A DNA stretch of 64,000 bases. Source: Ipomoea triloba. Its lineage: Eukaryota > Streptophyta > Magnoliopsida > Solanales > Convolvulaceae. Location: NCBI RefSeq assembly GCF_003576645.1, contig NC_044916.1, positions 25,914,367 to 25,978,366 of the forward strand, read 5' to 3'. Positions within the stretch are counted from its first letter, which is position 1, and the number at the start of each line of letters is the position of its first letter. A program made the position numbers and the translations under genes. This document shows, in pieces, positions 1 to 64,000 of this stretch. The notes beneath the pieces are model-generated. The model was given only the letters and a program-made list of their open reading frames with translations. It ran no database searches and was not told the origin of the DNA.

Positions 1-2740
1 ACTTTTATTGAAAGTATCACTTGTTCTCAGAATTGAAAAATATTAATGAAAATGTAATACTTATTAATTCATAAAAAAATATTATATTTTCGTTGAAAAA
101 TATTACCCGTTTCACATTATACGATTTTATGCAGGTCGAACCGTTACTAATTTTGTCTCTTTTATGAGTAACTTTTTAGGGTTAAAAGTTGAATTATTAT
201 CTACTATATATATATCTACCATACTAATAAGAGCCAAAGAGAGTTAGGCCTAAAATGGGTAGAAAAAATAGCGGTCAAATTATTTAATCAAATAGATGGT
301 TAAGATAATTCAGATTAATATTATTAATAGAGATTGCCTAATTTAACCTTACTTTTATGATTATCCGTTAAGTTTTCCGTTAAATATTCTCTTCTCCGTT
401 AATATTCCGTTAACTTTTAACTTACCCATTAATTTCTATAAGAAATGTTTTAGGTTCGAACCTCATCTCAATCAAATTTGACATAATTAAGTTTCTCACT
501 CTATTTTACTCTTATTAAATTAAATAAATTAGTAGCTACAACAAAAAATGATACATATGTATTTCTTTAATTTAGAATTATGTGACTACAATACCTTTAT
601 TTGAAAAAATTATTCATTATCAAAAAACTACAATACCTTTATTTGAAAAAATTATTCATTATCAAAAAATTAAAATACCTTTATTTGAAAAAATTATTCA
701 TTATCAAAAAATTAAATTAAATTTATTTGAAAAAATTATTCATTATCAAAAAATTAAATTAAATAAGAGAAATAATTTAATTAGTTATATTGTCTTTATT
801 TTCTCTCATGCAAAGATTATTTACATTCAAATTTATCAATTGATATTCATTGCATTGTCCATTATCTTATTTTTGCAATATCTTGTAATTAAATATCAAA
901 ATTATAGTACAAAATAATGTTATATATTTATTTACCAAGTATTTTATTAATACTATGAAAAAAAATTTTGTAAATAATTTGAAGCTAATTATATTAACTA
1001 CTTGGGGATTGGTTGACAAAGAGAGTACTCAAATAATAACCCAACAAATTGAAGCGGAATCACTCTATTTTACTCTTAATGAATTAAATAAATTAGTAGT
1101 TACACCAAAAAATGATACATATGTATTTATTTAACACAATGAAAAAAATAAAAAAGAATAGTTTGAAACCAATCATATTAACTACTGGGGGGATTTATCG
1201 ACAATGAAAGTACTCAAATAACCCATTACCCAGCAAATTGAAGCGAGAAACTACATTTTAATATCTTTGGAATACATAATATTTTAAATTTTCAAATTTT
1301 TATTAATTTATTTAATCTTTTTTCTTAAACTATGGATTTCTTTATCCACAATAACTTATTCAACAATAATGGTTGAACCAAATGAACCCCAAGCAGAACA
1401 CCTGAAGGAAAGTCCATAGCTCTTATATTATAATCTCATTGCATGACGTTGTCATCTATGCTACCAACAATAACCGAATTGCAAATAACACACTACCAAT
1501 AGAAAGAAAGAGAACAAATAGTAAAGATGAACACAGTGACAATGTTACTCAAAAGAGAATTAAGAACACTTAGAAAAATTCAAATTAAAAGTAGTATTTA
1601 TTTAGACTATCATTTTTAGACCAAATATTTAGACTATCGATTTTACAAGGTTGCAAACATTTATTTTAGTAATAATTATAATAATTTTCTATATTATCTT
1701 GGATTCATATACTTTGAGTTAGATATTTAAATAAAAAATTCGACATTTAATTACACATGTATAAACTTCTCCTATATAATCTTGCATTGATATACTTTCA
1801 AATATTTATTTAAATATAAACATTAGGCATTAACTCATTTGCGCAATGCGCGTATAAAACTAATCTTTTAATAAATGTCTTTTGTTATCAATTCCTTTTC
1901 TGACTCTCTTAAAACTCATTCTAAAGCACTTACGTAATTCTGACGTGTATCGTTAATGAAATATAAATTTATCTTATTTTAAGAAAATGAGAAAATTGAT
2001 ATGAAAAAACTTAGTATATAAATATTAAACCTCCGTTTTACAGAAAAATCGACAGTATTACCCTAACTTATAAAGGACTACAATGAGGTAACTGATTTAA
2101 GTGTCTTATAATTGATCAATTCAAATTAAGAAAGTCAATTGGCAACTTCACATGGAGCCAAATGTAAAATCTTAGAATTATCAAACCAATTGTCCAACTA
2201 TTTCGCGATTAACTATTAAATCTAAAATTAGGGTACATGTGTTGCATGCATTTAGAAACAAAATTCAAATTGAACTTTGTGACTGCATACTAGGAAGAAG
2301 TGAAGAACGTGGTATGTGTCGGACCGTTTGTGTGTGATTAACGTTTGGCCGACCAAGGCAATTAGAAATACAAACATAAAGGAAATTAAAGAAGGAAATA
2401 TGGTATAATTGTTTGACTAGTAAAATCTAAATGTTATAAAGAAACATTGATAATGATACCAGGTTTCATAGCATTAATCTTGATTTCAACCATTTATACA
2501 TTATATAATATAATTATTAAATTACATGTTATTATTCAATGTAAGTTTTTAATTGTTAATGCAAACATCAGTTTAAGTGGATTTTATATGCTAAGGTCGG
2601 TACCCCATAGGCCAGTATTGAAAAATTAATTAACCTTATCGATTGTTTATGTTTCTGTCGTTGTTCAAGCTTGTGACATTTGAAAATGATACTTTGTCTT
2701 GTAAAATCGCCTCAATAAGTAATATTGCACTTAAAAATCC
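1..2740. other. AT-rich intergenic DNA with local duplications
   Basis: No gene is supported here. The open frame at 582-917 is a by-product of a tandem repeat. Sequence at about 494-574 plus 950-1055 is repeated at about 1062-1245 (shared words include tactcttaatgaattaaata and attaactactgggg), so a local duplication appears split by the tandem-repeat block at 576-945. From 1246 to 2740 I see only AT-rich sequence without a recognisable coding region or clear repeat. Confidence 0.6.
582..757. repeat. tandem repeat, about 43-bp unit, four copies
   Basis: Four head-to-tail copies of a unit containing 'cctttatttgaaaaaattat' followed by 'tcattatcaaaaaa' are directly visible. The first three are almost identical and the fourth has diverged. 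The unit length of about 43 bp is not a multiple of three, yet the repeat reads through as an open frame because the unit lacks stops in that phase. I regard the implied peptide as chance. Confidence 0.85.
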
Positions 2741-2744
2741 TAAC

Positions 2745-2998
2745 CATATGAGAAACACTTCCCGGTGAAAACTTCTGGACAAATTCAAACCATTGATCTG
2801 CAAGATCTGATAGATGAAAAATCAAATAAAAAATAAGCAAGGTCATTTTCATAAATATTATAAATTTTTAAAATAAACGGGTCATTTTAATAAATATTAC
2901 AAAATTTTGTTTATTTTCAACTATTAAATCTACTAGATTAATAGTTTGAATTTGTCCACTGGTTCTCACATGGGCATGGTTCTCACTTGATTATGGAC
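2745..2998. mobile_element. MITE-like inverted-repeat element
   Basis: The left side (about 2752-2830: gagaaacacttcccgg, then ggacaaattcaaaccattga) is mirrored by the right side (about 2925-2998: ttaatagtttgaatttgtcc, then gttctcac). This gives a hairpin of roughly 250 bp with AT-rich arms. A second relative lies at 31000-31230. No transposase and no clear target duplication were found, so the superfamily is open. Confidence 0.5.
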
Positions 2999-2999
2999 C

Positions 3000-3685
3000 C
3001 GTGGCATCGAATTTTTCTTGTAAAATTTACCTCTTCTAATTTGTGATTTGCTAATTATTACACATTAGTGAGGTTTACGTAGTGTACATCATCGAGTAGT
3101 GATTGTGAATTTTCATCATCACCAAAAAACAGTTATACAGAACAACAAATTTTGTTCTTTTATTAATTGATAAATGCATCTTTAGTACGAGTAACAAAAA
3201 GAGTTTATTTTGTCCAAATAATTGAAACGATCTGTTGGGGCCCTAAAGTTACCCTTTTTTCCAAAAAAGATTCCTTTCTTTTTAGCATATCTTTAGAATA
3301 GTTGTATTGTTGTTAATGATGTAATAGTTTTCCTGTTTTATATGTATCATTGTCAAGAAAATTGTAATACGAAAAGTCTTTTGAGCCACAATTTTCTTTT
3401 CAAATGCATCATTTAAATTGATTGATTTTAAAATGACCACTCTTCTTATACAATTCATCAATAAAGTCTCGCTTCTAATAGTTGAGTGATGACTCAAACC
3501 CTACCAAAAACATGAGTCATTAAGAAACTTTAAGTCTTTAACCAATTAGTGGTGAAAATCGCTTGTGTTCAGAAATGTACGGGAGAATTTGGAATCACAT
3601 AGGAAATTTGAGAGTTATTTCTTTCATGAGTCTTGGAATGGGTCCATAGAGGTCCAAGATATAATTTGGTAAAGTGAGAAAACTT
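3000..3685. other. intergenic, nothing recognised
   Basis: AT-rich sequence with no supported gene. Short open frames such as the one at 3282-3497 on the minus strand have no domain and look random. Confidence 0.5.
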
Positions 3686-3800
3686 GAGTTATTAATTTTT
3701 TTTAGTACTATCAATTCTATTACAGTGTAGTATTTGTTCAATATATTTTCTCTATCAGTTGTAGCACAAAGAGTCTATTATTATTATTATTATTATTAAA
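3686..3800 (-). repeat. SINE 3' fragment (SINE family S1) with adjoining TTA microsatellite
   Basis: Read on the minus strand this gives gactctttgtgc, then a diverged stretch, then a tail with 'actgtaatagaattgatagt' ending in an A-run. That order matches the other S1 copies in this window (16868, 25702, 41015, 63365 and, in sense, 27262 and 60488). Only the 3' half is present. A (tta)n run follows at about 3779-3797. Confidence 0.6.
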
Positions 3801-4559
3801 TATAATAATAGAAAGAAAGAGCTACATAAAATTTGTTTTTTTATATGGAATTCATACCACTTTTTTGTGGAAGAAATTAACCTATTGGAAATTAGTGATT
3901 TAGTCGCGCATTAACTACTCTGATGAAGACGTACTGCTCGCTGAGTTTGTATGGTGGAATTTAGAGGAAATATAAAATAAGTTTAAAAAAATTTAATTTA
4001 TTAAAAGAAAGAAAAGAGAAAGGCAAAATAATAAAAAATAATAAAAAAGACAAGAAATTTAATCTTTTAATTATTATTTTTTTTCATATTCCTTTTTTTT
4101 TTAAATTGATTTACTGTTAAATTTAAAAATTCTCCAATTAAAATATTAGTCAATGATGAATCTATAGGCAGCTTTCTTCTTTCCAAACAAACCCAATTTA
4201 TTACACCAATCAATTTTACCTATTCAAACACGGCACTGAGATGTTTTGCTTCTTAGTTTTAAACATTTTTAGTCTTTACAATTGAAAGCATTAATGCTCC
4301 CATAAATGAAGTTACTTCTTACCTCACTCTCCATCCCATCATACTTTTACATCATAGACAGCTATCATCATGAGTACGCCTAACCATCGTAGACAATAAA
4401 TTATATATTTTATAAATTAGAAGATGTGGGGATACTCCTAACCATGAAACCACAGAAATGGAAATTGGAAACATAAAATTTCATATAATATGAAATTTAG
4501 AAAGACATTAACTATGAAAGGCATTAATAGAAATAAAAATAAATAAAAATAAAACTAAA
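3800..4559. other. intergenic, nothing recognised
   Basis: AT-rich sequence with short A- and T-runs. No gene or defined element was seen. Confidence 0.5.
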
Positions 4560-7500
4560 ATAAACCATAGCGTATGCATGTATTAATTGGAAGAGTGGAA
4601 AAAGGAAAGATTGCTTTGTATGGTACTTATAAGCCGTATATCTTCTGCCTGCTTGAACCCAAGGTCTCGGGAAACAATGCAGATACGATTTGTAATAAGA
4701 TGGGTTATGATGAGTGGCTTCGGGTAGAAGCTATTGGTTTTAGCGGCGGGATTTGGATTTTTTGGTATGCTTCTATCAAGATAGAGGTCTGGTTTACTCA
4801 TCCACAGTTTGTTACTTTGAAGGTACAAGAACAGGGCCATGAGCCTTGGTTTTTCACGGTTGTTTACGGTAGTCCTTCGCATGCTCTTCGTCGTAACCTT
4901 TGGAGCACATTGGACAAAAATGCTCTCCAGATTACTGGTCCTTGGCTGGTGGCTGGAGATTTTAATGCTGTGACTTCCCCGGATGAGGTAAGTGAGCCTA
5001 GTAATTTCTCGCACAGCCGATGTTCTGGGTTTCTGGATTGGATTTTCAATCAAGAACTCCTGGATCTCGGGTTCCAAGGCACTCGTTTTACGTGGTCTAG
5101 AGGCAACACCGAAGACACTTTCAAGGGTGCTCGTCTCGACCGAGCACTGTGTAATTTGGATTGGCAAATGATTTTTCAGTTTGCTCAAGTTTCTCACCTG
5201 CCGAGATTTCAATCAGACCACTCTCCGTTATTGATTAATACGTCTAGTGTTAGCGGGAATAGCCGAATGTCTAGGTTCACTTTTCAGGCAGCTTGGCTTA
5301 CACATAAAGGTCTTAAAGATGTTGTTATGAATAATTGGAGGAAAGAAGATGACCTGGAGGCTAACTTGAGAAATCTAAAGATTTCCTTAAACTCCTGGAA
5401 TTCAAGTGAGTTTGGTAATATTCCCCGAAGGAAAAGGAGGATTCTTAAAAGATTGGATGGTGTGCAGAGAGCACTAGACAAGGGGAGGAACAATGGCCTT
5501 CTTAAACTTGAGAAGAAACTTCGGAAGGATCTAGATGTTGTTCTTAATCAGGAAGAACTACTTTGGTATCAAAAATCCAGGGAAGATTGGATTACTTCAG
5601 GAGATCGTAACACTAAGTACTATCATGCATCTGCTGTGGTTCGTTCCGCCCGTCGGAGAAATTTTTACTTGCGTAATGAAGAGGATGGTACGGTGCTAAG
5701 CAAAGAGGAGGCAAAAAATATGGTTTTGAGATATTTTAAAGGGTTGTTCCAAAAAGACGACAATTGCCAACTTAATCATAATTTAGCAGGCAATATCCCC
5801 AGGTTAGCTCCTAAAATTTGGGACGATTTCTATAGGCCTTTTTCAGAGGAAGATATTAAGCAAGCCATGTTTGATATGTCACCGTTCAAAGCGACCGGTC
5901 CGGATGGCTTTTCTGCGGCTTTCTACCAAGCTCATTGGTCAATTGTGGGTGAGTCGATGATCAATTTCGTCAGAAAGTTTTGGGAGGAGGGTCATCTTTC
6001 TGCTGGGCTCAATGACACGATTATATCTTTTATTCCCAAGGTTGAGCATCCTGACTTAGTTTCTCAATTTAGGCCTATTAGCCTTTGCAATGTCTCATAT
6101 AAGCTGATCACTAAAGTCATGACTAATCGACTTAAGAGTATCATGGGCCAAGTTGTGGGGCCGTTTCAGAGTAGCTTCGTGCCTGCGAGGCAGATCTCAG
6201 ACAATATTGTTATTTTTCAAGAAGTTCTCCATTCTCTAAGGCATAAAAAGGGGGCTCATGGCAGTATGGTGATCAAGATTGATTTAGAAAAAGCTTACGA
6301 TCGGCTTTCTTGGGAATTTATTCGTGAAACCCTGCAGGAGGTTGGTCTCAATAGTACATGGGTCAGGAATATTATGGAGTGTATTGAGTCTACCAGATTG
6401 TCCTTTATATAGAATGGCGAACAAACAGATTATTTCTCTCCAGGTAGAGGAATTCGCCAAGGGGATCCAATGTCCCCTTATATCTTTGTCCTCTGCATGG
6501 AAAGATTAAGTCACCTAATTAATGAAGCAGTAAAATAAAAGAGATGGAAGGGCATTAAGTTATCTAGATCAGGACCTATCATCTCTCATTTATTTTTTGC
6601 TGATGATATGGTCCTGTTTGGAGAAGCAACAAAGGAGCAGGTTGAGGTTATTAAATCTTGCCTAGATACTTTCTGTGCGTCATCTGGTCAAAAGGTAAGT
6701 TTTGCTAAATCCCAAATTTATGTTTCCCCTAATGTGTGTCAAAGTGTTGCAGAGCAACTTTCATATGAAGCAGGCATTCCATTAACGAAAAATATGGGAC
6801 GCTACCTTGGTGTACAAGCCATGCATGGTCGTGTTTCGAAGGGAGATTTTAACAATATATTGGAAAGAATAAACTCTAGGCTGGAAGGGTGGAAAGCAAA
6901 ACAACTCACGTTTGCTGGTCGGCAAATTTTGGCCAAAATTGTGCTAAGTTCTATACCTTATTATTCCATGCAAACTATTTTGTTTCCCCTTGGGGTGTGT
7001 GATAATATTGACAAACGCATTAGACAATTCATTTGGAGGGGGTCACAAGAGAAGCGTTCCTGCAACTTGGTTAACTGGGAAACTGTGACACAACCTAAGG
7101 AAGCAGGCGGCCTGGGCATTAGGAAGGCGAGAGAGATGAATATTGCATTTATGGTGAAATTGGGTTGGCGATTATTAAACGAGAAATCTTCACTCTGGGC
7201 ACAGGTCTTAAACAACAAGTACATGAACGGGAAATGGGATATGGAAGTGATTGACCATAGAGACAGGGCTTCTAATGCATGGAAGGGTATTGTCAAGGCA
7301 AAAAACATCATCAAGGAAGGAGCTCGGAAGAGAGTTAGAAGTGGTGACACCACCCTATTCTGGACTGAACCTTGGTTAATGGAAGAGAACTTGGAGTGGT
7401 TGGCACTTGTGGATATTCCAGTGGAAGAACGTGAAGCAAGGGTACAGGATTACTGGAACGAGGAGAAAGGGTGGGATGAATATCTCTTTCAAGGCATTCT

Positions 7501-8733
7501 TCCGGACGTTGTACTCGACAGACTTATGGCGTTTACTTTGTCAACAGAGAAAGATGTGCATGATGAGCTGCTTTGGGCACCTGAAAGTAGTGGTAAGTTT
7601 TCGGTTTCTTCTGCGTATAATATGTTGAATGGTTTTGCAGATTCGAATGTGGATCAAACTTGGGAGAGAATTTGGAAGTTACAAGTGCCGAACAAAATGT
7701 GTGCGTTCCTGTGGCTGGTTCGACATGGGCGTATCATGACAAATCTTGAACGGCGTCGTAGAGGATTTGTCCTTCACGACCATTGCCACCACTGCCGCAA
7801 TTCCACTGAGACGATCGACCATATTTTTAGGAAGTGCCCCAGAGCCCTAGAAGTTTGGAGTAGTTTAATCCCCAAACATGTTATTGATAAGGAATGGAGC
7901 CTGGACTTCACTACCTGGCTAGATAGAAGCATTGCGGGTAAAGGAATTTGCATGGAAGTGGAGAATGGTCCGACGTTGTTTGCTGTAGCCATCTGGTGGT
8001 GGATTTGGAAGTGGAGAAACGAAGAGATCTTCAAAGGATTGGCTAGTAGTGTTCCTAATAAGGGGAATTGGATTAAATTGCAAGTTGCAGAAGTAAAAGA
8101 GGCTTTCCAGAATAGGAAGAAACCAGGTAACGTTGCTGGCAAAAGCATGAGGAGTTTTCTTCGTTGGATTAAGCCGATGGATGGCTGGTACAAACTTAAC
8201 ACTGATGGCAGCAGAGATGCGCAATCGGGAAAGATAGGATGTGGGGGTGTGCTGCGTGATAGCAACGGGGACTGGATCTGGGGTTTTAGTTGCAACCTTG
8301 GGGAAGGATCGATCATGGAAGCAGAGGCCTGGGGTATTCTCAAAGGGCTCAAGCTCACATGGGATCATGGTTACAGGAAAGTGATTATTGAAAGTGATGC
8401 AAAGAAGGTGGTGGATTGGATTACAACTAGAGAAAGGAATAATCTTCCAATTGGGAACGTGGCTAATATTATAAGTGAATGCAAACGGTGGATCGGTAGA
8501 GATTGGGTAGTGCGGGTTATACATATTCATCGGGAGCAGAACAATGTGGCCGACTGGTTGGCTAAAAAAGCTCTTGCTGGAAGCCGAGGTCTCAGTATGC
8601 TGTCTCAACGGGAGACTGGGATTCTTGAGTTGCTTGTTGATGACTCCATGGGAGTGCCTCGACAACGGATTGTTAGTATAGTTAGCTAGCTAGTCGGGGT
8701 TTCCCCCCTCCTTTTGATTAAAAAAAAAATTAA
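4560..8733 (+). mobile_element. L1-type LINE retrotransposon with RNase H, 5'-truncated
   Basis: One long ORF2-type reading frame covers endonuclease, reverse transcriptase, a zinc-binding RT-associated region and a terminal RNase H, and is followed by a short 3' UTR and an A-rich tail at about 8720-8733. That order is typical of plant L1 LINEs with an acquired RNase H. The upstream ORF1 is missing, and the first part of the endonuclease is not recognisable in frame, which points to 5' truncation on insertion. I could not define a target-site duplication because both flanks are simple A/T sequence. See the ORF2 entry for the two nonsense codons. Confidence 0.9.
4574..8689 (+). pseudogene. LINE ORF2 (endonuclease / reverse transcriptase / RNase H), two in-frame stops
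   Basis: About 1,370 codons lie in one frame, broken only by TAG at 6410-6412 (where relatives have Trp) and TAA at 6536-6538. There is no frameshift, because the segments 4574-6412 and 6608-8689 are in the same phase. Endonuclease hallmarks are WLVAGDFNAV (near 4945) and SDHSPLLI (near 5213). RT hallmarks are FRPISLCNVSYKLITK (near 6070), KIDLEKAYDRL (near 6275) and the FADD active-site box (near 6597). A zf-RVT-like region with CHHC spacing lies near 7770. The RNase H has the expected acidic residues in NTDGS, EAEAWG, ESDAK and NNVADWLA (about 8198-8570). The stops lie between the conserved RT blocks, so the copy should not make a full protein. The gene is assigned by motif; no symbol applies. 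Confidence 0.92.
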
Positions 8734-9190
8734 AATTCTTCCAAATTGAGTATTTATACAACCTTTGAATTAATATTCAGTAATTATTTCACTATCGTTA
8801 AATTTCGTGAAGTAAAACCATTACAACTAATAGTAGGGTAACATTAAATTTAACAATACTTAAAATTTGGTAAAGTCAAACTATATTTTAAGTATATAAA
8901 TCATTACAACTATGAGTCGTTACCATTATTTTGAGCATATTTTACTCATTACTATATCTTCAATAATTTTAGGGTATTTTGATCATAAATCATTAATATA
9001 TTATGTCCATAAATCAATACCAATATTTTGAGAAGCCTAAATCATTAGAGTTATAAATCATTACCATTATTTTGATCATAATTCATTTATTATTATAATT
9101 TCAGCTATTTTTAGATATTTTGAACATAAATCATTTGTATATTTTGAGCATAACTTATTGCATTTATTATGAGCATAATTCATGGACAAA
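8734..9190. repeat. AT-rich spacer with degenerate short-word repeats
   Basis: From about 8880 to 9185 the words 'ttttga-cata' and 'aatcattaccatta' recur many times with variable spacing. It resembles other word-repeat fillers in this window (10900-11200, 28400-28860, 31380-31700, 43.6-54.4 kb), but I found no termini for an element here. Confidence 0.45.
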
Positions 9191-9191
9191 G

Positions 9192-9870
9192 TTTTTTCTT
9201 TTTTTTTTAAGATAAAAACTTAATTCATTAAATCATGAGCCAAACAGTTTACAACGAAATCAGGGGAATATCAAATCACTCCCACAACCTAACATAGAAA
9301 AGGCCTCCCAAACAACCGTGTGAGCGGAAAAATTCGCAGATCGCTTAACAAATCAAAAGTCGACATTCTCAATCACAGATGTCAATTCTTTAATATCATT
9401 AAGCATTAACTAATAAACCAAAAGCAAAATTAAAAGAAGAAGCACTAATAGCATGAAAAACAATCTGAGAGTCCATCTCAACATCAATATTACCCATGCC
9501 AGTGCCCTTGAGCTAACTAAGCGCTTCTGTCAAAGTAAGAGCTTCGGCTTCTTTAACAAGAAAACTTCCCATAATGCACATATTTTTGCTGCAAAAAAAA
9601 AAAAAAAACATACCGTTTTCATCTCGTAAAACCCATCCAATCCCCATCACATTATTAGCAGGATCGAACGCAACATCTGAATTCAACTTAAGCCTTCCCC
9701 TCTGTGGTCGATCCCATCGGTCAACGCTAGTAAGCCAACATTCCAGCTTTTCCAAAAAGTCGGAATCTTATCCCATAGCCAATTTTGACTCCCTTCAAAA
9801 TTTACCTTAAAATATAGATAATGAGATTTGATCCTTAGTCTTGTCATAGTAAGATTAAACTCATTAACCA
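9192..9870 (-). mobile_element. LINE 3' fragment with decayed RNase H
   Basis: On the minus strand an RNase H-like segment starts near 9710 (KLNSDVAFDPANN, then GIGWVLRDENG, then EAEALTLTEALS) and continues after a stop with VEMDSQIVFHAI. It ends at the poly-A tail seen as a T-run at 9192-9208. The catalytic Asp-Glu-Asp series is partly visible, but several stops and an A-run inside the domain break it. It is probably a 5'-truncated LINE insertion from a different lineage than the one at 4560. Confidence 0.75.
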
Positions 9871-10535
9871 CTCTATCTTTACGAATCTTTGGTTAATTAA
9901 TTATTCTTCTTGATGTAATTCCTTCCTTAGTCTTTAGGTAGACTTCAATTCCATCATCTTCTCCAATATTGCATTGTCGCCTTTTTCTTCTTCTTGTGCA
10001 TGTTGTTCTTCAAGACTCGTGTCTTCATGACTTTGATATCTTTTCTTTTTGATATCTTTTCTTGGATGGTTTTCGAAATTATCCTTGATTTTCCTTTTTG
10101 ATCTTTAACCACGCCTAACACTATAAAAATAAAACCTTGGGGTCTAATATTTTTCAGTACATTTTGGCATATCAAAATCTATTACAATTTATTCCTAACA
10201 TATTCCAAGTTGTTTTGTGCACTTGATGAAGCCGAAGGTGGAAACGTTTCAAACCAAGAAGACGAGCGAAGCTGATACGATTTTGAGAAGACGAAGTTGA
10301 AGAAAGAAGTCGAAGATGAAGAACATATCGATAGGGTTAGCTTGAATAGGTTTTAATTTATAACCTTAATAAATTTCTTGTCAACAACCTCTTTTTTTTT
10401 ATAAAAAAAAAAATTCATGTCAGTTTAATATGGACTGACAACTTTGATGAAACATGAAAAAAATGGTTATCATTTTATATTTATTAGTTTACTTAATAAT
10501 TAATTAATTTTTCACAATCGGCTAGTTTTTCCGAT
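9871..10535. other. intergenic, nothing recognised
   Basis: Mixed sequence with TTC/TTTTC-rich stretches around 9955-10090. No coding region or element boundary could be supported. Confidence 0.45.
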
Positions 10536-10539
10536 AACG

Positions 10540-10740
10540 ACTAACTTTTAACTTTTTAGTTAGAATTCCTAACTAGATCTAAGACCGTAGGACCTCTATT
10601 GGGTGGGACAGTTGGCCTGAAGATTTAAGGCTTCTCCATTCTCAAAGCCAAAGATCAAACTCTTGACCTTTGGTTAAGAATGGATGAGTCTCTTCCACTC
10701 AACCACGCCCTCCAGGTTTCCATGGTATTAAATTACTAAT
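10540..10740 (-). repeat. tRNA-derived SINE-like repeat
   Basis: On the minus strand the sequence reads 'ggcgtggttgagtggaagag', which resembles a pol III A box, followed about 35 bp later by 'ggtcaagagtttgatctttg', which resembles a B box (GGTTCGANTCC). This is the arrangement of a tRNA-derived SINE head. The 3' end runs to about 10540. Only one copy is seen in the window, so the family cannot be confirmed internally. Confidence 0.5.
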
Positions 10741-10838
10741 TGGTTTGATAATCGAAAATTCAAACCATTGTATAGAGATCATGAGAGGATATTTTCCTTG
10801 TAAATCATAATATTATGGATCTTTATTAGCTAGACAAG

Positions 10839-11244
10839 GGCAATTTATATCGTGGACCAGGGTTTACATTGCATTGTGGACCCTGATCTAATACACAGAA
10901 TTTAACTCCATAATGCACAAAATTCATGTTCATAATACACATAAACACGATATAATAAACATGAATTAAACACTTCACATAATACACAAAATTCATGTTT
11001 ATAATGCACAGAATTCATGTTCATAATACACATACACATAAATACGTTATAATGAACATGAATTAAACACTTAACTTAATACACAAGATTCGTGTTCATA
11101 ATGCAAAGAAATCATATTCGTTATATCGTGCTTATATGTATGTGTACTATGAACATGAATTATGTGTATTATGAAGTCAAAATCTGTGTATTGGATCAGG
11201 GTTCATAGTGCACTGTGGATCCTAATCCACGATATAACGGTTGC
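10839..11244. mobile_element. non-autonomous MULE-type element, relative of the 43.6-kb MULE
   Basis: The left end reads ggcaatttatatcgtggacc and the right end, reverse complemented, reads gcaaccgttatatcgtgg. Both are followed inward by a near-palindrome with a TGCA core (10851-10890 and about 11205-11235). The interior is a degenerate array of words such as 'aattcatgttcataatacac', partly inverted about the centre. No convincing 9-bp target duplication remains. The assignment rests on terminal similarity to the complete element at 43641-54451. Confidence 0.65.
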
Positions 11245-12004
11245 TTGAGAAAGATCCATAATTACTTGAATAAATCCATATATATTTTACTTAAATTTTA
11301 TGCAAAATAGAATTTTGTCTTAAATGTGATGATATCCAATCAATTAAAAGTGGAGCTAAACATGATATTTGGATTTGGTAAGAAAAATCCAATTTACTAT
11401 ATCTAATGTGTTAGTTATAGAAATATTTTTCATGATTCTCAGCATATAAGCGCATCATGAAGTTCCCTCAATTGACTCAATATAATATAATGCAGTCCAA
11501 GTTGAATTGGAAGGAGGAAATTAATTGGGATTTGAAGAATTTATTAATAGTGATAATGTGGGATACCTTCTATATATTTATTGATATGGTTAAAACATTT
11601 CTTCAAATGCTCAGATCTAATATTTATATCAAGATTTGTGCATCAATTGCACCTAGATTTTTCCAATTCACACAAGTCCTTTAATCCATAATTTATGCCA
11701 AGATTTGGTCTGATCTCCCTTCATATATCGACTTAATCATCATTTCCCTGCTCATTAAATACCAATAGTAATCACATATTCACCTTTTGGCCCCACCCAA
11801 GACATTTTTGGCTCCTTTCGACTGACGCTAGTGGTGCTAGGTTCAGAAGGGCCAGTTAATGTTTGCCTTGAGCGAGGACGGCCTCACCAAAAAAAAACAT
11901 ATTCACCTTTTTTTGGGTGCAACTGAAGGGGACCATTCACCCCAGCTCCTTTAAGCATTGGAAAAATTAGCATTAGTTAATATTTCAAAAAGTTAATTTG
12001 AGGT
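11245..12004. other. intergenic, nothing firmly recognised
   Basis: The open frame 11457-11684 has no domain. A short block at about 11820-11900 ending in 'gaggacggcctcacc' plus an A-run could be the 3' end of a SINE or other retroposon, but the evidence is thin. Confidence 0.4.
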
Positions 12005-12386
12005 ATTAATTTGAATGGGGTTAAAGTAGATTCGAATTTTCTTAGTTGAGAGGGTGAATGCGTTATACTTTATGCTCAAAATGAATAATGAGTGAATGTG
12101 AATTTGATTCTCAGAGCGTACCCATTGATCGAGTAGGAAAATGGAGTTTAGGAAGGCTTTTAAGCCGTATTTGTCTCGCATTAAAAAAACTTGTGAGTTT
12201 GTGCTATTATTTTATAGAAATTTAATTTTGTAAGAAGTTTGAATTTTGTAGCATAGAGACTCTTTCTCACGTGAAGGAGGGTGCAATAAGGCTCATCTCG
12301 CTGTCCACTTTGGAGTGGCAAGGCCATACTGCTTTGCAATAAATCTCTTGTGTTGTATAGAATACTTTGTGCACCAAAAAGAAATG
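12005..12386 (+). mobile_element. degenerate LTR fragment related to the solo LTR at 34537
   Basis: Ordered similarity to the 34.6-34.9 kb part of the solo LTR is visible: aaagtagattcgaattttct, then aaaatgaataatgagtgaat, then gattctcagagcgtaccca, then gtagcatagagactcttt and gagggtgcaa. The LTR ends are not both present and the copy is well diverged. It is interrupted or bounded on the right by the element at 12387. Confidence 0.55.
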
Positions 12387-12824
12387 GGTTCACATTTGTG
12401 TGAGACCGTCTCACGGATCCTTATTCGTGAGACGGGTCGGGTCGGGTCGAAGCACCATGCAAATGTCATACTTAATGCTCAAATATAATACTAATCAGGA
12501 AACAATTTTTGTTACTTATAAGAGAAAAAGTATTACATTTTTCATAATAAGTAATGTTGACAAGTTTTCCATACTTATAAGGGAAAATATAATACTTTTG
12601 AGAAAAAATGTAATACTTTTAAATCGAAATGTAAAAGTATTGTATTTTCCCTTAAAAGTATTACATTTAGCCTTATAAGTAACAAAATTTTGATTCTTGA
12701 TTAATATTACATTTGAGCATATAAGTATGACATTTGTGCGTATAAGTGTTATATCTACATCTTGACCCGATCAGACCCGACCCGATCCGTCTCACGGTGA
12801 GACGGTCTCACACAAGTTTTTGTC
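12387..12824. mobile_element. MULE-like MITE with 'tgtgagaccgtctcac' termini, copy 1
   Basis: The terminal inverted repeats include 'ttgtgtgagaccgtctcac' on the left and its complement on the right, each followed by a gggtcgggtcgg / cccgacccga-type box. The interior repeats 'aaaagtattacatttt' in both orientations. It matches the copy at 39850-40301 along its whole length. The target duplication is obscured by flanking A-runs. It has no protein-coding capacity: the frame 12367-12678 runs through the repeats. Confidence 0.75.
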
Positions 12825-14413
12825 AAAAAAAAAATAAAAAATGCATGACACAATATTATACCATGATTGAAATTTTTGGAGAATATTATTTCAAATCAAA
12901 TTTCCCTTTACAACTGAACGTTTGGGTCAGAGTATATGACATTATCAATATAATATGAGTTTTGAATCGGAATATTAAATCCCATATTTATATGTTTAGT
13001 ACATCTTATATATATTTTTTTTTAAAAGAATGCAACATACTTCAAGAAGTGGTTTGGTAGTTAGTAATGTTTAAATTTTTCTAAGAATTTTAAATGTGAA
13101 AAAATTATTTTTACGTTTGGTGTAATTTTTGACTAAAAACATAAATAAAATTGGGTTAATAGAAATCCAATTCCATGATATAAAAATAAAATAAAATAAA
13201 ATAAAAAAGAGTAAATCCCACCAAGTGGCTCCTCTTTTTCTCTATCTCTCTCTCTTCCCCCGAACAGTAGATTGTCTTCCTCTTCATCTAACAACAAAAG
13301 AACTACCAGATTCTGCTTGTTGGCTTGACAGAGTAGAACAAAATATTTTGTTATGTCCCTTTCTATTGCGTACTTGAAATGTCATTATTCTTTCTTTCTG
13401 TGACAACTTACTCACCTATATGTACTCATTTTTTGCTTGTTTTTTTCATTATCTTCAAACTTTCTTCTTCTTCTTTCTTCCCTTTGGTATGCCAGTCATC
13501 TTCCTTGGAACTGGAGCATGTATCTCATCTCCTTAAGTTCTTGGCCAAAAAATTTCTCCATTCAATGGCTGGAGCATGTATCTCATCTCCTTAGGACTCC
13601 ACTACCTCAAAATCATACACATAATATTCACAGCAGGACCACACTACATCAAAATGATAACCATATATTATTCACAGCAAGACCACACTACATCAATATC
13701 ATAAACCCTACCACGCCACAATCCCATCCACCAAACACCACAGTATAAAAACATTACCAATCCCGCCAAATACCACAAAAATCATAGTTTGGTATGCATA
13801 CCTTACGCCCTCTTCCTCGATTTCTAGTTGTTGGCCTCGTTGTCTCTTCCTCATATTCTTCCACGCGCACTCGTCATCTAGCTCCGATTCTTGTTTATCG
13901 AATTTCATAGCATTGAGGATTGGGGATTAGGATTGCGTATGGAGGGATCGGATTTAGGATGTTGGTCGACTTTTTTTTTTTTTTTAATTATTGTTTTAAG
14001 GAAAACATCGATATATTTTTTTTTTGTGATTTTAAGGAAAACATTTAAATTGCTGACATGTAATACTAGTAATTTTATTTATTAAATGTTAACCTTATAT
14101 ATTTAAACACGACAATAACAAAGAATGTGCATATCAACTACTAACCGGTGCCATGTTATCATGGTTATTCGGAAACATGTGAAAAATAATATACGGGAAA
14201 AAATTAATAATAAATTAATCAAAATATATGTTGTGAAAAGTTAAGGTGCGGCAGGAATAATCCATAATAGGTCATGGCGGGATGACACTTGCCTTTACAA
14301 AATATGGAGATATGTCCTAATAAGCACATATTCTTGAAATAATTGGAGTTCTACGTCCATATGTTGACGACAAGTCGACAAGAGTGACTCAGAAGTGGGA
14401 GTAGTGTTAGGGT
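12825..14413. other. intergenic; local direct repeats at 13510-13710
   Basis: No gene is supported. A 27-bp direct repeat beginning 'ctggagcatgtatctcatct' occurs near 13512 and 13570, and an imperfect tandem unit containing 'ccacactacatcaa' occurs near 13640 and 13686. Pyrimidine-rich tracts lie at 13230-13290 and 13440-13490. The open frames on both strands here follow these repeats and show no domain. Confidence 0.5.
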
Positions 14414-14422
14414 TATTATTCC

Positions 14423-15015
14423 GGCAAATTATGCTGTGGACCCAAGTCCACCTTGCAAGGTGGACCTGGGTCCAAAACTACGTCATTTTTGTCTCTCTCT
14501 CTCTTTTTTTTTTTTTTAAATTAGTAAACATATTGCTGAATATAGAGTTGTCCAAAAATGTGTGAATGTAGAGGTTTCAAAGTGTGAATGTAGAGTATAG
14601 AAATCGTGAATGTAGATTTATGATTGTGTGAATGTAGAGTTGCCCAGAAATGTGTGAATGTGGAGGTTTCAAATTGTGAATATAGAGTATAGAAATCGTA
14701 AATGTAGAGTTATGCATGTGTGAATCTGTAATAGAGTTAAAGAAGTTCTAGCAACTTGTAGCACTGTAATGTGTGAATGTGGAGTTCTAAAGTTGTGAAT
14801 ATGGAGTATAGGACATGTAAATATAGAGTTTTGAATGTGTGAATGCATAACAGTGGTAATATAGTTACTAAACATATAATCATGTAATGTGTGAATGTGG
14901 AGTTTACAAAGTGTGAATGTAGAGTATAGTGTATTTGAATGTAGAGGATAATGCATGTGAATGTAGACCCAGGTCCACCTTGCAAGGTGGACCTGGGTCC
15001 ACGGCAACACAACCC
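14423..15015. mobile_element. non-autonomous MULE derivative with perfect 9-bp TSD
   Basis: The ends are ggcaaattatgctgtgg and, reverse complemented, gggttgtgttgccgtgg. The 9-bp direct repeat tattattcc flanks them exactly at 14414-14422 and 15016-15024. Each end carries a palindrome around the core ccttgcaagg: the left (14437-14472) has one mismatch between arms and the right (about 14968-15001) is perfect. The 450-bp interior is almost entirely the GTGAATGTAGAG-type short repeat found in the introns of the 43.6-kb MULE. It appears to be a deletion derivative of that family and encodes nothing. Confidence 0.9.
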
Positions 15016-15117
15016 TATTATTCCCACCTCTTTAAGGCCCAAATAAATTAATAGCCCAAGTGATCTATAAGTTCATCGAAAGTTAACCCAAGAAGATAAA
15101 ATCCACTTAAGTAGGCT

Positions 15118-15335
15118 ACTTTTTTTTTTTTGAAGGTAAACGTAGCTATTCCATTAATTCATAACATAAAACGTTTACATCAACGATCAATGAAATGGTA
15201 AATCATTCCTTACAGTCAGACATAGAAACAACTTTTCTAACTATACTATAGAAAACTTGAATCGCAGACTTTTCATAACTAGGAAGCTATGTTCTTCCAA
15301 GGAGCTTAAAGCTTCATCAAAGATCTGGGTCTTCA
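15118..15335 (-). repeat. probable LINE 3' end fragment
   Basis: A T-run at 15120-15131 is the complement of a poly-A tail. It is followed by 'gtagctattccattaattca', the complement of a 3' UTR-like segment similar in layout to the LINE tail at 9192-9260. No coding domain is visible, so the call is tentative. Confidence 0.4.
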
Positions 15336-15907
15336 TCATCATTCTTTTTTGCTCGCCCAGGATAAGATCAACACTTGCCGAAACCAAACTAAACGATTTA
15401 TGTTAATGATAATGAAAAGCTCGTGAAAGTAACGAGAGGAAAAAACCCGTGAAAGTAACGAGAGGAAAACACAATAATAGAGAAAATAAAAAGTGGTAAA
15501 GCCAAAGTAGGGTTGGGAGTTCAAGACTACCAACACAAACCCCAATACCTATCTACTATTATTTTATTCAAAGGGAAAGAAAACGGAAGAAGAAGATCTG
15601 TGGCGGTGGTCGGAGGCGGACGGAGCTGCGACGGTGGTCGGGACGAAAGAAGAGCGAGAGTAAACGTAGAAGGTGACCAAAACCGCCGGCTCAAAACTCC
15701 ATTAGAGCTCCGGCCGGAGGCCGACGGTGGAAGCCGAAGTTGAGCAGCAGAGAAAAGCTTTTTGTTTTAGAGAGAAAAGTAGGCTACTTAGAACTCAAGA
15801 ACTAAATAAAAGAGAATTTACCTTTTTTGCCCATCTAGGCCAGTAGGCCTCCCCTACAAAAAGGGGAAAAGACAAATGACTAAGCGAGCTTATTTCCTCT
15901 CACTGGC
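15336..15907. other. intergenic with a GC-richer purine block
   Basis: A 23-bp direct repeat (cgtgaaagtaacgagaggaa) lies at about 15422 and 15449. The block 15580-15745 is purine- and GC-rich compared with its surroundings. The short open frame there (15513-15743) has no recognisable domain. It might be a remnant of a captured or old gene piece, but I cannot identify it. Confidence 0.4.
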
Positions 15908-15913
15908 CACTCT

Positions 15914-15964
<51 letters not shown>

Positions 15965-16025
15965 GGNNNNNNNNNNNNNNNNNNNNNNNNNNNNNNNNNN
16001 NNNNNNNNNNNNNNNNNNNNNNNNN

Positions 16026-16073
<48 letters not shown>
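15908..16073. other. poly-A run with a 59-bp assembly gap
   Basis: An A-homopolymer of over 50 bases, a short G-run, Ns at 15967-16025, then another A-run. The true sequence and its length are unknown. Any frame crossing it is an artefact. Confidence 0.95.
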
Positions 16074-16075
<2 letters not shown>

Positions 16076-16199
16076 ACCTAGCCCTCTCTTTCTCCTTCCC
16101 CACTCCGTCTTCTCATCTTCTTCTTCTTCTTTTTTTTTTTTTTTTTAAACCACTCCATCTTCTTCATAGTTTGAAACTCCATTAATGACTTCCAACAAG

Positions 16200-16759
16200 G
16201 CCAAATTATGCTATGAACCCAGGTCCAAAACGCATATCTGAAATAACGGTGTCGCTAATGGCATTGTTTTCTCAACCAATGATATTTTATATTTTTATGA
16301 ATATAGTTTAAAAATTGTGAATATAAAGTTAAAAAATTGTGAATATACATTCAAAAAGTGAGAATATAGATTCAAAAATTGTGTTATACTATTGAATATA
16401 GAGTTTTATAATTGTGAATACAGAGTTATGGAATTGTGAATATAGAGTTATAAAATTGTGAATATAGAGTTCAAAGATTATGAATATAGAGTTCAAAAAT
16501 TGTGAATATAGAGTTCTGTAATTTTGTATATTGAAATCTAAAATTGTGAATATTTAATTCTAAAATTGTCGATATAGAGATTTAAAATTCTAAATATAGA
16601 GTTCAAAATTTGTGAATATAGATGAATGAATTCTGAAGACTCGACAAGGAAGTAAGGAATTTTTTTTTTGAATTACAGCGTTGTTTTGCTTCAAAACGAC
16701 ACTGTTTTGGACCCGAGTATACCTTGCAAGGTGGACCCGGGTCCACAATATAACAATTG
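16200..16759. mobile_element. non-autonomous MULE derivative, family of 43.6-kb element
   Basis: The left end gccaaattatgctatgaaccc and the right end (reverse complement caattgttatattgtggaccc) match the family termini. The right end keeps a palindrome-like block around ccttgcaagg (about 16712-16744). The interior is an array of 'ttgtgaatatagagtt' words. No matching 9-bp flank is left. The segment near 16530-16580 lines up closely with the empty-site sequence of the element at 32214, so the two are close sisters. Confidence 0.75.
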
Positions 16760-16867
16760 TCATTGTATATTATATGTATTTTATTATGATATCAAATAGT
16801 GAAATTTTAGGCTTGATTTAGCCCAAAAAGACCCGTGATTTTCCCTTTAGTGTTTCCCCGTTAAAAT

Positions 16868-17056
16868 CTTTTCCTTTTTTTTTTTTGAGTACTACTGACT
16901 CTGTTACAATGTAGTATGTGTTCATAGCTACTTTCTCAACCTAGTGAAAAAACTGACTCTGTTACAATGTAGTATGTGTTCATAGCTACTTTCTCAACCT
17001 AGTGAAAAAAAAAAAAAGAGTCAACCGTTGCCTCCACTGAGGCTCGAATATCTTTT
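16868..17056 (-). repeat. SINE family S1 copy with internal tandem duplication
   Basis: On the minus strand: a B-box-like 'attcgagcctcagtggagg', then gactctttttt, then 'ggttgagaaagtagctatga', then 'acactacattgtaacagagt', then an A-tail (T-run at 16873-16886). About 68 bp containing the 'ctgttacaatgtagtatgtg' segment is repeated exactly in tandem (about 16898-17006). The A-box end is not present. Confidence 0.7.
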
Positions 17057-17059
17057 CCT

Positions 17060-17683
17060 TATTCCATTTATTTATGTTATTTAGCTCATCCTATGATTTT
17101 ATGTTATTATGTTACATCTGACCTCACATTTTGTCCCTACACTAACTTTGTCCCACAAGAATACAATATAATCTTCATTAAAATGCTATAATTTGATATT
17201 AGATTTTTGCCAAAATTCAAAATTCTGGGTTGTTGATTGAAACAAACCACCTAAAATTGGAACACAATGTGCCACCACACCCAAAGAGAGACCCTACTAT
17301 TTGTTCAGCTTTCATAACATAATCGAATTTGGCTTCTTTTATGGTTGGAGTGTCAGTTTTTGTGGGAGATAGTCTACACATTTCAATCAATTCTATTTGC
17401 TTAGCTTCATTCTCACCCTCACCTTTTATACTTTTATTTCTTTGCCTTATAATGTTCTTTCTATTCATCCCCCATGCCAGCCCATATATCATTGCAAGAT
17501 TCCTTGTTTCTTTTCAGGTATATCTCTCTTTCCACATTCTCTCCATGTGTAACAATGCCTATATATATGGACTTTCTCATGTCTTACAACCTTAACTTTT
17601 TGGTACTAGCTAGGTGCATATATATGAGGTTAAATTAATTTAGTCCATATATATCCAGCCTCAATCAATCTTGATCAATATAT
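17060..17683 (+). promoter_or_regulatory. upstream region of the IQD gene
   Basis: About 620 bp of non-coding sequence precede the IQD start codon. It includes TA-rich stretches near 17560-17680 ('tatatatggac', 'atatatatgaggtt') that could serve as core promoter or leader. No specific cis element can be assigned with confidence. Short open frames on both strands (17217-17595) show no domain. Confidence 0.35.
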
Positions 17684-20600
17684 ATGGGTTGGCGTGGGTG
17701 GTACAGAAAGATCACTGGCCTTAAGACACGAAAGAATGGTCCATCTAATCGGTTGAAGGTAATTTTCTTTTATTATATTATTCTTTATATTTGATCTATT
17801 ATATATCGGTTAATTTTTATAGATAAACTTTATCACAAGTTAATTAAGTGAAATCATGTTAGATTGTGTAAAAGGTGGGAGTCTTGCAAATGGGATCAAT
17901 CATCATATATATGATTCTTGTTTTTGCTTTATTTGGGTAGTCAGTAAGCACCGAAGCGAATGGTGGTTCAAGCAAGAACAATGAACTGACTGAAGAAATT
18001 GCTGCAACTCAAATTCAAAGAGCCTTCAGGGCATACAAGGTAACGCTTACGTTGTGTTCACTGCCCTGTAACGTTAATGTTTGAATCTTCAGTTTGTACG
18101 TGTTTGTTTGGTAAAGGTTATTTTATTAGATTTTTTAGATTACAAATTATATACTCCACATTTAAATTGCATGCTTAATTTATGAGGTAACCCTAACCAT
18201 GTTATGATGTTGGTTGGATAATTGTTGGGTAATATTTGACTATCCGTAATAGTTAACTCTTTATTTGCCTTCTTAGACTCTTTTATCAAAGAAAATATTT
18301 AATTTCTTGATCAGCATCCAAGAAATAAATTAAGTAATCAAATTCAACATTCTTTATTAGCTTTTTTTTGGTCAGGATTTCAATAGTTGATTTATTGTGT
18401 GCTTTTATTATTTATTTAACTTTTAGGAGGTACATTTGTTAGTTTAAATGATTAATTTCAAAAACTGAAAAGAAAAATATATTTTGTATTTGTTCTTGAA
18501 TTCATAATCTTGGTTTTCTCCTCATCCCTCAAATTTTAGAATATTTAGTTAATCAATAAATCGAATATCAGTTAATTATCAAAAAAATATTGTTGACAAA
18601 ATAATTGGAACTTTTATTTGATAAAAGCCGGACAAGCAAGATTTAAATAAATGTAATTTTTATTGTTGTATATGAAAAAGTTTTGTGATATGAAAATTTT
18701 GAAGGCATCAATTAGCATATGTATTGATCATACTTATACAATTATGTTCCTCACAAATGGCCACGTAGAGTATTGTCATAAAACCCTCGAGACATAGCTC
18801 AGTGATCAAAAGGTTGAGTGTGGGTGTAATGACCCAGAAAATACTCAGATTCGAATCCTCAACGGGGGAGGATCTTAACCTTGAAGCAAAAAGCAAACAC
18901 TCTGATTCAGCATCACTGATGTACATCCACAATTTACCTCCTCTCACAATCCTAATGTTGACTGACATGATAAATTTTGCTTATAACTTTGGCCCCAAAC
19001 GATGATGAATGGCATAATTGGCATTCAACATAGCATTAAATCCCAGTAGATGTATTGACTAGAAGAGGTATACCCTGAGAATGATGTTATTTGCAGCAGG
19101 GTAGAAAAGCTATTCGGCGTCTAAGAGGGACAGTGAAACTCCAGGGCGCGATCGAAGCTTATAGTGTAAACGACCAAGTTGCTGCAACTCTGAAGCATAT
19201 ACATTCATGGAGCAGAGTTCAGTCGGAGATCAAAGCCCGTCGCCTTTGCATGGTCACTGAAGGCCGACTCAAGCAGAAGAAGATTCAAAATCAGATCAAG
19301 CTTGAGGCTAAGCTTCATGAGCTTGAGGTAGGTGACATAACATAACATAACATGTTTCTTTTCTTTCGATTACTGCTTCTTTTGCAAAATTTGAGTTCTC
19401 AGCTGAAAAATGTTTTCAATTTTTAAAATGAAAAACTATGCTAGTAAACATGTTTTTTGTTTTCTATTCTCCGGAAAATTGGAGAAAATTTTATGTTAGT
19501 AAACAGTAAACATGTTTTCTATTCTCCAATTCTCCAGTTTTCTAGTAAACGGGACTTAAGGTTTTTGTTTGGTATTGGAGAATAAGGTAAGGGTGAAAAT
19601 TCATTTCCTGTGACCGAGTATATATGCATGTTAATTAAAACATTTGTATTGATTTCTCAAGTCTGTCTGAATGTGTCAATGAATGATTTATTGTTCAAAA
19701 GGTCCTACTACCTACCATAATTACCTTCAGCTTATTGGGGCATTGAATTGTGAAATTAATATGATCTGTGTCATGACAGAAATCCATATGGTCTGGTCTC
19801 CATCATTTCTGGGTTATAGCAATGTTAATTAAAATGCACACATTACAAATCAGAAATGAAAATTTAAGACGGGAACCACGACTATTCTTTATTACACATC
19901 TTTAGTTAGAGTCTCCTTTTTGAGTGATGAGAGAAATCTGCAGTCACTATCTGGTCTTGTGACCCTAGCTGAGTTAGAGTCTCCTTCTTGCCATCATATC
20001 AAGAGGACATTTGGGTTAGAATCTCAGCCTTCTTGGTTTGAGCCGGTCAGCTATGAGCAACCTAGACTGGTTTATCACCTTGTGATCTTTTGCTGGCTAA
20101 GGTCACAAGGCAAGGTTTACCTAGTGCACACCCTCAGGTAATGGCTGCGGGTTTCTCTCAATCACCTAAAAAAGAGGACATTTGTAGCTTATATGCTTAA
20201 ATACTTGATTGAATAAGCTCCAATTTCAATCTAGTTACACTTGATGACTCGATTCACTTAAGTTTTAAGATGTTTTAGTCACATTGATTAGTTCAACTCC
20301 CATCAACAGGTGGAATGGAGCAGTGGGTCAGAAACCATGGAGGAAATCCTTCAAAAGATTCAGCAGAGGGAAGAAGCAGCTGTTAAAAGAGAAAGGGCAA
20401 TGGCTTATGCATTTTCTCACCAGGCTAGTTTGCTCTCTTTATACTATTCACCGATCAAAACAACCCTTCTTTCCCCGCTCATTTCCTTATAATCCCGATA
20501 CCCAATTTCAATAATCGTTTCGATAATTTGCAGTGGAGGGCAAATTCAGGTCACTATTTTGGGCAAGCATACTATGATCTGGGGAAAGAGAGCTGGGGGT

Positions 20601-20812
20601 GGAGCTGGAAGGAGAGATGGATAGCAGTTCGCCCATGGGAAATTAGGGTTCAAGCAGACCCAAAAAAGGTAGGCAAAACAGCAAGCTTGGGACCTGTTAA
20701 ACTTGTTGTTTCAGTCAACAATCCTCCATTGTCAAATGGTAAGATCTCTACTCCAGCAAGAAAACCATCTGACAATAATCCTGAAATTCAAACTCCCCAA
20801 GAGCCTGTTTAG
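17684..20812 (+). CDS. IQD: IQ67-domain (IQD) calmodulin-binding protein, five exons
   Basis: Exons: 17684-17758, 17941-18039, 19097-19327, 20310-20423, 20534-20812, giving about 265 residues. The start ATG gives MGWRGWYRK, a basic N-terminus usual for IQDs. The IQ67 region begins with EEIAATQIQRAFRAYK (residues 43-58), split from GRKAIRRLRGTVKLQ by a phase-0 intron at the position characteristic of the family. Later motifs are EWSSGSETMEEILQKIQ and RAMAYAFSHQ joined to WRANSGHYFGQAYYDLGK. IQD proteins bind calmodulin and act at microtubules, membranes or nucleus as scaffolds; that is family knowledge, not shown here. The acceptor of exon 3 could be 19097 or 19100 (NAGNAG). Intron 4 needs a GC donor. 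Introns 2 and 3 carry SINE-like repeats. The length is at the short end of the family. Confidence 0.9.
18785..18990 (+). repeat. tRNA-derived SINE-like repeat in IQD intron 2
   Basis: The stretch 'acatagctcagtgatcaaaa' resembles a pol III A box, and 'cagattcgaatcctcaacgg' contains a good B box (GATTCGAATCC). The spacing of about 55 bp suits a tRNA-derived SINE head. Short open frames on both strands across it are not genes. Confidence 0.55.
19900..20170 (+). repeat. SINE-like dispersed repeat in IQD intron 3
   Basis: Contains 'gggttagaatctcagcc' (B-box-like), then 'gagccggtcagctatgagca', then 'acctagactggtttatcacc', then 'gatcttttgctggctaagg', then 'ggtaatggctgcgggttt'. The same ordered segments, diverged, occur at 62430-62640, which shows that this is a dispersed family. 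The open frame 19920-20141 is the repeat read through. Confidence 0.65.
20424..20533 (+). other. GC-AG intron of the IQD gene
   Basis: The exon ends in CACCAG and the next bases are GCTAGT, so the donor is GC rather than GT. The acceptor is a normal TTGCAG at 20528-20533. Joining here restores the conserved SHQWRA motif. Reading on without splicing gives an unrelated 23-residue tail and a stop. Confidence 0.75.
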
Positions 20813-22760
20813 ACTCGAAAAAAAAAAAAAAAATCTTCCATAATTTTCTATTTATTTGTTATGGTTGTGATGATGGAATTGAATTGGTTTGTTGTGTCTA
20901 TAGTCTATACCAAGAAAGAAACAAAAAGAGAAGAAAAAGAAGGAAAAAAGTGTTTTTTTTGTGATAATGATGAAAGGGGTGATGGGAACTTCTGCAATAT
21001 GTTTTTTGGATTCTTGTAAGCCATTTATTTATTTCTGGTTTATGGTGTAACAGCTGCAACTATGGTCCATTTCTACAAGAAAAAAACACTTCCCCTCACA
21101 TAATTTATTGGTGTGGTCTGTACTTAAATGTTACGAAATGAACATAAATAAAGTAAAGCACCTACTCATGACTCCATTACAAACTAAACTAAGATTCGCT
21201 TTCCTGTCCTGTGGTTACCCTATCCCAAACCCAACAAACAAACACCTATTCAACCCCACCACATGCATCATGTATGGTACAAACAACCATTTTTCGAGGT
21301 TTTTTAAGCGGGTGTGGTATATTCGTCATGGCCCAGGGTCTGCTAAACCTAACTCTTTCCCCGAAGACAAACCAGAATGTTAAGCCTAAAAACGTAAGCA
21401 TTTTAGCAAACAGTAGTCTATGCATATGCACAAGGTTATCCCATCCCCAATGATGTGTTCATATCAACCATAAAGTGCCAACAACCATTAAGCAAAGGTC
21501 GCAATCTGGGTAGGAGTAATGTGTTGGGATATTTAATTTTTAAGGAAGTGGGGGGAATAGAAGAAAACTAACATCCAGCTAGATCGGGATATTTTTACAA
21601 GGTACTGAGTTTGCAAAAGGTGGGGGGACCATGGATTCTTTGCCAAATGCCAAGTACCATTATATTAGTGCTGTCCCTCGGTATATTTCCATCGAGCATT
21701 TCATCATTTGCAGTAACATGATTGGTTCCTAGATTATCATTCATTAGACTCACCTTCATCTCCAAAGGGCGGGACACTTATTATAAGACCTTAGGTTCTG
21801 TGGCAACTAGTACTAGTCCTTTCTAGTTTCTATGCTAGCCTCAGATCGACATTTCATCGCAAAACACTAAACCCCCATGACCCAGATGACTAGCAACCGA
21901 GTTTTCTAATCCGAAATCTTTAAATAGCAAGCTTTTCAGATGCATTCAATATCCGGTACCGAAGCTTTAAAGACTCTGTTTTACTTGTCTGTTATGCCAA
22001 AAAGGGGCGATCTCTACACCCTACCGTATTCTAAATTCAATCTATTCCTACAATGCCATAGGGCTGCTAAGACAGGAAAATTAATGGCACTTGAATGAGC
22101 AGGAACAGTACACTATGAAAGAGTAGCTCAACAGAGCTGGCTAAATCGTATATCTAACTATCAGGCTATAACTATAGATCCACCCTTAATTACTCCAACT
22201 GTTCATAGAAAATGACCTCGATTTTTATGCTCCCAGAAAGATTAGCAGTGATAGGGATGTAAAAGATCGGGTACTCTTCAATTCTCTTTGCAGATTTCAG
22301 AAAGTTGTTGAAACATTAATCAGTGCATTAGAAAAAAGCAGTAAAGCAAACAATCAGTATTAGTTCTCTTTCATCTACATGAAAAATTTGACCACTTCAT
22401 TTTCTTAACTGATCAAAACCATTTTCTCCTTTCATAATCATTTCAATTCGAAAAAGAAAGAAAGAAAGAAAGAAACCACTAGGATCAATGCTAAAGGCTT
22501 CTATCAAACTAGATTTGACATTAAGAACCATTATGAAGCAATGAAAACACGTACTAAACAAAGCTTAGGAAACACTAAATTCATAAAATTCAAAGCAAGG
22601 AGTAAGCTCCCTGATTAGGATGGCAATAGAAACACAACATAATCCTCAAACTAGACAAAGTTGAGCTCTGGAAGCCCACTCAATCATACATAAATGTAAA
22701 ACTTGATAATAATCGACATGAACTAATACAGATAACAATAAAACCCGGGATAGAAAAACC
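20813..22760. other. intergenic between IQD and TCP genes
   Basis: The A-run at about 20818-20833 and the T/G-rich sequence after it are the likely IQD 3' UTR and terminator region. A (gaaa)n microsatellite lies near 22452-22475. No further gene was recognised; frames at 21108-21453 and 21595-21777 look random. Confidence 0.5.
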
Positions 22761-22762
22761 TG

Positions 22763-23042
22763 AAACTATGCCAACAAGTCTTCTACCACGGGTGGCCGCC
22801 ATTGATTTAGACTCAGCAAATTCCCTTTTCCTTCTCTGCCTCCAAGATCTCTTGCAGAAGCATCATAACTAATTTGATCTTGTTCAACTTAACTTAAGAA
22901 GTATTCTTCATCATATCCTGCAACTTGAATTCAATGTAATAGTGAACTGTGTTGCTAAAACATGAGTGGACATAGTACGATGAAGCGCCAAAAACAAAGA
23001 CATACCTTGGAGAGAAGAAACGAGAGATTATCGAGAGCTAAT
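22763..23042 (-). other. possible spliced 3' UTR of the TCP gene
   Basis: On the minus strand, 40 bp after the TCP stop, there is a good donor (CTCCAAG/GTATGT, at about 23003) and a matching acceptor (AAGTTGCAG/GATATG, at about 22921). A second donor-like site (AGTTTCAG/GTTTTTC) lies near 22762. This suggests that the TCP transcript may be spliced within its 3' UTR. It is inferred from splice motifs only. Confidence 0.4.
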
Positions 23043-24630
23043 TCAACGACGGGAGTCAGAGGAAGCAGAGGATGGCTTGTCGGAAATGCCATCGTGCTCC
23101 TCTTCTTCACCTTGGATTCGTGCAGGAATGCGAAACCCGGAGAATTCCCCCACGCCTGTGGAGAATCCTATACCCGATAGTGATGACGGGTAAATGGGCA
23201 GCATTGCTGACTGGTAGTGCTGGTGCTGCTGGTTTGGATCAACACTAGCAATAGCTATTGCGGGTGATGGGTCCATCCAAGCACGAACCGAAGGTGTGTA
23301 ACTGGACTGAAGGGGTCCCCTCTGAGAAGGAAAAAACTGGTTCTGCCCACCGAACAACTGCTGGAACAGCGGCTGCTGTGGCGAATTGAACAAGTATCCT
23401 CCTGTTGCTGAAGCTGCTGCCGCGCCACCACTGCCGCTACTGGAGCAGGTGGCGGCAGCAGCAGCACCGTCTCCACCACCGCCGTGCCAGGCCGGAAATC
23501 TCTGCTGATTTTGCTGATTGTGCTCAGACCAGCCCGAAGCATCGAACCCGGTTAAAATAGCTCTATGGCTACCCGGGTTCTGGTGGTGCTGAACCTGCTG
23601 GTTTTGGTGGTGGAGAAGGATAGTAGGATCTTGAAATGACTGTAAAGAAAGCCTCAAATCTTGGCTCTGGCTACCCGTCCTGGACAGCAAATCTGACTGC
23701 TGGGCAAAGGTCTGGAACTGCATAGAAGAAGAATTAGGCTGCTCTGAAGCCCCCATGGGGAAGAAGGACTTAATAGTATCAGCAATGGAGTCAGAATCCA
23801 AAGAAGGAGGCAAAAAGCTGGACTCATTTTCACTCTCTTGCATTATCATGCCTCTCTTAGAAGGCCCCGCAACATTATCCAACAAATTGGCATCTCCGGG
23901 GGTCTCTCGGTGCTGTTTCTGGGCATCTTCTTGGTCGAAATTAGGGTTAACGGTATTGGGTTTCCAGGCGGGTAGCTCGGCAAGCTCGTCAATAGCGGGT
24001 TTGGCTTTCTTGATGAGCCAATCCACGGCTTTGCTGGGGCGGTCGTAGCCGAGCCGATCCTGGACATCGTAGAACTGAATAGCGGTGTGAGCGGCTAGCC
24101 GGACCCGGCGGTCCCTGGGGCCTTTGGCTGTGCAGACCTTGCTGTGGCGGTCTTTCCGCCNAGAACTGAATAGCGGTGTGAGCGGCTAGCCGGACCCGGC
24201 GGTCCCTGGGGCCTTTGGCTGTGCAGACCTTGCTGTGGCGGTCTTTCCGCCCTGTCGACCTCACAATGTGCCCGCCTTGGACTTCCACTATCTCCCCGCC
24301 GGCGTTTCTTAGGCCCAATCTCGACGAACTCCCTTGCTGCTGTTGCTGCTGCTGACGATTCTCCCCCATTCTTCCCCGCAATCTTGCATGTTCCTCCGTC
24401 GAAGGAAAATACGACCGTTTCTTGGGCGGCGGCGGGTTCCCCGACGGGTCTTCTTCTTCTTCTTCTCCTTGGATTTGATCGGAAAAATGGAGGTGGTGGT
24501 GCTTCTGCTGCTGCTGCTGATTCCTCTGAGGATCCAGCTTTTGATAAACACAACTTTTTCTCAGTGGCTTTTCCCACTCTCTGAAATCTGAAACCACCCA
24601 TCCAACTTCCCGAATTCCATCACCCCCCAA
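23043..24630 (-). CDS. TCP4-like: CIN-class TCP transcription factor (TCP4-like)
   Basis: Single coding exon on the minus strand. The TCP domain starts [20 protein letters not shown] (near 24270), continues [18 protein letters not shown] and ends in [19 protein letters not shown] (near 24010). This is the CIN/TCP4 type of class II TCP, nuclear DNA-binding regulators of leaf growth and maturation. A Gln/His/Ser-rich and Gly/Ala-rich linker follows, then [19 protein letters not shown] with the miR319 site, and the C-terminus ends SASSDSRR. Two starts are possible: ATG at 24630 (with a Glu-rich, Pro-rich N-terminal extension) or ATG near 24370 (MGENRQQQQ); family lengths favour the latter, but the upstream frame is open. 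The N at 24161 sits in a 90-bp exact duplication that breaks the frame in the TCP domain and is probably an assembly error. Confidence 0.92.
23302..23322 (-). promoter_or_regulatory. miR319 target site in the TCP coding sequence
   Basis: The plus strand here (ctggactgaaggggtcccct) closely resembles miR319, so the mRNA contains the complementary GGGGACCCCTTCAGTCCAG within the codons for QRGPLQS. miR319 control of TCP2/3/4/10/24-type genes through this site is established. It is the only such site in the gene. Confidence 0.88.
24071..24251. other. exact 90-bp duplication around a single N (likely assembly artefact)
   Basis: Bases 24071-24160 and 24162-24251 are identical and are separated by one N. 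Both encode the middle of the same TCP domain (DRHSKV to HTAIQF). Removing one copy plus the N leaves a continuous TCP domain, which a real duplication would not need to do. Confidence 0.85.
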
Positions 24631-25701
24631 AAAAAAAGCCCTAACCCCAAGAAACTATAAATTTCGTTTCTTTAGCCTAACCCATTCTTCAATTCTCTCA
24701 GCCCTTCCCACACCTATTAATATTATACTTATCCCTCTCTCAGTCTCTCCTACCTCCTCTCCTAAACAATCCAAAGATAGAAAACCAGCAATTGAACAGA
24801 AAAAAGTAAGCAGCTACTCAAATAATGCTGTCAAGATTCAAGAACCCATGCCCTAACTTTCTGCAAACTGTTCATTTCTAGAGAGCAAGAGCAAGAAGAA
24901 GAAGAAGAAGAAGGGGGGGAGATGGATACGTGTTTGGGTAATGAGAGGAGTAGATGCCAGTGGTGAGGGTGGCAGTCTTGGGTCAGATAAGAGGATTAAA
25001 GTCCTCTGTAACCTCATCAATGCTGCTTCTTCTGCAACTACAGTTAATTTTTTTTTAACATCAATTTAAGTCAAAATAAATTTCACCTGCATCATATTAA
25101 TAAAAGAGAATAGTATACTAACCTTGTATATAAAATTTGAAAATTGTTATGATATAGACTACAGTATATATTATGATATTAGCACCATGTATCTCACCAA
25201 TTTAAAAAAATAAATAAATAAATAAAAAATGAGACAAGCATCTCGACAAAAGTAAAAAATGAGGAGGCATGTTGAAAAGGTTAAAACCTCAAAAAACATT
25301 GAGAAAGGGACTTCTCACAGCTTTTGTGGTATTTGTAGCCAAGCTGGCTTTGCCTTTCTCACTGTCTCCCTTTTTCTTTATTGCTTCTCTTAAAAGGAAC
25401 AGGCATCATCCTTCCCCCTTCAAATTTCCCTCTCAACCCACCTTTTTCATCCCCTCTTGGATTTCTCTTCTCTCTCTCTCTCTCTCTCTCTGCATCGCAT
25501 CTATTCACCTTGCTTGGCTGCTTCCTTTTTTTCTTTCTGGAATAGCATTATTTACTTTCCTCTTTACACACTTCAATTACCATTCTATCCCAATACTCTC
25601 TCCAGAAATATCTTGTTATTTTATTCTCCTTTTTCAACACTCTTTACAATTATTCCTACTATCGAAACTTATCATGTGATCAGATGTCCTTATAGTAGTT
25701 G
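24631..25701 (-). promoter_or_regulatory. upstream region and leader of the TCP gene, then intergenic
   Basis: The first roughly 400 bp upstream (24631-25020) are pyrimidine-rich when read on the gene strand and include GAA repeats near 24895-24912, typical of a plant leader or promoter-proximal region. A CT microsatellite lies at about 25470-25492. Frames at 25269-25732 are low-complexity and not supported as genes. Confidence 0.4.
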
Positions 25702-25862
25702 GCTTGTTTTTTTTTTTTTTAAATACTACTAACTCTATTACAATGAGAGTATCTGTTCATAACTACTTTCTCAACCTATTGAAGCACAAGAGTCAGAACC
25801 CACCACCTCCCGTATAAAGGGAATGGTTTGATGCCACTGGACTACTAAGTGCACTCAAATAT
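25702..25862 (-). repeat. SINE family S1 copy
   Basis: On the minus strand: agtagtccagtggcatcaaa (A-box-like), then a tgggttctgactcttgtgct region, then 'aataggttgagaaagtagtt', then 'tgtaatagagttagtagtat' and an A-tail (T-run at about 25707-25720). Head and tail are both present, so this is close to a full-length copy. Confidence 0.75.
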
Positions 25863-25904
25863 AAAATCTTTTTGAGTGAAATACTTATTCCATCAAACTA
25901 AAAG

Positions 25905-26260
25905 AATTTACACTATGTTTGTTTTACGAGATAGATTGAAAATGAAATAATATTGTTAATAATAGGCTTATTTCATGTTAAGATTAGTAATAATAATATT
26001 AGTATGCACGGCTCACGAAAAGCCTAGTTCTCATGGAAGTCATATCATATGTGCGTGTGTTAAGGGCGTAATTTTGTCATTGAAATTCCTATTGCATTTA
26101 TATTATTTAATCAAACCAAACATTAAAATACAGTTGCCAAAACATATTTCTTCTCCAAACTAAACAATGGAATGAAAATTCTTATCTATTCACGACATAT
26201 TTGCATACAATAGGGTTCTTATTCCCTCTAAATTTATTTTGTAAACCAAACACGCTATTA
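25905..26260. mobile_element. MITE-like element with 'tttgtttt'/'aaaccaaacacgc' ends
   Basis: The left 'acactatgtttgttttacga' and the right 'tttgtaaaccaaacacgcta' form inverted ends. The interior is AT-rich and includes an inverted 'cttatttcatg' type segment. No target duplication was fixed. This resembles the many plant MITEs ending in gtgtttggtt. Low confidence. Confidence 0.4.
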
Positions 26261-27261
26261 AGTTTATGATTGAGGAATTAGGGTAACTTTAGAGGGGAAT
26301 GGAGATTTTGTGAGCGGGGTCTGTCTGTTATGGAATAAAGAGAAAGTGAGGTTAACATTGCAAAATGAATCATTAACATAAGATTCATTTTTAGCACATT
26401 GAATATCTATTTTCTGAAGATTCTTTTTTGTATACTGAAAGTTTATTTTTAAATATACTACTAAAAAATAAACATTCAGTATACTAAAAATTGATCATTT
26501 ATTCGTGGCCCACATTGCATTATGGATCATGATCCATAGTATAATTTGCCGAGAGAGAATGCATAGGTCTTTTTCAAAAACCCATGTTAAAAAATGTGTG
26601 ATTGGAGCGCACTCATAAAGGCCAAATGACATGTGTTCTTCACACACCCATTGGATGATTAGAGTAGTCGCCAACTAGCGACCACTTCAATTATTATATT
26701 ATTTTTAAATTTTTATTTCATTTTTATTTGACCCAATATCTAAAAGAACTTTCAAAAAATTAATTTATTGAGATTGCTCTTATAACTTTGATAGCAAGTG
26801 AGGGTTGAAATTCAAAGTTGTAATACTTTTGAGAATGGCTGGAAATAATTATCCCAGAAAATGTTTATGTCCATACTAGTTACATGTTGTAGTAAGCATT
26901 TATTTTTCATTGTTGTAGTAGAGTGGGTTACATGGAGTAGGGACTCTCAACTAGGTAGAGCCATAATAAAAGACTATCAAATTGGTATATTTAACAATTT
27001 AAGGCTCTTAATTACCTGAATTATTGGGATTGATCTATTGGTATCTTTTTCTTTTTTTTTGGAAGAGGATTTATTGGTATCTTGTCCATGCATATGAAGC
27101 GTAGTAGTATTTTCTATGCATAATGCATAAAAATAAATGCTCAATATGATAATGTTTGTATTAAAATTTTAGTTATATTGAAATATTTTTTAAAATAATA
27201 CTCCGTAGTATATAATTTTATAAAAATCATAATTATAAAATTTATATTATATTAAAAGTAT
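26261..27261. other. intergenic with an isolated MULE-family end at about 26500-26556
   Basis: At 26513-26556 the sequence 'cccacattgcattatggatc' then 'atgatccatagtataatttgcc' matches the right terminus of the 43.6-kb MULE family, palindrome core included. No partner left end was found. Otherwise AT-rich DNA with no gene. Confidence 0.5.
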
Positions 27262-27360
27262 AGTTGCCAAAGACTTTGTAGTCTAGTGACACCCGGTTGC
27301 ACCCCTACATGGGAGGGGTGGGTTCGAGTCTCAGTGGAGGTGATATTGGCTCTTTGTGCT
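27262..27360 (+). repeat. SINE family S1, 5' half in sense orientation
   Basis: Reads 'actttgtagtctagtgacac' (A box), then 'gtgggttcgagtctcagtgg' (B box), then 'aggtgatattggctctttgtg'. These are the 5' parts of the family whose 3' parts are seen at 3686, 16868, 25702, 41015 and 63365. The 3' tail is absent here. Confidence 0.75.
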
Positions 27361-27630
27361 TCATTTGGACTTGGTTCGCTGACCAATTAACACGACGAAA
27401 TAACATGTTCCCAATAGAAGAAATAATGCACAACAAACCAACGGATACCCTTCTCAGACTAGCCGTCTGATCTTGATTCCTTAATTCCTTAACAAGCACA
27501 GCACATTAACACACGAAAAATTCCCCGGAAAAAAAAAACAGAAAAAGACCACCCCCTTACTTGGCTGATTCACATTCGTAGGAAAGGTCTGTTCTTTTGT
27601 CTCTTCCCCCCCAATGGGTGGTACTCTAAG

Positions 27631-27870
27631 ATTGTGTTGTTAAAATAAATATTTTAAATATGGTAAATGATTAAATATAATTGTTGTGAAATTTAATATA
27701 TACTAAAGGAAGTTTAGCGGTATAAGATAATTTTGGTAGATAAAAATGATAGTTGTGTTGTTAAAGTAAATATTTTAAATATGGTAAATGATTAAATATA
27801 ATTATTGTGAATTTTAATATATACTAAAGGAAGTTTAGCGGTATAAGATAATTTTGACAGATAAAAATGA
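27631..27870. repeat. tandem duplication of a roughly 120-bp AT-rich unit
   Basis: Two adjacent copies, about 27631-27750 and 27751-27870, start with 'ttgtgttgttaaa' and end with 'cagataaaaatgatag' or 'tagataaaaatgatag'. They differ at only a few positions, so the duplication is recent. Confidence 0.85.
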
Positions 27871-28369
27871 TAGTACAAAATTTGTATCACAATGTACAAC
27901 TCAATAAGCATAAAAATACATACATAAATCATGGGTAATAACATTAGTTCACTCTAAGTTTTTTTTTTAATTTAGATTTTAAATATTTATATTATTGTAC
28001 AACAACAACACAATTTTTAGAGCTTTAATATTTATATTTTAGAAAATAACTAACTGATCCTTATTAATTAAAATTTAAATGAAATCAAATTTATTTATTA
28101 TATTACTCCAATATATAATTTCTACATATATTATTTATCATTTGAGATGGATGCATGCACATGGTAATAATAATTAGAAAAGATAACTAAAATTCTAATG
28201 GTATAAGGTTTTTTTTTTTTTTTCCAAAAATTTGTATATAGTACAACTCTTATATCACAACACTTTTTCCAATAAATTGCAAAGATCAACGGCTCAGATA
28301 TAACCTCATTTTTCACCTAGGAACATCCGCACTTTAACCAACCCATATATATATAGCCTGGTTGATATG
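27871..28369. other. intergenic, nothing recognised
   Basis: AT-rich sequence with a T-run at about 28208-28222. No gene or element was supported. Confidence 0.45.
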
Positions 28370-28865
28370 CGGTCGACCTTTCCCGTGCAATCGTGTGGCT
28401 TGGTGAATTTACATATGCTTGGTGGTGCATCCACTCTAAAGTGCACCATAGGACACTCATATGTGCACTACATATTACACATAAGTGCACCATAGACCAC
28501 ACCTAAGTGCAACAGGAGTCTAAGATACTTCCTGTAATGGCTGGTGTATTTAGCTATACTTGATGGTGCACTTAGATATGTGCACCACAAACCCGCACTT
28601 TCATAGACTAGCACTTTGTGGTGCATCATAGATCACTCCTAAGTGCACCACATACCAGCACTTCATACACCACGAAAATAAACTTGGTGTAGAAAATTGC
28701 AAAAATGTCCCTACGAATTTTTCATTAGTGCACCGCATGCCAGCACTTTGTGGTACACCATAGATCACTCAAAAATGCACCATAGAGCACTCATAAATGC
28801 ACCACACGACAACACTAAGTGCACAACCGAAATATACACGGTTTAAGAAATTATCAAAATGTCAT
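28370..28865. repeat. degenerate 'aagtgcaccata' word-repeat block
   Basis: The words 'gtgcaccatag', 'atcactcctaagtgcacca' and 'ccagcactt' recur more than ten times at irregular spacing. A related short block with 'gagtgcacacac' lies at 29975-30065. The flanks contain no clear inverted ends, so whether this is the interior of an element is unknown. Confidence 0.6.
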
Positions 28866-29450
28866 AGCACTTGGGTATATCCCAAAGAATAACTAAAGTA
28901 AGAGGTGAGCTTGACCAAGGCAATCCAATTAGGAAAGAGGGTTTGGCTTCTTCTTCTCTTTTTTTCCTAGAAAGCGGGCTAAGGGTGTGTTTAGCAATGC
29001 GGTATGGTGTCTTTCAGTCCGTTGTTAAAGCGCCTTGGGCGTCTATTGGTGGATGGAGAGTCTTAGCTTAGTTCACTCGGCTATGACAAATCACCCAGGT
29101 AAGTGGCAGGCTATTCAGTTGAGGGGCAGACAGCTTGGGCGGACCTCGGACGGGTCGCTCTGGCAGTTGGCGATGTCCAAAACGTGGCCTACGACATGGC
29201 GCAAGGAGAGATATTTGATAGGAGAGCGCAACACCTAGTGGGAGACGCGTACGTCAGAAGGGGGTAGAGAGTTGTGGTCTGCTCACATATCTGCAACCTA
29301 CGGCCCTAGGAGTAGTATAAAAGGGAGGAGGGGTCTCTGTTCGAGGCATCATCATCAACTCTCGTTCTCTCTTCTTCTCCCTCAGTCAACGGCGCAACAC
29401 GTCAGTTGTCTTTGCGATCCGCTAGTTAGCAGCAATCGTTATATACAAAA
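28866..29450 (+). mobile_element. probable LTR-retrotransposon LTR fragment
   Basis: The block is GC-richer than its neighbours. It includes a TATA-like 'gtagtataaaagggagga' at about 29313 followed by 'catcatcatcaactctcgtt' and a CT-rich leader, which is the usual promoter layout of plant LTRs. Both LTR ends and any internal coding region are missing. The frames at 28871-29238 and 29272-29490 show no domain. Confidence 0.45.
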
Positions 29451-31000
29451 TTTGACTTCATTAAAGTACATATATAATTCATGTTCATAATGCACAGAAT
29501 TATATAGGTGAGGACACATAAACACTTAACATAATACAGATACACATAATGGAATTGAAATTCATAATGTACAGAATTATATAGATGAACACACATAAAT
29601 TCATAACATAATACACATGCTCTATATGTACTTATTTTAATATAAATTGCCAGTTAGCAGTGGTTTTTCACCCCGGGTGGTTGGGCTTGGTAGTTGGGGC
29701 AAAAGACACTAATGGAACCAAAAATAATACAATTGACAAAAATATGACATTTTAAAATTTGGGACAAAAATGGGAAAAACTCATTTTCCAAATGCGTTCC
29801 TTGTCAAAACAGGCCAAACGCAAATGCAAGTGGGGTTGCATTTTTTAATTTTTTTTGTTTTTGGTCTCCGGCGACCAAATATGTCGCCGGCTTCTCCGAC
29901 GAAGGAGAAGCCAACGACCAAACTGGTGTACCATATATATAATCAAATGAGCAACATCTTCCCGTGAGACACAACATGAATGCACATAGTCTAGAGTATG
30001 TGCACTTAGCCCAACATGACTTACATGAGTGCACACACAATTTAGTGTGTGTGCATCCGTAAAGTAGACTGTGTGTATTCACGGTGTGTGTATGTGTGTG
30101 TATATATGATCAAATGAGAATAAGGTTCTATGTTAAAGAGAGATGAATGATCTCAGCCGTCCATCAAGGTTCCCCAAAATGTCAAGGTAGCATTTGGGAT
30201 TTTAACGATTTGGAAAAAAGACCCAAAGATGGGATTTCACTGGAAGCATGTATAGGAAAAATGTCCAAATATGCTAGAAGGTTTCACGATTTACTTCCGC
30301 AGTAGCTCTAGGGGCAAGATCCTGTGAGCTTAGAATTAGTCCAGCGAAACTGAAAAAAATGAAAAGAAAACAGGAGAAAGAGAAAAATAGGACTTCAACA
30401 AAAAGGAGAAATAAAATATCTTATTTAATTTCTATCGGGTAGAAACCTGTGTTTTTGCCAATTATGGTTAGATTTTTTATTTTTTTTTGAATGTTCAATT
30501 CAGATATACTTTTGTATACCAACATTTAGTTAAAGTGAAATAAAATAAAGACTTATCAAGCTATATATGCAGCATACTAATAATAAAATAAAATAAAAGA
30601 CTTATCAAGATATAAAATTTCATAAAATAAATTCATGTGTGCAATATATTGTGGCTTCAGACATCACGTGTACTATTGATTAATATGGTACACCAATATA
30701 GTTATGACTTCATCCCCAAACTATCAATCATGCATCTTCCTCAAGTAATAAAATGGGAGTAAATTGTTAAAGGGGGCAAGTTTCCTTTTCTTTAATTAGG
30801 AATTAAGGCTGAGAAGAAAATGGAAACTGTTATGTTAAATGATGCGAGCCCACGTGATATAGGTTTGTAGAATTCGCGTGATCTTACATTCTTCATCAAT
30901 TTATGTTTTTCTACGTGTCCGCAAAATCACATGATTGAGATTTTTTAGTCTATCCCATAATATATATATATGAATCCTAACTCTTATGGGTACAACTTCC
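29451..31000. other. intergenic with degenerate repeats
   Basis: 29460-29625 repeats 'aattcatgttcataatgcac' and related words, similar to the interior of the element at 10839. 29960-30105 has 'gtgcac' and 'gtgtgtg' words. 30120-30180 contains 'gatctcagccgtccatcaa', also found near 37950. No gene was recognised. Confidence 0.45.
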
Positions 31001-31800
31001 CAATTTTCCATGTGAAAATTATGAACAAATTTTAAATATTTATTTAATAGATTTAACGATTAAAAATGAAAGAAAAAAAAAAGATTAGTTTCATAAATAT
31101 TACAAACTTCAAAATTTATATTGTTCTCACCCTTTTTTTTACCTTATTTTTAATCATTAAATTTTATAGATGAATAACTCGAATTTGTCAACAGTTCTCA
31201 CAGAGGTAATGATTCTCATATGAATAAAAATATATATGGGGGCGCACTCCTGTGAGAACTGCTGCCTAGGGAAGAATTACAAACTAATTGGAACTATCCA
31301 TCAGCAAAGATCAAAAGTAATTTTTTTAAATAAAATATGATGTTATTTTTTGTAACTCAAACTTTGAAGTGTAAATAACATGTGTTTGAAGTGCAAGTAT
31401 GCGAGTAAAAATTGCAAGTAACATCACTATAAAGTACAACATTTTACAGTATAGAGTGCAAGTAATTTACCTTTCACACATTTGGTGCAACAAATGATAA
31501 CTTTAGGTATACCTAATATTGTTGCTTGGGTGTACTTTAAATTGTTGCAATCTATGATATTGTTAATTAAATGTATTGCGTAGTGTTATTACTTACACTT
31601 CAAATAAAGTTCGAGTGTATTTTATATTGTTGCACTCTATGATGTTGTTACTTGCACTCTATAGTGTTATTATTTGTACTTCAAAATTTGAGTTATTTAC
31701 AAAAACTTCACTACGTTTTTTTTTTAAATAGTTTATGATCTGTTAGTTATTTTCAAATGGACAACTCTGATTAGTTCATAGTTCTCTCATTAGCGACTAT
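31001..31800. repeat. inverted-repeat element relative plus 'ttgcactctat' word-repeat block
   Basis: 31001-31230 resembles the hairpin element at 2745 (gaacaaattttaaatattta mirrored by gaatttgtcaacagttctca). From about 31370 to 31700 the words 'gaagtgcaagta', 'gttgcactctatgatgttgt' and 'tacttgcactctatagtgtt' are repeated in both orientations. No coding potential. Confidence 0.45.
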
Positions 31801-32213
31801 TCTGATGGAGTACAAATAACATGTGCTTGAAGTACTTATTTATAACTTCATTTTACAATCTAGTGGATTGTAAACATAATTAAAATATTGTTTAATTAAA
31901 TATAATTAATTCAAATGGATTCTAAAATGCATATTTACTCTATGTTTTTATCAATTATGTAGTACTTATTTATAACTTCATTTTACAATCTAGAATGTCC
32001 ATTATGTAAAATTAATTAAACACAACTACATTTGGCAGAATGAGCATTGAATACTCTCAGACTAACGAACTTACAAGTCAAATGACAATTTATTGTTGTT
32101 GACTCTTTGTACTTTAATAGGTTGAGAAAGTATAAATGAACATATACTCTAAATTCATAATTTCATAATTCTATATTCAACTTAAAATCGCTACACTTAC
32201 AAAAATAACCACA
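31801..32213. other. intergenic with a SINE S1 fragment
   Basis: 31850-31995 contains a direct repeat of 'tacttatttataacttcatt'. At 32098-32150 'gttgactctttgtactttaa' then 'taggttgagaaagtataaat' matches the 3' half of SINE family S1 in sense orientation. Confidence 0.5.
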
Positions 32214-32527
32214 CGGTTGTTATGCCATGGACCCAGGTCCACATTGCAAGGTGAATCCGGATCCATGTTCACAAATTTAGAATTCTATGTTCACTATTTT
32301 AGAACTTTATATTCACAGTAACAGAATTCTATGTTCAAAATTACATAACTCTATGTTAACAATTTCATAACTCTAAATTCATAATTTCATAATTCTATAT
32401 TCAACAGTATAACACAATTTTTTAATCTATATAACAAAATTGTGAATATAGAGTTCAAAAATTGTGAATATTGAGTAATGTAATTTTGTATATTGAGATC
32501 TAAAATTGTGAATATATAATTCTAAAA

Positions 32528-33050
32528 GAGTTAATTTCAACAATGGTCATCCGACTATGTTGATTTTCTAAAATTAGTCACCGACTTTTAATTTGGACAA
32601 TTTAAATTCCTGACTTTCAAATTATTTCCAGTGTTGGTCATTTCGTCAAATTTTGGTTAAGTTGAGGTCAAATGAAGGGGTAAAATTGTCCTTTCACCTA
32701 TATAGTGTATTATTACTCGTATTTCTCATGCCCTATACGTTATATATATGAATATAATCTCAGTCGAAGAGACTTCGACTGAGATTATATGGCTTCGATT
32801 GAGACTTCTACTGAGTTTATATTCATCATATATATAATGTATAGGATATGAGAAATACGAGTAATAATACACTATATAGGTGAACGGACAATTTTACCCC
32901 TCCATTTGACCTCAACTTAACAAAAATTTGACCAAAGGATCAACATTTGAAAGAATTTGAAAGTCAAGAGACCTAAGTTGTCCAAATTAAAAGTTGGGGA
33001 CTAATTTTAGAAACTCAACATAGTCGGAGGACCATTACTGAAATTAACTC
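32528..33050. mobile_element. MULE-type MITE with roughly 240-bp inverted repeats and perfect 9-bp TSD
   Basis: Ends gagttaatttcaacaatggt and (reverse complement) gagttaatttcagtaatggt. The 9-bp direct repeat attctaaaa lies at 32519-32527 and 33051-33059. The two arms are complementary almost to the centre, where 'cagtcgaagagacttcgact' forms the loop region. It has no coding capacity. A 101-bp relative lies at 63021-63121. Confidence 0.92.
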
Positions 33051-33062
33051 ATTCTAAAATTA

Positions 33063-34165
33063 GAGAAAATTGCCATTTTGGTCTACTGACCATTAGGGTC
33101 CTATTAATTTCAGTCCACGACTTTCAAAAGTGTTAATTGCATACCCTGACTATTCAATTTCTGTCAATTTTGGACACTCCAGCCAAATTGACGGCCAATT
33201 TTGGCCGAAAAGTCTTAATTACTCGGTTAAGCCTTAATGTGAAGGGCAAAATGGTATTTACCATCGACAGTGTCAATTAACCCGGTTCAAAGCTTTAACC
33301 CGGTTCAAAGCTTTATTAACCCTAGATCGATAATCCTTAACCCTTGTCACCGGACACTCAACCCTAGATCGATAATCCTTAACCCTTGTCACCGGACACT
33401 CATACAGATCAAGCGAGACCAGTTTGAGCTCTGCTAGCGGCCGAAGATCATCTATATCCTGAATCCTGTTGTTCGACAAATCGAGGTCCCGAAGCGAGTT
33501 TAAACCAGCCTCTACGAGGAATTCTAGCCCCGCAGCGATTCTATTATCAGATAAAATTAACTTTTGCAGGTAATGAAGCCGGGGAAACTGTTCCAGGGAG
33601 GAAACACCGATGTTTGCTATGGATAGGTGCTGAAGGTTCTGAAACCTCTCGAACAGGGCCGGCGGAGGCAAGCGACCATGAACGCACTTCACGGCTCCGT
33701 TTAGAGTTAATGTTCGAACCGAAGCGAAGTCCGTTTGGCCGTCCAGAGCTGTCTCCACCGCTCTTTCCCAAATCTCATCCATCAATTGAAGCCAAGCCTT
33801 TGATCAGTCAAAACATAACCCAAAACAAAATCAAGTGAATATTTAGAAATCGCAGTTTATAGATACACGATAAAAACCCTAAATTATGAGGTGTTTGACA
33901 TTGTGCTAAAGGAGAGCCAAGACCGAATAATAAAGCTTTGAACCGGGTTAATTGACACTGTCGATGGAAAATACCATTTTGCCCTTCACATTAAGGCTTA
34001 ACGGAGTAATTAAGACTTTCCGGCCAAAATTGGCCGTCAATTTGGCCGGAGTGTCTAAAATTGACAGAAATTGAATAGTCAGGGTATGCAATTAACACTT
34101 TTGAAAGTCGTGGACTAAAATTAATAGGACTCTAATAGTCAGTAGACCAAAATGGCAATTTTCTC
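33063..34165. mobile_element. Pack-MULE carrying an ANP32 gene fragment
   Basis: Inverted repeats of about 235 bp (33063-33297 and about 33930-34165) start gagaaaattgccattttggt. The perfect 9-bp target duplication ctaaaatta lies at 33054-33062 and 34166-34174. Between the arms lies a fragment of a host ANP32-type gene plus some leader sequence, and no transposase. A cellular gene piece between MULE inverted repeats defines a Pack-MULE. Its left target duplication overlaps the right target duplication of the neighbouring MITE, so it inserted three bases from it. Confidence 0.93.
33273..33785 (-). CDS. captured ANP32-related leucine-rich-repeat fragment (170 aa)
   Basis: Residues 2-142 match the start of plant acidic leucine-rich nuclear phosphoprotein 32-related proteins: MDEIWERAVETALDGQTD, then leucine-rich repeats (LQHLSIANIGVSSLEQFPRL, LQKLILSDNRIAAGLEF, LRDLDLSNNRIQDI, LVSLDLYECPVT). 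A 42-bp tandem duplication repeats ECPVTRVKDYRSRV (residues 129-142 and 143-156). The last 14 residues (NKALNRVKALNRVN) come from the transposon inverted repeat. The acidic tail that defines a full ANP32 is absent. The frame is open and continuous with no intron. ANP32 proteins act in chromatin and phosphatase regulation in the nucleus; this fragment may be transcribed from the Pack-MULE but is probably not a working ANP32. Confidence 0.85.
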   Translation of the reverse strand: MMDEIWERAVETALDGQTDFASVRTLTLNGAVKCVHGRLPPPALFERFQNLQHLSIANIGVSSLEQFPRLHYLQKLILSDNRIAAGLEFLVEAGLNSLRDLDLSNNRIQDIDDLRPLAELKLVSLDLYECPVTRVKDYRSRVECPVTRVKDYRSRVNKALNRVKALNRVN

Positions 34166-34246
34166 CTAAAATTATGAATATAAAACTATAAAATTGTGAA
34201 GATAGAATAAAGTCTACTTGGACGTGGGTCCATAACATAATTTGCC

Positions 34247-34417
34247 CACATACCCTGCTCAAGTGCTCATTGCCGACTAGGCAACAACTTTGACAATATT
34301 TTTGTTCAGTGACAAGTGACATCTTTATTCACAAAATCAATTGATTTTAATTTTAATATTTAATCATAGCAATAATTTTAACTTTTCTTACTATATGTAG
34401 TCCTAGTCAACTATTAA

Positions 34418-34472
<55 letters not shown>

Positions 34473-34536
34473 CATTTTCTCCCTGAATTATAGATTTATA
34501 GCATTTTTTCCTAAGTTATTCATGCATTCACATTTG
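34247..34536. other. intergenic with (TA)n microsatellite
   Basis: A (TA)n run occupies about 34422-34470. The rest is AT-rich. The flank 'attatagatttatagcatttt' continues on the far side of the solo LTR. Confidence 0.6.
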
Positions 34537-35487
34537 TGTTGGAAAAATAGCTTAAAATGACAATTTAAGTGGCTATTTTGTGGTACAAATATATGTGGGT
34601 CCACTTTCGATTTGGGTCCAGTCAAAGTGGATTCGGGTTCTTCGTAGTTAGACGAAAATATTGATATATTGTACGCACAAAACGGATAATGGGTGAATGA
34701 GAAATTGGTTCTCAAAGTTGACCCATTTGAGTTGGAAAAGTGGTGGGAAAAGCTTTAGAATAAGGCTTTGTCCCACATTGGTTTGGGAAGTGGGTTTGCA
34801 CCACTATTTATATAAGAGTCTTTCTTAGGCTTAGTAAATTGTATAGCATAGAGGCTCTCTCTCGCGCGCAGAGGGTGCAAATCAAATCCCAAAATGAGCC
34901 TAAAAAGACTTGACTCGATGGTGTGCGCGAAGTCGAACAGTAGTCCATTCGTGTAATTTGTGGTCTCATTCCGCCTCGGGTGATTCATTGTTACGGAATT
35001 AATTCCAATTTTTATTATGATCAAATTAAGTATTATGATTGAATGCTATTAATTCCAGCAACTCCTATATAAGTTGATGGTAGAAGCAGGCTGGGTTTAT
35101 GATCAGATTAAGTACTATATTTGAATGCTATTAATTCCAGCAACTCCTATATAAGTTGATGGTAGAAGCAGCAGATTTACACACAACGAAAATAGTCTTT
35201 TCTCTCTCGAAAAACTGCTTCTACTCCCTTCTTTGCATACTGTATTCAGGTCATTGTTCTTGTTCGCCGGGTTTCTTTGTTTGAGTGCTCAAACTAGAAG
35301 CCGTAACTTGTTTTATCTTGGGAAACCTAGGCTACAACGCTCTTAGCACCAAGGGAGGTAGCAAATAAGATTTTAAGGATAGTATAGTGAGTACACGACT
35401 CAAGCTTACCTTTGCCTAGAAATTTCTTTCGTATTTTGTGCTTGTTATTTTCTGGAAATATTATTTTCGTAATCTTATTTCCTAACA
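34537..35487 (+). mobile_element. solo LTR with 5-bp TSD
   Basis: Begins TGTTGGAAAAATAG and ends TTCCTAACA, so it has the TG...CA ends and the TGTTG/CAACA-type terminus of LTR elements. The 5-bp direct repeat atttg flanks it at 34532-34536 and 35488-35492. A promoter-like 'ctatttatataagagtcttt' lies near 34804. A 75-bp segment containing 'ggtagaagcag' is tandemly duplicated at about 35018-35170. No internal region or second LTR follows, so this is the product of LTR-LTR recombination. A Copia origin is likely but not provable from the LTR alone. Confidence 0.9.
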
Positions 35488-35492
35488 ATTTG

Positions 35493-36387
35493 TCCCCTCA
35501 ATTATTTTTAAAGTGACACATTTTTCCACTTTGATGTTAAATGGACATTTTTACCCTTAAAATAATTATTTCATATATTTTTCATCTGTAACAAATTATT
35601 ACTTATATGTAGGGATGATTACGGTTCAATTTGACCTGAATTGGACACTATAGCAACTGAACTGAAATAACAGGGATGGTTCTTGTTACAATTCAAAACC
35701 GAAAAAATAATGATTGTTGAATTTAAACTATTTTAAAATAGAAAATATAATTTACAAAAATAAATAAATAAATAAATTTTGAACCGACGATTCAAATTGA
35801 AACTAGAATCAGAATAAATGTGAATCGGAACTGAATACATTTATCATTTACATTGTTTACAAATCTGTTCGGTTCCGGTTCGCATTTATTATGATTCCAG
35901 TTTTGGTTTTAACAGCTGGTTCAAAACTTATTATTTATTTTTGTATATTTTATTTTATATTTTTAAAATTATCTTAATTCAATAATTATTTTATTTTATT
36001 TTATTTTTTCCGATTCTGAATTGTAACGACATGTTTGTAATTCATAAAATTAGTTTATACAAAAATTATTATTCAAACACAAATGTCAAATTGAAATTAT
36101 AATCAAACATATTAAAGAGAAAAGACTAAAAGGATTTTAATTGGGAGGGGTAAAAGATATCATTTATTTAAAATAATGATAAAGATAAAGATGAAAAAAA
36201 AATTAAGAAGCTACTAGATTACTTTTGAAACAATAAGCTCTTATTTTAAGTTATTAGCTTATTTTGAGAACATTACCAAGCAGGGTTTATAGCTTATTAG
36301 TATCTTAAATTAAGCTAAGCTCCTAAATAAACTCTACCAAACAGAGCCTAAATCTAAGGTCAAGATGCAAATAAATGTAGCTAAATG
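35493..36387. other. intergenic with a hairpin MITE at about 35625-36040
   Basis: The arm at about 35780-35850 (gaaccgacgattcaaattga, then gaatcggaactgaa) is complementary to about 35868-35935 (ttcggttccggttcgcattt, then ggttcaaaac). The arms extend outward to about 35625 and 36040, giving a 400-bp foldback. At 36200-36355 'aagctaagctcctaaataaa' and 'accaaacagagcc' look like one end of another MITE. No gene. Confidence 0.55.
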
Positions 36388-36633
36388 GGCAAATTATATT
36401 ATGGACCAAGGCCTACCTTACATTGTAGACCTTGGTCCAAAAATAACGTTCAAATTTTGTATCTGTATCTGTACCTGCAGTTAACCTACATGTGACTATC
36501 ATATTATGTGTCAACAATTATCAAGTTATTATTTACATGTATAGATACAGTTAAAATATGTTAACCAAAGGTACAAAATTTTTGTATCAGGTTCATAATG
36601 CAATATGAACTCTGGTCCATGGTATAACAATTG
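36388..36633. mobile_element. short MULE derivative with perfect 9-bp TSD
   Basis: Ends ggcaaattatattatggacc and (reverse complement) caattgttataccatggacc. The direct repeat agctaaatg lies at 36379-36387 and 36634-36642. The left palindrome-like block (about 36403-36437) has arms GGACCAAGG / CCTTGGTCC. At 246 bp it is among the smallest members of the family. No coding capacity. Confidence 0.92.
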
Positions 36634-36642
36634 AGCTAAATG

Positions 36643-37304
36643 TGAGAACGTTGGGCCTGAAATTAGAATTAACTATTTTCCAACAAAAAAAAAAAAAAAA
36701 AAAAAANAAAAAAAAAAAAAAAAAAAAAACTAGGTATAAATTTGTCCAACTGTGTAATATTCAGTTGATATCTTTTTATTCATTTTTTAATGTTTTAAGT
36801 TATTTTAAGCATAACAAGCTGTTGGAAGGGAAATCATACGAAACTTTTACCGGATACCAAAAACAAAATTAAGGAATAAAGTAATTTAAAATGTCATAAC
36901 GGTATAGTATTGGATTTATATATATATGAATTCAACTAAATTATGAATAAAAAAATTTATTTTGTGAACCAAAAATTTTCTAGTGCGCTCAAATTCATGG
37001 CTGGTAATTAATGTCAGCGTCTAAAAGTCAAAGCTTGAACAATAATGAGTGTGATGGAAAAATTACTGGCCTGGCAAACACTTTATAAGATATGATGATG
37101 AGATAAAAAGCTTCCTGTATTCAGATTTCAGACGTAGTTTTCACATGCAAGTGTGAAGGAGTGGAGTGATAAAAGCTGTAGGTAGCAGCAAATCTTCTGA
37201 CCAAAATCTGCGTTTCATGCATGCGTGCATGAACCTGCCCCAGATAGATAAATGCCCCAAACCCATTCATTTCCGGTTGGACCGATGCTATGCTCGTGCA
37301 CATA
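36643..37304. other. intergenic with poly-A run and single N
   Basis: An A-homopolymer at 36685-36729 contains an N at 36707, so its length is uncertain. A short TA microsatellite lies at 37302-37320. No gene; the frame across the A-run is an artefact. Confidence 0.6.
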
Positions 37305-37320
37305 TATATATATATATATA

Positions 37321-37735
37321 GGGTAAGGTTTCACTGAGATCTGTTTAGGTAAGATCGTGAGATTAGATCTTGTGCATGCATGTAATATTTTTTAATGATC
37401 TAGATTGATTGACACACCCTCAGTTCCCATATATTTAATCACCTTTTGCATACACTTCAATTTGGAATCTTAATCAATCTAGACCATTAAAAAATTTTGA
37501 AATCAAATCTTGTAAATCAATCTAAAAAATTTTAATAGTCTATATTGTTTGACGCACCACTCTGTTCGCAGACACTTAATTACCGTTCGCACACACTTAA
37601 TTATCGTTCGCACACATTTTATCACCGTTCGCACACACTTCAACTTAAAATCTTAAATCAATCTAGACCATTAGATTATTACATGGATGCAAAAGATCTG
37701 ATCTCACAATCTTATCTAAACAAGTGATCTCATAT
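37321..37735. mobile_element. inverted-repeat element with 'gttcgcacaca' word repeats
   Basis: The left arm (about 37330-37405: agatctgtttaggtaagatc, then gagattagatcttgtgcatg) is complementary to the right arm (about 37655-37735: ttacatggatgcaaaagatc, then gatctcacaatcttatctaa). The centre holds three or four copies of 'gttcgcacacacttaattat'. Superfamily not determined. Confidence 0.6.
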
Positions 37736-38314
37736 GATTCATACCTTCATACCCACCCGAAAATCTGAAATGTAAAGCTGTCTAGCCCAAGAGTTACCTT
37801 TTGATTATTCAACATGATGGAACTAATTCGAAACTGGTTTACGTATATACCTAATCTATCATGGAGTAATTTGTGTGCATTCATGTTGGTTCACATGATC
37901 TCGCGGGGAGGTGGTCTCATTGAAAATAGTGTTAGTAAAATGTGAGGATTGATCTCAATCGTCCATCAGAGTTCATTAATGGTTGAGAATTTTAGTTAAA
38001 AATTGGTCAATTTTATAATTATAAATTTTCTTTTTGAAATGAATTATTAAAAAATTTAAGAGTAATGTTTATTTTATAATTATTGCAAACTTGAAAATTT
38101 AGTAATAATAAAATCTAAATCTTTAATTTCTCAAGATGAAAGGTGTAATTGTGTAGATGAGTCAACACTTTTTACATAGAGATGTACTCTCAATTGAACC
38201 ATCCCATATATATAATTCTACATGCATTTATAGAATATCAAGTAAATATACGTACTATAAAATAAACAAAAGAAAACAGCTATTTTGGAATAAGTCAAGT
38301 TAAATTTTACTATC
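37736..38314. other. intergenic, nothing firmly recognised
   Basis: Contains 'gattgatctcaatcgtccat' (37950), which is shared with about 30155 and suggests an older dispersed element. Its ends were not found. No gene. Confidence 0.4.
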
Positions 38315-38317
38315 TTA

Positions 38318-38565
38318 GGGTGTATATTTGGGTGGCACAAGGTATCGAAATCATGAATATGAACAAAAATATCAAAACAAAAATCTAAAAACTAAGCTCC
38401 GCACTAATCCAAATTTAAAAATCAGATTATCAATAAGATGGAATGATACTCATTTTTAATGAGTAATCAAATCCTATAGTTGTGTTTTAAAAAGTCATAA
38501 TCAGAACACTAATTATAATTTTGATTCTCATTATTGGTGTGTAAACCCATGAACTAAACACACCC
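38318..38565. mobile_element. Tourist-like MITE with TTA target duplication
   Basis: Ends gggtgtatatttgggt and (reverse complement) gggtgtgtttagttcatg, flanked directly by tta at 38315-38317 and 38566-38568. The length of 248 bp, AT-rich interior and 3-bp TTA duplication fit PIF/Harbinger (Tourist) MITEs. Confidence 0.75.
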
Positions 38566-39392
38566 TTAATGGTAATTTTAGGTGTGTTGGTTTATGTAAA
38601 TTAGTTATATTACTCGGACTAAGAATATTTTTATTGAGTTTGTGATAGAGCATTAATAACTTGCGTCTTCACTACTAGTTATAACTATTGACGTAGTGGT
38701 AAGCACTTGACTTCACAATAAGTATCAAAGCAAGTAACGAGTTTAAATTTTTATGTTTGCCCTAGAGGTCTTGAGTGAAACCTGGGATCTATCAAAAGAG
38801 GTATGTATAAATATTATATTTAGTTATATATTATATGTATGTATGCGAGTTAGACACTTGGGCATATATTTGTGTGATTTTTAATTTTCAGAACTTTTAG
38901 TAGAACAAAAAGTTTTCATTTTTATTTTTCTTTATTATGCGTGAAGGTGAAGTTGGTAAACTGTTGTATTGCTTTGCAGACAGTTGAAAATTTTGAGGTT
39001 TTGAGGTTCCTTTTGATATTTATTGTATATGTATCTGTTAAGTTGCTTCATGGATATAATTATTCCATATATAATTGGGTTGTTAAAGAATTATAGACCA
39101 TTTGTGAATGGGAGAACTAGTTGTATGGACACAGCTTGGGTTGCATAATGATAAAATTTAGGCAATAAAAGGAGGCGGTAAATAATTATTATCAAGGTTA
39201 TTAAATTACTCGAGATATTGAAATAGATTCATGTTATCTTATTCATCCTCGACTAATTAGACACTACGGAGTAATTTAAAATGTAATTTCTAGCTATATA
39301 AATTTTATTCATTAAAATTGAATTTATTAAGACAATTTTTTTCTTCTCATCAACTACTTGAGAACATTCGAAACATTTATGATTGATAATGC
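38566..39392. other. intergenic with a weak SINE-like block
   Basis: At about 38680-38815 'ttgacgtagtggtaagcact' resembles an A box and 'taacgagtttaaattttta' a decayed B box. Otherwise AT-rich with no gene. Confidence 0.4.
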
Positions 39393-39395
39393 TAA

Positions 39396-39682
39396 GGGTG
39401 TACTTGTTTGGTTCGCACATGAAAATCGAAATTGGTACGGGTAATGGGTTTTGATGAAAGTATTTTGCATATTTGGTAATAGGGTGGAATAAGAATGATT
39501 ATTAATAGTTGGAAAAGAATGGAGAAAGGGAAATGAAACCCTTATTTAATAAGGGTATGAGTTTTTCAATTAATGGGGTATTTCAAACTCATAGTAGTAT
39601 TTTAAAATCCTGTCAACCAAACAATAACAATCACTTTGATGCCGCCATACCTTATACCAAAACCCGTCAACCAAACACACCC
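39396..39682. mobile_element. Tourist-like MITE with TAA target duplication
   Basis: Ends gggtgtacttgtttggttcg and (reverse complement) gggtgtgtttggttgacggg, flanked directly by taa at 39393-39395 and 39683-39685. The interior shows matching inverted segments (atgggttttgatgaaag versus cataccttataccaaaaccc). No coding capacity. Confidence 0.78.
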
Positions 39683-39849
39683 TAAATTGCATTAGTACAA
39701 ATACTAAATTGCATCAGTACAAAAACTCCAAACTGAATGTTTGGTTCACGGAATAAATTTTGAAAGAATAAAAATGTTATTCCATAGTGAATTAAATAGA
39801 TAAGGAATAGAGTATAAATTATATTCTATGATTTGATTCACTAAAATAA

Positions 39850-40301
39850 GGGTCACACTTGTGTGAGACCGTCTCACGGATCCTTATTCATGAGACGGGT
39901 CGGGTCGGGTCAAAGCACCGTGCAAATGTCATACTTATATGTGCAAATCTCACACTTATATGCTCAAATATAACACTAATCAAAAATATAATTTTTGTTA
40001 CTTATAAGAGAAAAAGTAATACATTTTTCATAATAAGTAATGTTGACAAGTACCTCTCACTTATAAGGGCAAATATAATACTTTTGAGGAAAAATGTAAT
40101 ACTTTTAAATCGAAATGTAAAAGTATTGTATTTTCACTTAAAAGTATTACATTTACCCTAATAAGTAACAAAAAATTTATTTTCTGATTAGTATTACATT
40201 TGAGCATATAAGTATGGCATTTGTGCATATAAGTGTTATATTTGCATCTTGACCCGATCCGACCCGACTCATGGTGAGACGGTCTCACACAAGTTTTTGC
40301 C
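39850..40301. mobile_element. MULE-like MITE with 'tgtgagaccgtctcac' termini, copy 2, perfect 9-bp TSD
   Basis: Ends gggtcacacttgtgtgagac and (reverse complement) ggcaaaaacttgtgtgagac. The direct repeat ctaaaataa lies at 39841-39849 and 40302-40310. The interior repeats 'aaaagtattacattt' words in both orientations and includes gggtcgggtcgggtc near the left end. Full-length relative of 12387-12824. The open frames inside follow the repeat. Confidence 0.9.
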
Positions 40302-40415
40302 CTAAAATAATAGACTTCAAGATTTATATTTTAATGTTATATTGGTTTAAGGAATAAAAAGGGAATAAGTATTCAAATAACATAAATATCCTTCACACGG
40401 AATGTTATATACTTA

Positions 40416-40458
<43 letters not shown>

Positions 40459-41014
40459 GTGATTAACAATAACAACAACGACGATGATGACTACGCCTAT
40501 TACTACTACTAGAGTGCTTGAGAATAGCTAATACCAGAGGACCCCCTAGGGATGACTATTCCCCTTGTAAAGTCAATTCATTCCGAAAAATAGTGTTCCC
40601 AAGAATAAAAGTCAAGACAACTCAAACAATGAAATATGTCTATTCCTGAAAATAGTATTCAATTCGAGACCTATTATTTCATAAAAAAAACATGCTATTA
40701 AGTGGAGCGAAACTATAACCATGGATTTATTTCTCAGTTTTTACCATTGCGTAATTAAATATTAAACAAAGACTTTCCAAGTGAAAATAGTCAAATATTA
40801 ATTAAAACAAATTTAATGAATTTGAGGAAAAATTAGGGACGGAGGTGAGTAATTTACAGTAGACCATGTTAGTAAGGGGACTAGAGTAGAAAATATCATA
40901 TATGGGATTAATAACCAATTAAACAATTAGTGCATTTCTCCCATTCTCTTGAGTTTCCTTTTTCAAGTATGAAAATTGACAAACGCATTAATTCTATTTT
41001 GGGATAGGCATAAG
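40302..41014. other. intergenic with (GT)n(GA)n microsatellite
   Basis: A compound microsatellite (gt)n(ga)n lies at about 40417-40460. At about 40640-40705 'attcaattcgagacctatta' is complementary to a segment at about 41190-41260, suggesting two halves of an old MITE family. No gene. Confidence 0.5.
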
Positions 41015-41195
41015 ACTTTTTTTTTTTTTTTTTTTTGGAATACAACTGACCCTATTACATTGTAGTATCTGTTCAAATATACTTTCTCAATCTATTGAAA
41101 CACAAAGTGTCAATTCGTATCTCATATAGAAGATCAGAGTCATTATATGCCATGAGTACAAGGTGCTTGGCATAGTTTTGCTCTACTTAATAGCA
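41015..41195 (-). repeat. SINE family S1 copy
   Basis: T-run at about 41017-41036 (poly-A complement), then the complement of 'actacaatgtaatagggtca', then the complement of 'ttcaatagattgagaaagta', then the complement of 'tgacactttgtg'. The head region is decayed. Confidence 0.65.
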
Positions 41196-42394
41196 TGTTT
41201 GGTTAATGAAATAATATGTCTCGAATTGAATACTATTCTTAGGAATAGACATGAGACTTAAAATTTCAAATTGTTTTTTTTTTTTCTAATTTCTTCCAAC
41301 CTTAATTTAATGTTATAAACACTATATAAGAAGTTTGCGATCGATTCTCATCAATTAACAAAACCCTCTACTAGAAGGAATTAATTAAGACTCCTATTTG
41401 GAATCTTGGTCATGTCATGTTAGGATTATATTATCAAGATTCATAAGTTTCAATAACTCAATAAAATTTTAATTGACACAATAGGTAATATTTAGTATAA
41501 AGAAAATCTTATTCAACTTGATAAATTAATGAGAATTATAGTGATATACAATGTAATTTAACTTTTACTTCATATGAAATATTTTAGAGATGTAATTTCC
41601 TTCCTCCCAATACCATGATACAAAAAGTTAGTAGTCCCTAGTAAAATCATCCCATGATTGTATAGAAAAACACAAACAACTTCCCATAAATCCATGGTGG
41701 ATCTTCGCAGGTAGATTGAGGATGGTTTTCTCAAATGTATGATTTGGGAGACAAAATCCTCATACAATCTCATATTTTGGACGTCGTACGAGATATTGGA
41801 GACACAATTTCTCCCTTTTTCTCTTTTCCATACCTCAAAATTGAGTCTCTTTTTTCACCCACATGCTTCGAGCACTTAAATGGTCATTGTATTGTATTGG
41901 ATCGAAGAAAACATTCTTGGCAAAATCTCTTTTCTTTCACGTCAAATCAAGCAAAATGAGAAAACTTTTCTCAAATTCAATGTCTTGTTTGGCAATAAAT
42001 GGTAGCAAGTAGTATTAATGGATAACTAATAATGGAGGAATTCGTTAATTATTATTTTTTTTTTCTAAAAGGTTAATGGGAGGAGCTAGCTGGACTTTTA
42101 TTTATTGTGCACAAAAAGTTTACTCTATCCTTGATTTTTCTTCTTAAATTTCACTTCTGTGACCAATTGATAAGCGGGTAATAGTAGATTGCGATCAATT
42201 TGTTGTATTAGTTATTTATTTATTCTTAGTTGCTAACCTGTAAAATAATTTTAAAAATTTTGGTTATATTTTATTATTTATTTAATTGTTTTTAAATTGA
42301 AGTGAAAATTATAATGGTAAAAATCATAAGTCTTTTGAACTAAATCAAATCAAGTTTTTATTTTATTATTATTTTTTTTGGATAGCAATGGACA
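41196..42394. other. intergenic, nothing recognised
   Basis: AT-rich. Open frames around 41570-41959 on both strands have no domain. Confidence 0.45.
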
Positions 42395-42402
42395 CCCACA
42401 AT

Positions 42403-43261
42403 CAGTGGCAGATCCAGAAATTTTAGTCAATGGGGGCGAAAATTTTTCTTAAACCGTAAAACATTTAGGAAATATAGTCATAGATTTGTTGTATATAAAC
42501 GAAGAATAAAACACATCAAAATTTTATAAAAATGCTCATAACAAAATATGAAAAATAATTAATTTGATAAAATAATTCAAATAGAAAACACATTATAAAT
42601 TGAATCACTTAAAAGGAATATAGTCATAAATATTGTTAGATATAGACAAAAAAAATAAAACACACTAAAACTTTATAAAAGACAAAAAATAAAACACACT
42701 AAACTTTATAAAAATATTAATAACAATATATGAAACATAATTAATTTGATAAAATAATTGAAATAAAAAATACATTATAAATTACACATCTCATTATTAT
42801 AAAAATATTAATAACAATATATGAAACATAATTAATTTGATAAAATAATTGAAATAAAAAATACATTATAAATTACACATCTCATCATTATATACATAAA
42901 AGGAAAAAAAGTTGAAGGGCTACAATTATAATCATGCCTGCAGCTCAACAGAGTCAAACCCCCCTCTGCTTAGTAAAGGCGCGAACCAACCCTCTCAGTT
43001 AACTAACCAATTGTTTATTAGTTATATCATTTTTCATATACACTATATAAATCACCAGAATAGATATATATATAGTATTATATATTATAGTATATAGTAT
43101 ATAATATGATATTATATATAGTACATTTAGTATAAGTANNNNNNNNNNNNNNNNNNNNNNNNNTACTTATACTAAATGTACTATATATAATATCATATTA
43201 TATACTATATACTATAATATATAATACTATATATATATCTATTCTGGTGATTTATATAGTG

Positions 43262-43345
<84 letters not shown>

Positions 43346-43396
43346 CTATTCTGGTGAGAACAAGGCTTTAGGTGTGGATGTGAGGACAAATTATGG

Positions 43397-43431
<35 letters not shown>

Positions 43432-43506
43432 AGAGTTATATAGGAGGTGGGGGCGGGGTGAGTGGGGGCAGCTGTCCCCACTGCCCCCATGCTGGATCCG
43501 TCTCTA
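42403..43506. mobile_element. non-autonomous hAT element with 8-bp TSD and a gapped foldback
   Basis: Ends cagtggcagatccagaaa and (reverse complement) tagagacggatccagcatgg share the agatccag/cggatccag box of hAT elements. The 8-bp direct repeat cccacaat lies at 42395-42402 and 43507-43514. Internal G- and C-runs (gggggcg / tgcccccat) are mirrored. Inside, 43040-43138 is the inverse of 43164-43262 on either side of a 25-bp gap, followed by a long (TA)n tract to about 43342. No transposase frame. Confidence 0.85.
43040..43262. repeat. near-perfect AT-rich inverted repeat centred on an N gap
   Basis: About 98 bp on the left ('aatcaccagaatagatatat' to 'acatttagtataagta') are the reverse complement of the right side ('tacttatactaaatgt' to 'tctattctggtgattt'). 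The centre is 25 Ns. Either a real foldback whose loop failed to assemble, or a misjoin of one arm in both orientations. Confidence 0.85.
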
Positions 43507-43640
43507 CCCACAATGGGGCAAAGTGGTAAACACTTCTATTATGTAATGTGGTCTGCAAATCACATAGGAGAAATAAATCACACTAAAAAGATTGATCATA
43601 TGCAATGGGCACGAGAATCATGCTCCACTCACTCACCATG

Positions 43641-43709
43641 CAATTGTTATGCCGTGGACCCGGGTGCACCTTGCAAGGTGCACCCGGGTCCTTAAACGGC
43701 GCCGTTTAA
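43641..43709 (+). repeat. left terminal repeat of the MULE with two palindromes
   Basis: After the terminal 15 bp comes a perfect 36-bp palindrome (43656-43691: arms GGACCCGGGTGCACC and its complement around TTGCAA). It is followed at once by a perfect 18-bp palindrome (43692-43709, arms TTAAACGGC / GCCGTTTAA). Similarity to the right end fades shortly after this point. Confidence 0.92.
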
Positions 43710-44035
43710 TGGAGGGGTGTAACGGTGCNTTTTTTTTTTTAAATATATAAACGAAGACGATTCCCTTCCTCCGCAAGTTACAGTTTGCGATTCCCTTCCT
43801 CCGGCGATTCTTCACCATTTCTTCACCATTGTTTGCGATTCTTCACCATTTCCTCCGCAAAGAGCATTTCGCCGTTTTCCGACATACTCTCATCGCCGAC
43901 GATCACTACAGCACTCGTTCCCGGAAATTTTTGCATACTATCAGCAGTCTTCAGCAGTCTTCACACTAAGCAACAGGTATTTCTTCACATTTTTTATATT
44001 TTGGGATTTTAGTTCAAAAATTTTACGTTTTATTC

Positions 44036-44690
44036 AATGTGAATGTGAGGTTTTCAAAATGTGAATATGGAGAATATGATGTGAATGTGAGGTTTTCAAA
44101 ATGTGAATATGGAGAATATGAAGCGTGAAAATGGAGTTTTGAATGTCTATATGGAGAATATGAAGCGTGAAAATGGAGTTTTGAATGTCTAAATGCATAA
44201 CATTGATAAATATAATTACAAAACGAATGTCTAAATGCATAACATTGATAAATATAATTACAAAACATATTGCCCTTGAAAATGTGTTTTGAGTGTGAAT
44301 CTAGTGTTACGAATGTGTGAATGTAAAGAGATAGTAATAGGATTACTGAACAATTATCACTGAAATGTATGAATGTGTTGTTTTCAAACTGTGAATATAG
44401 AGCATTGCTTCTGTGAATGTAGTGATTTGAGTGTGTGAATGCATAACAGTGTTGATATAAGTACTAAACATATTGCCCCTTAATGTGTGAATCTATAGTT
44501 TTCAAAATGTGAATACACAGTATATGGTATGTGAATCTACTGTATTGAATGTGTGAATGTAGAGAAGATAGTAATCCTATTACTGAACAATTATCACTGG
44601 AATGTATGAATCTGTTGTTTTCTAACTGTGAATATCTAGTATAGCTTATGTGAATATATAGTTTTCAATGTATGAATCTATAGCCCTGTG
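44036..44690 (+). repeat. GTGAAT word array in the 5' UTR intron of the ULP1-like gene
   Basis: Words such as 'gtgaatgtgaggttttcaaa', 'tgtgaatatggagaatatg' and 'gaatgtgtgaatgcataaca' follow each other with partial tandem duplications at 44036-44270. A donor (CAACAG/GTATTT at 43976-43977) and an acceptor (TTATTCAG ending 44721) frame the array as a 5' UTR intron, by inference. Confidence 0.75.
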
Positions 44691-44738
44691 GTGTTCTGTT
44701 TTTTATTTCTAAATTATTCAGTGGTACAATTGGCAGCA

Positions 44739-47700
44739 ATGGTGAACACAAGAGCTATACTTCCCTCTCAAGCTGGAGAGGCAGACAGTTCAGACTCGTC
44801 TATCCCAGCCGAAGTAAGAACAAAACAGCGTAATGATAGGCCCTCTGCCGCTGAAAAACAAACAGGGAAGAGGAAATCAGTGGAAAAAGGGGAAGGTGGT
44901 TGCGCTGAAAGAGCAGCAAAGAGAAAAACTGCAACAAAAAATCCATGCACAGATGAGGATGAAACTGTAGAGAAACAACAGAAGACATGGAATACAAGAA
45001 TGAGCCCGAAAATCGTGGCGGAGTTTGTTCAAGAGCTTACTGCTGAACAGAAAAGGGCCGTGGAAGAGATCGGATTTGGAGGGATATTACACCTCCAACT
45101 AACAAAGAGTGAAGGCCCTCTAATGAAGTACTTGATTAGGCAGTTCGATGTTTATCGCTCTGCAATCCAACTTGAAGGGGGTGAATTGCTGCTTATAGAA
45201 GAGGATGATGTTCAAAGAACATTGGGGATCCCACAAGGGAGCAACGTGGTTGAGGAGGCCACAAGATTTGAGCATCTGTCAGAAGATGGTGATAGTGCAG
45301 CATATGCCAACCTTGTGGCATCATGGAGGGAGCGATGGGGGATTGATGGTAAATCCCCAATCACAACATCAATGCCCGGGCAGATTCTGAAAAGAGGAGA
45401 CCATGGAGATATGTTTAAACGCGACTTTGTCTTATTTATAGTATCAGCAATGCTGTGTGGCCACCAAGATAGGTGTTGCAACTTTAGGATTCTAAAATCC
45501 TTGATAAACCTTGACCAGATCAAGACCTACAATTGGTGTGCCTATACACACAAGTCCATGGTCGACTCCATTCAATCTTTTCAGAAAAATGACAAGCAAT
45601 TCTTCACTGGACCCGTTGCATTCATCCTAGTAAGTTCACTTTATTTTCGATTTTTCATTACTATTTTTATAAAATAATGACTTATTTGTTTGTGAATCTA
45701 ATGTATTGAATCTGTGAATATATGGATATGAATGTGTGAATCTATAACAGATAGTAATATAATTAATGATATCTGTGAATATATACTTGTCAGTTTGTGA
45801 ATATATAGTATTGAAGGTGTGAATATATGGACATGAATGTGTGAATCTAGAACAGATACTACTGTAATTGTTGAAATATGTGAACAAGTATCACTGAAAT
45901 GTGTGAATATGAACCTTTCAAACTGTGAATCTAATGTATTGAATCTGTGAATATATGGATATGAATGTGTGAATCTATAATAGATAGTAATAGTGTATTG
46001 AATATGTGAATATACTATACTGGGTTTGTGAATATATGGACATGAATGTGTGAATATGGGCTTTTCAAACTGTGAATAACCTTCAATTCTAACTCCCTGT
46101 CTTGTGCAGCTTGTGTACTTTGACCGAGTACAGTTCAAGGGGATGAGAGTGAATAGAACATACCAAACCATTGTTGGGTGGAGTGCTGAACTTGCAAGAA
46201 AAAGGGTTAGAGAAGAAAACAAAGCAGGGTCATTTGGAAGGGGGACAGTGCTCCCTAGAATATCAAATCCTACTGATATTGCTGCTGCCACCTCCAGGCA
46301 AAATGATCAACCTCCTGTTGCTGCATTGAATATCCCATCATCAAGCGTAGATAAGGTGGCCGGGATCCTACAAAAGTTGGCTTCGACAGTAGGAGAGTTT
46401 GGTGAGGCTATGGCTGAAATTGGAAAGCAAGGAGCACCCGTAAATGTTATGAGGAAGACATTTTCGGGCTTATCAAACATGCTAAATGTTGCCAACACCA
46501 TAGAAGCCACTGCAACCCCAACATCCTCCCAGCTAGACGACATCTTCTTTGGTAGTGAAAGCTTCACTACGGCTGTGGATGCCCTTGTCGAAGCCTTTGA
46601 AAAGACAAGGAAGCAAATAGACCCTAATGCCCCTCCTTTTGACTTGGGGCTATCTCAAGCAACACAGCCATCGGACCAAATAGATGCTCCGACCTTTGAT
46701 TTGGGGCTGAGTCCATCACCAGCAGCAGCACAGCAACAGGAGGGGGATTTAGTGCTGACTCCACCACCACAACCAGCACAGCAGCAAGGGAGTGATTTGG
46801 GGCTGACTCCAACACCACCACCAGCACAGCAGCAACAGAAGGACAAGGAGCAACAGCAAGACAAGGAGAAAGAGAAGGAGAAAGAGCAAGAGACAGAGGA
46901 TGATGCGGGGGGACCGGGGATTGATGCCCTGGTGGATAGAATTGCAGGGGAAGCCACAAAAGATGCAACATTTTCAACCCCTGTTGTGACTAGAGTTCCT
47001 TTTCAAAGGGCTGATTCCCCTGCTGATGAATTTGATAGGTAATGGAATACTTTTACTTAGCAGACTCTAGAACTTAGACTACAAAGAATGATCTTAGTAC
47101 TATGTTTTTGTCAATCTATAGAATGGCTGTAAAAGTTAGCAATGAAGCCCTAAAATGTTATGAATGTGGACTACAAAAAATGTGAATGTTTAGTATGCAA
47201 TATATGAATATAAAATTATGAAGCTGTGAATCTGTGACAGAGGTGAATCTGTGAAGCTGTGAATATGGAATATATAAACTGTGAATATACAACATTAAAG
47301 CTGTGAATCTGTAAAACTGTAAATCATTTAACAATTTGTGAATATATATATAACAGATGGTGAATATACAATTAACAATTTGTGAACATAGGGATCTAAA
47401 GTTGTAAAGAAAGCATTGGGACACCTAAAACTAAACACCTTTAGGCTAAACCTCCAAAATTCTAAATTGTGAATATAGACCTCACAGATTGTGAACATAG
47501 TGATAACAAGGTGTGAATATATGGTTCTATATTTGGTAAGCATAAGCTTCTGTTTTTTGTTGACTAAATACTTCTATTATGTGAACACAGTGCATTGGCC
47601 GAGAGTGAATCGGACGTTGAGGATGTCATTACTAGAAAGAGGCCTCAACGAAAGTTCAAAAACATCCCCCTCAACCTACGGTCTCCATTCTGGAACGAGC

Positions 47701-48603
47701 ATGGGATGAAAATAAAAAATGCCACTGTCCCAGATAAACTCCTTTCGAACTATGCATTTGTACAAGTTTCTAGTGAACATCCTAAAGAGTATGTTCCATC
47801 TAAATATTTATTAATTACTTACATTAATGTGAATTGGGTAAATTTTCTATTTTTTTTTAATTTTAATTCTTTTTTTGTGGCTTTTGTAGTGAGTTACTTT
47901 TCAACTTTGGTGACATTGAGATCACTAGGGATCACTTCATCTCGCTCAGTGTTGGCCAAGTTGAAAATATCTTCTTGGATGTATGGGCATTGAGGCTCTC
48001 AATGCTTGACAAAGAGCGTGCACCCGGGCAACCAAAGAGGGTGTTTTTCAGCACAATTGCCTACGTAAGTCCTTTTTAAATATACTGTTTAAATATTGGT
48101 ATAACTGTGTTAGCTTGGTTACAGATTCACACATTCATACTAGTATATTCACAGTTTCTATACTCTAAATTCACATATTTCAATAATTACAGTAGTATCT
48201 GTTATAGATTCACACATTCATATCCATATATTCACAGCTTCAATACTATATATTCACATTCTGACAAGTATATATTTATAGATATCAGTAATTATATTAC
48301 TATCTGTTATAGATTCACACATTCATGTCTATATATTCACAACTTCAATACATTATATTCACAGTTTGAAAGGTTCATATTCACACATTTCAGTGATACT
48401 TGTTCACATATTTCAATAATTACAGTAGTATCTGTTATAGATTCACACATCCATGTCCATATATTCACACCTTCAATACTATATATTCACAATCTGACAA
48501 GTATATATTCATAGATATCAGTAATTAAATTAGTATCTGTTATAGATTCACACATCCATGTCTATATATTCACAACTTCTATACATTATATTCACAGTTT
48601 GAG

Positions 48604-48634
<31 letters not shown>

Positions 48635-49692
48635 ATCTTAGTTACAACTAGATCCCACCCACGAATGGATGAAATGTCTCCCGATGGAAAAAAAGAAACA
48701 AAACTTCTATGAGCGGATGACATATGAAATTGAGCGCCTACAAAATTTGGACATAAATGATGCGGACCTGGTGAGTTTATCAACAACACTCAGTTTTATC
48801 TAGTCACATATAAGACATTAATGACACTGTTTTTATTTTCCTTTTTTGAACTTAGATATTCTTTCCAGTGCTTCGTCACGGGCACTATTTTCTCATTTGC
48901 ATCAATGTTAAAGCCTCAAAACTTGAAATAATTGACAACAAGTCCTTAGTCCGTGGTGTTACCATGAAGGACAAGTATGGAGATTGCCCAACCCTCTTGG
49001 TAAGTTGATCACCAACTTGAGCTCCTTTTCAGTTGCTACATGTATGTGAATGTGTACTTTTCAAACCGTGAATATATAGTATATAAAGTGTGAATATAGA
49101 GTTATCAAAGTGTGAATGTATAGCATATGTAATATAATCACTGAAAATCTAACACTGAAATGTTTGAATCTGGTATTTTCAATCTGTGAATATAGAATAC
49201 ATAATCTGTGAATATACTGTTATGAATGTGTGAATGTGTAACAGTGGTAGACTTAAATATTTATGTCCAGGTTACAGCTTTAAAAGAATACCTAGCACTG
49301 GGGTCATCTTCCCTATTCTGGAAGGTGGATGAGCTAACCATAGAGGTTGTGGACATGAGTTGGAAAGAATCGAAAAATTACATTGATTGCGGACTATTTG
49401 TAATGAGGCATATGGAAACATATAAAGGGACATTGAATAAATGGAACCCGGGATTCAAAAAGCAAGCAAACTTAAATGTAAGTACACAAATACTAGCTTT
49501 GAATAATTTCTTATCTTTTTTTTTTTTTTTGCTAGCATTGCAATAAAGTATTTATTTGATCTTGTATATTTGTAGGAAAACTTCTTAATTGGATTGAGGG
49601 CCAGGTACGCCGCAACAATCATAAGGTGGCGTGCCAACATATTAAAAAACATTGTGATCAAGAAAACCAAACTCTTGTACAACAAGAAATGA
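44739..49692 (+). CDS. ULP1-type (C48) cysteine protease-like protein of the MULE, eight exons
   Basis: Exons: 44739-45629, 46110-47038, 47591-47788, 47890-48064, 48642-48770, 48856-48999, 49271-49477, 49576-49692. Together they make 2,790 bp, a whole number of codons (929 aa), with standard GT-AG borders throughout. The start is MVNTRAILPS; an upstream in-frame ATG at 44688 would lie in the proposed 5' UTR intron. Layout: basic lysine-rich N-terminus (nuclear signal-like), a conserved middle region, a Gln/Pro/Lys-Glu linker with four DLGL-like motifs (near residues 475, 494, 510, 526), then the protease domain with His784 (GHYFLICIN), Asp801 (EIIDNK) and Cys862 (YIDCGLFVM). Ulp1 proteases cleave SUMO and related conjugates. 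The usual oxyanion-hole Gln six residues before Cys is Ser here. The function in the transposon is unknown. Confidence 0.88.
45690..46085 (+). repeat. GTGAAT word array in intron 1 of the ULP1-like gene
   Basis: The intron 45630-46109 is almost wholly made of 'gtgtgaatctataacagata', 'gaatatatggatatgaatgt' and similar words. Flanking exon sequence lacks the motif. Confidence 0.85.
47155..47530 (+). repeat. GTGAAT word array in intron 2 of the ULP1-like gene
   Basis: Within intron 47039-47590, words such as 'aagctgtgaatctgtgacag' and 'attgtgaatatagacctcac' recur. The short introns 3, 5 and 7 (about 85-101 bp) have none. Confidence 0.85.
48115..48600 (-). repeat. GTGAAT word array, inverted orientation, in intron 4 of the ULP1-like gene
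   Basis: The motif appears as attcac on the + strand ('agattcacacattcatgtct', 'atattcacagtttgaaaggt') within intron 48065-48641. Its words match intron 1 in the opposite orientation, e.g. 'ctgttatagattcacacatt'. A T-run at 48607-48634 precedes the acceptor. Confidence 0.85.
49040..49255 (+). repeat. GTGAAT word array in intron 6 of the ULP1-like gene
   Basis: Intron 49000-49270 carries 'gtgaatatagagttatcaaa', 'gtgaatgtgtaacagtggta' and similar words on the + strand. Confidence 0.8.
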
Positions 49693-49749
49693 ACAGCTTG
49701 TACTCAAATGTGAATATACAATAGTTCCTTGAATTCCTGTAGAACTATG

Positions 49750-50570
49750 TTGTAATCACACACCAATAGCTTTATATTCACACACCCATAGCTTTATATT
49801 CATAATTTCAAAACACCACATTCACACTTCTCTAACTATAGAATTGACCATTGACCATAATAATCTTAACTCTGTTAACCAAATTCACAACTTAATAAAT
49901 CCAAAATCACAATTTCAATAATTATATTACTATATGTTCTACATTCACACGTTCATGTCTTTATATTCACAGCCTCAATACTCTATATTCACAGTCTGAA
50001 AAGTGCTCATATTCACCCTTCCGTTTCCATATATTCACATATTCTATACACTATATTCACACATTGAAAACTACACATTCACACATTTCAGTGATTATAT
50101 TACTATCTGTTCTACATTTCAGTTTTAAAACTAAACATTCACAACTTAATAACTCTAAATTCACAATTTCAACACTCCACAAGCATCACTAAAATGTACT
50201 AATTAATAACTCCAAAGAAATTTTATANTTCAATAATTATATTACTATCTGTTCTACATTCACACGTTTATGTCTTTATATTCACAGCCTCAATACTCTA
50301 TATTCACAGTCTGAAAAGTGCTCATATTCACACTTCCGTTTCCATATATTCACATATTCTATACACTATATTCACACATTGAAAACTACACATTCACACA
50401 TTTCAGTGATTATATTACTATCTGTTCTACATTTTAGTTTTAAAACTAAACATTCACAACTTAATAACTCTAAATTCACAATTTCAACACTCCACAAGCA
50501 TCACTAAAATGTACTAATTAATAACTCCAAAGAAATTTTATAACTAAATGTTCACAAATACAAAAAATAT
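49750..50570 (-). repeat. inverted GTGAAT words between the two convergent MULE genes, with a 315-bp duplication
   Basis: The spacer between the ULP1-like stop (49692) and the transposase stop (50575) is filled with attcac words. About 49914-50227 is repeated at about 50229-50543 with few differences, with a single N (50228) between the copies, so the duplication may be an assembly artefact. Confidence 0.8.
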
Positions 50571-50574
50571 ATTG

Positions 50575-53500
50575 TCATCTCTTATTAACATGAACTAATT
50601 CAGAACTCCCATAACTTGGATGTACAAGATATCCATCCCCAGCAATCTCAGATAAACTTCCCGACAAAATAGATTGAACAACACTCTTTGTAATTGAAGC
50701 AACCTTGTTTGCAGAACTCTTTCGCCCCCTAGCTACAGCAGACTTCTTTTCAATAATACTACTTCGCCTCTTATTACGCTCACCTTTCAATCTCCGGCTT
50801 GATGGATCTTGTACAATACCACTTGATGATGGGACATCAGACTCTTCAACATGAACATAACCAACCTCGGTTTCAACACTTTTCTTTGCACTTTGAANNN
50901 NNNNNNNNNNNNNNNNNNNNNNNNNNNNNNNNNNNNNNNNNNNNNNNNNNNNNNNNNNNNNNNNNNNNNNNNNNNNNNNNNNNNNNNNNNNNNNNNNNNN
51001 NNNNNNNNNNNNNNNNNNNNNNNNNNNNNNNNNNNNNNNNNNNNNNNNNNNNNNNNNNNNNNNNNNNNNNNNNNNNNNNNNNNNNNNNNNNNNNNNNNNN
51101 NNNNNNNNNNNNNNNNNNNNNNNNNNNNNNNNNNNNNNNNNNNNNNNNNNNNNNNNNNNNNNNNNNNNNNNNNNNNNNNNNNNNNNNNNNNNNNNNNNNN
51201 NNNNNNNNNNNNNNNNNNNNNNNNNNNNNNNNNNNNNNNNNNNNNNNNNNNNNNNNNNNNNNNNNNNNNNNNNNNNNNNNNNNNNNNNNNNNNNNNNNNN
51301 NNNNNNNNNNNNNNNNNNNNNNNNNNNNNNNNNNNNNNNNNNNNNNNNNNNNNNNNNNNNNNNNNNNNNNNNNNNNNNNNNNNNNNNNNNNNNNNNNNNN
51401 NNNNNNNNNNNNNNNNNNNNNNNNNNNNNNNNNNNNNNNNNNNNNNNNNNNNNNNNNNNNNNNNNNNNNNNNNNNNNNNNNNNNNNNNNNNNNNNNNNNN
51501 NNNNNNNNNNNNNNNNNNNNNNNNNNNNNNNNNNNNNNNNNNNNNNNNNNNNNNNNNNNNNNNNNNNNNNNNNNNNNNNNNNNNNNNNNNNNNNNNNNNN
51601 NNNNNNNNNNNNNNNNNNNNNNNNNNNNNNTGATAAACATTCACACATTCATAACTCTACATTCACAAACCCTATACTATACATTCACAGTTTCAAACGT
51701 ACACATTCACACATTTCAGTGATACTTGTTCAGTAATTATATTACTATATGTTCTACACTCACACATTTAGTACTCTAGATTCACAGCTTCTATACAGTA
51801 TATTCACAAATCAATAAGTCATTATTTTACAAAAATAGTATTGAAAATTCAAACTCAAAAGTGAATGAGTAAAATACAATAACATACCTTGACCAATACA
51901 ACTCAAACTCAGCTTCGGTGTCTGTGTACTTCAACAAACAATTAAATAGATCCATGAAATTCCTATTGTTCCTAAGTGTCTTGATGTGCTTCTTCGAGTT
52001 CTCACCGATATGCCATATGCAAAGACGATGCCGTGATGTTGTAAACACTTGAGAGATGGCAGCAGCCATGGCTGCGCATTGATCAGTCATAATGGTTTGT
52101 GGACATTTGCCACACATAGATCTAAGAAATGCTCTAAACAACCATACAAATGACTCTATCCTTTCGTTCATCAAAAAACCACACTCAAACATAATATTCA
52201 TACAATGGTGGTTCATCCCTACAAATGGACCACATATCATGTCGTACTTGTTAGTGCGATATGTTGTATCATGCACTAACAAGTCTCCAAACAACGCATA
52301 GTCTCGTCTCATTTGCCCGTCCCTCCAAAAAAAGCTAGTTAATCTTGCATCATCATCAACTTCAAAGTCAAAAAAGAAGTCAGGCTCATTACACTGCCTC
52401 CTCCTGAATATTTCAATCAACGAATTCGAATCAGTTCCATCCAAGCTCTTCAAAGACTCAGATGCCAATGAATTGTAAGCATCTCGATTGGTAAACCCAA
52501 CGAGTGGAGACCCTCCTGACTGATGTTTCAAAAACCTTATCCCATCCGCCAAGGCAACCCCACTCTTCTTTAAGTCTCTTAAGTATGAAAGTTGATTGTT
52601 TCCCACTCTTCTGTGCGAACGAAGTAGGTGACTCTTGTCTTTAGTGCTTAGCTTGTGGTTATGAGCTTTCTCGTGTTTTGTTACTGTCCACACCCCATTA
52701 CCATCTACATCGAACTGAATATATGCGCCACACCCCTTCCTTAAATCAATCTTTGAATACGCCTTAACACCACTGTTTTTCTTGGACTTACTACCAGCCT
52801 TGGAGCACAAAAATGTCTTCATCTTAACATTTTTAGTAGACCCTTGGTAGCGTTGCTTACCCTTCCTCACACTAAAACCAACTCTAAATGCATAATCGTT
52901 ATACAACTCATACGCTTCATCACCATTACTTACTACAATACCCACCAAATCTTGATCAACTGCACATATGAAATATAACCTCAAGTATGGAAAAACATAC
53001 CAAAAGAAAACAAATAAAAAGCAATCTAATGGAAATATATTCTCTATGTAGAGGGGGGGCGGGTAATGCCACACTATATATTCATATAAGCTATACTAGA
53101 TATTCACAGTTAGAAAACAACAGATTCATACATTCCAGTGATAATTGTTCAGTAATAGGATTACTATCTTCTCTACATTCACACATTCAATACACTAGAT
53201 TCACATACCATATACTGTGTATTCACATTTTGAAAACTCTAGATTCACACATTTCAGGGGCAATATGTTTAGCAATTATATCAACACTGTTATGCATTCA
53301 TACATTCAAAACTATATATTCACAAGTCCTATACTCTATATTCACACATCAAACACTATTACACACAACTACACATAAAATCATAAATCAATATGAATCA
53401 CTAATTTTACTCTAAAAAACAATTTAAAAAAAAAAACCTGGAATTGAAGTAGAATCCTCAGCATTTATACAGCCTTGATCATTGCTTGTTGAGACAACAA

Positions 53501-54041
53501 CTAAATCTGCATTCACTACAAATATAAAAAAATAAAACAGACTATCAGGAAACAGTGTGAATCTATAGTTCTAAATGTGTGAATCTACAACTATGTATCT
53601 GTGAATGTATAGTTGTATAAGTGTGAATCTAAAACTCAAATACATGGTTACACAATCAATCTAACCATAAATCCTAAATTCAAAAAAAACAAACATAAAT
53701 CTATACAATTCATCAAACAAGAATCCAAACTTAAAACCTGCAATCGAAGATGAGCCATCAACGTGTAAACTTAGTTGATCTACTGCCTCTGCCATCACTG
53801 CAAATATAAAAAATAAAACAGAGTATCAGGAAACAGTGTGAATGTAGTGTTCATAATGTGTGAATCTATCACTATGTAACTGTGAATGTAGAGTTGTATA
53901 AGTGTGAATCTAAAACTCAAATACATGGTTACACAATCAATCTAACCACAAATCCTAAATTCGAAAAAAACCTGCAATCGAAGATGAGCCATCAACATGT
54001 AAACATGAATCCAAACATGAATCTACTGCCTCTGCCATCAT
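50575..54041 (-). CDS. FAR1-related MULE transposase, partial because of an assembly gap
   Basis: Minus-strand exons seen: first exon 53972-54041 and/or its tandem copy 53738-53797 (MAEAVD...), then 53438-53515, then 51888-52959, then a gap, then a C-terminal part up to 50897 with stop at 50575. The big exon holds a FAR1-type zinc-binding DNA-binding domain (DEAYELYNDYAFRVGFSVRK, then Cys in FLCSK and RKGCGAYIQF, then HEKAHNHKLS) and the start of the MULE catalytic domain with Asp in LLVHDTTYRTNKYD and in TIMTDQCAAM, and CIWHI. The expected catalytic Glu is probably in TEAEFELYW before the donor at 51887. The C-terminus is basic and Ser-rich (RRLKGERNKRRSS). The transposase should recognise the palindromic ends; this is family inference. 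Confidence 0.88.
50898..51630. other. 733-bp assembly gap inside the transposase gene
   Basis: A run of Ns. It hides the middle exons of the transposase (probably the zinc-finger/SWIM part usual in these proteins). All open frames that cross it are meaningless. Confidence 0.98.
51635..51820 (-). repeat. inverted GTGAAT words in a transposase intron
   Basis: 'ataaacattcacacattcat', 'tattcacaaatcaataagtc' and related words fill the part of the intron that is visible beside the gap. In the sense of the transposase they read gtgaat. Confidence 0.8.
53080..53380 (-). repeat. inverted GTGAAT words in the transposase intron 52960-53437
   Basis: 'tctacattcacacattcaat' and 'tcacatttcaggggcaatat' type words recur. 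The open frame 52987-53415 on + merely reads them through. Confidence 0.8.
53438..54041 (-). repeat. tandemly repeated first exon-intron unit of the transposase gene
   Basis: Three exon-like pieces (53972-54041, 53738-53797, 53438-53515) each end in a TC-A-TTC-ATT-C(C/G)AG-like donor context followed by gttttt. Each of the two lower ones is preceded by the same 'aaataaaacag' type intron end with tttgtag/tttgcag acceptors. The introns between them share long near-identical stretches ('caaatacatggttacacaat', 'cagagtatcaggaaacagtg'). Two pieces encode MAEAVD...HVDGSSSIA; the third has diverged. All joins keep the frame. Confidence 0.75.
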
Positions 54042-54385
54042 TGAAGAAGAATTGAAAAGAAGAATTACGATGGTGAATCGAAATAATATCGCGATGTCGA
54101 ATCGATGATGAATCCAACGAGAATTGCGATGATGAATGAGAGAACTGCAATGATGAATCAAACAAAGGCGATGAGTTGTTTTGCGAGAATTGCGGCGATG
54201 ATGAATTGTTTTGCGATGATGTTGCGGCGATGATGAATTGATTTGCGATGATGGTGCATGACTGGACTGTGAAATCGCCTTCCTTCCTCTGCTCTGGTTC
54301 TCCCGCTGGTAGTCGACAACCGCCTGCCTATTGCTCCGTTAACGGCGTTAATTAACAAATTTTTTTTTATTTTAAAAAAAGCCAT

Positions 54386-54451
54386 AAACGACGTCGTTTT
54401 TGACCCAGGTGCACCTTGCAATGTGCACCTGGGTCCACGGCATAATTTGCG
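54386..54451 (-). repeat. right terminal repeat of the MULE with two palindromes
   Basis: The 34-bp palindrome at 54402-54435 (arms GACCCAGGTGCAC / GTGCACCTGGGTC, core with one mismatch) and the 14-bp perfect palindrome AAACGACGTCGTTT at 54386-54399 correspond to those at the left end. Arm sequences differ from the left end yet stay self-complementary. Confidence 0.9.
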
Positions 54452-54665
54452 CTCACCATGTGTAATATGTTCGTAAGTCGTAACTTAGAGGAGACAGTTA
54501 TGGCCTTATGGGCAATAACTGGGCTTCTAATTGTCCACTTGCTTTCACTTAGTATTTGTGACAGCCCATTATCATTAAACCATTGGGCCAAAATTATATT
54601 AGACCATATATGCATCGAAGAATAACTTAAGGTTGTATGTGATCATCAAGTGTTTGATGAGTGAA

Positions 54666-54833
54666 TAAGTGTACACGGGTCCACCTTGTAAGGTGGATCC
54701 GAATCTAAAATATACAATTTATATATGCTGAATGTTCACAATTTGCAATTCAAATTGTGAACATTCAGTAGATAAATGGACACGGATCCACTTTGTAAAG
54801 TGGACTTAGGTCAATGATGTAACTATTGTCCAA
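54666..54833. mobile_element. short MULE-family derivative next to the large MULE
   Basis: The left block 'acacgggtccaccttgtaag' / 'gtggatccga' and the right block 'cacggatccactttgtaaag' / 'tggacttagg' are palindrome-like end modules of the family in inverted arrangement. The interior is one inverted pair (gaatgttcacaatttgcaat / attgtgaacattc). Exact ends and target duplication not fixed. Confidence 0.55.
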
Positions 54834-54839
54834 ATTAGT

Positions 54840-57045
54840 AGTACATTGCATATTACATATATTTCTATAATAAATGGTTGGAATGGAAAGTGAAGGCGAT
54901 ATTATTATTTTTTAAAAAAAAAAAGAAAAAGAAAAGAAAAAGAAAATTTCTGTCATCACCAAAATCCTCATTGTATCATCCTGTAGATAGTGCTGCTTGA
55001 ATGTCTTCATTCTCTCAGGATAATCCATATATATATATATATTAGCTGTGCTGCATTTTGAAGCTGGAAAATGGTAATTAATTAATTAAGATTCACTCCA
55101 AACATAAAGGATTATGCCTTTTTCTCATTTTGATGTTTAATAAACCAATGTGGACCAATCAAATTATGTTGATGGTACATAAGCAGGTCCCACCACCTAC
55201 TTGTCCATGTCATCGCCACCTAAGCAAACATCTCCAAGTGAGAAGGTTAGCAAAGGGTGAGCACCAACATGATCGAGCCTCATGGGTTTATGGTGTAGCA
55301 ATATGGTTGAATTTATTCTACTTTTAATCACTTTACTATTATAATATTTCCACTTTTAATTCCCAACTATAATTCTTTTAATTCCCAACTATAATTTGTT
55401 TTGTTTTATCCACCAAAAAAAATAATTTGTTTTGTTTTTAGTTCATAATTTTAAAAAATGGTTGGTTTTAAAATTTTGTCATATTTCATCCTATAATATT
55501 TAAGGGTATTACAATTAAAACTGTAACCTTTTTTTTTTTAATAATTGTATACAATATGTTGAACAAATTAAAGTAACAATTGAGAGTGAAAATATTACTA
55601 CAGCCAAGCGATCAAAAGTGAAAAAAAAAATAAATAAATAAAAAAATAAAAAAAAGCTGCTAATATAGCTCATTTATAATCTTAGATGCATAGTGGCGAT
55701 AGGTCAACTCATTTGAATCAAATTCATCTGAATTCTAATTTCTAAGTGAAAGGATATGCACCATAACTTAAAGTTGAAATTGATATCTAGAAGGTACATT
55801 TATATGTTATATTATATTATGCTCAACCTGACTCATGTGAATTTGGACTTGAAATTAAAAACGTTAAAGACAATAATGTGCTCTATACATTTGAATTAAA
55901 ATTATTACCAAATTGATGGAATAATATAATATGCCATATTATTATTGTTGTTGTTGACTTCTTGTTGTTGTTGTTGTTGTTGTTGTTATTATTATTATTA
56001 GTCAAGGGAGAAGAGGTCATGACAAGAAAATAGGAAAGACTACGGGAAGTTGCAACTGTACGGAAGTGACATTATATAAAGGCTAGGAAGACAAAGGATC
56101 CCAGGCTCATTCCAGTCCTAAATAACCTCCCTTCTACATATTCTTCTTCTTCTTTCCAATGACCATGACTGTCTTTGTACATGCACTACACCTACAACAT
56201 AGTGGATTTCGGCTAGACTTAACCCAAAAAGGCTCGTGGTTTCTACCGTTTTGATTTCCAACAACTTAAATATTATTGTCACCTAATTGTTTCTTATTAA
56301 TTCTTTGCAAACACTATATTTTATTCATCTTTTTTTTTTTTAATTTTTTATGGAGAAATCAATTTTCTCCATCAATGGTGCTCTTCTTAACTTATAAAAG
56401 AATTGATCAATTAATTAAATAACCAAACAATATATAATATATTATTTTCAAAAACACCAACAAATTGTTGGAAAACTAAGGCTACTATAATACGTTACCA
56501 AAAGAGAACATTCTAACAATATATTTCTCTCTCACCATTCCACACCTACATTTTCTAAGGGCATCCCTAGCAGAGATTTGTAGGGAGTTCTTTTCTATTT
56601 TTGGGCAATAATCAAAGTTTTTTTTTATTTGTCCCTTGGAAAAAAAAAAATGCACGGCTTCTCACGCACCTGTAGCACAAAGTTTTTCTTTTTTTTTTTC
56701 TTTTTTTTTTTAAATTTTTAAATTTTTGTACTTTTGTAAGATTCTTTTTTTCACTTATTTTCTCTCTCTTTTTTTGTCCTAGTTGGAGAAAATTATGACA
56801 AAACCTCAAGCTGATGGGTTGCTCTATCAATTTCAAAATACTTCCAAAGTATTTTTTTTTTTGTTTACTATAAAGGTATAGTTTAAGAATTATTTTTTCA
56901 TTAACCATTTTATGCATATAAATATACAAAATTATCTCATCATAAAGCAAAATATGAATTTATTATGACTAGACCCAAATCATTAATCAAGTTAACACAA
57001 AATAATGCCTCAAAACAATTAGTTAGATATTACTTTATGCGAAAT
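54840..57045. other. intergenic with microsatellites
   Basis: A-rich block at 54920-54950, (TA)n near 55028-55042, (TTG)n/(TTA)n at about 55945-56000, T-rich block at 56680-56720. No gene could be supported; the minus-strand frame 56612-56950 is lysine-rich low complexity. Confidence 0.5.
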
Positions 57046-57405
57046 TTTTAACAACTGTTATACCCTGGACGGGGTGTATAATGCATTGTGGATCCTGGTC
57101 CTAAATGACATAGTTTGTTGTTTAATTCACGTTACAGTTTGTTTTTTATTTTATTTTATTTATTTATTTACTGTAAAGCATGTGTATGTGTCTTGTGTTA
57201 TGCGTTTCTATGTTTCATGTTATGCAATTCTGTACCTTAAGCATATGAATTATGTACCTAAAATAAAGTGAATATAACATGCACTTTTGTGTTTTGTACT
57301 ATGCGTTTTTGTGTCTTGTGTTATGCGTTTGTGTGTTGTATGTTATGCGTTACTAAAGTAAATATAAAACATGTGTATGTGTCTTGTGTTATGCGTTTTT
57401 GTATC

Positions 57406-59544
57406 CAGGGGCAGAAGTAAAGGGGGTGTATTCAATCATGACTTTCATAGAATTTTAAATACTTTTATGAACTTTAAAAGTTTGAAGGTATTCAATTCAA
57501 ACTTTTAGAGAGTATTTAAAAGTCATGCGGTATTCGATCAAGATTTTTAAAGAGTTTTTAAAAGCTAAGTCATGTGGTATTTAATTAAAACTTTTAAAGA
57601 ATCTTTAAAAGTCACACGTGGTATTCAAAAAGTTATGAATTTGTAAAGACTTTTTAATTTTAGAACTTCTGTATACTTTTATATATTTTTCCTTCTCAAA
57701 TATAAGTAGTTGAAATCTAACCCCCATGAAGGTTTTTTTTTTTTTTTTTCTCTCTCTTTCTCTATTTAAACTCTATTTTTTCTCCTTATTTAAAATTTTA
57801 AACTTTATAAACTTTATACCTAAATTCAATAAATCATTTTTTCTTCATTATCCTATATTTTCTACATAACTAAACTCTACCAATTTTTTTCTCTCTCCTA
57901 AACTTTACAATCTTCCTCTAAAAATTCAAAATAATATTATTTTTATTTCATTGTTGCTTGTTGCTTGTATATTTTGATTTTTTTTCTATGAACTTTGTAT
58001 CCCTAATTTCTAAACTTTTTCTCCTAAATACATGAGCAGAGTAAATTTTTTTTATTTATCACCGTCAACTTTTACTATATGTTTCATAATATTCATATGT
58101 TTATTCGTAATATATTTTTTTTTTCTTTTTTCTTTTTAACAACATGCTATTACGATTAGTGAACTATTGTTCGCAATAGCAATTTGAGGCTACAAAGAGG
58201 AGCATCTTATTGTTGTTAGCAGTCCCATATTGTTATTGCAAATAATAGCTCTTTGTTTAATACCTAGCAGTATATCAAATATAAAATTTATATATATTAT
58301 TAATTTTTTTAATTTTATGCAACTAGTAATTATATTTTTTTAAATATTAATTTCTCAAGAAAAAGTAATTATATTTTTAAGTATTTTATTTGAACAATTC
58401 TATAACTATAAATTTTAGTGTTTAATATTGTTATGAATTGCTTATGAAAGTTTCAATTTAGAATTTTAATGACTTTTGTAGACTTTTTAAAATAAAAAAA
58501 GTTGATAAAAGTTTATGCAAGTTTTTTATACAGACTTTTATAGAGTCTTACAAAGTTTTAAAAAGTTTTGAACGACTCTATGAAAGTTAATAAAAGTTTA
58601 TTAAAATCTATCATTTTAAAAGTTTTTAAAAATCTACAAAAGTAATGATTGAATACACCTCCTTTAAGTGTAAGTTATGGGGGGCCTTGCCCCCCCCCCC
58701 CTCCCCCTCCCCCCACCTTACCCCAATTGTTTTAATATTATATATAATATTAAAATTTATTAAAATTTTGTTATCACTTTAAGATATTTGTCCCCCCTCT
58801 CACTTAAATTAATTTTATAGGCTAAACTATAAACTTCTTCATCTTCTTTAACTTTTACAGTTCTCTCTCATTTCAAATTATGTATTCCCTATATTGTTGA
58901 CTCACATCCAAATCTCATTTAACATACCTACTAGTTTATCTATTTAGAACCATACATATATATGTCATATACGCAATAACAAGATAATTTGTCATTATTA
59001 AAATTTATGCATATTTTTAAAGTTAATTTTTGTTTCATATTTTATTGTTTATGTTAAATAGTTGTTTTGTATGATTGTAAATAATAGATATCAATGTGCA
59101 TTTGTTTGGTTAATTATTCAGATTTGTGATTATGTGGTAAATTTTGTATTTAATTTAACATGCATAATAATGTAAAAAATAGTATAGTATCTGTATTTGA
59201 GAAAACAATTGCTATTATGTTATGTTGTGAAGTTGGTAGTTTTCAAGAAATAATCAATATTCTTTTAGATCTTCTTCATGCAGATGAGATGGATGTCTCT
59301 GTCCAAAGAGTAAGATATAATAGTTTCCCTTCGGGGTCTTCCAAATTTCAATGTACCGCAATAAAAAAAATCAATAGACTTTTAAAACATGTGTGAATGT
59401 TTTCATTCTTTCAATCATACACAACAATGTACATTGAAAAACATATTGTTATTTTGAAATATGTTAAATGGATATTAGTGTATTTGATTTAGTACTTCAA
59501 CCGTAGTTGGCCCCCCGCACTATCTAATCCTGGCTCCACCCCTG
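57406..59544. mobile_element. non-autonomous hAT element with perfect 8-bp TSD, nested
   Basis: Ends caggggcagaagtaaa and (reverse complement) caggggtggagccaggatta. The 8-bp direct repeat tttgtatc lies at 57398-57405 and 59545-59552. Inverted internal G/C-runs (ggggggccttgccccccccc and ttggccccccgc) lie in the right part. The open frame 59160-59396 has no domain. It contains a further insertion at about 57423-58663. Confidence 0.85.
57423..58663. mobile_element. inverted-repeat element inside the hAT
   Basis: Ends gggggtgtattcaatcatga and (reverse complement) ggaggtgtattcaatcatta. The arms continue for over 100 bp as degenerate inverted 'acttttaaaagtt' words. The hAT sequence continues on both sides (cagaagtaaa / tttaagtgtaag). 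The target duplication is ambiguous (aagt on each side is possible), so the superfamily is left open. Confidence 0.7.
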
Positions 59545-59959
59545 TTTGTATCTCATGTAATGCAATTATGCACCTTAAGCATATGAATTTTGTACCTAAA
59601 ATATATTACTATTTGTGTAACACACAACATATTGTGTCTTATTTTATAAATTTATGTCTTGTATTATGAAATTATGTGCCTATAGGACATATATTATCTA
59701 CATAAATCAGATTTGAGAATAAGTAAATATATAACATGTGTATGTGTCTTTGTGTCGTGAGTTTTTAATTTGCATCTCGTGTTATGAAATTCTGTACCTT
59801 AAGAGTATTGATTCTATACTTAGAATAAATTAAAATTTGTGTTGAAATATTAAAAATGAGAAATTATAGAATCTGTTAAAGTTTAAATATCAAAACGACT
59901 ACGTTTTGATTCAGGGTCCACAATGTTATATAGACCTTGGTCCACGATATAAAATGCCC

Positions 59960-60487
59960 TATTTTTTAACCATCACAAATATTTTCAACCTTTAATAAAT
60001 TCAAGATGGGAACATAGGGCGGCCCACGATCACCAATGATATAATGGGACTGTAAAACAAGAACAAGAACGTAGTGAACTTATCCAATCCAACATATATT
60101 ATTGCTTCTGTGGATGGGAATTGATTTTGACAAGTTGCAAAAGATGACAAGTTTTCCCTTTGCAATTTCAAACATCGGATCAACACGTGTTAGTCCAACA
60201 AATTAAAATCATTAACTGCGTAAAAAGTCATTTAATAAAAGGGCATAATCACAACAATGGAGGTTGGTTGTATTGCACAATAAGGCTAGCTTGGGATGTT
60301 ATGATAGTGCCCCAAAAACAAAACTTATATCTTACCCATTCCTCCATTTAATTCAATTATAGTGCCCTTTTAAAACCTTGAAGCAATCTCCAACAATATA
60401 TTGAGTGAGTGGTAAACTTTTCTTTGTCTTTTTAAACTTTTTCTCTCTCCCGTACGATGAATACAATAATTTAATTTCAATAATAAT
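59960..60487. other. intergenic, nothing recognised
   Basis: No gene or clear element. Short frames on both strands at 60001-60351 have no domain. Confidence 0.45.
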
Positions 60488-60630
60488 GTGTCAAAGACTT
60501 TATGGTCAAGTGACATAGTTGTAGCTCCCTCAATAAGGACATTAAATTTTTTGCATCAATAGGTTGAGAAAGTATATATATATGGACAGATACTAAATTG
60601 TAACAGATCAGAGTCTTTCATGTACGCCCT
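60488..60630 (+). repeat. SINE family S1 copy in sense orientation
   Basis: Reads 'caaagactttatggtcaagt' (A-box region), then a short internal segment, then 'caataggttgagaaagtata', then 'cagatactaaattgtaacag' and 'tcagagtc'. The central B-box segment is shortened. Confidence 0.65.
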
Positions 60631-62429
60631 ACATAAATTAGCAAACTAATATCATATTTAAATGAATTTTAGCTACAAAATAATAAAAGAAATAGAAAAG
60701 TCCAATGAAAAAACAGGTTGGAATTGAAAAATAGTGACAAAATAAATTTTTACTTTTCAAGGAGCAATATAAATATATAATTTTTTGTTTAAATTTTTAG
60801 GTTAATTATATTGTTCTTTACCTGAAATGAATCGTGATTTAAGTGGTAGGATTATATAGCTAGAAAATGAATTATATTAACTAAAAAAAATTGCTAACAA
60901 TCTAACAAATTGAATAAAACTATTATATGATAAGAATACTTATAAAATTGACTAAAGAAATATGATATAACAATATTGATCAGATAAAAAAGTATAAGGG
61001 TCAAACTAATATCTTAATTGATCTTATTTATTTTATTTTTCAATACTATATAACAGTGTTACAATGATATAAATAAAAATTACTTTTGTTCAACAAAAAT
61101 GTAATGTATAATATTTGAAGTATAATAATGTACAATTCCCTTTGCACAAAATAGAAAAAAAAAAAAAACAAGAATTAAAGATAGATATAGCATGCATCCT
61201 ACATATAACAAGATTCTAATGCACTAAAAACAACACTTTTAAATAAAAAGGCTACAAGCCCTCAAATAGGAGGTTACTAATATACACCACACCGGAGTTG
61301 AATCCAACCAATAGCCCGCAACTTCATTTGGGATATTCTCTAGTCCTTGTTAAAGATACTTGCACCTCCGATACCCTTTTCATTGGGATATTATAATTGT
61401 TTTTATTAACTTATTGATGGAGATTTAAAACTTACTATTAGAATACATTTTGTAATATAATGATGGTTAGTATATATAGTTTAATCTATATTATCATGGA
61501 CTCATGGTCATGAGAACAATAGAGCATTAAAACATTTTACATATATATATAATTACTTTTGATTGATGGCATTTAAACTCAAAATTGTGGGTCTCCCTCT
61601 TATATTGATGACTAGACCAAGAGATTAGTGACAATTTTTAAAATTATCTATCTACTCAAAAATCAAAATGATAGAAGTCATACAAAATGGTAAATTATAT
61701 TTTTTAAAAAAATTAAGGGAAATAAGAGATCAAGAAGGAGAAAAACATATTAAAAGAAAATATTCAAATTAAATAGAAGCATATCATCAAAGCGCGCATT
61801 TTAATTTTCCATCAATTGAGGCAAAGGAATCTTGAAATTAAATAAAATAGAATTAATTAATATAGTACGTCGAATTAAATCAAACCCTTGAACAAAAGCA
61901 CAATTGAAAAATTGTAAAATTTGATCACTTTTTTTTATTATTCAAAAAAAGTGGTTGATGCTCTTTATGCATTAGAGCCTTATTTACAAAATATATTGTT
62001 TGCTAGGTCAACTAATATATAGCTAGGAGATAAGAATTTATTTGTCCAAATGCAGGCCGGCTTCAACATTGTTTATAACTTATTTTCAAAGCATTATGTG
62101 TATGTGCTTTTCATTTTCCAAGCGGTGGTGTGTGTATGGACCGAAAGATGGGGTTTTAGCAATAAGGTTGACCAATTTAGCAATCATCAAACTCATCAAC
62201 ATCTATATATACATATAAAATTGACACTTTTTGGTTTGCCTTGTCACTTTCGTTTACGAAAAAACAATTGATATAATGAGTGGAGTCATGTCTTGGATCC
62301 TTTGTGGAACAACTTGTGCAAAACAAAAAACAAAAAATTTGATAGGTTGATTTGGACATATATATAGGGATATGGGTATACGAACACAACAGATTTATTA
62401 TCAAAGTGATTATATTTAGGTCAACCCTA
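60631..62429. other. intergenic, nothing recognised
   Basis: AT-rich. A short GC-richer patch at about 61255-61385 (ccggagttgaatccaaccaa) was checked and shows no domain. No gene supported. Confidence 0.45.
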
Positions 62430-62645
62430 TCTAAGTTATCATGTTGTTGATTTGGTAACTATAATATTATAAGTTCCATCCTCAACGGGAATGATCTATT
62501 AGCATTCTTAGTTTGACCGATTAGTTATGGACAATCTAAGCTGGTTTACCGTTTATATCTTTGTAGTACTTTGCTAGCTAGGATTACAAGGAAGGATTTA
62601 CTCAATGCATAGCATTGGGTAGTGATTAAAAGTTTCTTCTGTCAG
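62430..62645 (+). repeat. SINE-like repeat, relative of the one in IQD intron 3
   Basis: Ordered segments 'accgattagttatggacaat', 'ctaagctggtttaccgttta', 'tttgctagctaggattacaa' and 'ggaaggatttactcaatgca' parallel those at 20030-20150. It is more decayed than that copy. Confidence 0.6.
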
Positions 62646-63011
62646 CCTTGTACTTAATTATTGCCAATACTTTCTTGATTAAGTATATTGTATGTGTAGT
62701 ACTCGAACACGTATATTATTGTATGTGATTTTCTTAATATGATTTATAACTATCTTTTTACTAATCTCGCTATAATAATTGTATTGTACATGAGGTAATA
62801 ATAATTCTTGGTTTTGGGTCAAAAATTTGAATTTAATCAAACTCATTTTGTGATTATAATTATATTATACCATCATCATATTGATCCAAAATAAAATTGT
62901 ATATATACAATTGATTTTATGAACCTTTCACCTAAACAAGTCAAATGTTTCACTCGAATGGACTAAATAAAAAATTCAACAACAATCATACTTTATATAG
63001 GAAAAGATTTA
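62646..63011. other. intergenic, nothing recognised
   Basis: AT-rich, without gene or repeat of note. Confidence 0.45.
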
Positions 63012-63020
63012 AAATTTTAA

Positions 63021-63121
63021 GAGTTAATTCCGGAAGAGGTTTTTTGCCTTTTGTGTCAATTTTAATTTTAGTCCCGGACTAGTATGACTATCATACAAGA
63101 GACCTCTACTGTAATTAACTC
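63021..63121. mobile_element. 101-bp MULE-type MITE with near-perfect 9-bp TSD
   Basis: Ends gagttaattccggaagagg and (reverse complement) gagttaattacagtagagg. The flanks aaattttaa (63012-63020) and aatttttaa (63122-63130) differ at one base. The ends match the MITE at 32528-33050 (gagttaatttca), so it is probably a miniature of that family. Confidence 0.75.
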
Positions 63122-63364
63122 AATTTTTAATTAACATAGGGATCAAAAGTATAATCTCATTCTAACAAATATGATCAACAGTAAATTTTACTAACAAATT
63201 AAATACATAAAATATGTTCACTAATATTAAGTTAATTGATAAATATAAATTATTTGCATATTAATATGGTGTGATTAATATTATTCTACTTATAATTAAA
63301 GAATTTTTTTTTGTATTTAATTTAAAATCGCAAACTTGATTTTATATCTATTAAAATATTCAAT

Positions 63365-63640
63365 TTTTTTTTTTTTGTAAATATTATTGGCTCTATTATA
63401 TTGTAATCTATGTATACCGCCTCTACTGAGGCTCGATCTCATGACCTCCCATATGGGAGAGTCACTACATGTCATTTAAGCACATTCATATTTAAAATGC
63501 AGTATTTGTTCATAACTAGTTTCTCAACCTACAGAAGCACAAAGAGTCAATACCGCCTCCACTGAGGCGCGAACCTACAACCTCTCATATGAGAGAGAAA
63601 CTTGGTGCTACTAGATCACAAGGTCCTTGCTAACACATAT
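63365..63640 (-). repeat. two SINE family S1 copies in series
   Basis: On the minus strand, one copy (about 63485-63640) is nearly complete: 'ggaccttgtgatctagtagc' (A box), 'ggttgtaggttcgcgcctca' (B box), 'tattgactctttgtgcttct', 'gtaggttgagaaactagtta'. A second, shorter copy (about 63365-63475) has its own T-run at 63365-63377 and B box 'gagatcgagcctcagtagag'. Confidence 0.75.
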
Positions 63641-64000
63641 ATAATTTAAAATCCTGAACTTGAGATATCATATTTTTATGAAGGAAAATGTTTTTTGCCC
63701 CTCCTAATGTTTTCTCATAAATTAAATAAATTTCTTCATGTACTCAAAAAAAAATAAAAAGTTAAATTTCTTCATGATGTGGCTTATAACAATTGGGTGT
63801 CCATAAATTAGCTAACCTACCAACTTTTAATGAAAGAAGTACAAAAGTATCCGGTCAATGAAAAAAATAATACTATGTGCGAAAATTAGGAGAAGAAAAT
63901 TTTAGAAGGGTGAGTACTCTTTTATGAATGTGATTATATATTTTTTTGGGGAGAATTATCTTGTAATCATAATTTATTCATGATTTGTATTACACTTTTT
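63641..64000. other. intergenic, nothing recognised
   Basis: AT-rich sequence to the window end with no supported feature. Confidence 0.45.

Follow-up and report, generated by a model that had tools for sequence, protein, structure and literature searches.

Introduction

The VANDAL/VANC kind of transposon anti-silencing is already known. Its transposon-encoded anti-silencing protein VANC21 has been solved structurally together with its target DNA (our literature search returned no paper on this structure), and Pfam DUF1985 is the mark of the Arabidopsis VANC proteins. The accessible text of PMC5735166 describes VANC21 motifs as arrays of uniform orientation located in introns and in intergenic and terminal non-coding DNA, and the main text of this paper and of PMC10398659, in the portions available, names no period for the motif. 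KIU and Kaonashi are Ulp1-bearing VANC genes of MULEs (Sasaki 2022 EMBO J, as summarized in the available part of the review PMC13317346). According to the same part of the review, they are said to recognise their own motifs and to hypomethylate their own family, with the Ulp1 domain said to be conserved in the eudicot clade.

Here, we analyzed a 64-kb stretch of Ipomoea triloba DNA, termed the window, containing a MULE. A previous sequence-only reading had proposed that variants of the word GTGAAT fill the long introns and spacers of this element, possibly with a role in cis.

Results

The MULE spans positions 43641–54451 and is flanked by a 9-bp target site duplication, CTCACCATG, at 43632–43640 on the left and as an identical 9-mer at 54452–54460 on the right. 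The left terminal inverted repeat region (43641–43710, forward strand, inner limit approximate) consists of the palindrome GGACCCGGGTGCACC followed by AAACGGCGCCGTTT, and its right counterpart (54390–54451, reverse strand, inner limit approximate) was placed by sequence and end comparison, the left 41 bp being 93% identical to the inverted right end. Besides target duplication and terminal repeats, a transposase domain (PF10551, 1.8e-25) and a FAR1 zinc finger (PF03101, 2.1e-19) assign the element to the MULEs. Both domains are located in the main transposase exon (51887–52957, reverse strand), which is devoid of the word. The limits of the transposase introns are inferred, and one stretch of the transposase is unseen due to a gap of Ns at 50898–51630.

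Gene 1 is encoded on the forward strand by eight exons; its intron limits were set by canonical splice sites and by the product remaining open. Exon 1 (44739–45629) contains the VANC21-like domain (residues about 87–297) and exon 2 (46110–47038) a variable region with a tandem repeat of three copies of a 48-bp unit (46698–46843). Exons 3 (47591–47788) and 4 (47890–48064) follow, and a C48/Ulp1 match (residues 723–903) starts near the end of exon 4 and continues through exons 5 (48642–48770), 6 (48856–48999), 7 (49271–49477) and 8 (49576–49692, including the stop). This carboxy-terminal domain scored above the cut-off (PF02902, 5.4e-8, 33.4 bits; cut-off 20.7 bits).

With both strands counted, GTGAAT reaches 14.6–31.2 sites per kb across ten long stretches of non-coding DNA, which together hold 107 sites within 4,662 bp. 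Exons and the remainder of the window have about 1 per kb, a contrast that corroborates the enrichment reported by the sequence-only reading. Forward arrays occupy the inferred 5′ UTR intron (44036–44690; 15 words, all forward, within the segment 43976–44738), intron 1 (45630–46109; 15, all forward), intron 2 (47039–47590; 10), intron 6 (49000–49270; 7) and two transposase 5′ segments (53521–53738 and 53801–53968; 4 forward words each). As had been claimed, the orientation changes between blocks: intron 4 (48065–48641; 16 ATTCAC), the intergenic spacer (49693–50590; 21 reverse, 1 forward) and two inferred transposase introns (51631–51885, 6 reverse and 1 forward; 52961–53440, 7 reverse) are reversed. 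Within blocks the orientation is uniform, save for the single opposite words in the spacer and the 51.6–51.9 kb segment. Gene 1 exons contain three sites in 2,790 bp, the examined transposase exon sequence none in 1,378 bp and the three remaining transposase 5′ pieces two in 474 bp. The proposed absence of the word from short introns holds for introns 5 and 7 but not for intron 3 (101 bp), which has one GTGAAT. The rest of the window yielded 59 sites in 53.2 kb, 26 of them inside three small derivatives.

The words are arranged in a strict register, as 65 of the 96 successive same-strand spacings (≤120 bp apart) measure exactly 22 bp and the match to the next unit is maximal at lag 22, with the unit reading about TGTGAATATAtAGtAtTgAAT. 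Genome-wide, strict word pairs occurred 2,119 times at 22 bp and 17 times at 21 bp, against 0 in reversed controls. Both the densities in the window and these controls show that unrelated AT-rich DNA does not carry the word at equal density; together with the family comparison described below, they argue against the word being AT-rich background.

The arrays are also present in the derivatives that the sequence-only reading had placed at 14423, 16200 and 32214, which carry 13, 8 and 5 sites, respectively. The first (14423–15015, forward) comprises termini and 13 words, flanked by the target duplication TATTATTCC at 14414–14422 and 15016–15024. For the second (16200–16750, limits approximate, forward; 8 words), no target duplication was found with up to one mismatch allowed. 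The third (32223–32560, right limit approximate), for which one terminus was found, contains four forward words and one reverse word. A scan of the window for a 22-bp period further revealed a zone at 10801–11301 containing seven words of a related family, termed F2 below. Zones at 28201, 31301 and 57101 carry other units, and additional 22-bp zones were flagged at 20801, 24601 and 59501.

The base composition of the arrays is distinct, with a CpG observed/expected ratio of 0.15 versus 0.44 in exons (3.0 versus 21.1 CpG per kb). Together with a unit length near two helical turns, this could point to structural or methylation-poor DNA that excludes nucleosomes, takes part in splicing, or escapes methylation via the lack of CpG. 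However, CHG sites are still frequent (23.8 per kb versus 31.8 in exons), a role of composition requires neither a conserved word nor a family-specific substitute word, and arrays are also found in the spacer and in gene-less derivatives, rendering this explanation highly improbable.

Comparing 17 copies of intron 1, we observed that the word (scored at 22 consensus positions differing from TGTGAAT by no more than one base; six duplicate loci removed) varies four times less than the spacer, and also less than third codon positions (gapped exon matches left out; seven duplicate loci removed). The spacer variation of 5.5% versus 3.0% at third codon positions may be inflated by repeat misalignment. 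The length of intron 1 ranges from 329 to 1178 bp between copies, with the word density staying nearly constant. These data bear on a neutral minisatellite, in which slippage and unequal exchange spread a 22-bp unit to any place that coding selection leaves free. The fast change in copy number, the common higher-order tandem duplications and the near-absence from exons would be expected from such a process, and the variability of the spacer may in part be misalignment. In contrast, the low variation of the word in aligned copies, the array blocks in ten segments and both orientations, the constant density despite length change and the same register in families with different words argue against it, and we regard a purely neutral origin as improbable.

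Related MULE families use different words in the same 22-bp register. Clustering yielded four families, F0 (the family of the window's element) to F3, with four loci (L031, L036, L050, L051) outside the clusters and left out of the family counts. Family-specific motif arrays are present in non-coding DNA, F1 being weak and F3 having four words (AGAAACTG) in the 2.5 kb of coding sequence of its exon-1 domains (four loci). Word densities by family were obtained after removing seven duplicate loci and are lowered by the crudely drawn flanks, which include exon 2. For the word counts by locus (F0 and F1), duplicate loci were kept, so that the 26 F0 loci derive from fewer elements. On this basis the F1 word was the commonest in 7 of 12 F1 loci, the exceptions being three loci without any of the four words and two overlapping loci with as many or more GAAACTG; over the whole F1 flanks no lag-22 excess was found. 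The F2 word pair at 22 bp occurred 11,054 times genome-wide versus 831 in the reversed control. In a long F3 stretch, 1 of 33 word sites fell in coding sequence, and two F2 words lay within a weak protein-matching stretch (4763–5014) that probably spans an intron.

The family comparison also bears on a different reader of the word, namely the transposase, acting through its FAR1 domain, or some host factor, either of which would join the ends, titrate transposase or recruit transcription factors. The FAR1 domain is present and is the less conserved part of the transposase between families (60% identity versus 80–81% for the MULE domain), making some change of specificity possible, and the miniature derivative at 14423 retains ends and word. 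Nevertheless, the sites extend across the whole interior and are not at the ends. Moreover, the F2 and F3 transposases are 65–79% identical to that of F0 and the terminal-repeat design, a palindromic stem with a AAACGnCGnCGTTT-like block, is kept (at both ends in F0 and F3, at the left end only in F2), but the word is wholly replaced. Transposase binding, one of the cis roles suggested earlier, is therefore less likely, and we consider a transposase or host-factor reader unlikely overall.

To characterize the gene 1 protein, two exon-1 domain models were built on nearly the same 16 sequences. Structure alignment matched the exon-1 domain model to the VANC21 fold (9LNJ) at 12–14% identity, with the caveat that mainly helical folds may reach such Z-scores through a common arrangement. 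Foldseek with the exon-1 domain model returned no significant match (best E 0.14, to nuclear receptors; the top 50 listed were nuclear-receptor domains with TM 0.10–0.19), and a sequence-profile search of solved structures gave nothing relevant. Pfam DUF1985 had no match in gene 1 or its relatives, in a search whose HMMER filters drop most weak matches, and DUF287 was not reported in gene 1. The single DUF1985 match in the genome, below cut-off, lies in locus L073, whose product carries a plant mobile domain (PF10536, 7.2e-53). Its similarity to the F1 domain is weak (29% across 85 residues; E about 4e-4 when this locus alone was searched) and may at most reflect a distant link; a 22-bp period was sought at L073 and not found. 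Gene 1 exhibits a further VANC-type trait, a variable region with tandem peptide repeats, and is less conserved than the transposase in two family comparisons. In two homologue searches, scoring the best 7,993 and 7,994 candidates by shared words, all matches (15/15 and 18/18) bear Ipomoea names.

Discussion

The word arrays and the predicted VANC-like fold of the gene 1 protein together indicate that the arrays are probably anti-silencing landing sites. Thus, we consider it likely that they act as in-cis binding sites for the VANC-like, Ulp1 (C48)-tailed protein of gene 1 in sequence-specific anti-silencing; both the recognition of the word by this protein and the ensuing relief from silencing, through demethylation, are our inference. 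Silencing avoidance, another of the previously suggested cis roles, is favored because the gene 1 domain model matches VANC21 and VANC21 motifs form similar arrays. Mechanistically, the exon-1 domain would recognize the word TGTGAATnTAnAG, and the 22-bp spacing, about two helical turns, would allow many molecules to load side by side on introns, spacer and other non-coding DNA, which would keep the entire element, and any derivative that has termini and arrays, from being silenced. Each MULE family would possess its own protein/word pair, confining activation to the family. The co-occurrence of the word and gene 1 is compatible with the transposase as a reader, too.

We lean slightly against, but regard as a serious possibility, an extension in which recognition keeps its 22-bp register constant and the word is exchangeable. 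The VANC-like protein would form a lattice with a 22-bp step set by protein–protein contact, and families would swap the word and keep the step. If this lattice exists, many of the thousands of genomic sites would be miniature derivatives riding on the system. In the available portions of the literature, we found no description of a 22-bp register that stays fixed while the word is replaced.

If anti-silencing by the gene 1 protein is correct, VANC-type anti-silencing would extend from Arabidopsis to morning-glory MULEs with gene-1 sequences lacking Pfam DUF1985. Several natural protein/word pairs would then exist on one register, allowing direct tests of two open questions. One is how so short a motif can specify a long target, through its density and the 22-bp steps; the other is how the specificities of protein and motif change in concert. 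Anti-silencing of this type would also help to explain miniature derivatives made up of just termini and word, and the protein/word pairs could be used as orthogonal modules for epigenome editing.

Compared with known systems, the Ipomoea element differs from VANDAL21/VANC21 in a gene 1 without Pfam DUF1985 or DUF287 and with a carboxy-terminal C48 domain, as well as in the one 22-bp register in each Ipomoea family examined. It has clear terminal inverted repeats, whereas VANDALs are described without or with degenerate ones, although some of the group do have them. Within the accessible text of the respective papers, the closest likeness is to the Arabidopsis VANDAL21/Hiun with VANC21 and its YAGTATTAY arrays (Hosaka 2017, PMC5735166; Sasaki 2023, PMC10398659). 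Shared features are a transposon-encoded protein besides the transposase, a short motif in same-orientation dense tandem arrays in non-coding DNA, arrays expanding and contracting among copies, a motif differing between related families, and an accessory protein that is conserved less well than the transposase and includes a variable region with repeats. The modelled domain of gene 1 matches the VANC21 fold as well. An Ulp1 domain in a VANC-type MULE gene is likewise described for KIU/Kaonashi in the available part of PMC13317346, there for non-TIR elements, unlike the Ipomoea element, and, as far as the accessible text goes, MULEs with an Ulp1-domain gene are described in melon, rice and grapevine (van Leeuwen 2007; Benjak 2008, PMC2528002).

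Organization of the element and density of the word

The MULE at 43641-54451 is flanked by identical 9-bp target duplications (CTCACCATG) and terminal inverted repeats. Gene 1, the VANC-like gene on the + strand, comprises eight exons separated by GT..AG introns; its 929-residue product is open and contains a C48/Ulp1 domain (Pfam, 5.4e-8). Gene 2, on the - strand and convergent with gene 1, encodes a transposase with FAR1 and MULE domains. The window sequence has a gap at bases 50898-51630. At 43650-43691 and 54402-54442, each terminal repeat contains a long palindrome (left: GGACCCGGGTGCACCTTGCAAGGTGCACCCGGGTCC) followed by a AAACGnCGnCGTTT-like block.

The GTGAAT core of the arrayed word occurred 107 times in the 4,662 bp of the ten long non-coding segments, three times in the 2,790 bp of gene-1 exons and not at all in the 1,378 bp of transposase exon sequence examined. 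The sequence-only reading had described the short introns 3, 5 and 7 as devoid of the word, which held for introns 5 and 7 (0 GTGAAT each) and not for intron 3, which carries one. The spacer array includes, at 49914-50542, a near-identical 315-bp tandem duplication (98% matches), a recent expansion.

The words follow a 22-bp register

Successive same-strand words within 120 bp of each other in the window element were spaced by exactly 22 bp in 65 of 96 cases, and the lag-22 identity of the non-coding segments was 0.447, compared with a mean of 0.306 for lags 2-69. The letter match 22 bp on from a word reached 79%, versus 11-42% at 18-21 and 23-26 bp. Across the 462-Mb genome, TGTGAATnTAnAG pairs numbered 1073+1046 at 22 bp and 11+6 at 21 bp, whereas the backwards-read control pair yielded 0 at either distance; the seven listed pair places within the window all lie inside the element or two of its small word-bearing derivatives.

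Further 22-bp-period zones were observed in the window. The zone at 10801-11301 contains seven family-2 words (AATACACA/TGTGTATT) and may derive from a different MULE family; that at 28201-28901 is built from another unit, AAGTGCACCATAGAACACACAT, which may be the word of a further family, and those at 31301-31701 and 57101-57601 have the units TTGCACTCTATAATGTTATTAC and TTTTGTGTTTTGTGTTATGCGT.

The word is constrained

We compared 17 distinct copies of intron 1, obtained from 23 loci after dropping six duplicates. Their length was 329-1178 bp, with 26-34 GTGAAT per kb, always in the same orientation. Scored in aligned columns with ≥12 copies present, minor-allele cells amounted to 30 of 2,332 (1.3%) across the seven columns of the word versus 285 of 5,229 (5.5%) in the spacer. 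When an equal number of blocks was placed at random 5,000 times, no placement was as low as the word. Variation at codon positions 1, 2 and 3 was 1.7, 0.8 and 3.0% for exon 1 (21 loci) and 1.5, 1.2 and 2.9% for exon 2 (20 loci); the constraint on the word is thus about that of first and second codon positions. As the spacer varies more than third positions, some degree of misalignment or exchange between repeats is suggested, rendering the spacer a weaker yardstick while leaving the comparison of word and third positions unaffected.

Gene-1 families carry words of their own

Searching with a relative of 37% identity brought in further gene-1 families, and clustering of exon-1 proteins resolved F0 (that of the window), F1, F2 and F3, with between-family median identities of 40-47%. 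The 7-mers recurring most at 22 bp in the flanks were TGTGAAT, GGTACAT, TGTGTAT and GAAACTG, respectively, and 22 bp accounted for 468/569, 20/24, 170/205 and 14/18 of successive spacings below 60 bp. A family's own word was commonest in 26/26, 7/12, 12/12 and 4/4 loci, several of which overlap one element; the F1 case is therefore weak. Three extra loci picked by gene-1 similarity, two F0 and one F3, had 66, 46 and 4 sites of their own family's word and at most one of any other.

Two 12.7 kb stretches, one F2 and one F3, share the layout of the window element (gene 1, spacer, convergent transposase), with 43 of 45 and 32 of 33 family words, respectively, outside protein-matching stretches. 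Their letter match peaked at 22 bp, at 74% for F2 (other offsets up to 50%) and 70% for F3 (up to 35%). Inverted termini were detected in F3 (45 bp, 76%) and not in the F2 stretch; the terminal design of palindrome and block recurs in other letters at both ends of F3 and the left end of F2. Genome-wide, the F2 word pair occurred 5363+5691 times at 22 bp versus 369+462 for its backwards control. This total of 11,054, about five times that of the longer F0 pair pattern, suggests a large derivative population.

Transposase identity to the window was 69% for F3 and 65 and 79% for two pieces of F2, with FAR1 at 60% and the MULE domain at 80-81%, compared with 40-41% for the gene-1 domain and 29% for the gene-1 middle region. 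Word and gene 1 therefore change while the transposase stays. Separately, a plant mobile domain (PMD) gene (L073:1051-1914) showed weak matches to DUF1985 and to the F1 gene-1 domain, and a distant link of PMD, DUF1985 and gene-1 proteins is possible.

Proposed working and relation to VANDAL transposons

Our data demonstrate the arrays, their register and constraint, word replacement and the VANC21-like modelled fold. By analogy to VANDAL biology, the gene-1 protein would bind the word, load in number along the non-coding DNA and lift silencing of its own family. SUMO-linked silencing factors are possible targets of its Ulp1-like tail. According to PMC10398659, RNA-directed methylation in VANDALs targets the same non-coding regions, which would drive word turnover. 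Miniature derivatives, provided that they retain termini and word, would be moved and released from silencing in trans. A target duplication of its own flanks the one at 14423-15015, whose 35-base word pair recurs among the genome-wide matches listed.

A fixed 22-bp register common to families with different words was not found in the literature searched on VANC and Ulp1 MULEs, and the main texts of PMC5735166 and PMC10398659, as far as available, make no mention of periodic spacing, an interval or 22 bp. Judged by titles and abstract starts, no such system in Ipomoea was found among the Ulp1 MULE papers listed; the novelty could be narrowed by Sasaki 2022. Ulp1-bearing VANC genes are described as conserved in eudicots in a review (PMC13317346), and in Arabidopsis it is established that transposon proteins and motif arrays confer sequence-specific anti-silencing (PMC5735166, PMC10398659). 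The change of word and gene 1 around a kept transposase is the pattern described for VANC, VANA and VANC targets (PMC5735166).
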